DNA of 64,000 nucleotides from Aquabacterium sp. A3. GTDB lineage: Bacteria > Pseudomonadota > Gammaproteobacteria > Burkholderiales > Burkholderiaceae_C. Below, in pieces: positions 1 through 64,000 of the stretch (position 1 is the first letter of the stretch; every line of letters starts with the position of its first letter). Under the pieces are notes generated by a model, which saw only the letters and a list, made by a program, of their open reading frames with translations, searched no databases and had not been told where the DNA came from. The position numbers and the translations under genes are program-made. The stretch spans positions 1,488,001 to 1,552,000 of the forward strand of contig NZ_JBBPEV010000001.1 of the NCBI RefSeq assembly GCF_038069945.1, given 5' to 3'.

Positions 1-3000
1 ACGCCGGCCCCCAGCGTGGGCGCGGCGGCCGACAACAATCCATTCACCACCAGGTTGCCCTGCTGGGCCTGGGCCACGATCTGCCCTCCACCACTGGCCA
101 CGGCAAAGGTGTCACTCACCTGGCGCACACGGCCGTCCACGCGTGTGACGGAGCCTTCTGCCAGCGTCAGATCCTGACCTGTGGCGGTCATCGTCAGGCG
201 GCCCGCTTCGATGTCGATGCGGCCGGCCTGCGTCAGTGACTGGCCGCCCAGGGCCAGGCGGCCACCGGCGCCCAGGCTTTCGTTCAAGGTACGTGCCCCG
301 GCTGCCTCCGTGATTTGCAGGCTGCCCTTGGCACTCAGGGTTTGATCAGCCTGGCCGGCGGCCGTCACCCGGCCAGCCTCCAGAGTCACCTCACCAGCGG
401 CCTCGGTGCGCCCCGCGCCTGCGAACACGATGTCGCCCTGGCTGTTCAGGCGCGTCTGGGCAAAGCCCCAGTGCTGCCCGGCGTCACCAGACGCATCCAC
501 CGTGATGCCGCCTGTGCGGCCATCGGTCAGCACCGGCGTGGCTTGAAACTCGATCTCGCCTATCCCGGCGGTGGCGGCCGCGTCGCTCACCGACTTCCCG
601 CTGCTGTTGCGCAAGCTGATGTTCTGCGCCACCACGGTCACGCCGGCGGCAGGGGCGTCCTGTGCCGCGTCTGACTGGGCCGTCAGCCCCAGAATCTGGG
701 GCGCGTCCAGTGTGATCTGTTGGGTGCCCGATTGCCCCAGTTGCGTGCCTGCCGCGATGGCCAGGCTGCCTGCATTGGCCCGCAGGGTCAGGCGCTCGGC
801 CTGGTTGAGTCGGGCCAGTTGTTCACCGCTCAGGCGCAGGGCATCAGCGGGCAACACACCGGTAGGCAACTGGCTGGTGTCGGCATCACCCAGCACCATG
901 GCTGCGGCCCCCACACCCAGGGTGCGGGCTTCCAGCACGGTGCTGTCGGCCACTGAGGTAACGCCGGTACTGTCCAGTTGCACGGCGGCGCCGCTCAGGC
1001 GAACAGCCTCGCTGGACGCGCTGCCATCAGCCCCCACCATCAGCACGGGGCGGGTCTCGCCTTCGACATCCACCGAGGCCACATCCGAAGCCTTGCGGTG
1101 GCTGACCAGCAACTGCGCACCAGCACCCTGGGTGTCGTAACGGCGGGTCTCGCCGTCATCGGATGCCCGTGCCGCGATGCTCACGCCGGCCTCCACCGTG
1201 AGCGCCTCTTTGGCCACCATCAACAATTCACCCGGCAGGGTCAAGGTGTCTTCACCGGCTGCAGTGCCCTCGGCGGCCACACGCACCGCGCGGGCCTGGC
1301 GTTCGACGCTCACGCTGCCATCGGCCTGTTGGGTGCGCACGCCGCCCAGCAGAATGCTCTCGGCGCCGGTGGCTTCCAGCGCCTGGGCGCTGATCACACC
1401 CTGGCCTGGCGTGCTCACCGCCGCGCGGCTGACCACGATGTCGGGCATGGCCAGGTCCAGGGCACCGGCCCGCAAGCCCTCGGCGCCCTTGAAGTTGAAG
1501 CGTGCGGCCCAGTCGTAAGCGTTCATGCTTGTCAGCGACAAGGTGCCGCCATCGCCTGGGCGGGGCAAGGCCACGCCGCTGCGGCGCGCACGCGCATCCT
1601 GGAAGGCGTTGCCAGAGACCACCACCACCTCCGACTTGGCGCGGTAGGTGGCCTCGGGCTCCAGCACCCAGGCTTGACGCACATCATTGCCGCCGTTCTG
1701 GAAGGTGCCCGTGGCGTTTCTGAAGCCCGACACCACCACCGAACCATCATCGTTGCGCACGCCGGTGCTGAGCGCCTGGTTCACATTCAGTGTGGTGGGG
1801 CTGAGCAATACCGCCCCTGGCAAGATGCCGTAGCGAGCGTCCAGCAAGGTGTAGGCGCCGGGCGCCAGCACGCCGTTGCCCGAGTTGATGACCACCTGAT
1901 CACCGGCCTTCAGGTCGGTGCCGATGCCTTGGGTTCGCGCCCGGATGTTGGCGTCGTAGGGTGCAAAGTCATAGCGGTAACTGGGCAGCACGGCAAACAG
2001 CCCAGGGCGCAGGTAGGTGTCGGTGCTGCCGCCCACGCCTGGGTTGAACTGCCAGCCCACGATGTCGCCCCCGGCCTGGGCTTCCACCACGGTGGTCTGG
2101 CCGATGCTGAGCTCATCACCATCCAGCACGATCTGCTGGTTGATGGGCAACTGGGTGATGTCTTGCACCACGTTGCTGTCGGTGGGCAAATCGCCCTGGT
2201 CTGCCCCTTGCGAGGAGTAAAGCCACTGGCTGTTGTTGACCACGTAACCCACGGGCACCGTCACACCGTCTGCGGTGTTGGCCAGGCGGGCGCGATCGGT
2301 CACGGTCAGGGTGTCGGCCTGCACCGACAAGCTGCCCACAGGTTGGTGCAGCACGCCGTCCAGCGTGACGGTATCGGCTTTGAGCGACAGGCTGGCCAGG
2401 GCCGACAAAGGCGTCTGGCTGGTGCTACCTGCATCGGGGGCCGACACGGTCAAAAGACTGCCGTGGCTACCCTGCAATGCGTACTGCGACAGGGTGGTGG
2501 CATACACCACGCCCGCGCGCAGGTTCAGATCACCCTGGAAGCTGAACTGCCCCTTCAGACTGCGGTCGCCGCCCAGGTCGGCCCGCAGGGGGCGCTGGCC
2601 GATGAAACGGATCTCGCCATTGGTGCGCGTGCTGGTGGTGCCGGTGCTGCGGTCCAGCGTGGCATCCAGGTCAACGCGGTTGGCGCCCTGCACGGCGGTG
2701 TCGCCCGTGACCTCGATCAAGCCGGCCTGCACGTGAAGCCACTGGTCGCCCGTCAGCTCGCGCTGGCTGGCGGGAGGGGTTGCGCTCAGGTCGGACGTGA
2801 GCCGGGTGACCGGGCCCATGGCCACATGGTGCGCCTGGATGACATGGTCTGGAACCCTGGCCACTGCCGCGACCTGTGCCACTGCCTCACCCGTGTCGGG
2901 GTTTTCATCCGTTTTGGTCTTTTTGGGTGCCACCAGTGCCAGCACGGGAGCATCCAGCACCACCGATTGCAATCTGGCGCGGCCATCATCCGCCTTCAGG

Positions 3001-6000
3001 TTCACCCCCTGGTGAAGCTGAATGCTGTCGTCGGCTTGCAGGCTCACGCGGTCAAAGCCCGAACCGTTGACCAGCGAGGCGGTCATGACGCCTTGGCCAA
3101 AGAGCCGCTTGTCGCTCAGGTCTTGAACGGCTGTGGCGCCTTCACCAATCAGGATGCTGCGCGGACCGGCTTCGTCGCCATCGGGATAAGCCTGTCCACC
3201 CCCCACGACGAAGTCGCCCTTGCCTTGCTGGCTCAAGCTGATGTTGAGCGTGCCCCCCGACACCGTGTTGTTGGGGGCCTTGGCTTCAATGGTGCCCAGC
3301 AGGCTGAAGCCATCGGTCGAGCGGATGTTCAAGGTGCCCGCACCGGCAGCCCGCGTAACCGCACGGCCCGTACTGCCTGAACGCAACTGACCTTGCGCGC
3401 CATTGAGCTTCAAGGTGGCGCCTGCATCCATCAGCAAGGTGCCACGCACACTGGTGTCCGGCGCCCCACCCAGGGTGATGGTGCCGCCGGCCAACACTTC
3501 GCCCTGCAAGGGGTCAGGCAGGCGCAGCAAGCGGCTGAGCGCGCTGGGGCTGCGCACGGCCTTGACCGCACCGGAGACGTCGATCAACGAGCCTGCTTTG
3601 AGGTGGATGGATTGATCGGCAAGGTAGCCGTAGGCTTCGGCATCCGAAGCAGACGATGCACCCCGCGCACCCAGCAGTGCCAGCGACACCTGCCCGCCCA
3701 GGGCCTGCAGTGTGCCCGCCATGTCGATGCTGCCGCCAGCTTGCAGGGTGATGCTGCCACCCAGCCCCACATCGATCAAGGCGCCTTGCTCAACCGTGAG
3801 GTTGGCGCCCAGTGGCTTGCCGTTTTGTACGGTGACGTTGGGCTCGGTGCTGGCGATCAGGCTGAGCTGCACGCCATTGCGCCGGCCCTGCGGCAAGGTG
3901 GTGAGCGACGAGGTTTGTCCCGTGGCGGCGCTGTAGGCGGACGACAGGCTCAGCATGTTGACCAGCACGGGCCGGTGCTGCGTCGCTTCAGACACGGTGA
4001 TGTCACCCAGTGATGTGACCTTGACGGTGCCAAAGCCCCGGTCGGCATACAGGCCATCGGCCAGCACAAACACGGAGCTGGAGGCTTCGGTGGCCTCACC
4101 CAGGCGCACCGAGGGCAAGCCCTCCAGGCTCAAGGTGCCGCCTTGGCTCATGTCATGGCCACTCAGCGTGCCTGCCAGCACCAGCGTGCCGTCGGGCATG
4201 GTCGATCCAGCGCCGGCCACGCCATCGTTGGCTTTCAGGGTGACCTGGCCCGCACCACCGTTCACCAGGTCGCCGCTGCGTTGGCGCCACGCGGCGCCCG
4301 ACACATCGATGTCGCTGCCCTGTTGAAGCACCACACTGCCCGCGGCCTTGATCGACACCTCGCCGCCTTGCCATGCGCCAGGAATCTGGGCACTGCCGGC
4401 AAACCGGTCATCGGCACGGGTGCCACTGACATCCAGACGGCTGCCTGCCTGCAGCAGGGCATCGCCCCCCTGGGCCAACACCTCGATGCGCCCGCCCGGC
4501 GCCAAAATTTGTCCCTGCAGGCTGACATCGCCATCACGGGCTTTCAGCTGCGCGTGCCCACCCGCAGCCAGACGGATCACTGGCGCGTCGCTGCTGGCCA
4601 GATCGCCCATCTGGATCTGGTTGGCAAACACGGTGAAGCCCCCCAGACCGGCGGCGTTGAGTTGTTGAGCCGACAAGACGGTGACGCCGTCTGACTGGTA
4701 CGAAGCGTCCGGCACCGATGAAATCAGAACACGATCCACCACGTTGCCAGCGGCCTTCTGCGTGGTTTCGAAGCCCACCTCGCGCCCCAGCACCAGCCAA
4801 CCCGCCGTGGGGCGCAAGCTGGTGAACAGGTGCGGCAGGTACTCGGCGCTGCCATCGGCCTGCGCCTGACCGGTGAGCACGTTGGGCAATTGCACCAGGC
4901 GATCGGCCGCCACCAGCTCATCCAGACCATCCCACACCGGAGGTGAGCCGTCAGACACTTGCAGCAAACCACTCAGGCCGGGGTCTCGGCCTGCTTCGCG
5001 GGTGGCGTTGCGCTGCACCTCGCTCATGGACACCGAACCATCCAAGCGGGCGCCGATGGACTGCTCAGGGGCCGCCAGCACTGCCGCGCCCGCGCTTTTA
5101 CCCACCATCTGCTCAGGCAGTTTCAACGCTGAACTCTCTACCAGACCCGCCAGGCCGTAACGCCTCACCTCTTCATCGCTGAATTTGCCCGGGTCTTCGA
5201 CAAAGGCATCGTAAATCTGGTCGCGGGTGGCGCTGCTCATCAGGCTGAAGAGCCCACGGCGATACAGGGCCGAGGTGATCAGACTGCTTTCGTCGTAGGT
5301 GATGCTGCCACCACTGAAATCAACGGTCGAGCCAGCATCCAGGGTCATGCTGCCCTGGGCTTGCATGCGCACCACGCCTCCGGTGGTGGACAGCTCGGCA
5401 GCGGTGTAACGCAGGTTCTTGTAATAGCCGCTGACGTCACCCAGGTTCAGTGCCGCGCGTGCATCGGCGCGCACCGTCTGGCGGTACACCACCCCGGCGC
5501 GTTGCAGGGGCGAATCCGCCAACTCTGCAGAGAACAACTGCACGGTCAACTGGCGGCGGGGCGTGGCGATGCGCAGGTCGTCCAAGCCCGACACGTCCAC
5601 CACCGCGTCAGCCTCCATCACCACCCGGCTGTTGTCTTTGGCCAGGCCGGTGGCCTCTGAGGTGCGAAAAGCCGAGGTCTGCCAGTTGTCGGCCGCCAGG
5701 ATGTTGATTTCACCAGCAGGCGCCTGCACACGGGCACCCGACTTCAGCACGATGTCACTGCCCAGCACGTCGATGCGCGAGCGGTAGAACACATCACTGC
5801 TGCGCTGCACCGTCAACTCTGATGCATCGAAGGCGAGCTTGTCTTGCTCGAACTTCGCCAGGTCTGCCTGGTACTGGGCCTTGACCTCGTCCGAGGCGTC
5901 TTCAGCTGGTACGGTGGGCCGCCTGGGCTCATCAGGCGTCACGGTTGCGCGCAACACCTCGCCAGGACCCACCTCGTCAGGGCCCACACCGATCTGGGTG

Positions 6001-7481
6001 AACACCACGTCGGCCACCCCTTCATCACCCGCGACGGTGCCCTGCACCTTGTCGGTCACGCGCTGACCGCCTCCACCCTTTTCCAAGCCTATTTCCAAGC
6101 CTGCGGCAGAGGGCAGCACTTCGGTGATGCTGCCCACACCCAGCTCTACCGTGCCCAGTGTGTTGGCGGTGCGGTGGGTGTTGCCAGACGACACGGCCGT
6201 GTCCTTCATGGCGGTGATGAAGATGGCCCCGTTCTGCCCCTTGACCGCCGTGGTGGCCGTGAGCTGGCCCTTTTGACGAATGGCCGCACCCACCAGGTTG
6301 ATGGTGCCCTTGTCGGCACGCACCAGGCCACTGGTGTAATCGCCATTCACGCGTTGGTTCTCAACCGTGCCCACGGCGGTGAAGTCTGCCGGCAGGGCGT
6401 CCTTGGCGCCCAGGCCATTTTCTTCGCGCACCTGTGCTTCGATCTGCTGCAGGGTTTCGTCGCTGAAGTTGTCCACCGCCACGATCAGGCCGCGCTGGGC
6501 CAGGTCGGTGGGGGCAAACAGGTACACGGTCTGGCCAGCGGCGAGCACCGTCTGGCCCTCTGGTGTTTCAATCACGCCCTGGTTGAGCACACGGGGCGCC
6601 ACCATCAGCACCTTGCCGCCGGCCTTGGCCTGGATGACTGCGCCCGGTTGGATGGCCACAAAACCTGCCGTGCTGGCATCAGGGCCGCCAAAGACCGCCT
6701 CACCCTGGCGGAGGCGGTAAATGTTCAAGGTGGTGGGGTCATTGAAGTCAACGAGTTTCCCGCTTGGATCCCTCAGTTCTCCATTTGGAAGCTTATCAAG
6801 ATGGCGATCATCGATCGCTCGCTGGGCCACACTCAGCGCCGTGGCGACCAGGCTGCCCACATCCACCCGGGCGTTGCGCCCGAAGATGATGCCGGCGCCG
6901 TTTTCCACCATCACCTCGCCGTTGCCCTTGAGCACCCCATCGATCAAGGAGGCATCGCCACCGCGCACCTTGTTGAGGGCTCGCCCACCGTCTGGCTGTG
7001 TGAACTCGACCGTGTAGCCTTTGCCGATGTTGAAGCTGTCCCAGTTGACGATGATGGCGCCGCTTTTTTGCAGCAGGGTCATCACCGTGCCATCAGGCGA
7101 CAGGGTCGGGTCATCGAACTCGCCGCGGTTGTCGCCACGGAATGCCTCCGAGAACACCGGCAGATTGGGCCGGCCGCTGGCCAAGGTCTGCGACACCATG
7201 TCGGCCACCGAGCGGCTGGCCGAAAACGCCCGCGCCGGGTTGGCCGAGGCCGACAGCCGTTGGGCCGACCCACTGGCACTGAGCGCCCCCGCTTTGGCCG
7301 ACGCCGACACCGTGCCTGCCTGAACCGCGCCCGCCCCCAACAACATCGACACCGCCACGGCCACGGCCGTGCCACGGGTCTGGCCGCCAGCGGCCTTGCC
7401 GGCGCTGCGGTGGTGCTCGGCAGCGGGCACGCGCATGCCACGGCGGCGATCAAAAACGAGGCGGTGGATGTGCTTGTTCAT
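1..7481 (-). CDS. Two-partner secretion exoprotein TpsA (filamentous haemagglutinin-like), 3' end outside window
   Basis: This is a large secreted surface protein, probably an adhesin, exported by the adjacent TpsB. The frame is open without a stop from 7481 to the window edge, about 2,490 residues. The N-terminus MNKHIHRLVFDRRRGMR matches the extended signal peptide (ESPR) of type V exoproteins and is followed by a hydrophobic signal segment ending near VQA. Residues ~75-200 carry the haemagglutinin-activity (TPS) domain: NWDSFNIGKG, LNKVRGGDAS, NGAGIIFGRNARVDVG. The rest is long and repetitive, with recurring glycine- and aspartate-rich strands such as AGSTVDFSGG and AGSRLDVSG, as expected for a right-handed beta-helix. 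It starts 45 nt after tpsB, so the two are probably co-transcribed. Ligand and C-terminal domain are unknown. Confidence 0.93.
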   Translation of the reverse strand, partial: MNKHIHRLVFDRRRGMRVPAAEHHRSAGKAAGGQTRGTAVAVAVSMLLGAGAVQAGTVSASAKAGALSASGSAQRLSASANPARAFSASRSVADMVSQTLASGRPNLPVFSEAFRGDNRGEFDDPTLSPDGTVMTLLQKSGAIIVNWDSFNIGKGYTVEFTQPDGGRALNKVRGGDASLIDGVLKGNGEVMVENGAGIIFGRNARVDVGSLVATALSVAQRAIDDRHLDKLPNGELRDPSGKLVDFNDPTTLNIYRLRQGEAVFGGPDASTAGFVAIQPGAVIQAKAGGKVLMVAPRVLNQGVIETPEGQTVLAAGQTVYLFAPTDLAQRGLIVAVDNFSDETLQQIEAQVREENGLGAKDALPADFTAVGTVENQRVNGDYTSGLVRADKGTINLVGAAIRQKGQLTATTAVKGQNGAIFITAMKDTAVSSGNTHRTANTLGTVELGVGSITEVLPSAAGLEIGLEKGGGGQRVTDKVQGTVAGDEGVADVVFTQIGVGPDEVGPGEVLRATVTPDEPRRPTVPAEDASDEVKAQYQADLAKFEQDKLAFDASELTVQRSSDVFYRSRIDVLGSDIVLKSGARVQAPAGEINILAADNWQTSAFRTSEATGLAKDNSRVVMEADAVVDVSGLDDLRIATPRRQLTVQLFSAELADSPLQRAGVVYRQTVRADARAALNLGDVSGYYKNLRYTAAELSTTGGVVRMQAQGSMTLDAGSTVDFSGGSITYDESSLITSALYRRGLFSLMSSATRDQIYDAFVEDPGKFSDEEVRRYGLAGLVESSALKLPEQMVGKSAGAAVLAAPEQSIGARLDGSVSMSEVQRNATREAGRDPGLSGLLQVSDGSPPVWDGLDELVAADRLVQLPNVLTGQAQADGSAEYLPHLFTSLRPTAGWLVLGREVGFETTQKAAGNVVDRVLISSVPDASYQSDGVTVLSAQQLNAAGLGGFTVFANQIQMGDLASSDAPVIRLAAGGHAQLKARDGDVSLQGQILAPGGRIEVLAQGGDALLQAGSRLDVSGTRADDRFAGSAQIPGAWQGGEVSIKAAGSVVLQQGSDIDVSGAAWRQRSGDLVNGGAGQVTLKANDGVAGAGSTMPDGTLVLAGTLSGHDMSQGGTLSLEGLPSVRLGEATEASSSVFVLADGLYADRGFGTVKVTSLGDITVSEATQHRPVLVNMLSLSSAYSAATGQTSSLTTLPQGRRNGVQLSLIASTEPNVTVQNGKPLGANLTVEQGALIDVGLGGSITLQAGGSIDMAGTLQALGGQVSLALLGARGASSASDAEAYGYLADQSIHLKAGSLIDVSGAVKAVRSPSALSRLLRLPDPLQGEVLAGGTITLGGAPDTSVRGTLLMDAGATLKLNGAQGQLRSGSTGRAVTRAAGAGTLNIRSTDGFSLLGTIEAKAPNNTVSGGTLNISLSQQGKGDFVVGGGQAYPDGDEAGPRSILIGEGATAVQDLSDKRLFGQGVMTASLVNGSGFDRVSLQADDSIQLHQGVNLKADDGRARLQSVVLDAPVLALVAPKKTKTDENPDTGEAVAQVAAVARVPDHVIQAHHVAMGPVTRLTSDLSATPPASQRELTGDQWLHVQAGLIEVTGDTAVQGANRVDLDATLDRSTGTTSTRTNGEIRFIGQRPLRADLGGDRSLKGQFSFQGDLNLRAGVVYATTLSQYALQGSHGSLLTVSAPDAGSTSQTPLSALASLSLKADTVTLDGVLHQPVGSLSVQADTLTVTDRARLANTADGVTVPVGYVVNNSQWLYSSQGADQGDLPTDSNVVQDITQLPINQQIVLDGDELSIGQTTVVEAQAGGDIVGWQFNPGVGGSTDTYLRPGLFAVLPSYRYDFAPYDANIRARTQGIGTDLKAGDQVVINSGNGVLAPGAYTLLDARYGILPGAVLLSPTTLNVNQALSTGVRNDDGSVVVSGFRNATGTFQNGGNDVRQAWVLEPEATYRAKSEVVVVSGNAFQDARARRSGVALPRPGDGGTLSLTSMNAYDWAARFNFKGAEGLRAGALDLAMPDIVVSRAAVSTPGQGVISAQALEATGAESILLGGVRTQQADGSVSVERQARAVRVAAEGTAAGEDTLTLPGELLMVAKEALTVEAGVSIAARASDDGETRRYDTQGAGAQLLVSHRKASDVASVDVEGETRPVLMVGADGSASSEAVRLSGAAVQLDSTGVTSVADSTVLEARTLGVGAAAMVLGDADTSQLPTGVLPADALRLSGEQLARLNQAERLTLRANAGSLAIAAGTQLGQSGTQQITLDAPQILGLTAQSDAAQDAPAAGVTVVAQNISLRNSSGKSVSDAAATAGIGEIEFQATPVLTDGRTGGITVDASGDAGQHWGFAQTRLNSQGDIVFAGAGRTEAAGEVTLEAGRVTAAGQADQTLSAKGSLQITEAAGARTLNESLGAGGRLALGGQSLTQAGRIDIEAGRLTMTATGQDLTLAEGSVTRVDGRVRQVSDTFAVASGGGQIVAQAQQGNLVVNGLLSAAAPTLGAG

Positions 7482-7526
7482 GATGAGCGTCCCGATGAAA
7501 CTGCGGTCAGGGTGGTCAGATATGGG

Positions 7527-9185
7527 TCAGAAGGAGAACTGCAGGCTCACGTCCACACGGTGGTCGCGGCCGGCCTTGGGGCCACTGGCAAACTGCACCG
7601 AGCCGTTGTCGGTGGGGCGCACGGTGTCGAACACCACGCGCGCGTAGTCGATGCTCAGCGTCATGCCCCACGAGGCAAAAAAGCGCAGGCCCAGGCCGTA
7701 GCTGCCCAGGTGGGTGCGTGCGGTCTGGGTGGGTTGTGGGTCCACGATGCGCACAAAACCACGGTCCACGAAGGTCAGGGCCGTGGCCTGTATGCCGGCC
7801 ACCTCCAGCCACACGGGGCTGACCAGTTCGGCGCGGGTGCGCCAGCCTTCATCGCCCGATTGCTCGAAGTCGTAATAGCCACGCACCGTGCTGCTGCCGC
7901 CCAGGCTGTATTGCTCGCCGCTGGGCAGGGCGCCGGTGGCCAGTTGCAGGTCGGCGCTCAGGTTCAGGCGCCAGTCGCCCAAGACCGGGCGGGCGTGACC
8001 CACGGCCAGTTGCAGCGCGGCAAAGTGCGAGCTGGCGCCGGCGCGCTTGCAGTCAAACTGCTCCAGCGTCAGGCCATCGCAGTCCACCGTGCGCCCGCCC
8101 ATGGCGCTGCTCACGGCGCGCAGGGACGCGCTGGCCGTGCTCAGCACATCACCGGCGCCGTTGTGCGTGAAGTTGTAGCCCCCGCTCAGGATGGGATAGC
8201 GCGTGGGCGGACGCTGCACGATCTCGCCGTCCTTGAAGGTGCTGAAGTCGCGGTTGCGCTTGTAGTCCAGCCCCACAAACACGCTGTGGCGCACGGGCCA
8301 GTTCAGCGCGGGCAGGCGGTGCGTCCAGCGCACGCCGGCAAAGGTGCCTTTGGTGAGGGTGGAATCGGGGCCACTGCCGCTGACCTGGGTGGGGGTGTCG
8401 CTGTTGCTGGTGGTGAGCGTGAACAGCAGGTCGTCCTTCGGGCCCAGGGGCAGGCCATACAGCAGCGACAGGGTGTTGGTGTCGTCCGGGCGGCGGGGGG
8501 CGTACTGCCAGCTCAGGCCCAGGGTGTGCCCCAGCTGAAAGAGGTTGTTGATGCCCACCGTGGCATTGATGCGGCCACGGGTGGTGTTGTAGCTTTGGGC
8601 GTTGTTGAACTCGATGCTGCCAAAGTAAGGCGCCTTGTCCTGGATCTTCAGGTCCACATCGATGGCGTCGCCCGCGTCGGTGGCGTTGACCAGCGGCGTG
8701 ATCTGCAGGTTGGCCGACTGGGTGTTGGCGATCTCTTGCTGCAGCGACGGAAAATGCGGCACCTGGCCAGGCTGCACGGCGGGCAACGACTCGCGGATCA
8801 GGCTGGGACGGGTGTGGGCGGCACCGCTCACGGTGAGGCGCTCTACCGGTGCCTCGGTCACGCTGAGGGTGACTTCGCCAGCGTCCACCCGCTGGTTGGG
8901 CAGGCTGACCAGCACCGACAGGTAGCCGGCCTCCTGGTAGGCCTTCTCAAGCGCTGCGCGCGCGCCTTCGATGTCGGCAAAGCGACGCCCCGGGCCCATG
9001 TAGGGCGCCACGGTGCGTTCCAGCACCGCATCGGGCAGCAGCGAGTTGCCTTCGATCACGTACTCGTACACGTCAAACAGGGGCTCGGCCTGTTCCGCTT
9101 CAGCCGCTTGGACATGGGCGGCGGGCAGCATCAATGCCAAAGCCAGGGCAAAAGCCGGTTTCACCAGGACGTGTGGTTTTTTCAT
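7527..9185 (-). CDS. TpsB outer-membrane transporter (ShlB/FhaC/HecB family)
   Basis: This Omp85-superfamily barrel should secrete the TpsA protein encoded just downstream. The product is 552 aa with a signal peptide (MKKPHVLVKP...HVQAA). Two POTRA-like segments lie at ~35-185 (DVYEYVIEGNSLL; VERLTVSGAAHT), followed by a 16-strand-type barrel. The family hallmark LGGSSTVRGY is at ~428-437 (VRGY 434-437). The chain ends in Phe, as barrel proteins do. Two cysteines at ~369 and ~379, in a probable extracellular loop, could form a disulfide. A GTG codon at 9197 would add four residues. I prefer ATG 9185 because a normal lysine-rich signal peptide begins there, although neither start has a clear ribosome binding site. 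Confidence 0.94.
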   Translation of the reverse strand: MKKPHVLVKPAFALALALMLPAAHVQAAEAEQAEPLFDVYEYVIEGNSLLPDAVLERTVAPYMGPGRRFADIEGARAALEKAYQEAGYLSVLVSLPNQRVDAGEVTLSVTEAPVERLTVSGAAHTRPSLIRESLPAVQPGQVPHFPSLQQEIANTQSANLQITPLVNATDAGDAIDVDLKIQDKAPYFGSIEFNNAQSYNTTRGRINATVGINNLFQLGHTLGLSWQYAPRRPDDTNTLSLLYGLPLGPKDDLLFTLTTSNSDTPTQVSGSGPDSTLTKGTFAGVRWTHRLPALNWPVRHSVFVGLDYKRNRDFSTFKDGEIVQRPPTRYPILSGGYNFTHNGAGDVLSTASASLRAVSSAMGGRTVDCDGLTLEQFDCKRAGASSHFAALQLAVGHARPVLGDWRLNLSADLQLATGALPSGEQYSLGGSSTVRGYYDFEQSGDEGWRTRAELVSPVWLEVAGIQATALTFVDRGFVRIVDPQPTQTARTHLGSYGLGLRFFASWGMTLSIDYARVVFDTVRPTDNGSVQFASGPKAGRDHRVDVSLQFSF

Positions 9186-9207
9186 ATCCAACAACACAGA
9201 AATGGAA

Positions 9208-9271
9208 CAGTCCCCGAGGACGGGGACTGTGGGTTTTCAGGCGGGATCTGCCCTGCAATCAGGGCAGATCC
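9208..9271 (-). terminator. Twin hairpins between the PstS-like gene and tpsB
   Basis: Two perfect inverted repeats fill the ~110-nt gap. One has a 9-bp stem (CAGTCCCCG/CGGGGACTG, 9208-9216 and 9221-9229, AGGA loop). The other has a 12-bp stem (GGATCTGCCCTG/CAGGGCAGATCC, 9244-9255 and 9260-9271, CAAT loop). Neither is followed by a strong U-run on the minus strand; after the first comes TTCCATTTCTG. They could be an intrinsic terminator for the upstream gene, an mRNA-processing or stabilising element, or an attenuator ahead of tpsB. Which of these is right cannot be told from sequence. Confidence 0.5.
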
Positions 9272-9294
9272 GCGCTGAGACAGCGCTCAAGAGA

Positions 9295-10503
9295 TCACTC
9301 GAAGAACACGGGCGAGGTGTTGGACGAACGCTTGGCCTGGCTGGAAGCGTTGTCGAACAGACCAGCACGGTCCAGGCCGCTGCTCAGTTCGGTGTCGATG
9401 GCATCGACCACGGCCTGGCCGTTGGCGGTGTGGCCGTACTTGTGCGAGGTGAACCAGAACTCGTAGCTGCCGTTCTTGGCGGTGGCGGTGCTGTTCACGG
9501 CGGGCTCGTAAGCGTGCACGCCGTTCACCTTCACGAAGCGCCATTTGCGATCGGCACGGGCGCCGCCGCTGCGGGTGGTCAGGTCAGGGGCGTTTTCCAG
9601 CGAGAGCACACCCAGGGCGAAGCCGCTGTTGCTCAGGCAGGCACGGGCGTTGCCGGTGCCAGAGCCTTCTTGCACATCGAACGAAGGCAGGCCGCTGTTG
9701 GCGATGCCGTAGTCGGCGGCCGTGGCAGGTGCCAGAGCGCCGCCATTAGCACCATCGCTGCCCACGTAGGTGTTCAGGAAAAACTGGTTGGACGAGGCCT
9801 GAGTGCCCGAGGTGGACACGCGGCGGCACACGGTCAGCAGGTCACCCTCGGCGCCCACGCCCAGCACGGCGTTGACGTTGACCTTGGCGGTGTTGAAGGC
9901 GTCCGACACGATGGAGGTGTACTGGGCGCGGGTGATGTTGGGCTGGCACTCGGGGGTGATGCTGTCCACGCCGCAGCTGGCCAGGCCTTGGGCGGCTTGC
10001 AGGGCGGTGTACAGGTCGTTGCTCACGGCCACGCCAAACACCTGGCTGAACGAGGCGGGGGTGGTGGCAGGCGACACCTCAAGGCCGGCGGCCAGCAGGT
10101 CGTCGGCCGAGAAGGCGGCGCCGTCGATGTCCAGGAAGCCGCCTTCCGACGAGCGGGCGCCGGTGAAGACGATGGCGCCAGGGGCGGACGCAGCGGGGTT
10201 GATGAAATCAGCGGTGTCGGTGCCGGCCGAGGTGGTGACGGCGGTGAACGAACCACCCGACACGTTGAAGGACACGGCGTCCACGCCGGGCAGGCCAGCG
10301 AAGTCGGTCGTGCACTTCACGGCGAACAGGTTGGAGCCGCTGCTCAGCTCGGTGGCGCTGCCACCGGCGCTGCCGCACATGGCGGTCAGGGCCGAACGGT
10401 AGTTGGACGAGGTGGCCGAGGCGCCAGCCAGGTACACGGTGTCGGCGTGGGCTTGGGCGGCCACCAGGGTGACGGCGGCCAGGGCGATCTTGGTGAATTT
10501 CAT
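9295..10503 (-). CDS. Secreted PstS-like (type 2 periplasmic-binding fold) protein
   Basis: This is a 402-aa secreted protein with a clear signal peptide (MKFTKIALAAVTLVAAQAHA). The start at ATG 10503 is set by CGGAG eight bases upstream; the frame stays open 31 codons further without a signal-like beginning. After cleavage it begins DTVYLAGASATS and contains STSGTQASSNQFF (~240), which resembles the ligand-binding loops of phosphate-binding PstS-type proteins. Several cysteine pairs are present (AMCGSAG/VKCTTD; SCGVDSITPEC; VCRRV/ARACLS). No ABC permease or ATPase genes are adjacent, so it is more likely a free secreted or surface protein than a transporter component. The fold is inferred from pattern only. 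Confidence 0.55.
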   Translation of the reverse strand: MKFTKIALAAVTLVAAQAHADTVYLAGASATSSNYRSALTAMCGSAGGSATELSSGSNLFAVKCTTDFAGLPGVDAVSFNVSGGSFTAVTTSAGTDTADFINPAASAPGAIVFTGARSSEGGFLDIDGAAFSADDLLAAGLEVSPATTPASFSQVFGVAVSNDLYTALQAAQGLASCGVDSITPECQPNITRAQYTSIVSDAFNTAKVNVNAVLGVGAEGDLLTVCRRVSTSGTQASSNQFFLNTYVGSDGANGGALAPATAADYGIANSGLPSFDVQEGSGTGNARACLSNSGFALGVLSLENAPDLTTRSGGARADRKWRFVKVNGVHAYEPAVNSTATAKNGSYEFWFTSHKYGHTANGQAVVDAIDTELSSGLDRAGLFDNASSQAKRSSNTSPVFFE

Positions 10504-10595
10504 GGAAATGCTCCGAAAGGGGTTGGGCAAAAAACGTCGAACGATCGGCAAAGAGGTGACCCGCCAGCCGAGGGCACGGCCAGCGGGCATCCACA

Positions 10596-11474
10596 TCAGG
10601 CCTTGCGGCGGCGGGCGGCGATGCCGGCCACGGCCAGGCCAGCGATCACCAGGGCATAGGTGCTGGGCTCGGGCACGGCAGGGGTCGGCACAGCGGCGCT
10701 CAGGACGCCGTTGGCCACGTCCAGGGTCACTTCATAGGCCAGGATGCGCTCGGCGGCGGTGCCATCCACGGCCCACAGGTAGGTGGCCATGTTGGCGAAG
10801 GTCTCGCCGCCCAGGTTGTTGAAATTGCGCCAGTTGTTGCCAAATGCATCACCAGCCATGGCGTAGCCGTTGGCACGGGTGGTGGCGCCATCGGCAGCCG
10901 TGAAGGTGTAGGCGCCGTTGGCGACGGTGGTGTGGGTGCCACGGCTGTTTTGCGGCGTGAAGATGTCGTTCTGCGCTGCAATCTGCTGGATGTTCGAGGC
11001 GTTGGTGGTGCTATTGAACAGCTGCGAAGGCAGCGGATCTTGCACACCCGTCACGATCGAACGCTTGTTGGTACCGAAGCCGGTGGTGTCGAAACCGGTG
11101 ACCACGAAACGCAGGTCAGCGGCGTCCGAGTTGGCCAGCAGGGTGTTCCAGGCGCCGGTCCAGTCGTTGGTGCCACCAAAGCTGGTGACGGTGCCGTCCA
11201 GGGTGATGGTGTTGTTGATGAAGTCCCACTTCATCGTGCCCACGGTTTCCGACAGCGAGGCAGCGTCGATGGCGGTGCCGTTGCCGGTGGCGCCGATCAG
11301 GTCGTTGATCGACAGGCCCAGATCGAACACGCCGGCCGTGGTGGTGCCACCGCGGTTGTCGTAGGCGATCATGATCAGCGAGCCGTTGCCGTTGGAGCCG
11401 CGCTCCAGGGCAGCGTTGGCAGCGCCCATGCCGGTGGCCAGGGCCACTGCGGCAGCGATGTATTGCAGTTTCAT
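10596..11474 (-). CDS. PEP-CTERM sorting-domain protein
   Basis: This is a 292-aa exported protein with an N-terminal signal peptide (MKLQYIAAAVALATGMGAANA). It has a C-terminal PEP-CTERM tag: VPEPSTYALVIAGLAVAGIA, then RRRKA. By family knowledge the tag is recognised by an exosortase, which cleaves it after membrane insertion and releases or anchors the protein at the surface; no exosortase lies in this window. The middle region is Asn/Thr/Gly-rich and I do not recognise it. ATG 11474 is chosen for GGAG eight bases upstream and the signal peptide. It sits 92 nt before the PstS-like gene on the same strand. Confidence 0.85.
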   Translation of the reverse strand: MKLQYIAAAVALATGMGAANAALERGSNGNGSLIMIAYDNRGGTTTAGVFDLGLSINDLIGATGNGTAIDAASLSETVGTMKWDFINNTITLDGTVTSFGGTNDWTGAWNTLLANSDAADLRFVVTGFDTTGFGTNKRSIVTGVQDPLPSQLFNSTTNASNIQQIAAQNDIFTPQNSRGTHTTVANGAYTFTAADGATTRANGYAMAGDAFGNNWRNFNNLGGETFANMATYLWAVDGTAAERILAYEVTLDVANGVLSAAVPTPAVPEPSTYALVIAGLAVAGIAARRRKA

Positions 11475-11804
11475 ATGCTTTCTCCGTTTGGGAATGAATG
11501 GTCTAAACACGTCGACGTGAATCCAGGCCGCACGCGGTGTCCTGGCTCGGGGCGAAGTGTGGGTAAACCATGTGACGCCCTCAGGGCAGGCCATCGCGCG
11601 TTCCTGATCTGTTCGGATCAGGCTGCCCAACCGGCACTGGATTCAAGGCCTACCCTAGGCAGGCTTTGTGACAATTCATCGGGCCCACCAACGCCCCAAA
11701 TGGTCCGTTGAGACCACAAAGCCGCCTTGGGTGGACACGGGGCTGTCAAACCATGGTCTGAAGGGGTCCCACCGATTCCGGGGGGGTGCAGTGGCGGGCT
11801 GGCC
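11475..11804. other. Intergenic region with an inverted repeat
   Basis: These 330 nt separate the 3' end of the ankyrin gene from the start of the PEP-CTERM gene, so they should hold the PEP-CTERM promoter and perhaps a terminator. I see a perfect 7-bp inverted repeat CCTGATC/GATCAGG at 11603-11622 with a 6-nt loop and no U-run. GCTTTGTGACA at 11663-11673 recurs upstream of the type II-like operon at 22873-22883. No convincing coding frame or RNA gene is visible. Confidence 0.4.
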
Positions 11805-12731
11805 TCAGTTCAGCGGCAGCGGGTCGGGGGCACGCTCGATCAGCACGGGCGTGAGCGGGTGTTGCAGAGTGGCACCGCGCTGCTGCAGCCATTGCACGGC
11901 CTCAAAATGCCGGCCCAGTGCGGCGGCGTGCACCGCCGTCAGGCCATGCAAATCCGGCGCGTTGACGGGCACTTGCGCCTGGTCCAGCAGCCAGGCCATG
12001 GCCTCGATCTGGCCGGCGCGTGCGGCCTCGGCCAGCGCGTGGCGCCCTTCGCGGTTGAACTGCATCAGCTCGGCGCCGCCGGCCAGCAGGCTGCGCATCA
12101 CGCGCGCATGGCCACCACGGGCCGCCAGGTGCAAGGGCGCCTGCCCTGCGCCACTCCAGCGCAATGGGTCGGCCCCGGCGCGCAACAAGGCCTGCACCAC
12201 CAGCTCATGCCCCCCCAGGGCGGCAGCCCCCAGCGGGCTCAAGCCGTACAGGCCCTGCTGATCGGGCTGTGCACCCCGGCGCAGCAACTCGCTGACCACG
12301 CTCAACTGGCCTTGCCGCGCGGCCAGGGTCAGCAAGGTGGCCCCGTCACGATCGCGCTCGTTGACGGGCGCGTCGGTGCGGGCCAGGCCTTGCAACAGGC
12401 CTGCCCAGTCACCCTGGCGCGCCAGGGCCATCAATGCGGGCACCTCGCCGGTCAGCGGCGCCCAGTCGGAGGGCGTCCAAGGCCCACCCTTGGCCACGGC
12501 CGCAAACTCGGCGTCGTCCACCGGGCGGTCGCTGGACGATGGCAAGGCTGGTTGCGCAAACTCCAGCCAATCGTTCACATCGCGGCTGGCCATGGTGTCC
12601 ACGCGCCAGGGTGGCAACACCTGGCTCACCGCAGGTGCGCTCCAGCCACTCAAGGTCAGGCACAACAAGGCCGCAGGGAAGGCCGCACGCAAGGCCGCAC
12701 AAGAAAGATCGTCAAAGGGCTTGAAGGCCAT
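11805..12731 (-). CDS. Secreted ankyrin-repeat protein
   Basis: This 308-aa protein has a signal-peptide-like N-terminus (MAFKPFDDLS, hydrophobic ~11-36 ending SAPAVSQ). At ~120-290 are about five ankyrin repeats with the usual G-x-T-x-L-x-x-A-A pattern (DGATLLTLAARQG, GLSPLGAAALGG, GQAPLHLAARGG, GRHALAEAARAG, GLTAVHAAALG). Ankyrin repeats mediate protein-protein contacts; the partner is unknown. The ATG at 12731 lies 10 nt after the stop of the LuxR-type gene, so it probably belongs to the same transcript. The frame is open 22 codons further upstream, but that would overlap the preceding gene and bury the signal peptide. Confidence 0.75.
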   Translation of the reverse strand: MAFKPFDDLSCAALRAAFPAALLCLTLSGWSAPAVSQVLPPWRVDTMASRDVNDWLEFAQPALPSSSDRPVDDAEFAAVAKGGPWTPSDWAPLTGEVPALMALARQGDWAGLLQGLARTDAPVNERDRDGATLLTLAARQGQLSVVSELLRRGAQPDQQGLYGLSPLGAAALGGHELVVQALLRAGADPLRWSGAGQAPLHLAARGGHARVMRSLLAGGAELMQFNREGRHALAEAARAGQIEAMAWLLDQAQVPVNAPDLHGLTAVHAAALGRHFEAVQWLQQRGATLQHPLTPVLIERAPDPLPLN

Positions 12732-12741
12732 GTCGGGTTGC

Positions 12742-13581
12742 TCAATGTTGGGAGTCTCTGAACGCAGGTGCCGCGCCCAGCCCATCGCCCCAGGCATTGA
12801 TGCTCATGGCGATGGCCACGGCCTGGGCCCGGTTGGAGGCCCCCAGCTTGCGCAGGATCTTTTGCACGTGGTTCTTGACCGTCAGGGCGCTGATGCCCAG
12901 CTTGGCGCCGATGGCATGGTTGCTCAGGCCATCACGCACCCACATCAGGATCTCGCGCTCGCGCAGGGTGATGGGCGTTGCGGGGCGCGCAGTCGTTGGG
13001 GTGGGCGCAGGCGCGGGCGAAGGTGCACGCGCAGGCACCATTTGCCGCTCCGTCACGCACACACGCTGGTAGGCGGTGTGCAGGCACGGCAGCAGCATGT
13101 CCAACGCCAGGCCATGCTGGGCCGACAGCCGTTGCCCATGCCGGGCCAGCACAAAGAAGCTCTCCAGCTCGTCAGGGCGCCCCGGACGGGTGTGGCCATG
13201 CATCAGCACCTCGCTGTAGCCTGCGCCATGGAGGGCTCCCAACACTTCGTGCTGGGTAGCGTGGCTGCCCAGGCTCATGGTCATGGCCTGCTGGCGGGCG
13301 GCGTCCCACACGGTCACCAGGGGCTGCAACCAGGTGGGGGGAACCTCTTGCAGTTGGGCCACCGTGGCCTCCGGCAAGGGCCGGCTGTTGAACACGTCAA
13401 AGGCCAGGTCTTTGGCCTCGCGGTCGTAAAAGCCGCACAGCATCAGGTCGTGCGGCAACCAGCGCTGCAGATCGCCTTGTGTCCACACAAAGAACTGATG
13501 CCGGCGACACACCTGCGGGGCGGCCTCCATGATGCGCATCAGGCCTTCTGGGTGTGCAGCGTCGGTGAAGGTGGATGACAT
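12742..13581 (-). CDS. LuxR-family regulator resembling EpsA of PEP-CTERM/exosortase loci
   Basis: This 279-aa transcription factor has a C-terminal LuxR/GerE helix-turn-helix at ~205-262 (LREREILMWVRDGLSNHAIG, then LGISALTVKNHVQKILRKLG). The N-terminal ~185 residues have no phosphoreceiver Asp and look like the sensory region of the EpsA-type regulators found next to exosortase/EPS loci (for example RHQFFVWTQGDLQRWLPHD). An Ala/Pro-rich linker separates the halves. It lies downstream of the pseudopilin genes (30-nt gap) and upstream of the ankyrin gene, so it may regulate this region. No clear ribosome binding site marks ATG 13581. The EpsA assignment is by resemblance only. Confidence 0.75.
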   Translation of the reverse strand: MSSTFTDAAHPEGLMRIMEAAPQVCRRHQFFVWTQGDLQRWLPHDLMLCGFYDREAKDLAFDVFNSRPLPEATVAQLQEVPPTWLQPLVTVWDAARQQAMTMSLGSHATQHEVLGALHGAGYSEVLMHGHTRPGRPDELESFFVLARHGQRLSAQHGLALDMLLPCLHTAYQRVCVTERQMVPARAPSPAPAPTPTTARPATPITLREREILMWVRDGLSNHAIGAKLGISALTVKNHVQKILRKLGASNRAQAVAIAMSINAWGDGLGAAPAFRDSQH

Positions 13582-13610
13582 GGCGAGTGGGTGGAATGGA
13601 CTGCGGCAGT

Positions 13611-14093
13611 CTAGGGAGCGGTCGTGACGGTTTGTTGACGCGGTGCGGCAGGTGGCGGGTCTGCCTCGAAACGCCACTCGTCAAATCGCGCCACGCCCTT
13701 GGGCGCGCTCAGGGGCGTGAGTGCAGACACGCTGTAGACCCCACGTATGCCTTGCCCTTGGCGGATCAGCCCCCAGTCCTGCCCCGTCATCGGGTCGGGC
13801 CACACCTGGCGCAGGTGGCGCACCACCTGGCCGGTGCGCTCGTCGGCCAGCAAGTCGTTCAGGCTTTGCGGCCAGGGCGACTGACCGGTGCTCAGCGGCA
13901 CGGCCGCGTAGGCGCTGATGGCGCGGCGGATCTGCTCGCCCCGAAAGGCGTACTCCATCTCACGCTCACGCTGGGCTTGTTGGCGCCAGTGGGTGCTGGC
14001 CGCCATCAGCAACACACCACTGAGCGCCACCCAGCCCAGCAGCATCAGGTAGCTGAAGCCGCGCTGATCATGGCGGTGATCACCACGCGCCAT
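13611..14093 (-). CDS. Atypical minor pseudopilin lacking Glu5
   Basis: This 160-aa prepilin-like protein starts MARGDHRHDQRGFSYLMLLG. A prepilin-peptidase site (RG|FS) is followed by a ~20-residue hydrophobic helix. The Glu normally at mature position 5 is missing, as in GspK-type tip pseudopilins. The globular part contains YAFRGEQIRRAISAYAAVP and ends with an Ala/Pro tail. ATG 14093 overlaps the end of the preceding pseudopilin gene by 14 nt, with GGGGTG as a possible ribosome binding site. It is the last pseudopilin of the operon. By position and sequence it should be a minor or tip subunit, which is inference. Confidence 0.75.
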   Translation of the reverse strand: MARGDHRHDQRGFSYLMLLGWVALSGVLLMAASTHWRQQAQREREMEYAFRGEQIRRAISAYAAVPLSTGQSPWPQSLNDLLADERTGQVVRHLRQVWPDPMTGQDWGLIRQGQGIRGVYSVSALTPLSAPKGVARFDEWRFEADPPPAAPRQQTVTTAP

Positions 14094-14469
14094 ACGGCAC
14101 CCCGTTCTGCCCCCGACCGATCGCGCCACTGCGCACATCGGCCATGCCGCCAGGGATGGCGCTGTCGGCCGGGGGCGGCAGCATCTGCCAGCCATCGCGG
14201 CTGCCGGTGATGGGGTCTTCGGGGATGTGGCGCAGGTAGCCGGCCTGCACCAGTTGCTGCAAGGATTCGGGGTACTGACCGCGGTCGGCGGTGTATTTGT
14301 CGATGGCGTCACGCATCACATTGAGTGAGGTGCGCAAGGTGGCTTCCCGGGCGTTGTCCACCGTGCGCACATAGCGTGGCGCCACGATGCTGGCGAGCAG
14401 GCCGATGATGGCCAGCACCACGATCAACTCGATGAGGGTGAAGCCTTTGCGGCGATTCAGGCCTGGCAT
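14080..14469 (-). CDS. GspG-like pseudopilin
   Basis: This 129-aa type II/IV pseudopilin starts MPGLNRRKGFTLIELIVVLA. It has a short charged leader, the peptidase site KG|FTLIE with Glu5, and a long N-terminal helix. The globular part (RDAIDKYTADRGQYPESLQQ; PEDPITGSRDGW) follows the GspG pattern in which C-terminal residues bind calcium. It begins 4 nt after the previous pseudopilin's stop and overlaps the next gene. It is a second GspG-like subunit beside the one at 22339-22800. Confidence 0.85.
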   Translation of the reverse strand: MPGLNRRKGFTLIELIVVLAIIGLLASIVAPRYVRTVDNAREATLRTSLNVMRDAIDKYTADRGQYPESLQQLVQAGYLRHIPEDPITGSRDGWQMLPPPADSAIPGGMADVRSGAIGRGQNGVPYGAW

Positions 14470-14473
14470 GAGA

Positions 14474-14962
14474 TCACCACTGGCGGTAAGGCGTGCCGTC
14501 CAGGCCCATGCCTTCGGCCTGCGAGTACACGTCAAACACATCGGCCCCGGGTGCGGGCGCCTCGGGTGGGCTGGCGTAGGCGCGCAGGCCCCAGGTTTGT
14601 TCGGCCGGCACGGTGCGGTCGGCCAGCGGGTCGCGCGGCAGTCGCCGCAAAAAGTAGATGCGCGGTTTGGCCGGCTGGCTGATGTCGGGCACGCCCTCCA
14701 CCAAGGTGCGCAAGGTGGGCGGATAGCCCGTGTCGCCTTCCCGTTTTTCGATGCGGCCGTCGTCCCAGGCGGCCTTGTAGGCATCGATGGCGGTGCGCAG
14801 CGTTCGCAGGTTCTGCCGCAGTTCGGACTCTTGCGCACGGCGGTGCTGCAGGCTGGCCAGGGGCATGGCCGCACTGGCCAGGATGCCCACCAGCATCACC
14901 ACCACCACCATCTCGATGAGGGTGAAGCCCCGAGACACCATCGTGGGCGTGGCGGCAGGCAT
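14474..14962 (-). CDS. Type II secretion-like pseudopilin
   Basis: This 162-aa pseudopilin has leader MPAATPTMVSRG followed by FTLIEMVVVVMLVGILASA (Glu5 present). The globular region (AIDAYKAAWDDGRIEKREG; YPPTLRTLVEGVPD; IYFLRRLPRDPLAD) resembles GspG/GspH-type subunits. ATG 14962 is one base after the TGA of the secretin gene, indicating translational coupling. It is the first of three pseudopilin genes placed after the secretin. Confidence 0.85.
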   Translation of the reverse strand: MPAATPTMVSRGFTLIEMVVVVMLVGILASAAMPLASLQHRRAQESELRQNLRTLRTAIDAYKAAWDDGRIEKREGDTGYPPTLRTLVEGVPDISQPAKPRIYFLRRLPRDPLADRTVPAEQTWGLRAYASPPEAPAPGADVFDVYSQAEGMGLDGTPYRQW

Positions 14963-14963
14963 G

Positions 14964-17204
14964 TCAGCGGCCCTCGGACGCTGCCGACTCGGCCGCAGGG
15001 TCGGCAGGAGGGTTGGCATCAGGGTTGGCATCTGGATCGGGCGACTGCGCTGGCTCGCTCGCCTGGATGCGCACCCGCCACATCGCCGAGCCGTCTTCCA
15101 GCGCCAGTGCGCTGTCCATCGCCGGCGCGTCGGGCTTGACCTTGAGCATGATGGACTGCACGCCACGGGGTGGCACCTGCACCGGCACACGCGCCCCACC
15201 ACCAGCGGCTGGCGTTTCAAACACGGCCGTGTCCATCAGCAAGCCGGTGTCCAGCGGATCGTTGCCGTTGTTGCGCACAGTGACCTGCAGCAGGTTGCCC
15301 GCCATCACCTGCTCGGGCCCGGACAGGCTGACCACGGCGCCATCGGACGCATCGGCCGCAGCGGTCGACGGCACGGCGCGTGGGTTGAATCGTGCGCCCG
15401 CCCCACCACGACCCGGCGCCATGCCGGCCACGCCAGCGCTCAAGGCCATGGGCCGCGCACCCGGCTGGGCCTCGGTGCCCGAGGGCAGCAGGCCGGCAGC
15501 CACCGGTGGCTGCACCAGGTTGCGCACGATGCGGGGGGTGACCAGCAAGACGATCTCGGTGCGCTCGACACTGTCGTTGCGGCTGCCAAAGAGGCGCCCG
15601 GCCACGGGCAGGTCGTGCAACACGGGCAGCCCGGCCGCATTGCGGATGTCGCGGTCGTTGATGAGCCCGGCCAGGATCTGGGTTTCGCCATCGCGCAGCC
15701 GCAAAGTGGTGCTGGCCTGGCGCGTGCCCACCTGGTAGGCGATGGAGCCCTGGGGCCCGGTGATCTCGCGGGTGATGCTGCTGACCTCCAGCGCCACCTT
15801 GATGGTGACGTCGTTGTCAAGCTGCACCTGGGGTTCGATCTCCAGCTTGAGGCCCACGTCCAGGTAACTGACAGAGGCCGACACGCCCACGTTGGCCGTG
15901 GAGGTGGTGGTGAACACGGGTAATTTTTCGCCCAGCAGCACCTTGGCTTTTTCGCGGTTGCGGGCGCGGATCTTGGGGTTGGCCAGCAGGTTGGTGGCGC
16001 CGGTGGAGGCCTTGAGGCTGGCAATGGCCAGGGGGTTGGTGCCGTACCAGCGCAGATCGCTGCTGGACGTGATGGGCGCCGTGCTGCCCGGCACGCCGTA
16101 GTTGAACAGCTCGGGCCACTTCAGCCCCACCTGATCGAGCTTGCTGGACGAGACCTCCATCACCTCCAGCTCCAGCATGACCTCAGGCTCGGCCAGGTCC
16201 ACGCTTTGCACCAATTGCTCTACCAGGCGCATGACCTCGGGCGTGTCACGCACCACCAGCAGGTTGAGGCGCTCATCCACATAGATGTCTCGCGTCTTGG
16301 CCACGGTGCGCACCATTTGTTGCACCTGCTTGGGGTCGGCATTGACCAGGTAGAACGTGCGGGTGACGGTGTCGAGCAGGTCGCGCGTCTTCTGCTGCGT
16401 GTTGGGAAACACCAGCACGGTGTTCTCGTTGAGCAGCTTGTGGCCCAGTTGCTGGGTGCTGGTGATCAGGCGCAAGGCGTCGTCCACCGTGGTCTTGCGC
16501 AGGTACATGGTCACGCGGCTGTCGCCACGCACATCCTTGTCGAACACGAAGTTCACGTCGGCGGCCTTGGCCAGGGCCTCGAACACCGTGCGCAAGGGGG
16601 CCTCCCGAAACTCCAAGGTGATGACCCGTTGCGCGGCCTTGAGGCCCACACCGGCTTGCTGGCGGGTTTGCGCCTCGCGCAGGCTTTCGATGCGGCTGAG
16701 CAGGGTGCGGGCCTGCGGTTGCTGAGGCGCCTCGCCCAGCACAGCGCGCAGGGCCAGCTCGGCCTGGCCCCATTGCTGACGGGTCATGGCCTGCTCGGCC
16801 TCGGCGATCAGGGCTTGCACACGCTGCTGGCGCTGAACGTCGGCCTGCAGGCTGGCCGTGCGCGGGTGCTGCGGCGCCAGGGCGATGAGGCGATCCAGCG
16901 CGACGCGGGCCTCGTCGCTGCGTCCCTGTGCGCGCGCCACCTCCACCAGCCGGGCCAGTTCATTGACGGTGGTTTCGCGTTGCTGGAACCAGGCCATGCG
17001 CAGGGGCGAATCCTCGGGGTGCGACTGCAGCGCCGCGTTGAGGTGCGCCAGCGCGGCCTCGTGCTGTCCGGCCTGCGCCATCTGCTGCGACTCGCGGATG
17101 GCCGGGGTGGTGCACCCCAGCAGGCTGAGCGTGATGGCCACCAGCAGCAGGGGGTGGCCTGGTGACACCAGTCGCCGTGCAAGGGTTGAGAGCTTGAAGG
17201 TCAT
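14964..17204 (-). CDS. gspD: Type II secretion secretin (GspD/MshL-like) lipoprotein with C-terminal Ig/cohesin-like domain
   Basis: This 746-aa outer-membrane pore protein has a lipoprotein signal with lipobox LLGC (Cys31), then TPR-like helices (~40-175). An N0/STN domain (~195-265: EFREAPLRTVFEALAKAADV) and N1-like repeats follow, then the secretin core (~335-562) with its signature PVLHDLPVAGRLFG and TPRIV. Unusually, residues ~623-715 form an extra beta-rich domain (VVSLSGPEQVMAGNLLQVTV) resembling Ig/cohesin modules, then an Asp/Pro/Ala-rich tail. The lipoprotein form suggests it reaches the outer membrane without a separate pilotin. ATG 17204 was chosen because the signal peptide begins there; its start overlaps the preceding gene by 4 nt. 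Confidence 0.92.
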   Translation of the reverse strand: MTFKLSTLARRLVSPGHPLLLVAITLSLLGCTTPAIRESQQMAQAGQHEAALAHLNAALQSHPEDSPLRMAWFQQRETTVNELARLVEVARAQGRSDEARVALDRLIALAPQHPRTASLQADVQRQQRVQALIAEAEQAMTRQQWGQAELALRAVLGEAPQQPQARTLLSRIESLREAQTRQQAGVGLKAAQRVITLEFREAPLRTVFEALAKAADVNFVFDKDVRGDSRVTMYLRKTTVDDALRLITSTQQLGHKLLNENTVLVFPNTQQKTRDLLDTVTRTFYLVNADPKQVQQMVRTVAKTRDIYVDERLNLLVVRDTPEVMRLVEQLVQSVDLAEPEVMLELEVMEVSSSKLDQVGLKWPELFNYGVPGSTAPITSSSDLRWYGTNPLAIASLKASTGATNLLANPKIRARNREKAKVLLGEKLPVFTTTSTANVGVSASVSYLDVGLKLEIEPQVQLDNDVTIKVALEVSSITREITGPQGSIAYQVGTRQASTTLRLRDGETQILAGLINDRDIRNAAGLPVLHDLPVAGRLFGSRNDSVERTEIVLLVTPRIVRNLVQPPVAAGLLPSGTEAQPGARPMALSAGVAGMAPGRGGAGARFNPRAVPSTAAADASDGAVVSLSGPEQVMAGNLLQVTVRNNGNDPLDTGLLMDTAVFETPAAGGGARVPVQVPPRGVQSIMLKVKPDAPAMDSALALEDGSAMWRVRIQASEPAQSPDPDANPDANPPADPAAESAASEGR

Positions 17205-17764
17205 CGCAAGGAAACCGTCTGAACCTGGTCCAGCGGCAGGTAATTGAGTTGCATCACACGGGCCTGGATGCGCTCGACGCGCCAGGTGCTGTCGATCACG
17301 TCGCCAGGGCGAACCACCCACACCCCTTGAGGGCCTTGCACCACGGCGCGCTGCACCGCAGGGGCGCCGTTCGCAGGCTCGTCGTCCAGCCGCCCCACCC
17401 AGTGGTGCGGAAAGCGCGGCGCCATGGGCGGTGGTGGCGCCACACGCGCCACCTGGCGGGGCGCGGGCGGTGGGGGCGGTGGCTCGGCCAGCAACCAGGT
17501 GGGGGGCTGATGCGGGCTGACGGCGGCGGGCGTGTGGCCCACGTACATCGCCAAGGTCTGCTGTGCGGCCTTCAGGCCTTCCTTGGCATCGCCACCCTGG
17601 GCCCGAACGGCAGGGGCCATGCGGGGCGCGCGCTGATCGGGGGGCGCCAGCAACGAGGCCTCATCGGCGTCGGCTTCATCCGCGGATTGCCACTGCAACC
17701 AGGCCGCCATGGCCAGCACCAGGGCCAACACGGCCAGCAGGCGGGGGTTCATGGGCGCACTCAC
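17201..17764 (-). CDS. GspC/PilP/MshK-like periplasmic connector
   Basis: This 187-aa protein has one N-terminal membrane anchor (NPRLLAVLALVLAMAAW), a long Pro/Ala-rich periplasmic linker (with a run of seven prolines at ~101) and a small C-terminal domain (QGVWVVRPGDVIDSTWRVER). That domain resembles the homology region by which GspC and PilP contact the secretin. GTG 17764 is preferred over ATG 17752 because AGGAGG lies 7 nt before it and it forms a GTGA overlap with the previous stop. The last codons overlap the secretin start. The family call is by architecture and position, not strong similarity. Confidence 0.7.
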   Translation of the reverse strand: MSAPMNPRLLAVLALVLAMAAWLQWQSADEADADEASLLAPPDQRAPRMAPAVRAQGGDAKEGLKAAQQTLAMYVGHTPAAVSPHQPPTWLLAEPPPPPPAPRQVARVAPPPPMAPRFPHHWVGRLDDEPANGAPAVQRAVVQGPQGVWVVRPGDVIDSTWRVERIQARVMQLNYLPLDQVQTVSLR

Positions 17765-18348
17765 GGACGCACCTCCTGACCACGCCACCACAGCGACAGA
17801 CGCACCTGGGCCTTGACGCCATCGCTGCGGGGATCAGCACGCTGCACATCCAGGCCATCGATGCCCAGGCCAGGCACATGCTGCAAGGCCTGCACCCAGG
17901 CACGCACCGTGTCGTAAGGGCCCTCCACCGGCAGTTGCATGCGCTGCCGCCACAGGCCGTGGCCATCGGCGGTGGTGGGCACCCAGGTCTCTTGCTGGGC
18001 CTGTACCTGCAGCGAGGGCAACTGCAGGCCCAGCGTCTGAGCGCTGCGCCACACCTGCGATTGCAAGGTCATGCGCTGGGTGGCCGGGGGCAAGCGCTGC
18101 CACAAGGCCTGCCAGGCCAGGGTGGGTGTCAAGGCGGGCGTGATCTCGGCGCTGCCAGAGGGCTGACGATCGCGGCTGGCCTGGCGCAGGCCCTCACGCA
18201 CCTGATCGGCCTCCTGCTGTGCGCGGTCCAGATCGGTCTGCAGGCGGGCCATGTCGTGCTGCAAGTACACGGCCAGGCCCATGGCGAGCAAGCCCAGGGC
18301 ACCCGGCAGGCCCAGGCGCTGCACCACGCGGGGCAGGCGGTGCATCAT
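17761..18348 (-). CDS. PilO/GspM-like inner-membrane assembly protein
   Basis: This 195-aa protein has a short cytoplasmic start (MMHRLPRVVQRLG), one transmembrane helix (~16-34) and a coiled coil (~36-65, MARLQTDLDRAQQEADQVRE). A periplasmic ferredoxin-like domain follows (VEGPYDTVRAWVQALQHVPG, then LGIDGLDVQRAD). This matches PilO, MshJ and GspM, which form the inner-membrane platform with PilN/GspL. ATG 18348 overlaps the upstream stop as ATGA. Confidence 0.75.
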   Translation of the reverse strand: MMHRLPRVVQRLGLPGALGLLAMGLAVYLQHDMARLQTDLDRAQQEADQVREGLRQASRDRQPSGSAEITPALTPTLAWQALWQRLPPATQRMTLQSQVWRSAQTLGLQLPSLQVQAQQETWVPTTADGHGLWRQRMQLPVEGPYDTVRAWVQALQHVPGLGIDGLDVQRADPRSDGVKAQVRLSLWWRGQEVRP

Positions 18349-18995
18349 GGCGCGCCTCCACCCGTGATCGGTGGGCTCATGGGCACCTCGGCCTGCACCC
18401 GCCACACCAGCGTGCCCCACCGGGTGTCCACCGGCTCGGACAAACGCTCACGGGACTGGAGTTCTGCCTGCGGCCCCAAGGTGGACAACCACACCAGCGG
18501 GCTGTCGTCGTCGCGGCTCCAGGCCTGCAAACGCACCACGGGCCGCGCCGAGGCGGGCGGCACGGGCGTCCACGATGCCAGGTCCAGCGCCCACTGCGTG
18601 AGCACCAGGCGCTGCTCGGCGGCAGCCAGGGCGGCACCATCCATCTGGGCAGGCCAATCCACCGCCAGCCAGGCGGCCAGCTGCGCCGCACGCCGCCAAC
18701 CGGCATCGTCCAGCACGGGCACCCCAGTTGCCGCGGCCACCGATGCGTCCCCCACCTGCGGGTTCACCGGCGTGTTGACCATGGCCTGTTCACGCTCCAG
18801 GCTCTGCCGTGCGCGCATCAAGCGGGCCACCTCGTCATCGGCCACCTGCAGCGCCATGTGGGCCTGCTGGTGCTGCTGCCAGGCATGCAGGCCCAGGGCC
18901 AGGCCCAGCGCCAGCACGGCCCAGCCCCACACCGAGGAGCGCCAGCGCGGGCCCACCACGTCCAGCTCATCCAGCCACGCGTGCTTCTGGCTCAT
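18345..18995 (-). CDS. PilN/GspL C-terminal-like inner-membrane protein
   Basis: This 216-aa protein has an N-terminal cytoplasmic segment (MSQKHAWLDELDVVGPRWRS), one transmembrane helix (~24-40, VWGWAVLALGLALGLHAW) and a coiled-coil stretch (~45-75). A periplasmic region ends in a Gly/Pro tail. The arrangement matches PilN or the C-terminal half of GspL. It overlaps both neighbours by four bases (ATGA). The sequence itself is divergent, so the family call rests on architecture and operon position. Confidence 0.65.
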   Translation of the reverse strand: MSQKHAWLDELDVVGPRWRSSVWGWAVLALGLALGLHAWQQHQQAHMALQVADDEVARLMRARQSLEREQAMVNTPVNPQVGDASVAAATGVPVLDDAGWRRAAQLAAWLAVDWPAQMDGAALAAAEQRLVLTQWALDLASWTPVPPASARPVVRLQAWSRDDDSPLVWLSTLGPQAELQSRERLSEPVDTRWGTLVWRVQAEVPMSPPITGGGAP

Positions 18996-19642
18996 GCCGG
19001 GCCCCCTGTGCCGCCTTCGGTCCCGGCAGGCTCCGACCACACCGCGCCCAGGCGCCAGGCCTCATCGGCCGGGTGGCCAGCGGTGGGCCCGCGCTGCCAC
19101 TGCACATGGGTGCGCCAATCGCCATCACTCCAGGCCTGCTCGATGGTGGTGGCGCCATCGGCCGGTGCAGGCAAGGCGCCCGCCATCTCAAGGCCCCACC
19201 AGGGCCCCATGCGGTCGATGCGCACATGGTGCTGGGCCGCCAGGCTTTGGACGCCCTCCACCAGGGCGCGCGGCATGGCCGTCACCAGGTGCAACTGAGC
19301 GCCACCGGGTGCGGCATGCACCTGGCGCACCACCCACTCGTCGGCCAGTTGAGACTCGTCCAGCTCCAGCACGGTCAGCCAGGTTTGCAAGGCGTGCTGC
19401 CAGCCCTCGGCCGGGCTCAAGGTGGGGCTCAGGGCCTGGGCATGCACCCAGCGTGAGGCCACACCCAGTTCGTACACCGCCCCAGCCTGCGCGGCAAACT
19501 CGGCCTGCACCTGCGCCAGGGCCTCGTCCACCGTGGCGCAGCCCACGCCCACCCGCCAATGGCGCGGACGCCAGTGCGTTTGAGCGCGTCGCCACAGGGT
19601 GGGCGCCATGCGGCGCCAGTGCAAGGTGTCGCCCATGATCAT
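18992..19642 (-). CDS. Possible GspL/PilM/MshI-like cytoplasmic component
   Basis: This 216-aa protein has no signal peptide or membrane helix. It sits between the GspE ATPase and the PilN-like gene, where GspL's cytoplasmic half or PilM/MshI would be expected. The segment VTAMPRALVEGVQSLAAQHH followed by VRIDRMGPWW recalls the actin-like fold of that group, but the protein is only about two thirds of the usual PilM length. Together with the next gene it would look like a GspL split in two. ATG 19642 overlaps the gspE stop (ATGA). I cannot assign it firmly. Confidence 0.55.
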   Translation of the reverse strand: MIMGDTLHWRRMAPTLWRRAQTHWRPRHWRVGVGCATVDEALAQVQAEFAAQAGAVYELGVASRWVHAQALSPTLSPAEGWQHALQTWLTVLELDESQLADEWVVRQVHAAPGGAQLHLVTAMPRALVEGVQSLAAQHHVRIDRMGPWWGLEMAGALPAPADGATTIEQAWSDGDWRTHVQWQRGPTAGHPADEAWRLGAVWSEPAGTEGGTGGPA

Positions 19643-21204
19643 TCCACCAGGGTGACGCGGTTGAGTTCGTCCACCGAGGTCTCGCCGCGCAACACACAGG
19701 CCAGCGCAGCTTCGCGCAGGTTGCGCATGCCGTGCGCCCGCGCATGGGCCTTGAGCTGCGTCAGCGGAGCCCGCGCCACGATCATGTCGCGCAGGGCATC
19801 GTCCATCAGCAGCACCTCGGTGATGGCCTTGCGGCCCCGGTAGCCGGTGCCCCGGCAGGCCGGGCAGCCCACGGCGCGCATGAAGCGCCCTTGCGCGTCC
19901 AGCGGCACCTGGGCTTGCTGACGCTCGGCAGGCGTCAGCCCATGGGGCTGCGCGCAGTGGGGGCACAAGCGCCGCAACAAGCGCTGCGCCACCACCCCGT
20001 TCAACGCCGAGACCATGTTGTACAGGTCCACCCCCATGTGCATGAAGCGGCCCACCACATCGAACACATTGTTGGCGTGGATGGTGGACAGCACCAGGTG
20101 GCCCGTGAGTGCGGCCTGCGAGGCGATCTGGGCGGTCTCCGCATCGCGGATCTCACCCACCATGACGCGGTCGGGATCGTGACGCAGGATGCTGCGCAAA
20201 CCACGCGCGAAGGTCAGGCCCTTCTTTTCGTTCACCGGGATCTGCACCACACCGGGCAGTTGGTACTCCACCGGGTCTTCGATGGTGATGATCTTGTCGG
20301 CGCCGTCATTGATCTCTTGCACCACGGCATACAGCGTGGTGGTCTTGCCGCTGCCGGTGGGCCCAGTGACCAGCAACAGGCCATAGGGTTTGCGGGCCAG
20401 GCGGCGCACCACCTGGGCATCGTCGTGCTCCAGCCCCAGGCCTTCCAGACTCAAAGCCTGGGCCTCGGTGGCCAGGCGGCTGCGGTCCAGGATGCGCAGC
20501 ACGGCGTCTTCGCCGTAACTGGACGGCATGATCGACACCCGGAAGTCCACATCGCGCGGCGCGGCATCGGCCGAGGCCTGCACGCGGCGCTTGAATCGGC
20601 CGTCTTGCGGCAGGCGGCGCTCGCCGATGTCCAGCTCGGCCAGCACCTTCAAGCGCGACACCAGTTGCTCGGCCACCTCGCGCGAGCCGACATCGCCCAC
20701 GGCCACCATCACACCGTCCAGCCGGTGGCGGATGACCATGCCCGTGGCGGTGGACTCCAGGTGCAGGTCGCTGGCCTGCGCCTTCAGGGCATCAAACAAG
20801 GTGGCGTCCAGCAACTTCACCACCGGGCTGGCCGCGCGGCTCAAGGTGTCGACCGACAGCGCCGCCAGGGCCCCGTCCACGGCCTCATCCACCGTGGGGC
20901 CCACGGCCTCGTCCAGCACACCCCGGGCCTCGAAGGCCTGCTCGCCTTCGGCCAGGCAGGCGCTCAGCGTGGCATCGTCCACCTGCGTCCAGCGCACCGC
21001 CTGCCCGGTGGCGCGGGCCACGGCCTCGCGCACCACAGGGCTGGGCTCGGTGGCGGCCAGGGCCTGCCACACACCCTGGCACCGCCCCACCACCACGCGC
21101 AAGCGCAGGGCCTTGCTCAGGGGCCACACGCCCCAATCGGGCACCAGCGCAGGGGCCTCGACGGGCGGCATCAGGCCGGACACGCTGTGCAGCACCGCGC
21201 TCAT
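19639..21204 (-). CDS. gspE: Type II secretion/type IV pilus assembly ATPase GspE
   Basis: This 521-aa cytoplasmic hexameric ATPase should power pseudopilus assembly. Visible motifs are Walker A GPTGSGKT (281-288), Asp box ITIEDPVEYQ (~306-315), Walker B VMVGEIRDAETA (347-358) and His box GHLVLSTIHANN (368-379). Two CxxC pairs (CPHC 414-417 and CPAC ~455) form the zinc site of GspE/PilB rather than PilT. The N-terminal ~130 residues are short and divergent compared with the usual MshE/GspE N-domain. ATG 21204 overlaps the gspF stop by four bases. Confidence 0.96.
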   Translation of the reverse strand: MSAVLHSVSGLMPPVEAPALVPDWGVWPLSKALRLRVVVGRCQGVWQALAATEPSPVVREAVARATGQAVRWTQVDDATLSACLAEGEQAFEARGVLDEAVGPTVDEAVDGALAALSVDTLSRAASPVVKLLDATLFDALKAQASDLHLESTATGMVIRHRLDGVMVAVGDVGSREVAEQLVSRLKVLAELDIGERRLPQDGRFKRRVQASADAAPRDVDFRVSIMPSSYGEDAVLRILDRSRLATEAQALSLEGLGLEHDDAQVVRRLARKPYGLLLVTGPTGSGKTTTLYAVVQEINDGADKIITIEDPVEYQLPGVVQIPVNEKKGLTFARGLRSILRHDPDRVMVGEIRDAETAQIASQAALTGHLVLSTIHANNVFDVVGRFMHMGVDLYNMVSALNGVVAQRLLRRLCPHCAQPHGLTPAERQQAQVPLDAQGRFMRAVGCPACRGTGYRGRKAITEVLLMDDALRDMIVARAPLTQLKAHARAHGMRNLREAALACVLRGETSVDELNRVTLVE

Positions 21205-22328
21205 TGGATCTGCTCCGCCACCTGGAAGATGGGCAGGTACATCAGCACCACGATGCCGCCAATCACCACGCCCATCACCAGCATCAGCACCGGGTTGACC
21301 ACCTTGCCCACCCAGTCGGTGAAGCGGGCCAACTCTTCGTCGTAGAAGTGCGCGGCGCGCTCCAGCATGGGGCCCAGCTCGCCGGTTTGTTCGCCCACGC
21401 GCACCATGCGCACCGACACGGGCGTGACCAGCTGCTCGGCCTGCAAGGCCTCGGACAGGCGCTGGCCTTCGGCCACACGCTGGCGCGCCCGGTCCAGGGC
21501 TGGCCGCAGCACCGCGCCCATCAGCTCGGCCGACGAGCCCAGGGCCGACACCACCGGCACCCCGGCCTGCAGCAGCAGCCCCAGCGTGCGGTACAGCGAG
21601 GCCAGCTCGATCAAGCGCAGGCGCTCACCCACCACCGGCGCTTGCCACAGGCGCGCGCCCACCCACTGCCGCGGGGCGGGCTGGCGCGCAGCCCACACCG
21701 CCAGCGCCAGCACCACCACCAGGCCCATCAAGGCCTGCATCGGGTGCTCGCCCAGCCCCCGGCCCAGTTGCAGCAACAGGCCCGACAACCAGGGCAGCTC
21801 ACCGCCCATGTCATCGTAGATCTCGGCAAAGCGCGGCACCACGAACACCGTCAGGAAGACGATCACCAGCAGGCTGGCGCCGATCAGGATCACGGGGTAG
21901 ATGGCCGCGCCCACCAGCTTGTCGCGCAGGCCCTGCACCCAGGCCAGGTAGGCCGCATGCTGGCGCAAGGCCTGGGTGAGCTGCCCGGTGCGCTGCGCGG
22001 CCTCGATCGAGGCCACCAGCAAGGTGGTGAAGGCCTCAGGCTGCACGCGCATGGCCTGGGCCAGCGTCTGGCCTTCCGACAAGGCCACACACAAGCGCGC
22101 CAGCACCAACGCCACGCTGGCATCGCCTTCTTTTTCCTTCAGGGTCTGCAAGGCCTCATAGAGCGGAATGCCCGCGTCCAGCAGCACGGCCAGCTCCTGG
22201 CAGAACAGACGCCGGGGAAACTCGCGCTGACGCTGCATCAGCCGTGCGGTCCACGGCGCCGAAGTCTGGGCAGACGGGCCCGTCTGCGTGGACTGCAGTC
22301 GGCGTGTGGATGTGGCCAAGGGGTTCAT
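21201..22328 (-). CDS. gspF: Type II secretion inner-membrane platform protein GspF
   Basis: This 375-aa polytopic protein has the family's two repeated cytoplasmic helical domains. The first, ~38-140, contains FCQELAVLLDAGIPLYEALQ; the second, ~245-345, contains ASLYRTLGLLLQAGVPVVSA and GEQTGELGPML. Each is followed by hydrophobic segments, including the C-terminal GKVVNPVLMLVMGVVIGGIV. It anchors the GspE ATPase at the membrane. It starts 10 nt after gspG and overlaps gspE by four bases. Confidence 0.95.
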   Translation of the reverse strand: MNPLATSTRRLQSTQTGPSAQTSAPWTARLMQRQREFPRRLFCQELAVLLDAGIPLYEALQTLKEKEGDASVALVLARLCVALSEGQTLAQAMRVQPEAFTTLLVASIEAAQRTGQLTQALRQHAAYLAWVQGLRDKLVGAAIYPVILIGASLLVIVFLTVFVVPRFAEIYDDMGGELPWLSGLLLQLGRGLGEHPMQALMGLVVVLALAVWAARQPAPRQWVGARLWQAPVVGERLRLIELASLYRTLGLLLQAGVPVVSALGSSAELMGAVLRPALDRARQRVAEGQRLSEALQAEQLVTPVSVRMVRVGEQTGELGPMLERAAHFYDEELARFTDWVGKVVNPVLMLVMGVVIGGIVVLMYLPIFQVAEQIQ

Positions 22329-22338
22329 GCCCGCACCC

Positions 22339-22800
22339 TCACCAATTGCTCACATCGGCGTTTTCGCCATCACCGCCTTCGCGGCCATCCTTGCCCAGCG
22401 AGTACAGGTCGTACTCGCCATGCTGGCCGGGTTGACGGTATTGGTAATCACGGCCCCAGGGGTCTTGGGGCGGGGCCTTGCGCAGGTAGGGGCCCCACCA
22501 GCGGTTCTCGTCGGCCGGCTTGGTCCACAGCGCATCCAGGCCCTGCTCGTTGCTGGGGTAACGGCCGGTGTCCAGGCGATACTGGTCCAGGGCCTTGCCC
22601 AGCGCATCGATCTGGGCGGCCGCCGTTTTGGATTCAGACTTGCCGATCTGCTTGAAAAACTGCGGGCCCACGTAGCCCGCCAGCAAGCCGATGATGACCA
22701 GCACCACCAGCAGTTCCAGCAAGGTGAAGCCCCGCTGGGCCTGTCCAACAGGCGCGAGTTGGCCCCGCACCCGGCCACGGGGCGCTGCACACACGAACAT
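22339..22800 (-). CDS. gspG: Major pseudopilin GspG
   Basis: This 153-aa major pseudopilin opens the operon. A 23-residue leader ends at QRG|FTLLELLVVLV, with Glu5 present. The conserved GspG features follow: ALDQYRLDTGRYPSNEQGLD, then a WWGPYLRKAPPQDPWG stretch and the C-terminal calcium-site region (YSLGKDGREGGDGENADVSNW region). AAGGAA seven bases upstream supports ATG 22800. In GspG the calcium stabilises the pseudopilus. No prepilin peptidase gene is in the window, so processing must come from elsewhere. Confidence 0.95.
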   Translation of the reverse strand: MFVCAAPRGRVRGQLAPVGQAQRGFTLLELLVVLVIIGLLAGYVGPQFFKQIGKSESKTAAAQIDALGKALDQYRLDTGRYPSNEQGLDALWTKPADENRWWGPYLRKAPPQDPWGRDYQYRQPGQHGEYDLYSLGKDGREGGDGENADVSNW

Positions 22801-23010
22801 CTGAGATTCCTTCCGGCATCACCCCACCACGGGGCATGCAATGGGCGTGATCCTATTGGCGCATCGCTGACAGCTTTGTGACAGGCGGCACGGCTTTACA
22901 GGGGCATGGCGCTCTGATGACACGAGCCGCCATGGTCCGCTTGCGCCATGCGCAACGCCATCACGCCGTCACCGGCACGCAGCAGCATGGCAAGCTCCTG
23001 ACACCAACCC

Positions 23011-24216
23011 ATGGGATCCGAGATGCTGACCCTTCGCCCCGTCATCCGCACCGTCACCCTGGCCGTGGCCCTGACCACCGGCCTGAGCAGCGTGGCCCTG
23101 GCCCACGGCCCTCGCCAGTCCGCACCCCAGGCCGACGCCCCCATCGTCATCGGCCACCGGGGCGCATCAGGCTATCTGCCCGAGCACACCCTGGCCGCCT
23201 ACTGGATGGCCATCGAGCAAGGCGCCGACTACGTTGAACCCGACCTGGTGCCCACGCGCGACGGCGTGCTGGTGGCCCGCCACGAAAACGGCATCGCCAT
23301 CCTCAACGCCGATGGCAGCGTGCGTGAAGCCACCACCGATGTGGCCGAGCGCCCCGAGTTTGCCGACCGCCAGACCACGAAGGTGATCGATGGCGTCAGC
23401 ATCACAGGCTGGTTCACCGAAGACTTCACCCTGGCCGAGCTGAAGACGCTGCGCGCCCGTGAGCGTATTCCTCAGCTGCGCACGGCCAACACCCGTTTTG
23501 ACAACATGTTCGAGGTGCCCACGCTGGACGAGGTGCTGCAACTGGTGGAGCGCGCCAACCAGACGCGCCGCCACGCGGCCTTTGCCAAGGGCGGCCTGAA
23601 GGCCATGCTGAAGGTCAAGCCCATCGGCGTGTACCCCGAAACCAAGCACCCGAGCTACTTCGACAGCATTGGCCTGTCGATGGAAGAGCCCCTGGTGCGC
23701 ACCCTGCATCGCCACGGCTATGTGGGCCGCCATGCCGCCGCCTTCATCCAGTCGTTCGAGGTGGGCAACCTGCAGGATCTGGCCCGCATGACCAAGCTGC
23801 CCCTGGTGCAGTTGATCAGCAGCGCCGGCAAGCCTTACGACTTTGTGATCAACGGTGATGCCCGCACCTACGCCGACCTGGCCAAGCCCGAAGGCCTGCG
23901 CTTCATCGCCACCTACGCCCAGGGCGTGGGCGCCAACACCAGCGTGATGATCCCGCTGGTGGGCGGCCGCCTGGGCACCCCCACCCGCTTTGTACAGGAT
24001 GCGCATGCGGCGGGCCTGATCGTGCACGGCTGGACCTTCCGCGCCGAAAACGCCTTCTTGCCCAACGACTTCGACAGCAGCGCCAACCTGGCAGACCTGG
24101 GTGACATGGCCGGGCAGGTGAAGGCCTTCCTGGCGCTGGGCATGGACGGCTTCTTCACCGACCACCCCTTCCTGGGCAAGCAGGCGCGCGACGCTTTTGT
24201 GGCCGAGCAGCCGTGA
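23011..24216 (+). CDS. glpQ: Periplasmic glycerophosphodiester phosphodiesterase
   Basis: This 401-aa secreted enzyme should hydrolyse glycerophosphodiesters to glycerol-3-phosphate and an alcohol. A signal peptide (VIRTVTLAVALTTGLSSVALA) is followed by the GDPD catalytic segment IGHRGASGYLPEHTLAAY. Further on come GADYVEPDLVPTRDGVLV (metal-binding Glu/Asp) and the C-terminal GMDGFFTDHP. A second ATG at 23023 is equally possible. It is monocistronic or paired with the hydrolase gene 36 nt downstream, and divergent from the type II-like operon. Confidence 0.93.
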   Translation: MGSEMLTLRPVIRTVTLAVALTTGLSSVALAHGPRQSAPQADAPIVIGHRGASGYLPEHTLAAYWMAIEQGADYVEPDLVPTRDGVLVARHENGIAILNADGSVREATTDVAERPEFADRQTTKVIDGVSITGWFTEDFTLAELKTLRARERIPQLRTANTRFDNMFEVPTLDEVLQLVERANQTRRHAAFAKGGLKAMLKVKPIGVYPETKHPSYFDSIGLSMEEPLVRTLHRHGYVGRHAAAFIQSFEVGNLQDLARMTKLPLVQLISSAGKPYDFVINGDARTYADLAKPEGLRFIATYAQGVGANTSVMIPLVGGRLGTPTRFVQDAHAAGLIVHGWTFRAENAFLPNDFDSSANLADLGDMAGQVKAFLALGMDGFFTDHPFLGKQARDAFVAEQP

Positions 24217-24252
24217 GCGCGCGCCCGGCCTGATCGGGTTACGCTTGGGGGC

Positions 24253-24873
24253 ATGGATGCTCGCCCTGCCCCCCTCACCCACCTGCTCTACCTGCACGGC
24301 TTTCGCTCGTCGCCCCATTCGTTCAAGGCGCGGATGATCGCGGCGCACGTGGCGGCGCTGAACCAGTCCAGCCCGCCCGAGCAGGCCATCATGTGGCTAT
24401 GCCCGCAATTGCCACCCTCGCCCGACGAGGCGGTGACCCAGGTGCTGGACGCCGTGGCCGACTGGCCGCGCGAACGCATGGCCATCATCGGCTCGTCGCT
24501 GGGCGGCTTTTACGCCACCGCGCTGGGCGAGCGCCTGGGCTGCCGCGTGGCGGTCATCAACCCGGCCGTGGCCCCGGCGCGCGACCTGGCCCGCTACATC
24601 GGCGAGCAAACCAGCTTTCACAACCCTGAAGACCGGTTCTTCTTTCGGCCCGAGTTCGTGCCCTCCTTCGCGGCCCTGCACCCCTACCCCATCACCCGGC
24701 CCGAGCGTTACTGGGCCCTGATCTCCAAAGGGGATGAGGTGCTGAACTGGGAAGAAATGGTGGCGCACTACCCTCACACCACCATGACCGTGCTGCCGGG
24801 CAGCGACCATGCCGTGAGCGATTTCAGCGAGCACCTGCCTGGGCTGCTGCAGTGGCTGGGCTGGCGCCCATGA
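24253..24873 (+). CDS. YqiA/YcfP-type alpha/beta hydrolase (putative esterase)
   Basis: This 206-aa cytoplasmic hydrolase has LLYLHGFRSSPHSFKAR (oxyanion HG motif) near the N-terminus and nucleophile elbow GSSLGG (~78-83). A C-terminal Asp (ISKGDEVLNWEE) and a His (PGSDHAVSDF) complete the catalytic triad. These match the YqiA family, which has esterase activity on short acyl or palmitoyl-CoA-like substrates in E. coli. The physiological substrate here is not predictable. Confidence 0.85.
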   Translation: MDARPAPLTHLLYLHGFRSSPHSFKARMIAAHVAALNQSSPPEQAIMWLCPQLPPSPDEAVTQVLDAVADWPRERMAIIGSSLGGFYATALGERLGCRVAVINPAVAPARDLARYIGEQTSFHNPEDRFFFRPEFVPSFAALHPYPITRPERYWALISKGDEVLNWEEMVAHYPHTTMTVLPGSDHAVSDFSEHLPGLLQWLGWRP

Positions 24874-24893
24874 AAAAAGGGCCCGAAGGCCCT
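24873..24893 (-). terminator. Rho-independent terminator of the small PEP-CTERM gene
   Basis: On the minus strand a 6-bp stem (AGGGCC/GGCCCT, 24878-24893) with a TTCG tetraloop is followed by six Ts (24873-24878). It begins about 35 nt after the small PEP-CTERM gene's stop and abuts the convergent yqiA-like stop. Confidence 0.85.
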
Positions 24894-24928
24894 GCTGGAT
24901 CGTCTGCCGCCGCCGGGGCGGCCAGACA

Positions 24929-25174
24929 TCACTTCTTGCGGCGACGTGCCACCACCACGCCCACCACAGCCACACCAGCGATCAGCATGGCGATGGTGTC
25001 GGCTTCAGGCACGGGCGACACCGCAGAGTTCACATTGCTGTTGAGCAGTGCGTTGTCGTTCGCATTTGCAAACGCGATCGGGTTGAAATTGTCTTTCTTG
25101 TCTTTGGGCGGCGCGTCTGCCGATGCCGACACGGCCACCAAAGAGGCCAGGGCCCATACGATCAACTGTTTCAT
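24929..25174 (-). CDS. Small PEP-CTERM-type protein
   Basis: This 81-aa exported protein has a signal peptide (MKQLIVWALASLVAVSASA) and a short Asn/Ala-rich middle (NPIAFANANDNALLNSNVN). Its C-terminal sorting tag is VPEADTIAMLIAGVAVVGVV, then ARRRKK. The tag is the PEADT variant of PEP-CTERM. The mature part is only about 30 residues, so it may be a structural peptide or a degenerate relative of larger proteins. GGAAGG about eight bases upstream supports ATG 25174. A strong terminator follows. Confidence 0.8.
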   Translation of the reverse strand: MKQLIVWALASLVAVSASADAPPKDKKDNFNPIAFANANDNALLNSNVNSAVSPVPEADTIAMLIAGVAVVGVVVARRRKK

Positions 25175-25491
25175 GAAGATGCCTTCCGCAGGAGGTGCCT
25201 TGCCGTTGAGCGACCAACCCACCCCTTTTGCTGGTCGCCAAATATCATGACGGCATTGTGACCCTGCCTGGGTGGTTTTGCCACCCTCTCCCCCCGGGGG
25301 GGCACAGCACCGACATTGCACAAGGTGGCAAAAGTACACGATAGCCCCCCCTCCGAACGAGGGGGATGCACCTGTCTGGCCGCCACCGCCGCATGAAACA
25401 CCCCTGGCGACGCCGTGCCAAAGTGCACCGCCGCAAGATGGGACAATCAAGGGTTGAAGACCTCTGAAGACCCCTGGTCACCACCCGATCC
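25175..25491. other. Divergent intergenic region rich in inverted repeats
   Basis: These 317 nt separate the small PEP-CTERM gene from the ribonuclease gene. They contain a 6-bp hairpin GGGTGG/CCACCC (25270-25286), a 12-bp palindrome of six C and six G (25290-25301) and a 7-bp hairpin CCCCCTC/GAGGGGG (25347-25365). A perfect 10-bp inverted repeat TTTTGCCACC (25276-25285) / GGTGGCAAAA (25324-25333) spans the first two. I see no coding frame with a ribosome binding site. The repeats may be regulatory or may affect transcript folding. Confidence 0.45.
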
Positions 25492-27561
25492 ATGTACGCC
25501 CTATTTGATGACGCTGGCAAGTTCCTGGCCGGCCGTGTGATGTCCGAAGCCGACGCCTCGATGCAGATCGAGCTCGACTCGGGCAAGCGCGTGAAGGCCA
25601 AAACCGCCAACGTGTTGCTGAAGTTTGCCAAGCCGGCCCCGGCCGAGTTGCTGGCGCAAGCAGCCACGCAGGCCAGCGACATCGACCTGGACCTGATCTG
25701 GGAGGTGGCCCCAGAAGATGATTTTGGCTTTGACGAGCTGGCCCGCGAGTACTACAGCGCCTCGGCCGACGCCGTGCAGCAGGCCGCCATGCTCATGCGC
25801 CTGTTCGACGCGCCGCACTACTTCCATCGCCGGGGCAAGGGCCGCTTCAAGAAAGCGCCCGAAGACATCCTCAAGCAGGCCCTGGCCGCCATCGAGCGCA
25901 AGAAGCAGCAGGCCCTGCAGATCGCCCAGTGGGCGCAAGAACTGGCCGCCGGCACCTGCCCCGCCCCGATCAAAGACGAGCTCTACAAGATCCTCTTCAA
26001 GCCCGACAAGAACGGCCCCACCTACAAGGCCGTGGTCGAAGCCGCCAAGGCCACGCAGCGCGCCCCGCTGGACCTGCTGAAAGACGCCGGCGCCATCGAC
26101 AGCCCCTACCAGTTCCACTACAAGCGCTTCTTGTTCGAGCACTTCCCCAAGGGCGTGGGCTTCCCGGCCCTGGAGGCGCCGCCGGTCAAGGACGAGCTGC
26201 CCCTGGCTTCGGTCCAGGCCTTCTCCATCGACGACTCGATGACCACCGAGATCGACGATGCGCTGTCGGTACAAGGCCTGGGCACGGGCAGCGTCACCTA
26301 CGGCATCCACATCGCTGCACCCGGCCTGGCCATCGCCCCCGGCACCCCGGTGGACCAGTTGGGCCGCGCGCGCATGTCCACCGTCTACATGCCCGGCCAC
26401 AAAATCACCATGCTGCCCGACAGCGTGGTGCAGGCCTACACACTGATCGAAGGGCGTGATTGCCCGGCGGTGTCCCTGTACGTGACGTTTGACGAAGCCA
26501 CGCTGGACGTCACCGGCAGCGAGACCAAGCTGGAGCGCGTGCCCATTGCCGCCAACCTGCGCCACGACCAGCTCGACGGCGTCATCACCGACGCCACGCT
26601 GAGCGGCGAGGCCCCGGCCGACTACGCCTTCGCGCCCGAGCTGGCTTTTGCCTTCCGACTGGCCAAGCACCTGAAGGCGCGGCGGGAGGTGGTTCGCGGC
26701 AAGCCCGAGACCTTCAACCGCCCGGACTACAGCTTCAAGCTCATCGGTGCCAACGGTACCAACACCATGAGCGATGGCATCGAGCCCCAGGGCGACGAGC
26801 AGGTGCTCATCGGCACACGCGCCCGTGGCTCGGCACTCGATTTGATCGTGGCCGAGGCCATGATCCTGGCCAACAGCACCTGGGGTGGTTGGCTGGCCGA
26901 ACTCGGCGTGCCCGGCATCTACCGCAGCCAGGCCAGCCTGGCGCCGGGCATCAAGGTGCGCATGGGCACCAAGGCCCTGCCGCACGCCGGCATGGGCGTG
27001 GCGCAGTACACCTGGGCCACCTCGCCGCTGCGCCGGTATGTGGACCTGGTCAACCAGTGGCAGATCATCGCGTGTGCCAAGAACGGTCGCACCGCCGCCC
27101 TGGCCGCGCCCTTCAAGCCGAAAGACGCCGAGCTGTTTTCCATCATCTCGAACTTCGATGGGGCCTACAGCGCTTACAACGGCTTTCAGTCCAGCATGGA
27201 GCGCTACTGGACGATCAAGCACCTGGGCCAGGCCGGCATCAGCGAGCTGGACGCCGCCGTCATGGTCAACGGCCTGGTGCGTGCCGACACCCTGCCCCTG
27301 GTCTTCAAGGCCATCGGCGCCGACAACCTGCCGCGCCATGCCAAGGTGCGCGTGCGCATCACCGGGGTCGACCTGCTGACGCTGGACGTGCACGCCAGCG
27401 TGGTGGCGCGCCTGGACGAGGCCGACGCCAGCGAGGCCACTCAGGGTGATGCCGGAGACGAGGACGAGGCCGAGGTGCTGGACAATGCAGGCGCATTGAC
27501 ACTGGCCATCGACGTGGCCGATGCGGAGCCGAGCAGCCCGGCGCCCACCGGCACGGCCTGA
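25492..27561 (+). CDS. RNB-domain exoribonuclease (RNase II family)
   Basis: This 689-aa 3'-5' exoribonuclease has an RNB catalytic domain at ~240-550. It contains FSIDDSMTTEIDDALSV, which supplies the cluster of Mg-binding aspartates, and the later conserved YTWATSPLRRYVDLVNQWQ. The N-terminal ~220 residues are a Burkholderiales-type region without classical twin cold-shock domains. The C-terminus has a poor S1-like segment and an acidic tail. It is followed 26 nt later by the tonB-like gene, so they may be co-transcribed. Whether it acts as RNase II or RNase R cannot be settled from sequence. Confidence 0.9.
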   Translation: MYALFDDAGKFLAGRVMSEADASMQIELDSGKRVKAKTANVLLKFAKPAPAELLAQAATQASDIDLDLIWEVAPEDDFGFDELAREYYSASADAVQQAAMLMRLFDAPHYFHRRGKGRFKKAPEDILKQALAAIERKKQQALQIAQWAQELAAGTCPAPIKDELYKILFKPDKNGPTYKAVVEAAKATQRAPLDLLKDAGAIDSPYQFHYKRFLFEHFPKGVGFPALEAPPVKDELPLASVQAFSIDDSMTTEIDDALSVQGLGTGSVTYGIHIAAPGLAIAPGTPVDQLGRARMSTVYMPGHKITMLPDSVVQAYTLIEGRDCPAVSLYVTFDEATLDVTGSETKLERVPIAANLRHDQLDGVITDATLSGEAPADYAFAPELAFAFRLAKHLKARREVVRGKPETFNRPDYSFKLIGANGTNTMSDGIEPQGDEQVLIGTRARGSALDLIVAEAMILANSTWGGWLAELGVPGIYRSQASLAPGIKVRMGTKALPHAGMGVAQYTWATSPLRRYVDLVNQWQIIACAKNGRTAALAAPFKPKDAELFSIISNFDGAYSAYNGFQSSMERYWTIKHLGQAGISELDAAVMVNGLVRADTLPLVFKAIGADNLPRHAKVRVRITGVDLLTLDVHASVVARLDEADASEATQGDAGDEDEAEVLDNAGALTLAIDVADAEPSSPAPTGTA

Positions 27562-27587
27562 GACCATCAACCCAAGACACACCACCG

Positions 27588-28475
27588 ATGCTGGACCGCC
27601 TGCGCACCTTGTGGCAACGCTTGAGCCTGCTTCAGATCTGTCTGGGCTTCTCGGTGGCCGTGCATGCGGGCCTGTTCGGCTTCCGGTTCGTGGACCCGGA
27701 AGGCTTCAACCGCGTCTTCCAGGACACGCCGCTGGAGGTGATCCTGGTGAACACCGGCAGCGAAGCGCCGCCTGAGAAGGCGCAGGCCCTGGCCCAGCTC
27801 AACCTGGCCGGCGGCGGCGATGCCGATGACCAACGACGGGCCACCTCCCCCCTGCCGCCCACGCCCGAAGCCGCGCTGGGGCAGGACCTCACCGACACCG
27901 CGCGCGCCATCGAGCGGCTGCAACAAGAACAACAGGCCTTGCTGGCGCAATTGCGTGACGAACTGGCCGCCCTGCCCCCGCCCACGCCCCACGCCAGCAG
28001 CGACAGCCCGGCGTCGCGCGCTGAAGAAGAGCGACGCCGGCAACTCTCCAAGATGCTGGCTGAAATCGAGCGACGCATTCAGGAAGAGAACGCCCGCCCC
28101 AAAAAGCGCTACCTCAGCCCGGCCACGCTCAAATCCGCCGATGCGCTGTACTACAACGCCTTTCGCAGCCGGGTGGAGCGCGCCGGCACCGAGAACTTTC
28201 CCACCGCCAACGGACAAAAGCTCTACGGCGAGCTGATCATGGAGGTGTGGATCGACCGTCAAGGCCAGGTCATCGAGGCCGTGGTGCTGCAAAGCTCCGG
28301 CAACCCGGTGCTGGACCGCCAGGCCACGGCCATCGCCAAAAAGGCGGGGCCGTTCGGCATCGTGCCCTCCGAGGTGCTGGCGGGGCGCGACCTGCTGCTG
28401 ATTTCTTCGCGTTTCCGATTCACCCGTGACGCCGGCATGGAAGCGCAGACCATGAGCCGAACGACCGCCCCATGA
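27588..28475 (+). CDS. TonB-family energy-transducer-like protein
   Basis: This 295-aa protein has a TonB-like architecture. A cytoplasmic start is followed by one membrane helix (~15-32, [18 protein letters not shown]), then a Pro/Ala-rich and charged coiled-coil region (~100-180). A C-terminal TonB fold (~200-280) carries [20 protein letters not shown] and [14 protein letters not shown]. No ExbB/ExbD genes are adjacent. TonB paralogues of this kind sit beside aroE in many betaproteobacteria, and their receptor is unknown. It overlaps aroE by four bases (ATGA). Confidence 0.85.
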
Positions 28476-29332
28476 ATCCCCCATCCCCAGACCGCTATGC
28501 CGTGGCGGGCAACCCCGTGGCCCACAGCCGCTCGCCCCACATCCACCAGCTGTTTGCCCGACAAACGGGCCAGACCATGGATTACGGCCGCCTGCTGTGC
28601 CCGCTGGACGGCTTCGTGGCCGAGGTGCAGGCCTTCGCGGCCTCTGGCGCCAAGGGCTGCAACGTGACCGTGCCCTTCAAGTTCGAGGCCTTTGAGCTGG
28701 CGGCTCGCCGCACACCCCGGGCCGAGCTGGCCCAGGCCGCCAACACCCTGCGCTTCGATGCCGAGGCCGACGGCGGCTGGCTGGCCGACAACACCGATGG
28801 CGTGGGCCTGGTGCGCGACATCACCGTCCATGCCGGTGTGGCGCTGGCGGGCCGGCGCGTGTTGCTGCTGGGTGCGGGCGGTGCGGCCGCTGGCGTGCTG
28901 GGCCCGCTGATCGAAGCCCGCCCGGCCGAGATCGTCATGGCCAACCGCACGGTTGACAAGGCACAGGCCATCGTGGACCGCCATGCCGCCTGGGCCGCGC
29001 TGCACGGGGTGGCTCTGAAAGCCCGCGGCCTGAGCGAGGCCGGCAGCGCCCACGACGTGTTCATCAATGGCACGGCCGCGAGCCTGGCCGGTGGTGGCGT
29101 GCCGGTGGGCCCTGAAGTGCTTCAACCTGGTGGCCTGGCCGTGGACATGATGTACGGCCCGGCGGCGCGCCCCTTCCTGGCGTGGGCGCAAGCCCACGGC
29201 GCCATCGCACGCGACGGGCTGGGCATGCTGGTGGAGCAGGCGGCCGAGAGCTTCGCCCTGTGGCGTGGCGTGCGCCCAGACACGGCACCGGTGCTGGCGC
29301 AACTGCGCGCCGAGGTGGACGCCACATCATGA
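28472..29332 (+). CDS. aroE: Shikimate dehydrogenase
   Basis: This 286-aa enzyme reduces 3-dehydroshikimate to shikimate with NADPH in aromatic amino-acid synthesis. Visible motifs are the shikimate-binding [13 protein letters not shown] and the catalytic Lys in [18 protein letters not shown] carries the catalytic Asp, and [15 protein letters not shown] is the nucleotide loop with NRTVDKA. The length is normal. The start overlaps the tonB-like stop and the end overlaps the mtgA start, both as ATGA. Confidence 0.96.
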
Positions 29333-30129
29333 TGCGTCAGGTGTGGCGTGTCGTTGTGTTGCTGGCGCTCAGCGGCCTGAGCCTGCAGCTGTACTTTGCG
29401 GGCCGCATCGCCTTGATGAGCGTGCTGGACCCGCAGTCCACCACCTTCCAGCGCAGCGAGTTCAGCCGCCTCCTGCGCACCGAAGGCCGCGTGGCCTGGG
29501 CCCAGCAATGGGTACCGGGCGAGGCCATCAGCGACCACCTGCGCCGCGCCGTGATCGCATCAGAAGACGCCAACTTCGCCGACCACGGTGGCGTGGAATG
29601 GGAGGCCCTGGAAAACGCCTGGCGCAAGAACAGCGCGGCCAAAGCGCGGGCCGAGCGCCGCCAGGCCGAAGCGCTGGCCCGCCACCAGCGCGCGGTAGAG
29701 CGGGCCCGCAAGCGGGGACGCCCCGAGCCGCCCCCCCCCAACCTGAACCCCGCGGCGCACCGGGTGATCGGTGGCTCCACCATCACCCAGCAGTTGGCCA
29801 AAAACCTGTTCTTGAGCAGTGAACGCAACTTCTTGCGCAAGGGTCAGGAGTTCGCCATCACCTTCATGCTGGAGGCGTTCTTGAGCAAAGACCGCATCCT
29901 GAACATCTACCTCAACAACGTCGAATGGGGTGAAGGCGTGTTTGGCGCCCAGGCCGCATCGCGCCACTACTTTGGTGTGGATGCGGCCCGACTGGCGCCG
30001 CGCCAGGCGGCCCGGCTGGCCGTGATGCTGCCGGCGCCCAAGCGCTTCGAGAAGAACCCGGGCTCCAACTACGTGCGGGGTCGCGCTGGCACGATCGCCG
30101 CCCGCATGGGTGCCGTCGAACTGCCGTGA
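29329..30129 (+). CDS. mtgA: Monofunctional biosynthetic peptidoglycan transglycosylase
   Basis: This 266-aa membrane-anchored GT51 transglycosylase polymerises lipid II glycan strands. It has an N-terminal helix (~6-27), catalytic Glu79 in [15 protein letters not shown], then [15 protein letters not shown] (148-162), [19 protein letters not shown] and [13 protein letters not shown]. Unusually, residues ~102-146 between the first two motifs form a long Arg/Ala/Glu-rich insert ending in [10 protein letters not shown], where typical MtgA has about ten residues. ATG 29329 gives an ATGA overlap with aroE. Confidence 0.95.
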
Positions 30130-30131
30130 AC

Positions 30132-30160
30132 AAAAAAAGGCCAGACATCGGTCTGGCCTT
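30132..30160 (-). terminator. Rho-independent terminator of the alkB-rubredoxin unit
   Basis: A perfect 10-bp stem (AAGGCCAGAC/GTCTGGCCTT, 30137-30146 and 30151-30160) has a 4-nt loop. On the minus strand it is followed by a T-run (to 30132), so it terminates the minus-strand unit ending with rubredoxin. It also sits right after the convergent mtgA stop, where it may act weakly in the other direction. Confidence 0.9.
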
Positions 30161-30167
30161 CTGACGA

Positions 30168-30338
30168 TCAAGCCTCGTCGGTCACGGGCTCAAAATCCAC
30201 CTTGTCGCGCACGGCGCAACCAGGACACGCCCAATCATCGGGGATGAGCTGCCAGGCCGTGCCGGGCGGGAACCCTTCGTGGGGGTCCCCCTTCGCTTCG
30301 TCATACACATGTCCGCAGTTGGGGCAGCGGTACTTCAT
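30168..30338 (-). CDS. Rubredoxin
   Basis: This 56-aa electron-transfer protein begins MKYRCPNCGHVYDEAKGD. It has the two rubredoxin knuckles CPNCGH (Cys5, Cys8) and CPGCAV (Cys38, Cys41), which bind one iron. The core DWACPGC and the aromatic residues are typical. It lies 11 nt downstream of alkB on the same strand, so its role is almost certainly to deliver electrons to the alkane hydroxylase. A rubredoxin reductase is not in the window. A strong terminator follows the stop. Confidence 0.95.
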   Translation of the reverse strand: MKYRCPNCGHVYDEAKGDPHEGFPPGTAWQLIPDDWACPGCAVRDKVDFEPVTDEA

Positions 30339-30349
30339 CGACGGTCTCC

Positions 30350-31543
30350 TCAGGCTTGGCCGGCCCGCACCTGGGCGGCGTAGTCAGCATACTTCTTCAT
30401 CAGCGCCTCGCGCTTGCCCGGGGCGTACTGGATGCGCGTCAGGTCACCCTTGTAGTGCTGGATCACGCGCTTGTTCATCACCGCAAACCACAGCGGCGAC
30501 AGGTAAGCCAGGGTGATCATGCCAGCGTAACCCGAGGGCAGCTGGGGGCTGTCTTCGAAGTGGCGCAGCGTCTGGTACTTGCGGGTGGGGTTGGCGTGGT
30601 GATCGCTGTGGCGCTGCAGGTGGTACAGGAACAGGTTGGTCACGGTGTGGTTGCTGTTCCACGAATGCTCGGGCATGCAACGTTCATAGCGGCCATCAGC
30701 GTTCTTGCGGCGCAGCAGCCCATAGTGCTCCAGGTAGTTCACCACCTCCAGCAGCGAGAACCCGTAGATGGCCTGGATGATCAGGTAAGGCACGATGACG
30801 GCGCCAAAGGCGATCAGCAAGCCACCGAACAGCACCACGGACATGGCCCAGGACTGCAGGTTTTCGTTGTCGGTGCTCCACACGCTCTTGTTGAAGCGCT
30901 GCAGGCGTTCGGCCTCCAGGTGCCAGGCCGAGCGCAGGCTGCCCATCACGGTGCGCGGCCAGAAGGCCCAGAACGATTCGCCAAAGCGCGAGGTGGCCGG
31001 ATCTTCCGGGGTGGACACGTTCTTGTGGTGGCCACGGTTGTGCTCCACATAGAAGTGACCGTAGAAGGTGGGGGCCAGCGAGATGCGGGCCAGCCAGCGG
31101 TCCAGCTTGTCCTTCTTGTGGCCCAACTCGTGCGCGGTGTTGATGGCCACGCCATTGATCACACCCACGCTGATGGCCAGGCCCAGCATGTCGTACCAGG
31201 GCATGTCCATGGTGCCGATCATCCAGGCGCCGGCGATGGTCACACCGATCTGGATGGGCACGAAGGCGTACAGCACCCAGCTGTAATAGCGGTCGTTCTC
31301 GAGGGCCTGCAGGGCGCTCTCGGGCGGGTTGGAGGCGTCTTCGCCGAACACGTAATCCAGCACCGGCAAGATCCCGTGCACCAGGATGAAGGCAAACCAC
31401 AGCAACCAGCTGTGCTGCGTTTGCCAGTAGGCGGCCAGCACGGCGGCACCGATCATGGGGATGGCGGGCCCGAGCAGCCAGAGATAACGCTTGGGATCAG
31501 ACCAGCGCACGGCCGGCGTGGGGGTCAAGGTGGCTTGAGACAT
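30350..31543 (-). CDS. alkB: Alkane 1-monooxygenase (AlkB)
   Basis: This 397-aa integral-membrane di-iron hydroxylase converts medium/long n-alkanes to 1-alkanols. The eight-histidine signature is complete: HELGHK (138-143), EHNRGHHK (167-174) and LQRHSDHHAN (309-318). The NYLEHYG motif (269-275) is typical of true alkane hydroxylases. Six hydrophobic segments are visible. ATG 31543 has AGGAG nine bases upstream. The gene is followed by rubredoxin and diverges from an AraC regulator. The substrate chain length cannot be read from sequence. Confidence 0.96.
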   Translation of the reverse strand: MSQATLTPTPAVRWSDPKRYLWLLGPAIPMIGAAVLAAYWQTQHSWLLWFAFILVHGILPVLDYVFGEDASNPPESALQALENDRYYSWVLYAFVPIQIGVTIAGAWMIGTMDMPWYDMLGLAISVGVINGVAINTAHELGHKKDKLDRWLARISLAPTFYGHFYVEHNRGHHKNVSTPEDPATSRFGESFWAFWPRTVMGSLRSAWHLEAERLQRFNKSVWSTDNENLQSWAMSVVLFGGLLIAFGAVIVPYLIIQAIYGFSLLEVVNYLEHYGLLRRKNADGRYERCMPEHSWNSNHTVTNLFLYHLQRHSDHHANPTRKYQTLRHFEDSPQLPSGYAGMITLAYLSPLWFAVMNKRVIQHYKGDLTRIQYAPGKREALMKKYADYAAQVRAGQA

Positions 31544-31681
31544 GACAACAACTCCTGTGCAATGCCACCAGTGTCTTGATTCTGCGCAAGAAGAAACAGC
31601 CTGAAACAACCGGGGCACTGTCGCAATCCGCCGGAGCCGGATCAGGGTCAACCCGAGGTATCGCAAGCGCACACCGATCCC

Positions 31682-31714
31682 GGCTTTTGACAATGCAAGT
31701 TCGGGCTTTTGACA
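31682..31714 (+). promoter_or_regulatory. Direct repeat in the alkB/araC intergenic region, probable AraC-type operator
   Basis: GGCTTTTGACA occurs twice, at 31682-31692 and 31704-31714. The start-to-start distance is 22 bp, about two helical turns on the same face. Tandem half-sites in this arrangement are typical of AraC-family regulators. The repeats lie ~38 nt before the regulator's ATG and ~140 nt before the alkB start. Each also contains TTGACA, a -35-like hexamer, so promoter overlap is possible. Confidence 0.6.
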
Positions 31715-31752
31715 CATCACCGCGGTGGCATTCCGTGGCAAGCTCAGTCAAT

Positions 31753-32715
31753 ATGGACACCCTCAGCCTGATTCTGGACGACATGCACTTCGACGGTGTG
31801 GTCTTTGCATCGTCGATCAACGCCCCGCCCTGGTCGTGGCACCTGGCCCTGGATGGCTTGGCCTGCGCCCACGTCATCACACGGGGACAGGCCTGGCTGG
31901 TGCGCGACGATGCCGAGCCGCTGTTGCTGGAAACAGGCGACCTGATCGTGTTGCCGGGCGGCCTGCCTCACGCGATCCAGGACCGCCCCAACACCACCGC
32001 CCGCCCGCGCGACCTCTTGCCCCTCATGGGCAGCGATGTGGGCGGCGCCCGCCTGGGTGGCGAGGACACGCCCCAGTCGTGTCACCTCATCAGCACCCAT
32101 GCGCGCTTTGATGTCACGATGGCCGCCCCCTTGATCAAGGCCTTGCCTCCGGTGCTGCATGTGCGGGGCCTGGGTGAGGCGCCGCCTCCCTGGCTGGCCG
32201 TGGGCCTGCAGTTCCTGGCACTGGAGGTGGCGCACCAGCGCCCGGCGCAACAGGCCATCCTCAACCGCATGGGCGACATCCTGTTCATGCAGTGCATCCG
32301 CGACTACGTTGAATCGGTGCCGGAAGGCTCGGGCAACTGGCTGTCGGCCCTGAAAGACCGTGCGCTGTCCACCGCCCTGGCGCTCATCCACCGCGAGCCA
32401 CAGCGCAACTGGACCGTGCCGGACCTGGCCCGCGAGGCCTGCCTGTCGCGCTCGGCCTTTGCCGACCGCTTCACGCAGACACTGGGCGAGCCCCCGCTGA
32501 CTTACCTGACGCGACACCGCATGCGGCTGGCGGCCCGCCACCTGGGCCAGGCGGGGCTGGCGGTCAGCAAGATTGCCGACATGGTGGGATACGCTTCAGA
32601 GGCGGCCTTCAGCCAGGCGTTCAAACGCGAGTACGGGCTGTCGCCATCGGCGTGGCGGCAGCAGCGACTGCTGCAGACCCAGGCCCTGGCCGCGCCGGAA
32701 GCGGACGCCGCCTGA
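31753..32715 (+). CDS. AraC-family transcriptional regulator of the alkane module
   Basis: This 320-aa regulator has an N-terminal cupin-like sensing domain (VITRGQAWLVRDDAEPLLLE, then TGDLIVLPGGLPHAI). At ~215-305 is a double helix-turn-helix AraC domain (WTVPDLAREACLSRSAFADR; IADMVGYASEAAFSQAFKRE; the conserved GLSPSAWR end). It is divergently transcribed from alkB, which suggests it controls alkB-rubredoxin in response to a ligand. It is not related to the MalT-like AlkS of the Pseudomonas OCT plasmid. ATG 31753 is the best start; earlier in-frame starts exist but lie upstream of the operator-like repeats. Confidence 0.88.
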   Translation: MDTLSLILDDMHFDGVVFASSINAPPWSWHLALDGLACAHVITRGQAWLVRDDAEPLLLETGDLIVLPGGLPHAIQDRPNTTARPRDLLPLMGSDVGGARLGGEDTPQSCHLISTHARFDVTMAAPLIKALPPVLHVRGLGEAPPPWLAVGLQFLALEVAHQRPAQQAILNRMGDILFMQCIRDYVESVPEGSGNWLSALKDRALSTALALIHREPQRNWTVPDLAREACLSRSAFADRFTQTLGEPPLTYLTRHRMRLAARHLGQAGLAVSKIADMVGYASEAAFSQAFKREYGLSPSAWRQQRLLQTQALAAPEADAA

Positions 32716-32717
32716 GC

Positions 32718-34262
32718 TCAGCGGCGCGTGGTGCCCGAGCCGCCCAGCAGGGCCGCCACCTTGCGCTTGGGCTTGATGAAGCGCGACAAGGCGCTGCCCG
32801 GCGACTGCGTGGTGGCGCCTGAAGAGGCGGAGCTCGCCTGGGCGTCTTTTTGCTCCCACGAAGGCTCGGCCGAGGGGTCCGGCTCGTAGGGCTTGTCGAA
32901 GAAAGGGTCCTGCGAGCGGGGGCGTACCGTCGGGCGGGGGCTGCGCAGTTCGGTGGCCGCCTGGCGGTCACCTCGGCCACCGCGCTCTTCATCGCCCGAC
33001 GACCAGCGGCGCTCACGCCGCTCGCCGTCACGGTCGCTGCGCTCACCGCGGCCAGCGCGCCGCTCCAGCTCGAAGGGCTCGACCTCGGGCTTTTTCTTGA
33101 TGAGCTTCTCGATGTCGGCCATCAGGCGGGCATCGGCCCCCGTGACCAGCGACACGGCCAGACCCGACGCGCCGGCACGACCCGTGCGGCCGATGCGGTG
33201 CACGTAGTCTTCGGCGTTGAAGGGGATGTCGTAGTTGAACACCGCTGGCAGGGCTGCGATGTCGATGCCGCGCGCTGCCACGTCGGTGGCCACGAGCAGG
33301 TCCACGTCACCGCGCTTGAAGGCGTCCAGCGACTTGATGCGCTCGTCTTGCGATTTGTCGCCGTGCAGGGCGGCCGTGCGCAGACCATCGCGCTCGAAGG
33401 TGCGCGCCAGGCGGGCCGCGCCCAGCTTGGAGTTGACGAACACGATGGACTGGGTGATGCCGCGGTCGCGCAGGATCTGGCGGATCACGTGGCGCTTGTC
33501 GTCGTCGTCGACCTTGTAGAAGCGCTGCTCGACGTTGGTGGCCGTCTGGTTGGGGCGGGCCACTTCGACCAGCACCGGGTCTTGCAGGTAGCTTTGCGCC
33601 AGCTTCTTGATCTCGGGCGAGAAGGTGGCCGAGAACAGCAGGGTCTGGCGCGTTTTGGGCAGGTAGCTCAGGATGCGCTGCAGGTCGGGCAGGAAGCCGA
33701 TGTCGAGCATGCGGTCGGCCTCATCCAGCACCACGTACTCCACCTGCGACAGGTTGCAGTTCTTGGCCTCGATGTGGTCGATCAGGCGGCCCGGGGTGGC
33801 GATCAGCACCTCGACGCCCGCTTTGAGCTCAACCGTCTGCTCTTTCATGTTCATGCCGCCAAACACCACGGCCGAACGCAGGTTGCACTTGCTGGCGTAG
33901 GTCTTGACGTTGTCGGCCACCTGGATGGCCAGCTCGCGCGTGGGCGCCAGCACGATGGCGCGCACCGGGTGCCGCGCCGGCGACATGCTGGCGTTCTCGT
34001 GCTTCATCATTTTCTGAAGCAGGGGGATGGAGAACGCGGCGGTCTTGCCGGTGCCGGTCTGCGCGGCGCCCATGACGTCTCGGCCGGCCAGCACCAGAGG
34101 GATGGCCTTGGCCTGGATCGGGGTCATCGTCGGGTAGGCGATGGCCGCGAGGATCTTCGGATCCAGGGGCAGGGTGTCAAAGCGGGCGGGGGGCGGCGGA
34201 GCGGCGTCTGCGGCGGGGCCGGCGGCCATGTCGGCGGCCAGCGTGGTGGTTTGGTCTGTCAT
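32718..34262 (-). CDS. rhlE: DEAD-box RNA helicase (RhlE-like)
   Basis: This 514-aa ATP-dependent RNA helicase should act in ribosome assembly or RNA decay. All family motifs are visible: AQTGTGKT (67-74), PTRELA, TPGRL, DEAD (~168), SAT, and in the second lobe DVAARGID and HRIGRTGRAG. The C-terminal ~130 residues are Arg/Glu/Ser-rich and disordered, ending in a basic patch (FIKPKRKVAALLGG). ATG 34262 (MTDQTT) is used; a TTG one codon earlier is unlikely. It is convergent with the AraC gene, with only two bases between stops. Confidence 0.94.
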   Translation of the reverse strand: MTDQTTTLAADMAAGPAADAAPPPPARFDTLPLDPKILAAIAYPTMTPIQAKAIPLVLAGRDVMGAAQTGTGKTAAFSIPLLQKMMKHENASMSPARHPVRAIVLAPTRELAIQVADNVKTYASKCNLRSAVVFGGMNMKEQTVELKAGVEVLIATPGRLIDHIEAKNCNLSQVEYVVLDEADRMLDIGFLPDLQRILSYLPKTRQTLLFSATFSPEIKKLAQSYLQDPVLVEVARPNQTATNVEQRFYKVDDDDKRHVIRQILRDRGITQSIVFVNSKLGAARLARTFERDGLRTAALHGDKSQDERIKSLDAFKRGDVDLLVATDVAARGIDIAALPAVFNYDIPFNAEDYVHRIGRTGRAGASGLAVSLVTGADARLMADIEKLIKKKPEVEPFELERRAGRGERSDRDGERRERRWSSGDEERGGRGDRQAATELRSPRPTVRPRSQDPFFDKPYEPDPSAEPSWEQKDAQASSASSGATTQSPGSALSRFIKPKRKVAALLGGSGTTRR

Positions 34263-34276
34263 CAAGGGCGGATTAT

Positions 34277-34351
34277 CCCCGCATTGCTGCTTTTTTGCGC
34301 AAACAGATGCGGGGCATCCCCCCTATTTCAATCCGGATGGGGGCATCCCCC
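34277..34351. repeat. Inverted and direct repeats between amgK-like and rhlE
   Basis: This is an 8-bp inverted repeat CCCCGCAT/ATGCGGGG (34277-34284 and 34307-34314) around a 22-nt loop. Two copies of GGGGCATCCCCC follow, at 34311-34322 and 34340-34351. They fall in the ~90-nt gap after the kinase stop and before the helicase start. They may be a terminator or processing site; there is no clear U-run. Confidence 0.4.
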
Positions 34352-34355
34352 GCCC

Positions 34356-35456
34356 TCAAAAGGTGAATCCCACCTGGGTTTGGGTGCCTCCGTGGGGTGC
34401 TTCGGCGCGCTCCAGCAGGCGTGCCAGCGGGCCCAGGCCCTGGTAGCGCGAGGCCACGCGGTGGGCGTATGACCACACGCGGGGGATGTCGTCCAGGTAC
34501 TGCCGCTTGCCATCGCGCAGGGCGAGGCGCGCAAAAATACCCAGCACCTTGAGGTGCCGCTGCAGCCCCATCCACTCGAAATCCCGCCAGAAATCGCCGA
34601 AATCGTCTGGCACGGGCAGCCCGGCCTGGCGGGCTCGCTCCCAGTAGCGCACGGCGTAATCGATCTGGACGTCTTCGTCCCACATCACATAGGCATCGCG
34701 CAGCAGGGACACCAGGTCGTAGGTCACGGGCCCGTGCACGGCGTCCTGGAAGTCGATCACCCCCGGGCGGGCCTCGGGCTGCTCGGGATGGGCCATCAGG
34801 TTGCGCGAGTGGTAATCGCGGTGCACCAGCACGCGCGCCTGGCCCAGCACCTGCGCCTTGATCAGGCCGAAGGTGGTGTCCAGCATCCGGGTGGTGGCTT
34901 CGTCCAGGCTCAGACCGCGCAGCGCCGTGAGGTACCACTGAGGCAGCAGGTCCATCTCACGCTGGAGCAGGGCGTCGTCGTACGCGGGTCGCTGGTCGGC
35001 GCCAGGCACCTGCTGCAGGCGCACCAGTTCGTCGATGGCGGCCAGGTAGCGCCCACGGTTGCCCGGGGCCATCGGCGCCTGGGTGTCCAGGGTGGACAGC
35101 AGGGTGTGGGTGCCCAGGTCGGACAGCAGCATGAAGCCCTGGGCCTCGTCCCACTGCAGGATGTGCGGAACGCGCACGCCGCCGGCCTCCAGTTGGCGGG
35201 CCACCGCCACAAAGGGGTGGCAGTCCTCCTTGTCGGGCGGCGCGTCCATCACGATGAGCGAGCCGGCAGACGTGTCCACCCTGAAATACCGGCGAAACGA
35301 TGCGTCGGCGCTCGCCGCACGCAGCGTGTGCGGCTTCAGGTCGTGGACCGGCGTTTGCGCATGAAGCCAGGTCTCAAAGGCCTGGGCACGGGCCTCATCG
35401 GCCCAGTGGATGAGGCCCTGGACGGGTGGCTTGGAATCTGAAGTGCTGGAATCCAC
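34356..35456 (-). CDS. amgK: AmgK-like aminoglycoside-phosphotransferase-fold sugar kinase
   Basis: This 366-aa kinase belongs to the family that includes N-acetylmuramate/N-acetylglucosamine anomeric kinase AmgK, used in peptidoglycan recycling. It shows the catalytic loop VLVHRDYHSRNLMA, the metal-binding VIDFQDAVHGPVTYDL and the N-terminal ATP lobe (SADASFRRYFRV). It starts with GTG and diverges from lptD, as amgK does in many proteobacteria. The usual partner murU (uridylyltransferase) is not downstream; rhlE follows instead. The exact substrate is inferred. Confidence 0.82.
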   Translation of the reverse strand: MDSSTSDSKPPVQGLIHWADEARAQAFETWLHAQTPVHDLKPHTLRAASADASFRRYFRVDTSAGSLIVMDAPPDKEDCHPFVAVARQLEAGGVRVPHILQWDEAQGFMLLSDLGTHTLLSTLDTQAPMAPGNRGRYLAAIDELVRLQQVPGADQRPAYDDALLQREMDLLPQWYLTALRGLSLDEATTRMLDTTFGLIKAQVLGQARVLVHRDYHSRNLMAHPEQPEARPGVIDFQDAVHGPVTYDLVSLLRDAYVMWDEDVQIDYAVRYWERARQAGLPVPDDFGDFWRDFEWMGLQRHLKVLGIFARLALRDGKRQYLDDIPRVWSYAHRVASRYQGLGPLARLLERAEAPHGGTQTQVGFTF

Positions 35457-35511
35457 GGTATGAACAAAGGGGCATGGAATAATGCGTCGATTTTAGGCAC
35501 GCCACGCCTCA

Positions 35512-37989
35512 TTGACGCCCTCCGGACGCCTTGTGACAGCACACCACGCCCGTTCTGCCCAGCTTGCCGCCCTGCTGACCGCCATGGCTTCCCTCTGCGG
35601 GCCTGGTCTGGCGGTGGCCGAGACACCGCCCCACCCCCAGACCGAGGTGGCCCGGGCGCTGAGTTTTCCTCCCACCCTGCCCGGCGTGCGCGACCCGAAG
35701 GCCCCCCTGCAGTTCGAAGCCGACGAGCTCGGCGGCGAGGCCGGGGTCAACACGGTGGCCAAAGGCCGCGTGCGGGTGCGACAGGGCGACCTCACCGTGC
35801 GCGCCGACGAACTGGAGCACACGCAGGCTGACAACACGGCCCGCGCCCGCGGCAATGTGCGGGTGGTGCGCGACGGCAGCATCTTCGTGGGCCCGTCCGT
35901 CACGCTCAAGCTGGACACCCTGGAGGGCAGCTTTGAATCACCGCGTTACTGGCTGGCGCGAACCCAGGCCGGCGGCACCGCCGAGCGCATCGAGTTCAAG
36001 GGCGAAAACCGCCTGAGCGCCACCGGCACCACCTACACCAGCTGCACCCCCGAGAACACGGCCAGTGGCGACATGGGCCAGCCTGCGTGGGCACTGCGAA
36101 CCCGCCAGATCGACCTCGACTTCGAGGCCAATGAGGGGCGGGCCGAAGGCGCGGTCATCGAGTTCCAGGGGGTGCCCATCCTGGCGGCGCCCACGCTGAC
36201 CTTCCCGCTCAACGACCAGCGCAAGTCCGGCTGGCTGCCGCCCAGCATCACCTTCGACAGCAAGAGCGGGCTGGAAGTGTCCACGCCCTATTACTGGAAC
36301 ATCGCCCCCGACCGCGATGCCACCCTGGCCCCCACCGTGGCCTCGCGCCGGGGGGTGGGCCTGGACGCCGAGTTTCGTTACCTGGCGCCCAGCGATGCCG
36401 GTGAGCTGCGCGTCTTTGGCCTGCCAGACGACCGGCTGGCCAACCGCCATCGAGGGCAGTTCAATTACCAGCATCAAGGCAGCCTGACGGCTGGCGACAG
36501 CCTCTCGCCCACGCAATACACCGTGCAGTGGCAACGCGTGTCTGACGATGATTACTGGAAAGATTTTGGCCAGACCATCGACAGCGACACCCCCCGCCTG
36601 CTGGACAGCCATGTGCGCGTGCAGCGCCTGCTCAACGAACGCAACTGGGGCCTGGGCGACAGCCAGACCGAGCTGTACGCCCAGGTGCAGTCGTGGCAGA
36701 CCCTCAAAGACCTGGACCTGGACGCGCCGGCCGACAGCCAGATCGGCGAGCCTTACCGGCGCGAGCCCCAGATGGGGGTGCGCAGCCGGGGCCTGTCTGA
36801 TGCCGGGCTGGAATGGGACATGCGGCTGGAGTTCAACCGCTTCGTGAACCCCGACCGCAGCCTGACGCAGGGCAACCGCCTGCATGGCGTGGCCCAGGTG
36901 GCCCGGCAGTTCGATTTCAATGGCGTGTACGTGCGGCCCAAGCTCATGTGGCAAGGCACCACCTACGACCTGGACCGCCAGGGCCTGAGCACCGCGCCGC
37001 GCACGGTGTCGCGCGGCCTGCCCACGGTGTCGGTGGACGCGGGCATGACCCTGGACCGGCCCGTGCAGTACTTCGGTCGCAACCTGGTGCAAACGCTGGA
37101 GCCGCGCATCCTGTACGTGCGCACCCCCTACCGCGACCAGTCCGACCTGCCCTTGTTCGACAGCGCCCCCCGCGATTTCAACCAGTACGCCATCTACAGC
37201 GAAAACGACTTCACGGGCGTGGACCGCATCTCGGACGCCAACCAGGTGACCATCGGCGTGAACTCGCGCCTGCTGGACGAGGCCTCGGGGGCCGAGCTGA
37301 TGCGCTTTGGCGTGGTGCAGAAGATGCTGCTGGCCGACCAGCGCATCAACCCCAATGGCAGCGAGCCCATCACCAGCCGTTTTTCTGACCTGATGTTGCT
37401 GGGCTCGTCCACCGTCATCCCCTCGTGGTACCTGGACGGCACCCTGCAGTACAGCACCGAAGAAGCCCGCGCCCAGCAAGGCACCATCGGCGTGCGCTAC
37501 ACCCCGGGCCAGTGGCGCACCGTCAGCACCGTGTACCGCTACACGCGCGACGGCGCCTCACAGGTAGAGTTGGGCTGGCAGTGGCCGATCGGCGGACGGC
37601 AGCCCACGGCACGCCAGATGATCGCCCAGCAGCCCTTGAGCAACGCCAGCGGCCTGCGCGCCCCGGCCAGCTGTGGCGGCGCCTGGTACAGCGTGGGCCG
37701 CGTGGCCTACAGCACCCGAGAAAGCCGCTTCATCAACACCTTGATGGGCCTGGAATACGATGCAGGCTGCTGGATCGGCCGCGTGGTGGCCGAACGCGTG
37801 GCCATCGGCCAAAGCGACGCCACCGTGCGCATCATGTTCCAGCTGGAACTGGTGGGCCTGTCTCGCCTGAGCCTGGGTGCCAATCCCTTGCGCACCTTGA
37901 AGGACAATATCCCCGGATACAGCCTGTTGCGCGAAGAGGGCGAGCCCCTGCCGGCAAGCCCCTCACCCCTGCATGACCCCGATGACTGA
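35512..37989 (+). CDS. lptD: LPS-assembly outer-membrane protein LptD
   Basis: This 825-aa barrel inserts lipopolysaccharide into the outer leaflet together with LptE. It has a signal peptide ending AVAE, an N-terminal OstA/LptA-like beta-jellyroll (~65-180, QFEADELGGEAGVNTVAKGR) and a large C-terminal barrel. Cysteines in YTSCTPEN and in the C-terminal PASCGGAW and DAGCWIG fit the essential inter-domain disulfides. The start is uncertain: TTG 35512 gives the longest frame, GTG 35533 is a good alternative, and no ATG occurs before the end of the signal peptide. It heads lptD-surA-rsmA. Confidence 0.95.
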   Translation: MTPSGRLVTAHHARSAQLAALLTAMASLCGPGLAVAETPPHPQTEVARALSFPPTLPGVRDPKAPLQFEADELGGEAGVNTVAKGRVRVRQGDLTVRADELEHTQADNTARARGNVRVVRDGSIFVGPSVTLKLDTLEGSFESPRYWLARTQAGGTAERIEFKGENRLSATGTTYTSCTPENTASGDMGQPAWALRTRQIDLDFEANEGRAEGAVIEFQGVPILAAPTLTFPLNDQRKSGWLPPSITFDSKSGLEVSTPYYWNIAPDRDATLAPTVASRRGVGLDAEFRYLAPSDAGELRVFGLPDDRLANRHRGQFNYQHQGSLTAGDSLSPTQYTVQWQRVSDDDYWKDFGQTIDSDTPRLLDSHVRVQRLLNERNWGLGDSQTELYAQVQSWQTLKDLDLDAPADSQIGEPYRREPQMGVRSRGLSDAGLEWDMRLEFNRFVNPDRSLTQGNRLHGVAQVARQFDFNGVYVRPKLMWQGTTYDLDRQGLSTAPRTVSRGLPTVSVDAGMTLDRPVQYFGRNLVQTLEPRILYVRTPYRDQSDLPLFDSAPRDFNQYAIYSENDFTGVDRISDANQVTIGVNSRLLDEASGAELMRFGVVQKMLLADQRINPNGSEPITSRFSDLMLLGSSTVIPSWYLDGTLQYSTEEARAQQGTIGVRYTPGQWRTVSTVYRYTRDGASQVELGWQWPIGGRQPTARQMIAQQPLSNASGLRAPASCGGAWYSVGRVAYSTRESRFINTLMGLEYDAGCWIGRVVAERVAIGQSDATVRIMFQLELVGLSRLSLGANPLRTLKDNIPGYSLLREEGEPLPASPSPLHDPDD

Positions 37990-39415
37990 TCTGTTCAAAC
38001 GCTCCACCTCCCTTCGCCCATCGCACGCTGCGAGGCTCGGCGCCCGCCGCGGCCTGTGTCTGGCGCTGTCCCTGCTGATCGGCCTGGGGCAGGTGACGCC
38101 CGCCATGGCCCAGATCGATCCCGACGACGTGCCGATGGCCGCCCCCCGGATTCCCGGCGCGCGCAACCTCAGCACCGAGCTGAAGATCGAAGGCAAACGG
38201 GTGACGTCCGACTTCATCGTGGCGGTGGTCAACCAGGAGGTCATCACCCACACCGACGTGGACAAACGGGTGGCACGCATCGAAGAATCGGTGCCCGACC
38301 GCCGCCGCCTGCCCGACCCCGCCACGCTGCGCCAGCAGGTGCTGGACGCGCTGATCGACGAAAAGGCGCAGGTGTCGTTTGCGCGCGGCATCGGGCTGAG
38401 CATCAGCGACGCCGAAGTCGACACCGCCATCGAGAACATCGCGGCGCAAAACCAGCTCACGCTGGCCGAACTGCGTCAGCGCATGGTGTCCGATGGACTG
38501 GACTTCGAACGCTACCGCGGCAGCCTGCGCGAGCAGATCCTGCTGCAGCGCCTGCGCGAGCGCGAGGTCATGCCCCGCATCCAGGTGACCGAAGAAGAAA
38601 TCGACACCTTCTTGCGCGAAGACCCGTCGGCCCAGGCCGAAAGCAACCTCAACCTGGCCCACATCCTGGTGCGGGTGCCCGAAGGCAGCGGCGAGCTGGC
38701 CGTGCGGCAGCTGCAACAGCGTGCAGAGCAGATCCGTGATCGCGCCGCCGTGGGCATGAACTTCACGCAACTGGTGCGCGAGAACTCAGAAGACCGCGAC
38801 ACCCTCGAATCGGGCGGCGCCTTTGGCCTGCGGCCCGCCAGCACCCTGCCGCCCCTGTTCGTGAACGCGGTGCGCGGCCTGAAGGTTGGCGAGGTGTCGC
38901 AGGTGGTGCGCTCCAACGCCGGCTTCCACATCATCAAACTGGTGGAACGGGAAAACGTGGCTCAGGCCCGCTACACCCAGCAACGCGCCCGACACATCCT
39001 GCTGCGCACCACACCCAAGCTGGGCGCCACCGAGCTGGTGGCCAAGATGAAGGGCATCCGCAAGGGCATCATCGAAGGCCAGGCCAGCTTTGCCCAGATG
39101 GCCCGCCAGCACTCCGAGGATGGCAGCGGTGCCCGTGGGGGCGACCTGGGCTGGTCGTCGCCTGGCCAGTACGTGCCTGAGTTCGAGAAGGTGCTGATCA
39201 CGCTGCAGCCTGGCGAAATCTCGCAGCCCGTGGTGAGCCGCTTCGGGGTGCACCTCATCCAGCTGATCGAACGCCGTGAGGTGCAACTCAGCGAGGCCCA
39301 GCGCCGTGACGCCGCACGCGCCGTCCTGAAAGAGCGGGGCTTTGAAGCCGCCTACGAAGAGTGGGCCCGAGAGCTGCGCCAGGCCGCCTGGGTGGAAATC
39401 CGCGATGAGCCGTGA
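37973..39415 (+). CDS. surA: Periplasmic chaperone / peptidyl-prolyl isomerase SurA
   Basis: This 480-aa periplasmic protein folds outer-membrane proteins, including LptD. A signal peptide ([19 protein letters not shown]) is followed by the SurA N-terminal domain ([20 protein letters not shown]). Two parvulin domains lie at ~225-325 ([19 protein letters not shown]) and ~340-440 ([30 protein letters not shown]). A C-terminal helix closes the protein. The start overlaps the lptD end by 17 nt, and a second ATG at 37982 is also possible. Coupling to lptD matches their functional link. Confidence 0.96.
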
Positions 39416-40232
39416 TGCACGGCGTCCGCGCGCCGTGGCCGGCGGTGGCGGGCATGTGGCGCGCAAGCGCTTTGGCCAGAACTTTCTGGTCGACCAGGGG
39501 GTGATCGGCGACATCGTGCGGGCCATCGACCCGCGCCCGGGCCAGTGCCTGGTCGAGATCGGTCCGGGCCTGGGCGCCCTCACCAACCCGGTGGTGCGCC
39601 TCAGTGAACGCCTCACCGTGATCGAGCTGGACCGGGACCTGGCGGCCCGCTTGCGCGCGCGCCCCGAGCTCACGGTGATCGAATCCGACGTGCTGAAGGT
39701 GGATGTGGACGCGCTGGCCGACGACCTGGTGGGCCACGATGGTGGCAGCGGTCTGCGCCTGATCGGTAACCTGCCCTACAACATCTCCAGCCCCATCCTG
39801 TTTCACCTGCTGCCATGGGCACACCGGGTGGCTGATCAGCACTTCATGCTGCAAAAGGAAGTGGTGGACCGCATGGTGGCCGCCCCCGGCGGCAAGGACT
39901 ACAGCCGCCTGAGCGTGATGATGCAGTGGCGCTACGACATGGAGTGCGTGGTGGACGTGCCGCCCGACGCGTTTGATCCCCCGCCGAAGGTCAACTCGGC
40001 CGTGGTGCGCATGGTGCCCCATCGCCACCCCGCCCCGCTCGACCCGAAGGTGCTGGAGGAACTGGTGGCGGTGGCGTTTTCACAGCGCCGCAAGATCCTG
40101 CGTCACACCCTGGGGGCGTGGCTGACCGAACGCCAGGTGCCCGTGGCCTTTGACGCGCAGCGCCGGGCTGAAGAGGTGCCCGTCTCAGAGTACGTGGCAC
40201 TGGCGCAGGCCGCCAGCACCACCCCGACGTGA
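39405..40232 (+). CDS. rsmA: 16S rRNA dimethyladenosine transferase
   Basis: This 275-aa KsgA-family methyltransferase dimethylates A1518/A1519 of 16S rRNA during 30S maturation. Motifs are [14 protein letters not shown]-binding [10 protein letters not shown] and the catalytic [10 protein letters not shown]. The C-terminal subdomain ([13 protein letters not shown]) is present. ATG 39405 overlaps the surA stop. In many proteobacteria pdxA lies between surA and rsmA; here it is absent. Confidence 0.96.
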
Positions 40233-40234
40233 CA

Positions 40235-40255
40235 ACGGGGGCCCGAGGCCCCCGT
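40235..40255. terminator. GC-rich hairpin between convergent rsmA and PEP-CTERM genes
   Basis: A perfect 9-bp stem ACGGGGGCC/GGCCCCCGT has a CGA loop and sits 2 nt after the rsmA stop and ~30 nt after the PEP-CTERM stop. Neither strand has a U-run, so it is at best an imperfect bidirectional terminator or a 3'-end stabiliser. Confidence 0.5.
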
Positions 40256-40284
40256 CACTGCAGGCAAGTGCGAACAGGTGGTGA

Positions 40285-40728
40285 TCAGGCGGCCTTGCGG
40301 CGACGCGCAGCGGCCACACCGCCGACCAGACCCGCACCGGCCAGGGCCATGGCCACCGCGCCAGCTTCAGGCACCGGGGTGACGGTGTACGAACCGACGA
40401 AGCTGCCACCACCAAGGGACAGGCCAGCCACATAGAACGACATGGTGCCGGGCAGCACATCGAGGCTGAAGGCGTAGTAGTCGGCCGCAGCGGGCACCAG
40501 GTCATCCAGCAGGATGCCGTTGACCATCACCGTGGTGATGTCGTAGCCCGGCAGGATGTCGGTCTGGGAAAACACAAACCCGGAGAAGGTGCCAGCCGTC
40601 TCGATGTCGAACAGGTAGTAGTTCGACTTGGACGAGCCGGAGAAGGTGCCAACGACCGGATCAGCGGCAGAAGCCAGACCTGAGCCAGCCAACATGGCGG
40701 CGGCGAGAGCAAGGACGTGGGGGCGCAT
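40285..40728 (-). CDS. PEP-CTERM protein of the FxDxF type
   Basis: This 147-aa exported protein has a signal peptide ([21 protein letters not shown]). Its domain contains [20 protein letters not shown], resembling the FxDxF-motif PEP-CTERM group. It ends with the sorting tag [20 protein letters not shown] and ARRRKAA. A strong AGGAGG ribosome binding site lies ~5 nt before ATG 40728. It stands alone between rsmA and cca. Its surface role is unknown. Confidence 0.85.
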
Positions 40729-40936
40729 GCGACCTCCTGTGGTGATTGGGTATGCCATATCATGCACACAGCGTGCCAGCCTGCCAAGCGATGTTTGTCG
40801 CCTTAGCGCCCCTTCTTGCGCTGTTCGTGCGCCGTTCTGGCACCTGGCGCATCGCCAGCGCCTTCGCAAGGCCCTGATGTGGGGCACCTGGCCCCCGGGG
40901 CCGGCACCAGCTTGGATCGCGCCGTACACTCAGCCC

Positions 40937-42184
40937 ATGAAGATTTATCTCGTCGGCGGCGCTGTGCGGGATCGCCTGCTGGGCCGGGCCGGCGGCGACC
41001 GCGACTGGGTGGTGGTGGGCGCCACACCCGATGCCATGGTGGCCCAGGGCTTTCGGCCCGTGGGCAAGGATTTCCCGGTGTTCCTGCACCCCGACACGGG
41101 CGAGGAATACGCGCTGGCCCGCACCGAGCGCAAAAGCGGTCGGGGATACAAGGGCTTTGTGGTGCACGCCTCGCCCGAGGTCACCCTGGAAGAAGACCTG
41201 CTGCGCCGCGACCTGAGCATCAACGCCATGGCAGAAGCCCCGGACGGGTCATTGATCGATCCCCACGGCGGACGCGCTGATCTGCAGGCCCGGGTGCTGC
41301 GGCATGTCTCGCCGGCGTTCGCTGAAGACCCGGTGCGCATCCTGCGACTGGCGCGTTTTGCGGCACGCCTGCCCGATTTTGTGGTGGCCGACGACACCCT
41401 GGCTTTGATGCGGGGCATGGTGCGCGATGGCGAGGTGGACCACCTGGTGCCCGAGCGGGTGTGGCAGGAGCTGTCACGGGGCCTGATGGAGATCAGGCCC
41501 TCGCGCATGTTCGACGTCCTGCGGGCCTGCGGCGCGCTGGCACGCCTGTTGCCCGAGCTGGAGGCCCTGTGGGGCGTGCCTCAACGGGCCGACTACCACC
41601 CTGAAATCGACACGGGCGTGCACGCGATGATGGTGATGGACATGAGTGCGCGGCTCCATGCCACACTGCCTGTGCGCTACGCCTGCCTGGGTCACGACCT
41701 GGGCAAGGGGCAGACGCCCGCCGACGTGCTGCCCAGGCACATCGGGCATGAGGCCCGCAGTGTGCGCTTGATTCGGGCGGTGGGCGAGCGCCTGCGCGTG
41801 CCCAATGACTGCCGTGAGCTGGCCGAGGTGGTGGCGCGAGAGCACGGGCACATCCACGGCAGTGAACGCCTGTCGGCCGCGGCCACGGTGCGGCTGCTGG
41901 AGCGTTGTGATGCCATCCGCAAACCACAGCGCTTCCTGGAGGTGCTGCAGGCCTGCGAGTGTGATGCCCGCGGCCGCCTGGGCTGGCAGGAACGCCCTTA
42001 CCCTCAGGCGGCGCACCTGCAACAGGCCCTGTCGGCGGCGCTGTCGGTGAACACCGCACAGATCTCCGCCGAGGCGCTTGAGCGCGGCTGCCAAGGGCCA
42101 CAGATCGGCGCACAGATTCACCAGGCCCGCGTTCAGGCGGTGGCCAAGGCACTGCCGGTGCCTCAAGATGATGCCCCAGCATGA
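40937..42184 (+). CDS. cca: CCA-adding tRNA nucleotidyltransferase
   Basis: This 415-aa enzyme adds or repairs the 3' CCA end of tRNAs. The class II nucleotidyltransferase head is clear: [25 protein letters not shown] and [13 protein letters not shown]. The neck domain has [15 protein letters not shown]. The C-terminal HD phosphohydrolase domain shows HDLGKGQTP and HEAR, as in the E. coli bifunctional type. The stop overlaps the following response-regulator start (ATGA). Confidence 0.95.
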
Positions 42185-42825
42185 GCACCCTTGTTCGTCA
42201 CACCCACGCGGTCCTGGTGATCGATGACCATGCCCTGCTGCGCGAGGGGGTGGTCAGCGTGCTGCGCCGGGCCGTGCCCCTGGCAGACATTCGGCAGGCC
42301 GGCAGCCTGAGCGAGGCCCGGGGCGCGCTGGGCTCTGGCTGGCAGCCCGACACGGTGGTGCTGGACCTGTCGTTGCCGGACAGCCAGGGCGTGCCCACCC
42401 TGATCGCCCTGCGCGGCCTGGTGCCGCAGGCGCGCGTGGCCATCGTGTCGGCGCACAACGACCTTGACCTGGCCATGGCCTGCATCCGCGACGGGGCGTG
42501 TGCGTTCGTGCCCAAGCAGGGCAGCCTGGTGCAATTCGAGCACGCCCTGTCCGTGATCGCCGCTGGGGGCCTGTACTTCCCACGCGAGCTGTTCATCAGC
42601 GCCGGCGTGCCCACGCCCACCGAACCGCCCCGCGCGGTGCCGCTCACGCCGCGTCAGCACGAGGTGATGGCCCATCTGCTGCAAGGGGCCACCAACCCGA
42701 TGATCGCCGAGGCCCTGGGCATCAGCGCCGAGACCGTCAAGCTCCATGTCAGCGCCATCTTGCAGGCCCATGGCGTGGCCAACCGGGTGCAGTTGGTGCT
42801 CAGTTGCGCCCGCAGCGCCGCCTGA
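42181..42825 (+). CDS. NarL/FixJ-type response regulator
   Basis: This 214-aa two-component regulator has a receiver domain with [13 protein letters not shown], phospho-acceptor Asp62 in VVLDLSLPD and the conserved Lys in AFVPKQG. The C-terminal LuxR helix-turn-helix is at ~148-207 ([35 protein letters not shown]). It is encoded 20 nt upstream of a hybrid kinase and is presumably its partner. Target genes are unknown. Confidence 0.92.
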
Positions 42826-42845
42826 CGCCGCACGCTGCGCCACAC

Positions 42846-44663
42846 ATGCGGGTACTGCGGCTGTCACTCGAAGGTCTGGGGGCAGACGACCGCGCCATCT
42901 ACATCGACCAGCTGCGCGAACACTGGCGCCTGGACGCCTGGACCGTGGCCGGCCAACTGCTGGTGCTGTTGGCCCTGGGCCCGGTCATCCGCGCCAGCGG
43001 CCTGCCGTGGTGGGCGTGGGGCCCTGCGGTGGCCCTGCTGCTGGGCTCGTGGGCGTGGGCGGCCCGGGCGCCCTGGCGCCTGCGCCACATTCAAATCAAC
43101 GACAACAACTACCCCCGATGGCGGGCCCGCACGCTGTGGCGGGAATTGAGCCAGAGCCTGGGCTGGGCCTTGCTCTCCATCGCCTTGTGGGGCGCGCTTG
43201 ACGAGCAGTGGCACCTGCTGATCCTGACGGGTTTGCTGGTGTTCATCTACACCGCGATGTTCTTCACCACACACGACACGGGTGTGGCCGTGGTGGCGAG
43301 CACGCCCATCTTGCTGATGCTGAGTGCACGCCTGGTGCTGTCGGACGGGCAGGGACACCGCCTGATCGCCCTTATCTTGACGGTGTCGGCCTTGACCTGC
43401 CTGGCCGTGGGGCGCCTGATCGAACAACGCCTGCTGGAGGCCGAACGCCTGCGTCGACGCAACGAAGCCCTGCTGGCCGAGCTGGCCAGAGAAATCGACC
43501 ACGTTCGGCAAGCCCGCGACGACGCCGAGCGCGCCAACCGCCAAAAGAGCCACTTTCTGGCCACGGCCAGCCATGACCTGCGCCAGCCCCTGCACAGCCT
43601 GACCTTGCTGGCGGGGCTGATGCACCAGGAAGACGACGCCGAGCGCCTGCGCCACACCGCCGGCCGGATGCAGACCGCCCTGGAAGGGCTGCGCTTTGTG
43701 TTCGACCAGCTGTTCGACATGGCCCGCCTGGAGGCCGGCAAACACCCCCACCACCCACGCGCCCTGGCGGTGGCGCCCCTGCTGGAGTCACTGCACGCCG
43801 AACTGGCCCCCACCTTCGAGGCGCGGGCGTTGGGCTGGCACTGTCACCCCGTGCCCGCCACGCTGGGCTGCATGGCCGATCCGGTGTTCGTGCAGCGCAC
43901 GCTGCGCAACCTGCTGGACAACGCCTTGCGCTACACCACCCAAGGTCAGGTGTGCGTGCGCGCGCGCTTGCGTGGCAACTGCACGGTGCTGCAAGTGTGG
44001 GACACGGGGTGCGGCATCGCGCGCGAAGCCCAGGCCACCATCTTTGACGACTATGTCCAGGGGCACAACACACAACGCCAGCGCAGTCAGGGGCTGGGCC
44101 TGGGGCTGGCGGTGGTGAGGCGGCTGGCAGACGCCGGCTCTTACCGGGTCACGGTGCGCTCACGCCCCGGTCGAGGCAGCTGTTTTTCAGTGTGGCTGCC
44201 GGCCTGCCCGGCCCCGGCCGCCACCCCCACAGTCCTGGGCGCGCGCACCGCACAACCGGCCACCCCGCCCTTGCTGGCCCTGGTGGAAGACGATGACGAT
44301 GTGCGCCAGACCACCTGCGACATCATGCGTCAGGCCGGCTGGCAGGTCGCCGCGGGCGCCTCCAGTCAGGACGTGATCGAACGGATCGCGCAGGCCGGGC
44401 AGATGCCGGCGGCCATCCTGAGCGACCACCGACTGGGCGACCAGGAAGACGGGCTGCAGGCCATCGCCACCCTGAGGCATGAATTCGGCCTGGCGGTGCC
44501 CGCCGCGCTGGTGACCGGTGACCTTGATGCGACGCTGCCGGGGCGCTGCGACGCCCATCAGGTGCTGCACCTGCGCAAGCCCATCGACCGAGGGCAACTC
44601 ATCGCCGTGCTGGAAGGCTGGCGCCCCCCCAACCCTACTACCCACCCCTCCCAGGCTGGGTGA
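42846..44663 (+). CDS. Hybrid sensor histidine kinase
   Basis: This 605-aa membrane kinase has five to six N-terminal transmembrane segments (~33-190) and a coiled coil (~195-235). The HisKA domain has His243 in ATASHDLRQPLHSL. The HATPase domain shows NLLDNALRYT, DTGCGI and GLGLGLAVVRRL. The C-terminal receiver domain (~475-590) has LVEDDDDVRQ, acceptor Asp in ILSDHRLGD, and LRKPID. No periplasmic sensing domain is evident, so the membrane segments may sense the signal. With the preceding NarL-type regulator it could form a branched relay or the receiver could self-modulate. Confidence 0.93.
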   Translation: MRVLRLSLEGLGADDRAIYIDQLREHWRLDAWTVAGQLLVLLALGPVIRASGLPWWAWGPAVALLLGSWAWAARAPWRLRHIQINDNNYPRWRARTLWRELSQSLGWALLSIALWGALDEQWHLLILTGLLVFIYTAMFFTTHDTGVAVVASTPILLMLSARLVLSDGQGHRLIALILTVSALTCLAVGRLIEQRLLEAERLRRRNEALLAELAREIDHVRQARDDAERANRQKSHFLATASHDLRQPLHSLTLLAGLMHQEDDAERLRHTAGRMQTALEGLRFVFDQLFDMARLEAGKHPHHPRALAVAPLLESLHAELAPTFEARALGWHCHPVPATLGCMADPVFVQRTLRNLLDNALRYTTQGQVCVRARLRGNCTVLQVWDTGCGIAREAQATIFDDYVQGHNTQRQRSQGLGLGLAVVRRLADAGSYRVTVRSRPGRGSCFSVWLPACPAPAATPTVLGARTAQPATPPLLALVEDDDDVRQTTCDIMRQAGWQVAAGASSQDVIERIAQAGQMPAAILSDHRLGDQEDGLQAIATLRHEFGLAVPAALVTGDLDATLPGRCDAHQVLHLRKPIDRGQLIAVLEGWRPPNPTTHPSQAG

Positions 44664-44699
44664 TGCGCTGGGGCCGGGCATGGCGGCACGATCGCCCGC

Positions 44700-44918
44700 A
44701 TGGTCATGCCCCCCTCCCTCAAGAACGCCCTGCTGCACAGCCTGGCCGCCACCGCTGTGGCGGGCGTGGTCGTGGCGGTGCTGTGGGCAGCCCCCCGCTG
44801 GCCCACCGTGGCCGCCCTGGCCGACCACGTGGGCGAGCCCGGCGTCAACCTGGGCGTGCTGGCCCTCGGCCTGGTGGTGATGGTTCGGCTGCTGGCCCGC
44901 TGGCGCCTGCGCCCCTGA
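44700..44918 (+). CDS. Small two-helix membrane protein, hypothetical
   Basis: This possible 72-aa protein has two predicted membrane helices (~15-31, ATAVAGVVVAVLWAA; ~48-65, NLGVLALGLVVMVRLLA) and a basic C-terminus. It follows the kinase gene by 36 nt. I see no strong ribosome binding site (ATG 44700; another ATG two codons later) and do not recognise the family. It could be spurious in this GC-rich sequence, but two clean hydrophobic helices favour a real gene. Confidence 0.4.
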   Translation: MVMPPSLKNALLHSLAATAVAGVVVAVLWAAPRWPTVAALADHVGEPGVNLGVLALGLVVMVRLLARWRLRP

Positions 44919-45068
44919 GCACGGTCGCCACTGTCGCGCATTCAACCCTTCTCGCACAGTGTTTCTACGGAGATGGCGCCCGCCATCCTCGCCAGGCCCC
45001 CGGTGTAACCCGATGATGCAGGCCCGTTCCTGTCACCCATCCCATCCACCGACCTTCATCGGCCTGCC

Positions 45069-46919
45069 GTGCAAACCACTCCTGCTGTACCCGACTCCAA
45101 CGCCGCCGCCAACCCGGGCACCATCGGACTGCTGACCTGGCTGGGTGCCGGGCTGCGCATGGCGCCCGAGTTGCCCATCCTGGTGCCTGGCCTGCTGCGC
45201 CTGGCATTTTTGCGCCCCCACCAGACGGGCTCCATCGGCCTGACGTTCGAACGGCAGACCGCACGACACCCGGGCCGACCGGCCTTGCGTTTTGAAGACC
45301 GCGTCTGGACCTACCAGGAGCTCAACGCCTGGGCCAACCAGTTGGCCCACAGCCTGAAACAGGCCGGCGTGCGCACCGGCGACGCCGTGGGCCTGCTGAT
45401 GGAAAACCGCGCCGAGGTGCTGGCCTACACCCTGGGCATCGTCAAGCTGGGCGCCACGGTCACCCTGCTCAATCACAACTTGCGCGGCGACTCGCTGGCC
45501 CACACCCTGCGCATCACGGGCCCCCGCATCGTGCTGCTGGGCGCCGAGTGCGAAGACGCCGCACACTCGCTGAGCCCGGAGCAACTCGCCGCCCACCCCA
45601 TCACGTGGTGGTGGGACGGCGACGGCCCGGCGCCGCACGGCTGGAAACACCTGCGCGACGACATCGCCCGCGCCCCGCGCACCAACCTGCCCGAGACCGC
45701 GCAGATCACGCTCAAGCAAGCGGCCTTCCACATCTTCACCTCGGGCACCACCGGCATGCCCAAGGCCTCGGTGATGTCGCATTACCGCTGGCACCGTTGC
45801 CTGTATGGTCTGGGCGTGCTGGGCTTGAGGCTGCGCCAGGATGACGTGCTGTACTGCGCGCTGCCGCTGTACCACAACAACGCGCTGACCGTGTCCTGGG
45901 GGGCCACCGTGGGCGCGGGCGCCTGTCTGGCCCTGGCCCGCAAGTTCAGCGTGTCGGGCTTCTGGGGCGACATCGACCGCCACCGCGCCACCGCCTTCAC
46001 CTACATCGGCGAGCTGTGCCGCTACCTGCTCAACCAGCCCCCCAAGCCCGATGACGCCCGCCATGGTGTGCGCGCCATCATCGGCAACGGCCTGCGCCCT
46101 GACATCTGGCCGGCGTTTCAGCAGCGCTTCGGCATCAAGCACGTGGCCGAGTTCTACGCCGCCAGCGAGTGCAACCTCGCCTTCGTGAACGCCCTGAACA
46201 TGCCCGCCAGTGCCGGCATGTGCCCCCTGTCGTTCGCCATCGCCGCCTTCGACGTGGCCGAAGAGCAACCCATCCGTGCCCAGAACGGCCAAGGCTTCAT
46301 GCGCCAGGTCGGCAAGGGCGAAGTCGGGCTGCTGCTCACCGAGATCACCGACAAGGCCCCGCTGGACGGCTACACCGACGCCAAGGCCACCGAGGCCAAG
46401 GTGTACCGCAACGTGTTCAAAACAGGCGACGCCTGGTTCAACACCGGCGATCTGGTGCGCGACCAGGGCTTTGGCCACATCCAGTTCGTCGACCGCGTAG
46501 GCGACACCTTCCGCTGGAAGGGCGAGAACGTGGCCACCACGGAGGTGGAAGCCGCCCTGTGCCAGCAAGCCGGCATCCAGGAGGCCGTGGTGTACGGCGT
46601 GCAGATCCCGGGGGCCGATGGCCGCGCGGGCATGGCCGCCGTGCAACTGGACGAGGGGGTGCACACCATTGACGGCGCGGCGCTGATGGCCGGGCTCAAG
46701 GCCACCTTGCCCAAGTATGCGGTGCCCCTGTTCTTGCGTGTGCGCGACACCCACGAGGTCACGGCCACCTTCAAGCACCGCAAGGTCGAGCTCAAACGCG
46801 AGGCCTTCGACCCGGCCCAGGTGAGTGATGCCCTGTGGGTGTTGACGCCCACGGGCTACACGCCCCTGAGCAGCGAGCACCTGAACGCCATTCAATCGGG
46901 ACAGTTCCGCTTCGAATAA
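45069..46919 (+). CDS. Long-chain acyl-CoA synthetase
   Basis: This 616-aa AMP-binding enzyme activates fatty acids to acyl-CoA. The adenylate motif is FTSGTTGMPKAS (~228-239). Others are NTGDLVRDQGFGHIQFVDR and the C-terminal GENVATTEVE. The layout with an N-terminal LLTWLGAGLRM segment resembles the FATP/very-long-chain group. The likely start is GTG 45069. It is followed by two acyl-CoA dehydrogenase genes in the same orientation, suggesting a beta-oxidation unit, possibly for acids from AlkB-oxidised alkanes. Confidence 0.9.
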   Translation: MQTTPAVPDSNAAANPGTIGLLTWLGAGLRMAPELPILVPGLLRLAFLRPHQTGSIGLTFERQTARHPGRPALRFEDRVWTYQELNAWANQLAHSLKQAGVRTGDAVGLLMENRAEVLAYTLGIVKLGATVTLLNHNLRGDSLAHTLRITGPRIVLLGAECEDAAHSLSPEQLAAHPITWWWDGDGPAPHGWKHLRDDIARAPRTNLPETAQITLKQAAFHIFTSGTTGMPKASVMSHYRWHRCLYGLGVLGLRLRQDDVLYCALPLYHNNALTVSWGATVGAGACLALARKFSVSGFWGDIDRHRATAFTYIGELCRYLLNQPPKPDDARHGVRAIIGNGLRPDIWPAFQQRFGIKHVAEFYAASECNLAFVNALNMPASAGMCPLSFAIAAFDVAEEQPIRAQNGQGFMRQVGKGEVGLLLTEITDKAPLDGYTDAKATEAKVYRNVFKTGDAWFNTGDLVRDQGFGHIQFVDRVGDTFRWKGENVATTEVEAALCQQAGIQEAVVYGVQIPGADGRAGMAAVQLDEGVHTIDGAALMAGLKATLPKYAVPLFLRVRDTHEVTATFKHRKVELKREAFDPAQVSDALWVLTPTGYTPLSSEHLNAIQSGQFRFE

Positions 46920-47016
46920 CGACGAGGATGGAACGCGGCTCGACATGCGCTCCAGACTCGACGACCATGACACTTCACACCACATTCGCTCAGCGAAACC
47001 TTCACGGAGACACCCC

Positions 47017-48339
47017 ATGAGCAACATCGTCCGCATGGGCCTGCGCACCCTGCGCAAGGTCGCGGCCTCGCCTCAGCTCGACAAATCCGGGCTGCGCGGC
47101 CCCACCCAGCGCCTGATTTACGAGGGCACCAAGCTGGGCTTCAAGTCCATCGCCACGGCCAGCCGTGGTTTCAAGCTGGTGCAAGGCGTGGGGTCGGCTC
47201 AACGTCCGCAGCGCAAAACCGCCACCGACCTGTTCGACCTGCGCCCCGACGACGAACAGACCATGATGATGGAGGCCATGCGCGTGTTCGCCGACGAACA
47301 ACTGCGCCCCGCCGCCACACAGGCCGATGCCGACGGTCGACTGGCTCCGTCGCTGGCCACCGCCTTCGCCGAACTGGGCGTGGCCTCGCTGGCCGTGCCC
47401 GATGAGCTGGGGGGATCGGGCTCGTCATATGCCGTGATGACCCAGGTGCTGATCGCCGAACAACTGGCCCATGGCGACCTGGGCATGGCCTGGGCCTGTC
47501 TGGCGCCCGCCGCCGTGAGCCTGAGCCTCTTGCGCTGGGGCACCGCCCAGCAGCAGGCCACCTACCTGGGTGCTTTCGCGGGTGAGCACCCGCCGCCCGC
47601 CGCCCTGGCCATCGTGGAGCCCACGCCCGTGTTCGACCCCTTTGCGCTGCGCACCGTGGCCCGCCCCGCGCCCGGTGGTGGATTTGTGCTGGACGGTGAA
47701 AAAAGCCTGGTGCCCGGTGTGGACGGCGCCGAGCTCTTCATCATCGCGGCCGAACTGCCAGGCCAGGGCCCGCGCCTGTTCGTGGTGGAAGCCGGCACCG
47801 CCGGCCTGAGCAGCGCCCCCGAGCCCGCCATGGGCCTGCGTGCCGCCGCCACCGGCCGCCTCAAGCTGGACGGCGTGGCCGTGCCAGCCCACGCCCTGCT
47901 GGGGGCCGACCAACCCGGCGCCTACCGCGAATGCATCCAGCTGGCCCGCCTGGGCTGGTGCGCACTCAGCATCGGCTGCGCGCAAGCCGTGCTCGATTAC
48001 CTCATTCCTTACGTGAACGAGCGCGTGGCCTTTGGCGAGCCCATCAGCCACCGCCAATCGGTGGCGTTTGCCGTGTCCAACATCGCCATCGAACTGCAAG
48101 GCATGCGCTTGCTGACCTGGCGCGCCGCCGAACTGGCCGACACCCTGGGCGCGGACGACCCCGCCGTGGCCGAGGCCATCACCCTGGCGCGCCGCCAGTG
48201 CATCGACAAGGGCATGGCCATTGGCAGCGATGGCGTGCAACTGCTGGGTGGGCATGGCTTCGTGAAAGAGCACCCGGCCGAGCGCTGGTACCGCGACCTG
48301 CGTGCCCTGGCCGTGATGGAGGGCGGGATGCTGCTGTGA
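47017..48339 (+). CDS. Acyl-CoA dehydrogenase-like protein, divergent
   Basis: This 440-aa flavoprotein has a ~75-residue N-terminal extension (LRTLRKVAASPQLDKSGLRG) before the dehydrogenase core. Core motifs include LAVPDELGGSGSSYAVMTQV, RVAFGEPISHRQSVAF and the C-terminal QLLGGHGFVKEHPAERWYRD. The FAD loop normally reading TEPxxGSD is degenerate here (VEPTPVFDP). The chain ends soon after VMEGG, so the C-terminal helix is short. ATG 47017 has GGAG eight bases upstream. It may pair with the next dehydrogenase as a heteromer, which is inference. Confidence 0.85.
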   Translation: MSNIVRMGLRTLRKVAASPQLDKSGLRGPTQRLIYEGTKLGFKSIATASRGFKLVQGVGSAQRPQRKTATDLFDLRPDDEQTMMMEAMRVFADEQLRPAATQADADGRLAPSLATAFAELGVASLAVPDELGGSGSSYAVMTQVLIAEQLAHGDLGMAWACLAPAAVSLSLLRWGTAQQQATYLGAFAGEHPPPAALAIVEPTPVFDPFALRTVARPAPGGGFVLDGEKSLVPGVDGAELFIIAAELPGQGPRLFVVEAGTAGLSSAPEPAMGLRAAATGRLKLDGVAVPAHALLGADQPGAYRECIQLARLGWCALSIGCAQAVLDYLIPYVNERVAFGEPISHRQSVAFAVSNIAIELQGMRLLTWRAAELADTLGADDPAVAEAITLARRQCIDKGMAIGSDGVQLLGGHGFVKEHPAERWYRDLRALAVMEGGMLL

Positions 48340-48390
48340 TCTGCAGCCACGGCTTCACCACGCTCACCACATCCTTCAGGACACCCGACC

Positions 48391-49602
48391 ATGATCCATC
48401 TCGACACCCCCAAGCGCTTTGCCCCGCTGGTGAACCAGGCCCGTGAAGTGGCCCGCCAGGTGCTGCGCCCCATCTCTCGCCAATACGACCGCGCCGAACA
48501 CGACCGCCCGGTTGAACTGGACATGCTGGCCGCCGCCATCAACGGCATGAACGACGCCATGGGCGAAATGGGCGCAGGCGCCACCGGCGTGCGCCGCACC
48601 GCGCCCCGCAACCCCGACGAAAACGCCAACGGCACCAACCTCTCCACCTGCCTGAGCATCATGGAGCTGTGCTGGGGCGACGTGGGCCTGCTGCTGGGCA
48701 TGCCTGGCCAGGGCCTGGGCAACGCGGCCATCGCCTCGGTGGCCAACGAAGAGCAACTGGCGCGCTTCAAAGGCCGCTGGGCCGCCATGGCCATCACCGA
48801 ACCGGGCTGCGGCTCCGACTCGGCCGCCATCCGCACCACCGCCCGCCTGGACGGCGATCACTACGTGCTCAACGGCGAAAAAATCTACGTCACCTCCGGC
48901 GACCGCGCCGACCTGGTCGTGGTCTGGGCCACGCTGGACAAGAGCCTGGGCCGTGCGGCCATCAAGTCTTTCGTCGTGGAGAAAGGCACGCCCGGCTTCG
49001 AGCTGGCCCGGCTGGAGCACAAGCTGGGCATCCGCGCCAGCGACACGGCCGCCTTCATCCTGAAAGACTGCCGCGTGCCCAAGGCCAACCTGCTGGGCGA
49101 CCCCGAGATCCAGGCCGAGAAGAGCTTTGCCGGGGTCATGCAGACCTTCGACAACACCCGCCCGCTGGTGGCCGCGATGGCCGTGGGCCTGGCCAAGGCC
49201 TGCCTGGACGAGATCACGCCGCTGATGGCCGAGGCTGGCCTGACACTGGACGCCGACCGCCCCCTGCACCGCCAGCCCCACGCCGTGGCCGAACTGGTGC
49301 GCCTGCGCGCGGATTACGAAGCCGCACGCCTGCTGACCCTGCAGGCCGCCTGGATGGCCGACAACGGCCGGCCCAACTCGCTGGAAGCCTCGATGGCCAA
49401 GGCCAAGGCGGGCCGCACCTGCGTGGACATCGCGCTCAAGTGCGTGGAGCTGGCCGGCGCCGTGGGCTACAGCGAGGTCTCGTTGCTGGAGAAGTGGGCC
49501 CGCGACGCCAAGATCCTCGACATCTTCGAGGGCACGCAGCAGATCCAGTTGCTGATCATCGCGCGGCGCCTGCTGGGCAAGTCGTCGGCCGAGCTGAAGT
49601 AA
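48391..49602 (+). CDS. Acyl-CoA dehydrogenase
   Basis: This 403-aa FAD enzyme should introduce the alpha-beta double bond in acyl-CoA. It has canonical motifs: AITEPGCGSDSAAIRTTA (FAD loop), YVLNGEKIYVTSGDRAD, HKLGIRASDT and IFEGTQQIQLLIIARRLLG, whose Glu is the catalytic base. Length is typical. It lies 51 nt after the divergent paralogue and should be part of the same unit as the acyl-CoA synthetase. Confidence 0.94.
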   Translation: MIHLDTPKRFAPLVNQAREVARQVLRPISRQYDRAEHDRPVELDMLAAAINGMNDAMGEMGAGATGVRRTAPRNPDENANGTNLSTCLSIMELCWGDVGLLLGMPGQGLGNAAIASVANEEQLARFKGRWAAMAITEPGCGSDSAAIRTTARLDGDHYVLNGEKIYVTSGDRADLVVVWATLDKSLGRAAIKSFVVEKGTPGFELARLEHKLGIRASDTAAFILKDCRVPKANLLGDPEIQAEKSFAGVMQTFDNTRPLVAAMAVGLAKACLDEITPLMAEAGLTLDADRPLHRQPHAVAELVRLRADYEAARLLTLQAAWMADNGRPNSLEASMAKAKAGRTCVDIALKCVELAGAVGYSEVSLLEKWARDAKILDIFEGTQQIQLLIIARRLLGKSSAELK

Positions 49603-49612
49603 CGTCCTGGGC

Positions 49613-50812
49613 TCAGGCCGCGCCCGGCAGGCACGAAGCCAGCCGGCGCACGGCCTCGTCCAGCTGGTCTGGCGACAAGGTGACGAACGACAGGCGCATG
49701 CAAGACCGCAGCGCCGAGGCGACCTGACCCGGCACCCCAAAGGCCTCTCCCGGCACGAACGCCACCCCGGCGTTCAAGGCCTGAGGCAACAAGGCCGCAG
49801 CGTCCAGCGTCGCGGGCCCTTGCAGCCAGAAAAACATGCCGCCCGCAGGCACCTGCCACTGCCATCCCGGTGGCAAGTGCCTCAACAGGGCCTGGTGCAG
49901 GGCGTCGCGCTGGGCCCGGTACCGCTGTCGTACACCCGCCAGGTGGGCGTCCAGGTCAAAGCCTTGCTCCAGCAAGCTGCACACCAAGGCCTGCCCCAGG
50001 CTGCTGCTGTGCAGGTCGGCGCCTTGGCGGGCCTGCAGCAGGCGTGCGCCCACATCGTCCAGCCGCGAGGCAGGGCACACCAGATGGCCCAGCCTCAAAC
50101 CCGGCGCCAGCACCTTCGACCACGAGCCCAGCAGCACCACGTCGTCAGGGGCGTGCGTGAACAAAGGCGGTGGCGGTGCCTGCTCGTACCAGAGCTCACC
50201 ATAAGGGTCGTCCTCCACCACGGGCACCCCCACGGCGGCGGCCCTCAGCGCCAAGGCGCGACGCCGCTGACTCGACACGCAACGCGCCGATGGATTCTGG
50301 TAACTGGGCACGAGGTAGGCCAATCGGTGCCCCGCCCTCAGGCCGTCGGGGAGAGGCCCCTCCGCGTCGGTGGCCCAGGTGTGCCATGCAGGCTGGTAAG
50401 GCGCGAAACTCTGCAAGGCGCCCAGGTAACTGGGTTGCTCCACCAGCACGGGCTGCCCTGGCTCGATCAGCACCTTGCCCAAGAGGTCCAGCCCCTGCTG
50501 AGAGCCCGAGGTGATCAGCACCTGCTCGGGGGCCACGGGCACGCCATGGGCCGACAGGCGCTGCGCCACCCACTGGCGCAAGGCGGGCCAGCCCTCGCTG
50601 GCTGCGTACTGCAAGGCCGACGCGCCACGCTCCAGCCACAGTCGGCGACTGGCTTCGGCCAGGGCCTCGATTGGAAAACTGTCGGGCGAGGGCAGCCCCC
50701 CAGCCAGCGACAACACCCGAGACTGCTGCGTGACCTTGAGGATGTCGCGCACGGCCGATGGCCTCATGGCCGCGGTGCGGGCCGCCAATCGCCAGGCTTG
50801 GGGCATGCTCAT
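49613..50812 (-). CDS. PLP-dependent aminotransferase (fold type I, 2-aminoadipate/LysN-like)
   Basis: This 399-aa class I aminotransferase has LSLAGGLPSPDSFP near the N-terminus and ITSGSQQGLDLLGKVL. YQNPSA and VVEDDPYGELWY follow, with PLP-binding Lys233 in LLGSWSKVLAPGLRLG. These match the LysN/KAT-like group used for branched-chain, aromatic or aminoadipate substrates. It starts 7 nt after the EamA exporter gene and is probably co-transcribed under the divergent MocR regulator. The amino donor is not predictable. Confidence 0.9.
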   Translation of the reverse strand: MSMPQAWRLAARTAAMRPSAVRDILKVTQQSRVLSLAGGLPSPDSFPIEALAEASRRLWLERGASALQYAASEGWPALRQWVAQRLSAHGVPVAPEQVLITSGSQQGLDLLGKVLIEPGQPVLVEQPSYLGALQSFAPYQPAWHTWATDAEGPLPDGLRAGHRLAYLVPSYQNPSARCVSSQRRRALALRAAAVGVPVVEDDPYGELWYEQAPPPPLFTHAPDDVVLLGSWSKVLAPGLRLGHLVCPASRLDDVGARLLQARQGADLHSSSLGQALVCSLLEQGFDLDAHLAGVRQRYRAQRDALHQALLRHLPPGWQWQVPAGGMFFWLQGPATLDAAALLPQALNAGVAFVPGEAFGVPGQVASALRSCMRLSFVTLSPDQLDEAVRRLASCLPGAA

Positions 50813-50819
50813 GCGGGCC

Positions 50820-51803
50820 TCACCTCGCCGATGGCGCACCGCGCCGCAGATGGGACTGCCCGCGCCACACGCACCAGGCCACCCCCACCGCGCACAGCGG
50901 TGCCCAGGCACTGACGTGTTCGCCCAGCAGCCAGGCCGACAGCGCCATCGCCCCGAATGGCTGCAGCAACTGCAACTGACTCACCCGCATGGCGTCCTGT
51001 GCCAGGGCCGCGTACCAGGCAAAAAAACCCAGCCAGCTGGAACACAAGGCCACGTAAGCCAGCGCCCACCAGGCCTGGGGCTGCACGGTCGCCGCCCATC
51101 CCGTGGTCGTGAGCGACCACTGCCACCACAAGCCGGGCGCCGTCACTGGCAAGGCCAGCACCAGCGCCCAAGACATCACCTCGGGTGCCGGTCGCCGCTG
51201 GGCCGCGCGCGCGCCCGATACATAGGCCACCGCCGCGCCCACCATGCCGATCAGCAGGCTGACATCGGGCCACCCCGACCACCCCACCGCCAGGCTGGAA
51301 GACGTGCTCAGGGCAAAGCCCAGCACCAACGCCATGCCCAGGCCACCAAACCACCAAAACCCTGGGGATGGCCGTTGGCCCAGCCACCCGCTGGCCAGCA
51401 CGGCCGTCAACAGGGGCAGCACCCCCGTGATGACCGAGGCATGCCAGGCCGGCACCTGCCGGACCGCCCAACCCATGCACGCCGGGAAGACCATGACCCC
51501 ACCCAGCACCACCCCCATCAGCCAGGGCCACTCTGCGCGGGACGGCCGGCGTGAACGCACCCACCCGAGGTAGAGGGCCGCCGGCAGCGCTGCCAAAGCC
51601 CCACGGCCCAGCGCCACCAGCAAGGGTGGCAACTGCGGCGCCTCAGGCGAGCCCGTGGCCACCCGCGTCATGGGGATGGTCATGGCGAACATGGCCACGG
51701 CCAGCAAGCCCAGCACCACGGGGCGCCATGGTGTGGCGGGCGGGATGGGTGCGCAGGACGTGGCCGGCGCCCCGGTCAAGGGGACTTGATGTGTGCTGTG
51801 CAT
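50820..51803 (-). CDS. EamA/DMT-family transporter
   Basis: This 327-aa inner-membrane protein has about ten hydrophobic helices in two EamA repeats (first ~29-165, second ~185-315). Visible features are GLLAVAMFAMTIPMTRVA, the Pro-rich end of the first repeat and QLLQPFGAMALSAWLLGE in the second. Members often export amino acids or metabolites. ATG 51803 lies next to operator-like repeats shared with the divergent MocR gene. With the following aminotransferase it suggests control of an amino-acid pool. Confidence 0.9.
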   Translation of the reverse strand: MHSTHQVPLTGAPATSCAPIPPATPWRPVVLGLLAVAMFAMTIPMTRVATGSPEAPQLPPLLVALGRGALAALPAALYLGWVRSRRPSRAEWPWLMGVVLGGVMVFPACMGWAVRQVPAWHASVITGVLPLLTAVLASGWLGQRPSPGFWWFGGLGMALVLGFALSTSSSLAVGWSGWPDVSLLIGMVGAAVAYVSGARAAQRRPAPEVMSWALVLALPVTAPGLWWQWSLTTTGWAATVQPQAWWALAYVALCSSWLGFFAWYAALAQDAMRVSQLQLLQPFGAMALSAWLLGEHVSAWAPLCAVGVAWCVWRGQSHLRRGAPSAR

Positions 51804-51826
51804 CTGTGGCAATGTAGGGCTCACTA

Positions 51827-51893
51827 CCAATACAAAACCAGTACAGATGAAAGAACATGTGATCAACCTGTATTGGTATTAGCGCCAATACAG
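51827..51893. promoter_or_regulatory. MocR operator region between eamA and mocR
   Basis: A perfect 9-bp palindrome CTGTATTGG/CCAATACAG (51868-51876 and 51885-51893) with an 8-nt spacer lies 16 nt before the mocR ATG. Related half-sites CCAATACA (51827-51834) and CCAGTACAG (51838-51846), 11 bp apart, lie ~25 nt before the eamA start. Four copies of one motif in a divergent promoter fit autoregulation and control of eamA by the GntR-type domain. The stretch is also AT-rich relative to its surroundings. Confidence 0.7.
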
Positions 51894-51909
51894 CCCATCA
51901 GATTCGACC

Positions 51910-53328
51910 ATGACAGAAGCCCTCAACCGGCACAGCGATCAAAGCCTGACCGAGCAATTGGTGCAGCGCTTTGCCCACCGCATTGAACACCACCTGCTGC
52001 CGCCAGGCACGCGCCTGCCCTCGGTGCGCGAATGCGCTCGCACCCACCAGGTCAGCCCTTACACAGTCGTGGCCGCCTACGATCAGTTGCAGGCCAGGGG
52101 CCTGGTGGAGGCCCGAAGCCAGCGCGGCTTTTACGTGCGCACCCTGAACAGCGAACGGCCGCGCACCAGCCCACCGCCCCGGCGATCACCGTTCGAGCCC
52201 ACCCAGCCCATCGACGCCACCGCCCTGATACGAGGCATGTTCCATGCGCCGGGCCAACGCGCCATGCCGGCCCTGGGCACCCTGCCACCCAGCTGGCTGG
52301 ACGCCGGCATGCTGGGTGCTGCCTTGCGCCGAGTGACGCAGGGCAATGGCCTGGAAGCCCTGAGCCTGAACTACGGCGACCCGGCAGGCGATCTGCGCCT
52401 GCGCCATGCGCTCACCCATCGGCTCGACGAAATCGGCCTGAAGGTGGACCCCGGCCAACTCATCACCACCGTGGGTGGCGCCCATGCGCTGGACACCGTG
52501 TCGCGCACCTTGCTGCGCGCCGGTGACGCGGTGCTGGTGGACGAGCCCGGCTGGGCGGCCGAGTTCGCGCGCCTGCAACTCATGGGCATGCGCATCCTGC
52601 CCGTGCCACGAGGGGTGGACGGCCCCGATCTGAACGTGCTGGCGCAACTGGCGCGCGCCCATCAACCCAAGCTGTATGTCACGGTGTCGGTGCTGCACAA
52701 CCCCACCAGTGCAATGCTGTCGCCAGGCCATGCCCACCAGGTGTTGCGCCTGGCCGAAGAGCACGACTTCCACATCCTGGAGGACGACATCTACGCCTTC
52801 CTGGCCCCGCGACACGCCACCCGCCTGAGCGTGCTCGACGAACTGCGTCGCACCATCCACATCAGCAGTTTCTCCAAGGTGCTGGCCCCAGGCTGGCGGG
52901 TCGGCTACATCGCTGCCCCGCCCTCCTTGGTTGATCGGTTCACCAACACCAAGCTGCTGTCCACACTCACCACGCCGCCCGTGCTTGAGCAGGCCCTGGC
53001 CCACTGCATGGAGCAGGGCCAGTTGCGACGCCACTGCGAACGGGTGGTGAGTCAACTGGACGCGGCTCGGGCCCGGTGCATGCAACTGGCGCGACACGCT
53101 GGCTGCCAGTTCATCACCCCGCCTCAAGGCCTGTTCGGCTGGGTGGACGTGGGGGTGGACACCGAACGGCTCACCCACCCCATGCTGGACGCAGGCTGGC
53201 TGATCGCGCCCGGCACCTTGTTTCTCGCGCAGCGTCAGCCCTCCACGCTCATGCGCATCAACATGGCCACCTCGCAAGACGCGGCGTTCTGGAAAGCGCT
53301 GCAACGCGCACGAGATCAACTGCGGTGA
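51910..53328 (+). CDS. MocR/PdxR-family transcriptional regulator (GntR HTH + aminotransferase domain)
   Basis: This 472-aa fusion has an N-terminal winged helix of GntR type (~12-78: LPPGTRLPSVRECARTHQVS, then YTVVAAYDQLQARGLVE). A linker leads to a full fold-type-I aminotransferase domain with PLP Lys323 in HISSFSKVLAPGWRVGYI and LEDDIYAFLAP. Such proteins sense PLP or amino acids. It is divergent from eamA-aminotransferase, the usual arrangement for a dedicated regulator. Confidence 0.93.
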   Translation: MTEALNRHSDQSLTEQLVQRFAHRIEHHLLPPGTRLPSVRECARTHQVSPYTVVAAYDQLQARGLVEARSQRGFYVRTLNSERPRTSPPPRRSPFEPTQPIDATALIRGMFHAPGQRAMPALGTLPPSWLDAGMLGAALRRVTQGNGLEALSLNYGDPAGDLRLRHALTHRLDEIGLKVDPGQLITTVGGAHALDTVSRTLLRAGDAVLVDEPGWAAEFARLQLMGMRILPVPRGVDGPDLNVLAQLARAHQPKLYVTVSVLHNPTSAMLSPGHAHQVLRLAEEHDFHILEDDIYAFLAPRHATRLSVLDELRRTIHISSFSKVLAPGWRVGYIAAPPSLVDRFTNTKLLSTLTTPPVLEQALAHCMEQGQLRRHCERVVSQLDAARARCMQLARHAGCQFITPPQGLFGWVDVGVDTERLTHPMLDAGWLIAPGTLFLAQRQPSTLMRINMATSQDAAFWKALQRARDQLR

Positions 53329-53341
53329 TGCGTCCGCACAC

Positions 53342-54214
53342 TCACGGGCTGCTGGCGATCTCTACCACATCCGCCTGCCAACCGCTCAGGGTGCGCGCCG
53401 CATGGGCACGTTGCTCGTCGGTGGTCTGCCCCTGAAACCACGATGCAAACGCACAGCCTGCCTGCACCCAGCGCTGCATCTGCACCTTGCGCACTGGCTC
53501 TTGCGGGTCGATGCCATCCAGCACCATGGCCTGCAGGCGCTGAGACGCCTGCTCGGCCGTCACCCCCTGCGTCTGGATGTCGCGCAGCAGTTGCACATAC
53601 TGCCGCTGAAAGCGCTGGAACTCGTCGAGCACGGTGCGCGCACTGAACGGCAAGGCCATCACCTCGGCGACCAGACGCTGGCGCTGCCCATCGCTGAAAT
53701 CACCGTACACCCATGAACCCCACTTGAGCATGAAGTCAGCGGCCAGCTCGGCCTGCTCCCGCGGGTCATCGGCGAGGTAGTCGTCACGGAAGTCGTTGTT
53801 GATGTCGGTGTAGAAGGTCCGCACCCGCGCCAGTTGCTCAGGGCCCAGGCGCACCATGACCGCCGCCGCCAGCGGCGCCGCACGCGCCAGACCTTGTTTG
53901 GCCAGCCCCAGATAGGCTTGTCGCCGCTCACACGCCAGCGCCGGGCTCACCGGCCCGCGCACATCGTCGGCCGCCAGGGCCAGCAAGGCGGCCACCCGTG
54001 GCATCTGATCCTGGCGATGCCAGGCAAACCAGCGATGCACCACCGCCTTGACGAGGCTGTACTGTTCCGCATTGAAATGGTGGGCCACGTTGCTGCGCCA
54101 CTGCACATAGCGCGGGGCCTGCGAATACACCATCTGCAACACGCTGCACGCCGACAGCAACAGCACCACGGCCAGCACGGCCACCCGAGCGGGGGAAGCA
54201 ACGACAGACTTCAT
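53342..54214 (-). CDS. DUF6279-type lipoprotein
   Basis: This 290-aa predicted lipoprotein has a signal peptide with lipobox LSACS (Cys at ~23). The typical DUF6279 opening is SVLQMVYSQAPRYVQWR. The rest is helical, with FYTDINNDFRDDYLADDPRE and GSWVYGDFSDGQRQRL. Function is unknown for the family. It is monocistronic, convergent with mocR and downstream of ftsZ's terminator on the same strand. Confidence 0.8.
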   Translation of the reverse strand: MKSVVASPARVAVLAVVLLLSACSVLQMVYSQAPRYVQWRSNVAHHFNAEQYSLVKAVVHRWFAWHRQDQMPRVAALLALAADDVRGPVSPALACERRQAYLGLAKQGLARAAPLAAAVMVRLGPEQLARVRTFYTDINNDFRDDYLADDPREQAELAADFMLKWGSWVYGDFSDGQRQRLVAEVMALPFSARTVLDEFQRFQRQYVQLLRDIQTQGVTAEQASQRLQAMVLDGIDPQEPVRKVQMQRWVQAGCAFASWFQGQTTDEQRAHAARTLSGWQADVVEIASSP

Positions 54215-54285
54215 GCCTGCACCGTACCCCAGTGCGGCGGGTCTGTCATGAAGGAAGCTCCTGTCAACCGTTGGTGAACAGGGTT

Positions 54286-54310
54286 ATTCAAGCCAAAATT
54301 CAAGCCAAAA
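54286..54310. repeat. 12-bp tandem duplication
   Basis: ATTCAAGCCAAA is repeated head to tail twice (54286-54297 and 54298-54309), next to the ftsZ terminator. It is probably replication slippage. It supplies the A-rich (T-rich on the minus strand) segment after the terminator stem. Confidence 0.7.
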
Positions 54311-54336
54311 GCCCCCCGCCCTGGCAAGGCGGGGGG
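54307..54336 (-). terminator. Rho-independent terminator of the dcw cluster after ftsZ
   Basis: A perfect 9-bp GC stem CCCCCCGCC/GGCGGGGGG (54312-54320 and 54328-54336) with a 7-nt loop is followed on the minus strand by C-TTTT. It lies ~37 nt after the ftsZ stop and marks the end of the division cluster. Confidence 0.85.
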
Positions 54337-54372
54337 ATCAAAGAGGCAACAATCAGAGAGAGGACCGACCGT

Positions 54373-55605
54373 TCAGTCGGCTTGCTTGCGCAGGAAGGCC
54401 GGGATCTCGATCTCGTCCATGCCATTGCTGGCCAGCGCATCCACGCGGGCCGAAGCCTGCGTGCGGCCCGAGCGCCAGACGCTGGGCGTGTTCAGCCCGC
54501 TGAAGTCGTTGCCACCCACAGCGGCGCGGCCCATGCTGGCGGGCGCGACGTGGCCCACCGGATCGGTCAGCACGGGGATGTTGTCGGTGCCGGTGCGGGC
54601 AAAGGCCTGCGGGGCGCTGTGCACCACCGTCATCGGGGCCTGCTGGCGACGGGCGCCGCTCAGGCCGGTGGCGATCACGGTCACGCGCAGGGCGTCGCCC
54701 AGGCTTTCGTCGTAGGCGGTACCGTAGATCACGTGCGCGTCTTCGGCCGCGTAACGGCGGATGGTGTTCATCGCGTTGCGCGATTCGCTCAGCTTGAAGT
54801 TGGCCTTGCCGGCCGCGATCAGCACCAGCACGCCGCGCGCGCCCGACAGGTCGATGCCTTCCAGCAGCGGGCAGGCCACCGCGGCTTCAGCGGCCTTGGT
54901 GGCGCGGTCCGGACCGGTGGCCGTGGCGGTGCCCATCATGGCCTTGCCCGGCTCGCTCATCACGGTCTTGACGTCTTCAAAGTCAACGTTCACCAGACCG
55001 GGGATGTGGATGATGTCGCTGATGCCGCCCACGGCGTTCTTCAGCACGTCGTTGGCCTTGCAGAAGGCCTCTTCCTGGGTGATGTCATCGCCCAGCACTT
55101 CCAGCAGCTTTTCGTTGAGCACGACGATCAGCGAGTCGACATTGGCTTCCAGCTCGGCCAGGCCGGCGTCGGCCTGCTTCATGCGGCGGCCACCCTCGAA
55201 CTCAAACGGCTTGGTCACCACACCCACGGTCAGGATGCCCATTTCCTTGGCCACGCGGGCGATCACCGGCGCAGCGCCCGTGCCCGTGCCACCGCCCATG
55301 CCGGCGGTGATGAACACCATGTGCGAGCCGTCCAGCGCATTACGGATCTGATCCACAGCCTCTTCGGCCGCGGCGCGACCGGCCTCGGGCTTGGCGCCAG
55401 CGCCCAGGCCGGAGTTGCCCAGCTGCAGCTGCATCTCGGCGCTGGAGCGGTTCAGGGCCTGCTGGTCGGTGTTGGCGCAGATGAACTGCACGCCTTGCAC
55501 CCCCTCCTGGATCATGTGTTCGACGGCATTGCCGCCGCCGCCGCCCACGCCGATCACCTTGATCTGCGTGCCCATGTCGAAGTTCTCGATCATTTCGATT
55601 GCCAT
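54373..55605 (-). CDS. ftsZ: Cell-division GTPase FtsZ
   Basis: This 410-aa tubulin homologue forms the Z ring. It shows VIGVGGGGGNAV (18-28), the tubulin signature GGGTGTG (104-110) and NVDFEDVKTVM (T7-loop region). A long variable linker follows ASGVVN-like sequence, and the conserved C-terminal peptide IEIPAFLRKQAD binds FtsA/ZipA. ATG 55605 gives the normal MAIEMIENFD start. Last gene of the dcw cluster; lpxC, which often follows ftsZ in this order, is absent here. Confidence 0.97.
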   Translation of the reverse strand: MAIEMIENFDMGTQIKVIGVGGGGGNAVEHMIQEGVQGVQFICANTDQQALNRSSAEMQLQLGNSGLGAGAKPEAGRAAAEEAVDQIRNALDGSHMVFITAGMGGGTGTGAAPVIARVAKEMGILTVGVVTKPFEFEGGRRMKQADAGLAELEANVDSLIVVLNEKLLEVLGDDITQEEAFCKANDVLKNAVGGISDIIHIPGLVNVDFEDVKTVMSEPGKAMMGTATATGPDRATKAAEAAVACPLLEGIDLSGARGVLVLIAAGKANFKLSESRNAMNTIRRYAAEDAHVIYGTAYDESLGDALRVTVIATGLSGARRQQAPMTVVHSAPQAFARTGTDNIPVLTDPVGHVAPASMGRAAVGGNDFSGLNTPSVWRSGRTQASARVDALASNGMDEIEIPAFLRKQAD

Positions 55606-55656
55606 GTCGTGCCTCTCTTTTCTCAAGCAGTTGCCAGTCAAAAACGTGTTGCGATT

Positions 55657-56886
55657 TCAGAAATTGCCCACAAACCAGTCACGCACCCGACCAAACAGCG
55701 TTTGAACGGACCCGGCCTGTTGTGCCGCCTTCATCCCGCGCGTTCGCGCGAGTCTTGCCTCTTCGAGCAAGCCCATGACGGTGGCCGAGCGCGGGCTGGC
55801 CACCATGTCGTACAGCGCGCCGGAGTACAAGGGCGTGCCCTTGCGCACCGGCTTGAGGAAGATGTCTTCGGCCAGCTCGACCATGCCCGGCATCACGGCC
55901 GAGCCGCCGGTCAGCACGATGCCGGACGACAGCAGTTCCTCGTAACCTGATTCGCGGATCACCTGATGAACCAGCGAGAAGATCTCTTCCACACGCGGCT
56001 CGATCACGCCGGCCAAGGCCTGGCGCGAGAGCATGCGCGGCGCGCGGTCACCCAGACCGGGCACCTCCACGTGTTCATTGGGATCGGCCAGCAACTGCTT
56101 GGCCACGCCGTGGTCCACCTTGATGTCTTCGGCGTCTTTGGTGGGGGTGCGCAGCGCCATGGCGATGTCGCTGGTGATGAGGTCGCCCGCGATGGGGATG
56201 ACCGCCGTGTGGCGCACCGAGCCATCGGTGAAGATGGACACGTCGGTGGTGCCGGCACCAATGTCGACCAGGGCCACGCCCAGCGACTTCTCGTCGTCGG
56301 TGAGCACCGCCGCGCTCGAGGCGCTGGGGTTGAGGATCAGTTGCTCGACCTCGAGGCCGCAACGCCGCACGCACTTGACGATGTTCTCGGCGGCACTCTG
56401 GGCGCCGGTCACGATGTGCACCTTGACTTCCAGACGACCACCGCTCATGCCAATCGGCTCTTTGACCTCATGGCCATCAATGATGAACTCTTGCGGCTCG
56501 ACCAGCAAGAGGCGTTGGTCATTGGGAATGTTGATCGCTTTGGCGGTTTCCACCACACGCGTCACATCCACGGGCGAGACTTCCTTGTCCCGCACGATGA
56601 CCATGCCCGTGCTGTTCTGTCCTCGGATGTGGCTGCCGGTGATGCCGGTCCACACGCGGCTGATCTTGCAATCGGCCATCAGCTCGGCTTCTTTGAGCGC
56701 CTGCTGGATGGACTGCACCGTGGCGTCGATGTTGACGACCACGCCGCGCTTGAGCCCATGGCTGGGCGCCACGCCCATGCCGGCCAGCCGCAGCTCACCA
56801 CCGGGCAGAACCTCGGCCACCACCGCCATCACCTTGGCGGTGCCGATGTCCAGGCCGACGACCAGATCCTTGTATTCCTTGGCCAT
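55657..56886 (-). CDS. ftsA: Cell-division protein FtsA
   Basis: This 409-aa actin-like protein tethers FtsZ to the membrane. It has VGLDIGTAKV (phosphate 1 loop), ALVDIGAGTTDVSIF (phosphate 2), GIVLTGGSAVMPGM (adenosine loop) and the C-terminal amphipathic helix (FGRVRDWFVGNF). It starts 15 nt after ftsQ and is followed by ftsZ after 51 nt. Confidence 0.97.
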   Translation of the reverse strand: MAKEYKDLVVGLDIGTAKVMAVVAEVLPGGELRLAGMGVAPSHGLKRGVVVNIDATVQSIQQALKEAELMADCKISRVWTGITGSHIRGQNSTGMVIVRDKEVSPVDVTRVVETAKAINIPNDQRLLLVEPQEFIIDGHEVKEPIGMSGGRLEVKVHIVTGAQSAAENIVKCVRRCGLEVEQLILNPSASSAAVLTDDEKSLGVALVDIGAGTTDVSIFTDGSVRHTAVIPIAGDLITSDIAMALRTPTKDAEDIKVDHGVAKQLLADPNEHVEVPGLGDRAPRMLSRQALAGVIEPRVEEIFSLVHQVIRESGYEELLSSGIVLTGGSAVMPGMVELAEDIFLKPVRKGTPLYSGALYDMVASPRSATVMGLLEEARLARTRGMKAAQQAGSVQTLFGRVRDWFVGNF

Positions 56887-56901
56887 GGTGTATTGGGTGG
56901 G

Positions 56902-57717
56902 TTAACGGGTTGATGAAAGTTGAGGGTTGAAGGTGCTCAGGCCTTGCAGCTTGATGGCATAGCCCTGGGCATATCGAAGATCGGCATAAACCAGTGGGGC
57001 GCCATAGGTCTGCGCCAGCGCGGGGTAACTGCGCACAAAACGCTCGGTGCGCAGCAACACGTCTTCAGACCGGCCGCGGCCCAGCTCGATGCGCGCCTCG
57101 TTGTCCATCCAGACGGTCCAGCCACCGCGCTCATTGAGGCGCAGGCTGTGCACCTCGCCCAAAGGCGCCAGCACCGGCTGCAGTTGGTGCAGCATGGCCA
57201 GCATCTCGGCGGCCTGTTCCGGCGTGGCCTCGGTGGGGCCGCGCAACACCGGCAGGCCCTCATCCTCGACGTCACCCAGGTTGGCTTCAAACACCTCGCC
57301 AAAGCGGTTGACCAGCTCTTCTTCCCGGCCATCGTGGTGCCAGTAAGCCGCCGCCTGGTGCTCTTCCAGGTGCACACGCACCTCGTTGGGCCACACGCGC
57401 CGCACCACCGCCCGTCGCACCCAGGGCAAGGACTCGAACACCTCGCGGGTGTCGGCCAGGTCGATGCTGAAGTAGCCGCCCTGGAGGCGAGACACGGTGT
57501 TGGCCCTCACCGTCAGCAGGTTGTGCCGGTTCAGATCACCATCGATGACGATGTGCTGCACATCGAACCAGGGCAAGCGCGCCACGCTGATCACGCCCCA
57601 GACCAGCACCATGGCCAGCCCCAGACCGGCCAGCACGGCCGAGCCCAGGTTCATCCAGCGGATGTCCTGCGGCACGGTGTGCTCGGTGCGGGGGTGAAGG
57701 GCGTTGGCGGCCAGCAT
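56902..57717 (-). CDS. ftsQ: Cell-division protein FtsQ
   Basis: This 271-aa bitopic divisome protein has a short cytoplasmic part and one membrane helix (~25-45, GSAVLAGLGLAMVLVWGVIS). The POTRA domain (~50-120) contains FDVQHIVIDGDLNRHNLLTV and FESLPWVRRAVVRRVWPNEV. The beta domain follows. It recruits FtsB/L and FtsW/I. It lies between ddl and ftsA, in the usual order. Confidence 0.95.
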   Translation of the reverse strand: MLAANALHPRTEHTVPQDIRWMNLGSAVLAGLGLAMVLVWGVISVARLPWFDVQHIVIDGDLNRHNLLTVRANTVSRLQGGYFSIDLADTREVFESLPWVRRAVVRRVWPNEVRVHLEEHQAAAYWHHDGREEELVNRFGEVFEANLGDVEDEGLPVLRGPTEATPEQAAEMLAMLHQLQPVLAPLGEVHSLRLNERGGWTVWMDNEARIELGRGRSEDVLLRTERFVRSYPALAQTYGAPLVYADLRYAQGYAIKLQGLSTFNPQLSSTR

Positions 57718-57741
57718 GGCGGTGTGCTTGACGGTCAGTGT

Positions 57742-58716
57742 TCAGCGTTGCAAGGTGTCCAGGCTGGCCGACGCCAGCAGCTGAACGCACAGTTGTTCGT
57801 AGCTCAGCCCGGTCGCCTTGGCCGACATGGGCACCAAAGAGTGCCCAGTCATGCCCGGCGCGGTGTTGATTTCCAGCAGGAAGGGTTGACGGTCGCTGTG
57901 GCGAATCATCACGTCAGCACGCGCCCAGCCCCGGCAGCCCAAGGTCTTGAAGGCACGCACCACCAGGCGCTGGATCTCGGCCTCTTCGTCAGCCTCCAGG
58001 CCGCTCGGGCACAGGTAGCGCACCTCGTCGGTGAAGTACTTGTTCTGGTAGTCGTACTTGCCATCGGGCGCCTGGATGCGGATCACCGGCAGCGCCTGCG
58101 CCCGACCATCGACCACCAGCACCGGGCAGGTGGTTTCTTCACCCTCGATGAACTGCTCGCACAACACCTCCGGATCATGCTGCGCGGCGGCGGCGTACGC
58201 CTGGGCGCACTGCGAGGCGTCCATCACCTTGGTCAGGCCGATGGACGAGCCCTCGCGTGCCGGCTTGACGATCATCGGCGCCCCCAGGGCCACCAGCGCC
58301 TGCTCGCAGGCTTCGGCACTGTCGACCAGGCGCCAGTCGGGCGTGGGCAGGCCCTCAAAACGCCAGATGCGCTTGGTCATGACCTTGTCCATGGCGATGC
58401 TGGAGGCCATCACACCCGACCCGGTGTAGGGGATCTTCAGCAACTCCAGGGCCCCTTGCACCGTGCCGTCTTCGCCACCACGGCCATGCAGGGCGATGAA
58501 GCAGCGGTCCACGCCCTCGGCCAGCAGCTCCTGCAAAGGACGCTCGGCCGGGTCGAAGGCAAAGGCCCGCACACCTTGCGACTGCAAGGCCTGGAGCACG
58601 CCGCTGCCCGACATCAACGAGACTTCTCGCTCGGCCGACGAGCCGCCAAACAGCACGGCCACCTTGCCCAAGGCCTGCGGCTGAACGGTCGGGGCCATCA
58701 GGGTTGAGGCGCTCAT
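57742..58716 (-). CDS. ddl: D-alanine--D-alanine ligase
   Basis: This 324-aa ATP-grasp enzyme makes D-Ala-D-Ala for peptidoglycan. Motifs are [53 protein letters not shown] and [19 protein letters not shown] 58716 overlaps the murC stop (ATGA). Six further residues precede a second Met. Confidence 0.96.
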
Positions 58717-60125
58717 GCCGGGTCTCCTTTCAGCAGCTCCACCGTGCGAGCGGCGATGGCGCCGATCGACCCTGCCCCCATGCAGATCACCACATCGCCA
58801 TCGCGCGTGTTGTCGGCAATCGCCTGCGGCAGGTCTTGAACGTCATCCACAAACACCGGCTCCAGCTTGCCTTGCACCCGCAGCGCGCGGGTCAGCGCAC
58901 GGCCATCGGCGGCCACGATGGGGGCCTCGCCCGCGGCGTACACCTCGGTGAGCAGCACCGCATCGGCGGTGCCCATCACCTTGACGAAGTCTTCAAAACA
59001 GTCGCGGGTGCGGGTGTAGCGGTGCGGCTGGAAGGCCAGCACAAGGCGCTGGCCGGGGAAGGCGCCACGGGCAGCACTCAGCACGGCCGCCATCTCGACC
59101 GGGTGATGGCCGTAGTCGTCGATCAGCGTGAAGCGACCGCCATCGGCGGCGCGGTGCTCGCCGTAGCGCTGGAAGCGGCGGCCGACGCCGGCAAAGCTGG
59201 CCAGCGCACGGGCCATGGCCTCGTCGTCGAGCTCGATTTCGGTGGCCACGGCGATGGCGGCCAAGGCGTTGAGCACGTTGTGCTGGCCTGGCAGGTTCAA
59301 GGTCACCTGCAGATCGGGCATGGTCATGCCATTGCGGCGCTGCACCGTGAAGCGCATCTGCCCGCCCGGCAAGGCCTCGACGTCCACGGCACGCACCTGG
59401 GCGTCTTCGCCAAAGCCGTAGGTGATGACCGGGCGAGAGATCAAGGGGATGATGCTGCGCACCCCCGGGTCTTCAACGCAGAGGATGGCCGAGCCATAAA
59501 ACGGCATGCGGTGCAGAAAGTCGACAAACGCCTGCTTGAGCTTGGCGAAGTCGTGCCCGTAGGTGTCCATGTGGTCGGCATCGATGTTCGTGACCACCGA
59601 CAGGACGGGCAAGAGGTTCAGGAACGAGGCGTCCGACTCGTCGGCCTCCACCACGATGTACTCGCCCTTGCCCAGGGCCGAGTTGGCGCCCGCGCTGTTG
59701 AGCTTGCCACCGATGACGAAGGTCGGGTCGACCCCCGCCTCGGCCAGGATGGCCGTGGTCAGCGAGGTGGTCGTGGTCTTGCCATGCGTGCCAGCGATGG
59801 CAATGCCCCGACGCAGGCGCATCAGCTCGGCCAGCATCACGGCGCGCGGCACCACGGGCACACGGGCGGCCCGCGCGGCGATGACTTCGGGGTTGTCGCC
59901 CTTCACGGCGGTGGAGGTGACCACCGCTTCGGCGCCAGCGATGTGCGCGGCATCGTGCCCGATGTAGACCGTGATGCCCAAGGACGCCAGGCGGCGGGCC
60001 GTCTTGCTGTCGGACTGGTCAGAGCCCGAGACGGTGTAGCCCAGGTTGTGCAGGATCTCGGCGATGCCGCTCATGCCGGCGCCACCGATGCCCACGAAAT
60101 GGATGTGCTTGACGGCGTGCTTCAT
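58713..60125 (-). CDS. murC: UDP-N-acetylmuramate--L-alanine ligase
   Basis: This 470-aa Mur ligase adds L-Ala to UDP-MurNAc. It has [15 protein letters not shown] at the N-terminus, the ATP loop [10 protein letters not shown] (111-120), [18 protein letters not shown] and FQPHRYTRT. It overlaps both murG and ddl by four bases. Confidence 0.97.
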
Positions 60126-61231
60126 GTGGACGCCCTCTTCTTTTTCTGGAGGTTGACGAGTTGTTCGATGGCGTCGGCCACGGCCGCAGCAGATTGCCGC
60201 CGGGCCAGGCCTCGGGCCTGGGTCGCCATCTGCAGCAGCTGATCGCGACGCAGTCCCTGCAACGTGTCAGCCAGGCTGTCGGCCGACAGCGCCGTCTGAG
60301 GCAGGTGCAAGGCTGCGCCACGCTCGGCCATGTAGACCGCGTTGTCACGCTGATGGGCCGTGGTGGACACCACCAGCGGCACCAGCATGCTGGCCACCCC
60401 GGCGGCGCACAGTTCACTCACCGTGATGGCCCCTGCGCGACACAGGATCACATCGCAGTCGGCCAGGCGCTGAGCCATGTTGTTGATGAAAGGCAGCAGC
60501 TCGACATCGCTGGCGGGGTTCAGCCCGGCCTTGACGTAGTCGGCCTTGACGGCCTCCAGATTGGCCATGCCCGTCTGGTGGGTGATGCGAGGCCGCTGGT
60601 CTTGCGGTATGCGGGCCAGTGCCTGAGGAATCAACTCGTTGAGCGCACGGGCACCGAGGCTGCCGCCCACCACCAGCACGTTCAAGGGGCCTTGACGCCC
60701 GGCAAACCGCTCTGCGGGCGCAGCGATCGCCTCGATGTCGGCACGCACCGGGTTGCCCGTCACGCGGGCCACCTTGTGCTGTGCGGCTGGGCCATCGAAG
60801 CCACAGGCCAGCACATCGGTGATGGGCAACAGGGCGCGGTTACTCAACAGCATGGCGGCGTCAGCGTTCACCATCACCAACGGCAAGGTGCGAGCCGCGC
60901 TCATCACACCCCCAGGGAAACACACATACCCGCCCATGCCCAGGACGGCATCGGCCTGACGGCGCTTGAGGATGCCGTAGCAGTCGGCAAAGGCCTTGAG
61001 CAGGCGCACGCCACCGAACACCGTGTCTTTCAGCCCCTTGCCGCGCAGGCCGTTGAACGCGATGGTGTCCATGGGGATGCCCGTGGGCGGCACCAGTCGG
61101 TTTTCCATGCCGGTGGCCGTGCCCAGCCAGCTCACGCCCCAGCCACGGCGTTTCATTTCATCGGCCACGGCCAGGCCCGGCATGATGTGCCCACCCGTAC
61201 CGGCCGCCATGATGACGAGGTGGTGGCTCAT
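60122..61231 (-). CDS. murG: UDP-GlcNAc transferase MurG (lipid II synthesis)
   Basis: This 369-aa GT28 glycosyltransferase converts lipid I to lipid II at the inner membrane. Motifs are [46 protein letters not shown], the HQTG loop and [18 protein letters not shown] 61231 overlaps the ftsW stop (ATGA). It ends in a basic tail (QKKKRAST). Confidence 0.97.
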
Positions 61232-62505
61232 GTGCGACCTCCGCGCATGAGTTGCCGGTTCTCGATGTCCACCCGCAGGCAGATCGCCAGGGCAATGCAG
61301 TTCATCAAGATGCCCGAGCCACCAAAGCTCATCAACGGCAAGGTGAGGCCCTTGGTGGGCAACACGCCCAGGTTCACGCCCATGTTGATGAAGGCCTGAC
61401 CGGCCATCCACACGGCCACGCCCTGGGCCACCAGGCCCGAGAAGACCCGGTCCAGCGCAATGGCCTGGCGGCCGATGTTGAACAGGCGCACCACCACCCA
61501 GAAGAAGGCCAGCACCACGCAGGACACCCCGATGAAGCCCAGCTCTTCGCCGATCACGGCCAGCAGGAAGTCGGTGTGGGCCTCGGGCAGGTAGTGGAGC
61601 TTTTCGACACTGGCGCCCAGGCCTTCACCAAAAATCTCGCCTCGGCCAAAGGCGATCAGCGAATGGGTGAGCTGGTAGGCCTTGCCCAGCGCGTTTTGCT
61701 CGCTCCAGGGGTCAAGGTAGGCAAAGATGCGCTCACGCCGCCACGGGCTGGCCGTGATCATGCTGATGAACGCCCCCAGCAGCACGGCCGTGATCAGGAA
61801 GAACATGCGGCCATTGACGCCACCCAGGAACAGGATGGACATGGCGATGACCGCGATCACCATGAAGGCGCCCATGTCGGGCTCGGCCAGCAGCAAGACC
61901 CCCACCAGGCCCACAGCGATGGCCATGGGCGCCACGGCACGGAAGAAGCGCTCCTTGACCTCCATCTTGCGCACCATGTAGTCAGAGGCGTACAGCACGA
62001 TGCCCAGCTTGGCCAGCTCGGAGGGCTGAAAGTTCATGAAGCCCAGGGGAATCCAGCGGCGCGCGCCGTACACCTCTTTGCCGATCATGGGCACCAGCAC
62101 CAGCACCAGCAAGACGATGGAGAACAGGAAGATCCACTTGGCCAGGCGCTCCCAGGCGGCCATGGGCACCTGGGCCGTCACGGCCGCAAACACCAGCGCG
62201 ATGACGATGGCCATGGCGTGTCGCATCACGAAGTGCGTGGGCTCGTAGCGGGCGAATCGGGGGTTGTCTGGCAGCGCGATGGTGGCGGAATACACCATCA
62301 CCAGGCCCATGGCGATGAGGCCCAGCACCACCCACACCAGCGTCTGGTCAAAGCCCATGATGCGCGTGGGCTGCGCCGCACTCAGGTTGATGCGGTCGCG
62401 CACCGGCAGCGAACCCACACCATCGTCGCGAGCGCCGACGCGGTCTTTCAAGGCGCCCCACCACACGGCGGGAGACCAACGGCCCAGGTTGGTGGTGTCG
62501 CTCAT
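61228..62505 (-). CDS. ftsW: Septal peptidoglycan polymerase FtsW
   Basis: This 425-aa SEDS-family glycosyltransferase has about ten transmembrane helices. Signature segments are [50 protein letters not shown] and [17 protein letters not shown] ~45-residue cytoplasmic N-terminal extension precedes the first helix. It works with PBP3 (FtsI) and overlaps murD and murG. Confidence 0.97.
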
Positions 62506-64000
62506 GCCACCTCTCCGCGATCGTGCGCGATGTCGTGCACGGTCTGCACGAACACCTCGGCCCTGTGGGCGTAGTTGCGGAACATGTCCAGGCTGGCGCA
62601 GGCCGGGCTGAGCAGCACGGCATCACCAGGCTGGGCCTGGGCAAAGCACCAGCGCGTGGCCTCTTCCAGGGTGTCGTGTCGGGTGATCTCGATGGCCTCG
62701 CCCCCCGGACGGCTCAGTCCCTGCAACACCTCGGCCAAGGCCGGAGCATCACGGCCGATGAGCGCGATGGCACGCGCATGGCGAGACAGGGGGGGTGCCA
62801 GGGGTGCAAAGTCCTGGCCCTTGCCATCGCCCCCCAGGATCACCGCCAGTTTGCCGGGCGACAAGTCTGCGCCCAGGCCGGTCAGGGCCGCCACGGTGGC
62901 GCCCACATTGGTGCCTTTGCTGTCGTCAATGGCATCCACACCGCCCACGGTGGCCACCAACTCCACACGATGGGGCTCGCCACGGTACTCACGCAGGCCG
63001 TGCAGCATGGGGGCCAGGGCGCAACCGATGGCGGTGGCCAGCGCCAGCGCGGCCAGCGCATTCGAGGCGTTGTGTCGCCCACGGATGCGCAAGGCGTCGG
63101 CCGGCATCAGGCGCTGCAGCACGATCTCGTGCTGCTCACCCTTGGCCAGCTTGATCGTGGGATCGGCTTCCTGCGCGCGCACCAGCCAGGCCATGCCAGC
63201 CTGCGTCACCAGGCCGAAGTCGCCGGGATGCTGAGGCGCATCCAGACCAAAGCGCACCACACGGCGATGCACCGTGCGTGCGGGACGCCCGCGCACACCC
63301 GACTTGATCACTTCAGGCGGCGGCACCATGGCCTCCACCGCCGGGTCATCTCGATTGATGACCATGACGGTGTCGCGGCGGCCATAAATGCGCGACTTGG
63401 CCTCGGCGTACGCCGCCATGCTGCCGTGCCAATCCAGATGATCCTGGCTGATGTTGAGCACCACCGCCGCGTCCGGCTCGAAGTTGCTCACACCATCGAG
63501 TTGGAAGCTGGAGAGTTCCAGCACCCAGGCTTGGGGCAAGACCTCAAAGACCGGTGCGGCAGGCTGGGGTGGCGTCAGCACGACCGGCGCCGCATCAGCG
63601 TCATCCACGTCCTCGACAGGCCCGGCATCATCGGCCTGCGCTGTGGGTTCGGTGGGCTCGACCAGATCGGTGGGCTCGGCGGGCTGCAGCGACGCTGACC
63701 GTTCGGCATTGTCTTTTTCCGGCTCTGCGTCCAGCGCCGTGCGCAGGGTGTCCAGCAGCGTGGGCCCGATGTTGCCCGCCAGGCCCACGCGCAGGCCCGC
63801 ACGCTCGATGAGCTGCGCCGTCAGCGAGGTGGTCGTGGTCTTGCCGTTGGTGCCCGTGATGGCCACCACCTTGGGCGCATAGCCCCGCTCGGATTTCAGG
63901 TCGGCCAAGGCCGACGCAAACAGCGACAACTCGCCCCGCACCGGGATGCCCTGGGCATCGGCGGCGGCCAGCAAGGCCGCCATGTCGGGCGCGTTGGGCG
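62502..64000 (-). CDS. murD: UDP-N-acetylmuramoylalanine--D-glutamate ligase, 5' end outside window
   Basis: This partial Mur ligase adds D-Glu. The frame is open to the right edge, so the N-terminal substrate domain begins beyond the window. Visible are [13 protein letters not shown] loop [45 protein letters not shown] and [11 protein letters not shown], and the C-terminal [15 protein letters not shown]. Between [16 protein letters not shown] and VLELSSFQL there is an unusual ~60-residue acidic Pro/Glu/Asp/Ala-rich insertion, where most MurDs have a few residues. The ATP-binding residues are intact, so the enzyme should be active. Confidence 0.96.

What the first reader, a model, noticed from the sequence alone, without database searches (positions are those of the whole stretch)
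13611..22800. Non-canonical type II secretion / pilus-like operon with split GspL and post-secretin pseudopilins
Eleven minus-strand genes, mostly joined by ATGA/GTGA overlaps, run gspG-F-E, GspL/PilM-like, PilN-like, PilO/GspM-like, GspC/PilP-like, secretin, then three pseudopilins. Canonical T2SS order is C-D-E-F-G-H-I-J-K-L-M. Here gspG opens the operon, GspL looks split into a soluble and a membrane gene as in MSHA or type IV pili, and no GspH/I/J set or prepilin peptidase is present. The operon is flanked by a LuxR/EpsA-like gene and secreted proteins, so it may be a dedicated secretion system for this surface region.
Basis: partly seen in the sequence, partly recalled or inferred. Interest (0 to 1): 0.7.

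Follow-up and report, generated by a model that had tools for sequence, protein, structure and literature searches.

The report
T2SS-like operon, "secretion system X"
An intact, widely shared but apparently unstudied cousin of the type II secretion machine, found in many betaproteobacteria and often sitting beside the same set of surface-protein genes, one of which is predicted to fold like a phosphate-binding protein and is a plausible cargo.

Summary
In detail: eleven intact minus-strand genes (13611-22800) encode GspG, GspF, GspE, PilM/GspL-, PilN-, PilO/GspM- and (weakly) PilP/GspC-like proteins, a lipoprotein secretin and three further pseudopilin-like proteins. It is not a degenerate gsp operon: the genome has a canonical gsp locus elsewhere, and the operon's ATPase and platform protein form their own clades. 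Nor is it unique: detected genes keep the order in 82 of 84 fully spanned loci, and a marker gene occurs in 113 of 300 genomes of the order. NCBI already names some homologues of one component 'secretion system X ...'; my searches listed no paper on it. New, as far as I searched: in part of the loci the operon is followed by an EpsA-type regulator, a PEP-CTERM protein, a protein with a predicted PstS (phosphate-binding) fold and a two-partner secretion system; in the window's genus and one other family a TonB/ExbBD set follows. Best mechanism: a PilD-dependent, pseudopilus-driven exporter with locally encoded cargo, the PstS-fold protein being the best candidate (precedent: a DING protein exported by Hxc T2SS). 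The machine class is well supported; secretion and cargo are inferred.

The parts
22339..22800 (-). gspG: major pseudopilin
   Evidence: TIGR01710 183.2 bits (cut-off 88.85), T2SSG PF08334 1.7e-43; GFTLLE prepilin site
21201..22328 (-). gspF: inner-membrane platform protein
   Evidence: T2SSF 5.1e-49; TIGR02120 258 bits, below its cut-off 424; own clade
19639..21204 (-). gspE: assembly ATPase with Walker A (GPTGSGKT, residue 281) and CPHC (414) / CPAC (447)
   Evidence: T2SSE 1.5e-123; TIGR02533 477.5 bits, below cut-off 630; motifs; own clade
18992..19642 (-). L position: soluble PilM / GspL-cytoplasmic-domain-like protein, 216 aa
18345..18995 (-). N position: PilN-like membrane protein
   Evidence: PF05137 PilN in 18 of 23 aligned members at E up to 0.1, best 1.5e-6; window copy itself has no hit
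17761..18348 (-). O position: PilO / GspM-like membrane protein
   Evidence: T2SSM_b in 13 of 20 members, PilO in 7 of 20; profile hits PilO 3jc8 at 4e-8
17201..17764 (-). P position: PilP / GspC-like protein, proline-rich; some homologues named 'secretion system X translation initiation factor' at NCBI
   Evidence: PDB PilP 2ivw only E 0.02; GTG start with GTGA overlap
14964..17204 (-). secretin: lipobox (LLGC), TPRs, STN/N0, N1, secretin core, C-terminal extension
   Evidence: lipobox Cys invariant in 12 of 12 aligned; closest PDB PilQ 4av2 2.3e-43
14474..14962 (-). p1: pseudopilin with Glu5
   Evidence: N_methyl 2e-6; GspG 43.6 bits, below cut-off
14080..14469 (-). p2: pseudopilin with Glu5
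   Evidence: N_methyl 1.2e-9; GspG 65.5 bits, below cut-off
13611..14093 (-). p3: prepilin-like protein without Glu5 (GFSYLML), possible tip subunit
   Evidence: 0 of 23 aligned members has Glu at +5, by eye; no family hit
12742..13581 (-). EpsA-type LuxR regulator, 29 bp after p3
   Evidence: TIGR03020 170.4 bits (cut-off 170); gap
11805..12731 (-). ankyrin-repeat protein with signal-like N-terminus, 10 bp after EpsA
   Evidence: Ank_2 7.6e-25; start
10596..11474 (-). PEP-CTERM protein
   Evidence: PF07589 8.4e-9
9295..10503 (-). exported protein with predicted PstS fold; candidate cargo
7527..9197 (-). ShlB/FhaC-type two-partner secretion transporter
   Evidence: PF03865 4.9e-25, POTRA_2 1.5e-14
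1..7481 (-). N-terminal part of a 3916-aa TpsA exoprotein (runs off the window)
   Evidence: TPS domain 1.9e-17, ESPR 1.2e-7; DUF3739 in the part outside the window

Best explanation
The operon encodes a type II-secretion-class machine of a separate lineage, the one NCBI labels 'secretion system X'. A GspE-like ATPase and GspF-like platform, held by PilM/N/O/P-like proteins, polymerise a short pseudopilus of GspG plus two Glu5 pseudopilins, with p3 (no Glu5) as likely tip. The prepilins are cut by the genome's PilD, encoded with the type IV pilus genes. The secretin carries its own lipid anchor and a TPR region, so it may pilot itself to the outer membrane. The pseudopilus pushes folded periplasmic proteins out through the secretin. 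In this genome and part of its relatives the operon is followed by an EpsA-type regulator and genes for exported surface proteins, among which the PstS-fold protein is the likeliest cargo; the giant TpsA leaves by its own FhaC partner. SHOWN here: gene content, order, intactness, separate clades, conservation, co-occurrence. PREDICTED: the folds of the L protein and of the PstS-fold protein. INFERRED: secretion as the activity, PilD dependence, self-piloting, tip role of p3, cargo identity, shared regulation.
For: Families and folds. Own clades for ATPase and GspF. Conservation: detected genes keep the order in 82 of 84 fully spanned loci, all eleven detected in 61 of 84; marker P in 113 of 300 genomes of the order. 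Canonical gsp, MSHA-like and T4P loci lie elsewhere in the genome. One prepilin peptidase found. NCBI label. Cargo candidate: predicted PstS fold; R228/S232/G233 in 38 of 38 and T234 in 37 of 38, aligned with E. coli PstS R135/S139/G140/T141 (that these bind phosphate is recalled); its gene is in 29 of 113 genomes with P and 2 of 187 without (Fisher p 9e-12, kinship not corrected), within 12 kb of P in 15 of 31. Precedent: Psp/DING, encoded beside and exported mainly by the Hxc T2SS, PMC2225411 (abstract read).
Against: No secretion datum exists. The profile of the PstS-fold protein was built only from copies next to this operon, so the co-occurrence is partly ascertained; that searches drew the same 300 genomes is assumed from equal settings and handles. 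In 31 of 56 named loci with enough downstream sequence neither EpsA, the PstS-fold gene nor fhaC follows, so the machine must have other cargo there. The secretin and L-P genes look more like type IV pilus than T2SS parts; the T4P locus of this genome has the same M-N-O-P-Q order, by eye. PstS-fold proteins can be purely periplasmic. E. coli PstS D56 and S38 did not align with conserved residues.
Confidence: 0.6

Rival explanations
1. The operon assembles a short surface pilus for adhesion or biofilm (type IV pilus-like, as MSHA) rather than secreting proteins.
For: PilM/N/O/P/Q-like parts in the order of the genome's own pilMNOPQ (by eye); secretin nearest PilQ in NCBIfam and PDB; adhesin-like TPS neighbours.
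Against: The major pilin is a GspG with the T2SSG domain over its cut-off; no retraction-type ATPase among the eleven genes, though two shorter T2SSE-family ATPases lie about 37 kb away, not examined; MSHA-like and T4P loci already exist in the genome.
Confidence: 0.2
2. The machine serves the surface module as a whole (PEP-CTERM sorting, TPS exoprotein, Ton/porin set) as an assembly or anchoring device; the PstS-fold protein is a ligand-capturing partner and not cargo.
For: Recurring succession EpsA, (Ank), PEP-CTERM, PstS-fold, FhaC, then TpsA and ExbB/ExbD/TonB/porin; three exosortases in the genome.
Against: 31 of 56 named loci lack EpsA, PstS-fold and FhaC downstream; the PstS-fold gene lies far from P or on another contig in 11 of 31 genomes (contig breaks may hide nearness) and without P in 2 of 31.
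Confidence: 0.13
3. It is a degenerate or diverged duplicate of the canonical gsp system.
For: A canonical gsp locus is present; several parts score below curated cut-offs.
Against: All frames open, overlaps and ATPase motifs kept; separate clades; secretin in 32 of 37 same-genus genomes.
Confidence: 0.02
4. It is a DNA-uptake or other type IV filament machine of unrelated function.
For: Type IV filament machines include DNA-uptake systems (title and passages of PMC6668835).
Against: No competence-type gene among the neighbours scanned; GspG-type major pilin.
Confidence: 0.05

Closest known systems
'Secretion system X' as named in NCBI records (Nitrosospira, Nitrosovibrio)
   Same: Among the 120 listed homologues of P (of 361 found) 8 bear the name 'secretion system X translation initiation factor'; Nitrosospira loci have the same operon order. 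I recall a SEED subsystem 'Predicted secretion system X'.
   Different: Only a database name, and 'translation initiation factor' looks like a misnomer for a PilP/GspC-like proline-rich protein (one listed homologue is called PilP). No paper in the library holds the phrase variants searched.
Canonical T2SS (gsp; E. coli K-12 gspC-O)
   Same: GspG, GspF, GspE, secretin, GspL/M-like and possibly C-like parts; PilD-type processing expected
   Different: Order G-F-E-L-N-O-P-D-p1-p2-p3; GspL role in two genes; no gspH-K over cut-off; lipoprotein TPR secretin; separate ATPase and GspF clades
Geobacteraceae Pul/Oxp 'atypical T2SS' (PulG, OxpG, TklG; secretes OmpB)
   Same: Atypical T2SS with two or three pseudopilins (PMC3543383, passages); its gene order is similar as I recall it
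   Different: Sequences could not be fetched here, so homology is untested; cargo there is a multicopper oxidase
Hxc T2SS with DING/Psp cargo (Pseudomonas fluorescens SBW25, PMC2225411, abstract)
   Same: A PstS-like exoprotein encoded beside a T2SS
   Different: Relation of Hxc to this lineage untested; cargo link here untested
Type IVa pilus PilMNOPQ and MSHA
   Same: PilM/N/O/P/Q-like set, same order as in the genome's own T4P locus
   Different: GspG-type major subunit, no retraction motor among the eleven genes, own ATPase clade

Membership tests
Type II secretion system (canonical) | GspG major pseudopilin over curated cut-off | tested here: met
   183.2 vs 88.85 bits
Type II secretion system (canonical) | GspE, GspF, GspD over curated cut-offs | tested here: not met
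   477.5/630; 258/424; 146.6/351; the genome's canonical copies pass
Type II secretion system (canonical) | Minor pseudopilins H, I, J, K over curated cut-offs | tested here: not met
   p1, p2 below cut-offs, p3 no hit
Type II secretion system (canonical) | ATPase within the GspE clade | tested here: not met
   separate clade, 35 rows, SH-aLRT 100, quick tree
Type II secretion system (canonical) | Secretion of folded periplasmic proteins | not testable with these tools
   needs exoproteome of mutants
Type IVa pilus | PilN- and PilO-like platform proteins | tested here: met
   N: PilN in 18 of 23; O: PilO in 7 of 20 and T2SSM_b in 13 of 20; PilO 3jc8 4e-8
Type IVa pilus | PilM- and PilP-like proteins | tested here: inconclusive
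Type IVa pilus | PilB-clade ATPase and PilA-type major pilin | tested here: not met
'Secretion system X' (NCBI name) | Homologue of the P protein that bears the name, in the same operon order | tested here: met
Geobacter Pul/Oxp system | Homology and synteny of the components | not tested
   no Geobacter locus could be reached; none among the 80 loci kept
PstS phosphate-binding proteins (neighbour 9295-10503) | PstS fold (predicted model) | tested here: met
PstS phosphate-binding proteins (neighbour 9295-10503) | Phosphate ligand residues | tested here: inconclusive
   R and SGT motif conserved; S38 and D56 equivalents not established

The most novel reading that the evidence does not exclude
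Betaproteobacteria carry a distinct class of type IV filament machine, separate from T2SS, MSHA and T4P, that in part of the lineages works together with one recurring surface module: an EpsA-type regulator, PEP-CTERM protein, PstS-fold capture protein, a giant TPS exoprotein and a dedicated Ton system with porin, forming one phosphate- or ligand-gathering cell-surface organ.
Probability: 0.2. Interest if true: 0.75.

Novelty: new variant of a known kind. Interest (0 to 1): 0.5.

Why it matters
A secretion-class machine whose marker is in over a third of sampled genomes of an abundant environmental order (113 of 300) has a database name but, in what my searches listed, no study. Its chimeric make-up (GspG on a PilMNOP/PilQ-like frame) bears on how type II secretion and type IV pili diverged, and the recurring neighbourhood gives a concrete cargo to test, the PstS-fold protein.

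Tried and rejected
Degenerate duplicate: rejected. Canonical T2SS: rejected as membership. RHS-repeat or Tc-like proteins as a general cargo: a crude motif count flagged 7 of 121 loci; RHS repeats were found in 51 of 300 genomes (match list cut short), and in the listed part lie, by eye, within about 16 kb of P in three genomes (G049, G133, G258); kept as an observation. Pfam gave nothing useful on the L protein, so its fold was predicted. Literature on the operon or on the linked module; nothing on it in the rows listed (full lists were longer; open-licence PMC papers only). Outside the order: the secretin profile at E 1e-60 hit 9 of 276 genomes of the class, 7 of them outside the order.

Weak points and dropped rows: ORF starts in relatives are mechanical; trees are quick, unrooted, with SH-aLRT only. 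From the ATPase tree I left out two duplicate rows of this operon type (L197, L210) and two divergent orphans (L009, L211), and the two rearranged loci L158 and L172 gave no row; the PilB and MshE labels did not each form one clade. Reference labels came from own-genome neighbours, E. coli annotation and, for relatives, length and N-terminus by eye. The order count looked for upstream and downstream genes only on the expected side; one search repeats it without that limit. TpsA, ExbB-like, TonB-like and porin-like genes in relatives were recognised by eye.
Full report
Setting. The window is G000:C1:1488001-1552000 of a 3.83-Mb, 28-contig genome; the window is 67.5% GC. The genus is most likely Aquabacterium: protein clusters whose longest contig has the same length as contigs of two same-genus genomes used here (149,654 and 546,011 bases) are named Aquabacterium commune and Aquabacterium sp.. 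This is an inference from contig lengths.

Same genome. Six GspE/PilB-class ATPases score better than 1e-80. One belongs to a canonical gsp locus with GspG, K, L, D, E, F over curated cut-offs and a GspJ-like ORF below; C, H, I and N were not checked by family and the M-position ORF had no hit. Another lies in an MSHA-like locus (by eye; MshE-type c-di-GMP domain over cut-off). A third is PilB (834.8 bits, cut-off 675.65) beside a pilC-type gene and the only prepilin peptidase found. Two more are orphans. A pilMNOPQ-like operon lies elsewhere (by eye).

Phylogeny. In a quick tree of 66 ATPases the 35 of this operon type are one side of a branch (SH-aLRT 100), apart from GspE (7 rows, 99) and from the PilB and MshE rows. 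The same holds for 28 of 51 GspF-type proteins (100). Neither tree is rooted, so they do not say which system is oldest.

Conservation. The secretin is found at E up to 1e-40 in 43 of 61 genomes: 32 of 37 of the genus and 11 of 24 others; nine genus genomes carry a second copy 40-43% identical to the window's. The 80 loci kept include Nitrosomonas, Nitrosospira, Thiobacillus, Rhodoferax, Hydrogenophaga, Variovorax, Massilia, Zoogloea, Accumulibacter, Sideroxydans and Aquabacterium, and some MAGs labelled only Gammaproteobacteria or Proteobacteria. Of 121 loci, 84 span the whole operon. With gene sides left free, 82 of 84 keep the order of all detected genes and 61 show all eleven. Two Accumulibacter loci (L158, L172) have G-F-E after the pseudopilins. 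Of the rest, most miss the fast-evolving L or N; three have no pseudopilin after the secretin, and one has only secretin and pseudopilins. The P marker is in 113 of 300 genomes of the order and 58 of 140 genera.

Name. Of the 120 listed homologues of P, 8 are called 'secretion system X translation initiation factor' by NCBI, one 'Tfp pilus assembly protein PilP' by JGI, many 'hypothetical protein' or nothing. I recall a SEED subsystem 'Predicted secretion system X'; that is recall. No paper in the library holds the four variants of the phrase. Denise et al. [quoted passage not shown]

Neighbourhood. Downstream come EpsA (29 bp after p3), an ankyrin protein, a PEP-CTERM protein, the 9295-10503 protein, an FhaC transporter and a 3916-aa TpsA; beyond the window follow DUF2341/laminin-G-ExbB, two ExbD, TonB and Porin_5. 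Among loci with 7.5 kb downstream, EpsA, PstS-fold and FhaC are all found in the window, in 14 of 17 genus loci and 18 of 56 named loci; EpsA alone in 2 and 7, EpsA with PstS-fold in 1 and 0, none in 0 and 31; the one other-family locus with that much room had none, while L081 of another family, with slightly less room, has all three. Of 12 relatives whose next stretch was fetched (11 of the genus, one of another family), 12 have a 3,460-4,256-aa ORF there (some cut by the fetch edge, one on an inverted stretch) and 11 a DUF2341-ExbB-like ORF, by eye. The genome has three exosortases over cut-off.

Mechanism. From the parts, an ATPase-driven pseudopilus on a PilMNOP-type frame feeding a lipidated secretin is the straightforward reading. 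A DING protein (PstS-like) encoded beside and exported mainly by the Hxc T2SS in P. fluorescens SBW25 (PMC2225411, abstract) is the precedent for the cargo. The Geobacteraceae Pul system (PMC3543383, passages) is another atypical T2SS with two or three pseudopilins; whether it is the same lineage was not tested.

Verdict. Real, intact and widespread; non-canonical; already named in databases but, in what my searches listed, unstudied. The machine class is well supported, the cargo is a hypothesis. Interest is moderate.

Noticed in passing
L078, L084, L169, L075, L120: In some relatives the operon lies near RHS-repeat proteins (L078, L084, L169) or Tc-complex-like genes (L075 on the opposite strand, L120).
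   Followed up: partly
L158, L172 (Accumulibacter): The G-F-E block stands after the pseudopilins instead of before L.
   Followed up: partly
window 1-9197 and G000:C1:1478683-1488000 (L022): TPS exoprotein of 3916 aa with DUF3739, followed by a DUF2341/laminin-G-ExbB fusion, two ExbD, TonB and a Porin_5: a possible dedicated Ton system.
   Followed up: partly
L008 and L009 (own genome; wider stretches L018, L019): Two orphan GspE/PilB-class ATPases without pilus genes recognised nearby by eye; seven rows including L008 form one clade across the order.
   Followed up: no
G000:C1:1462392-1464313: Two shorter T2SSE-family ATPases, perhaps PilT/PilU, about 37 kb from the operon.
   Followed up: no
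P protein, 17201-17764: The NCBI name 'translation initiation factor' for this family looks like a misnomer, perhaps from the proline-rich region.
   Followed up: no
G256:C143, G064, G073: Some genomes show two matches of the PstS-fold protein.
   Followed up: no
window 24929-25174: A second, small PEP-CTERM gene on the other side of the operon; PEP-CTERM-like ORFs at a similar place in several genus loci.
   Followed up: no
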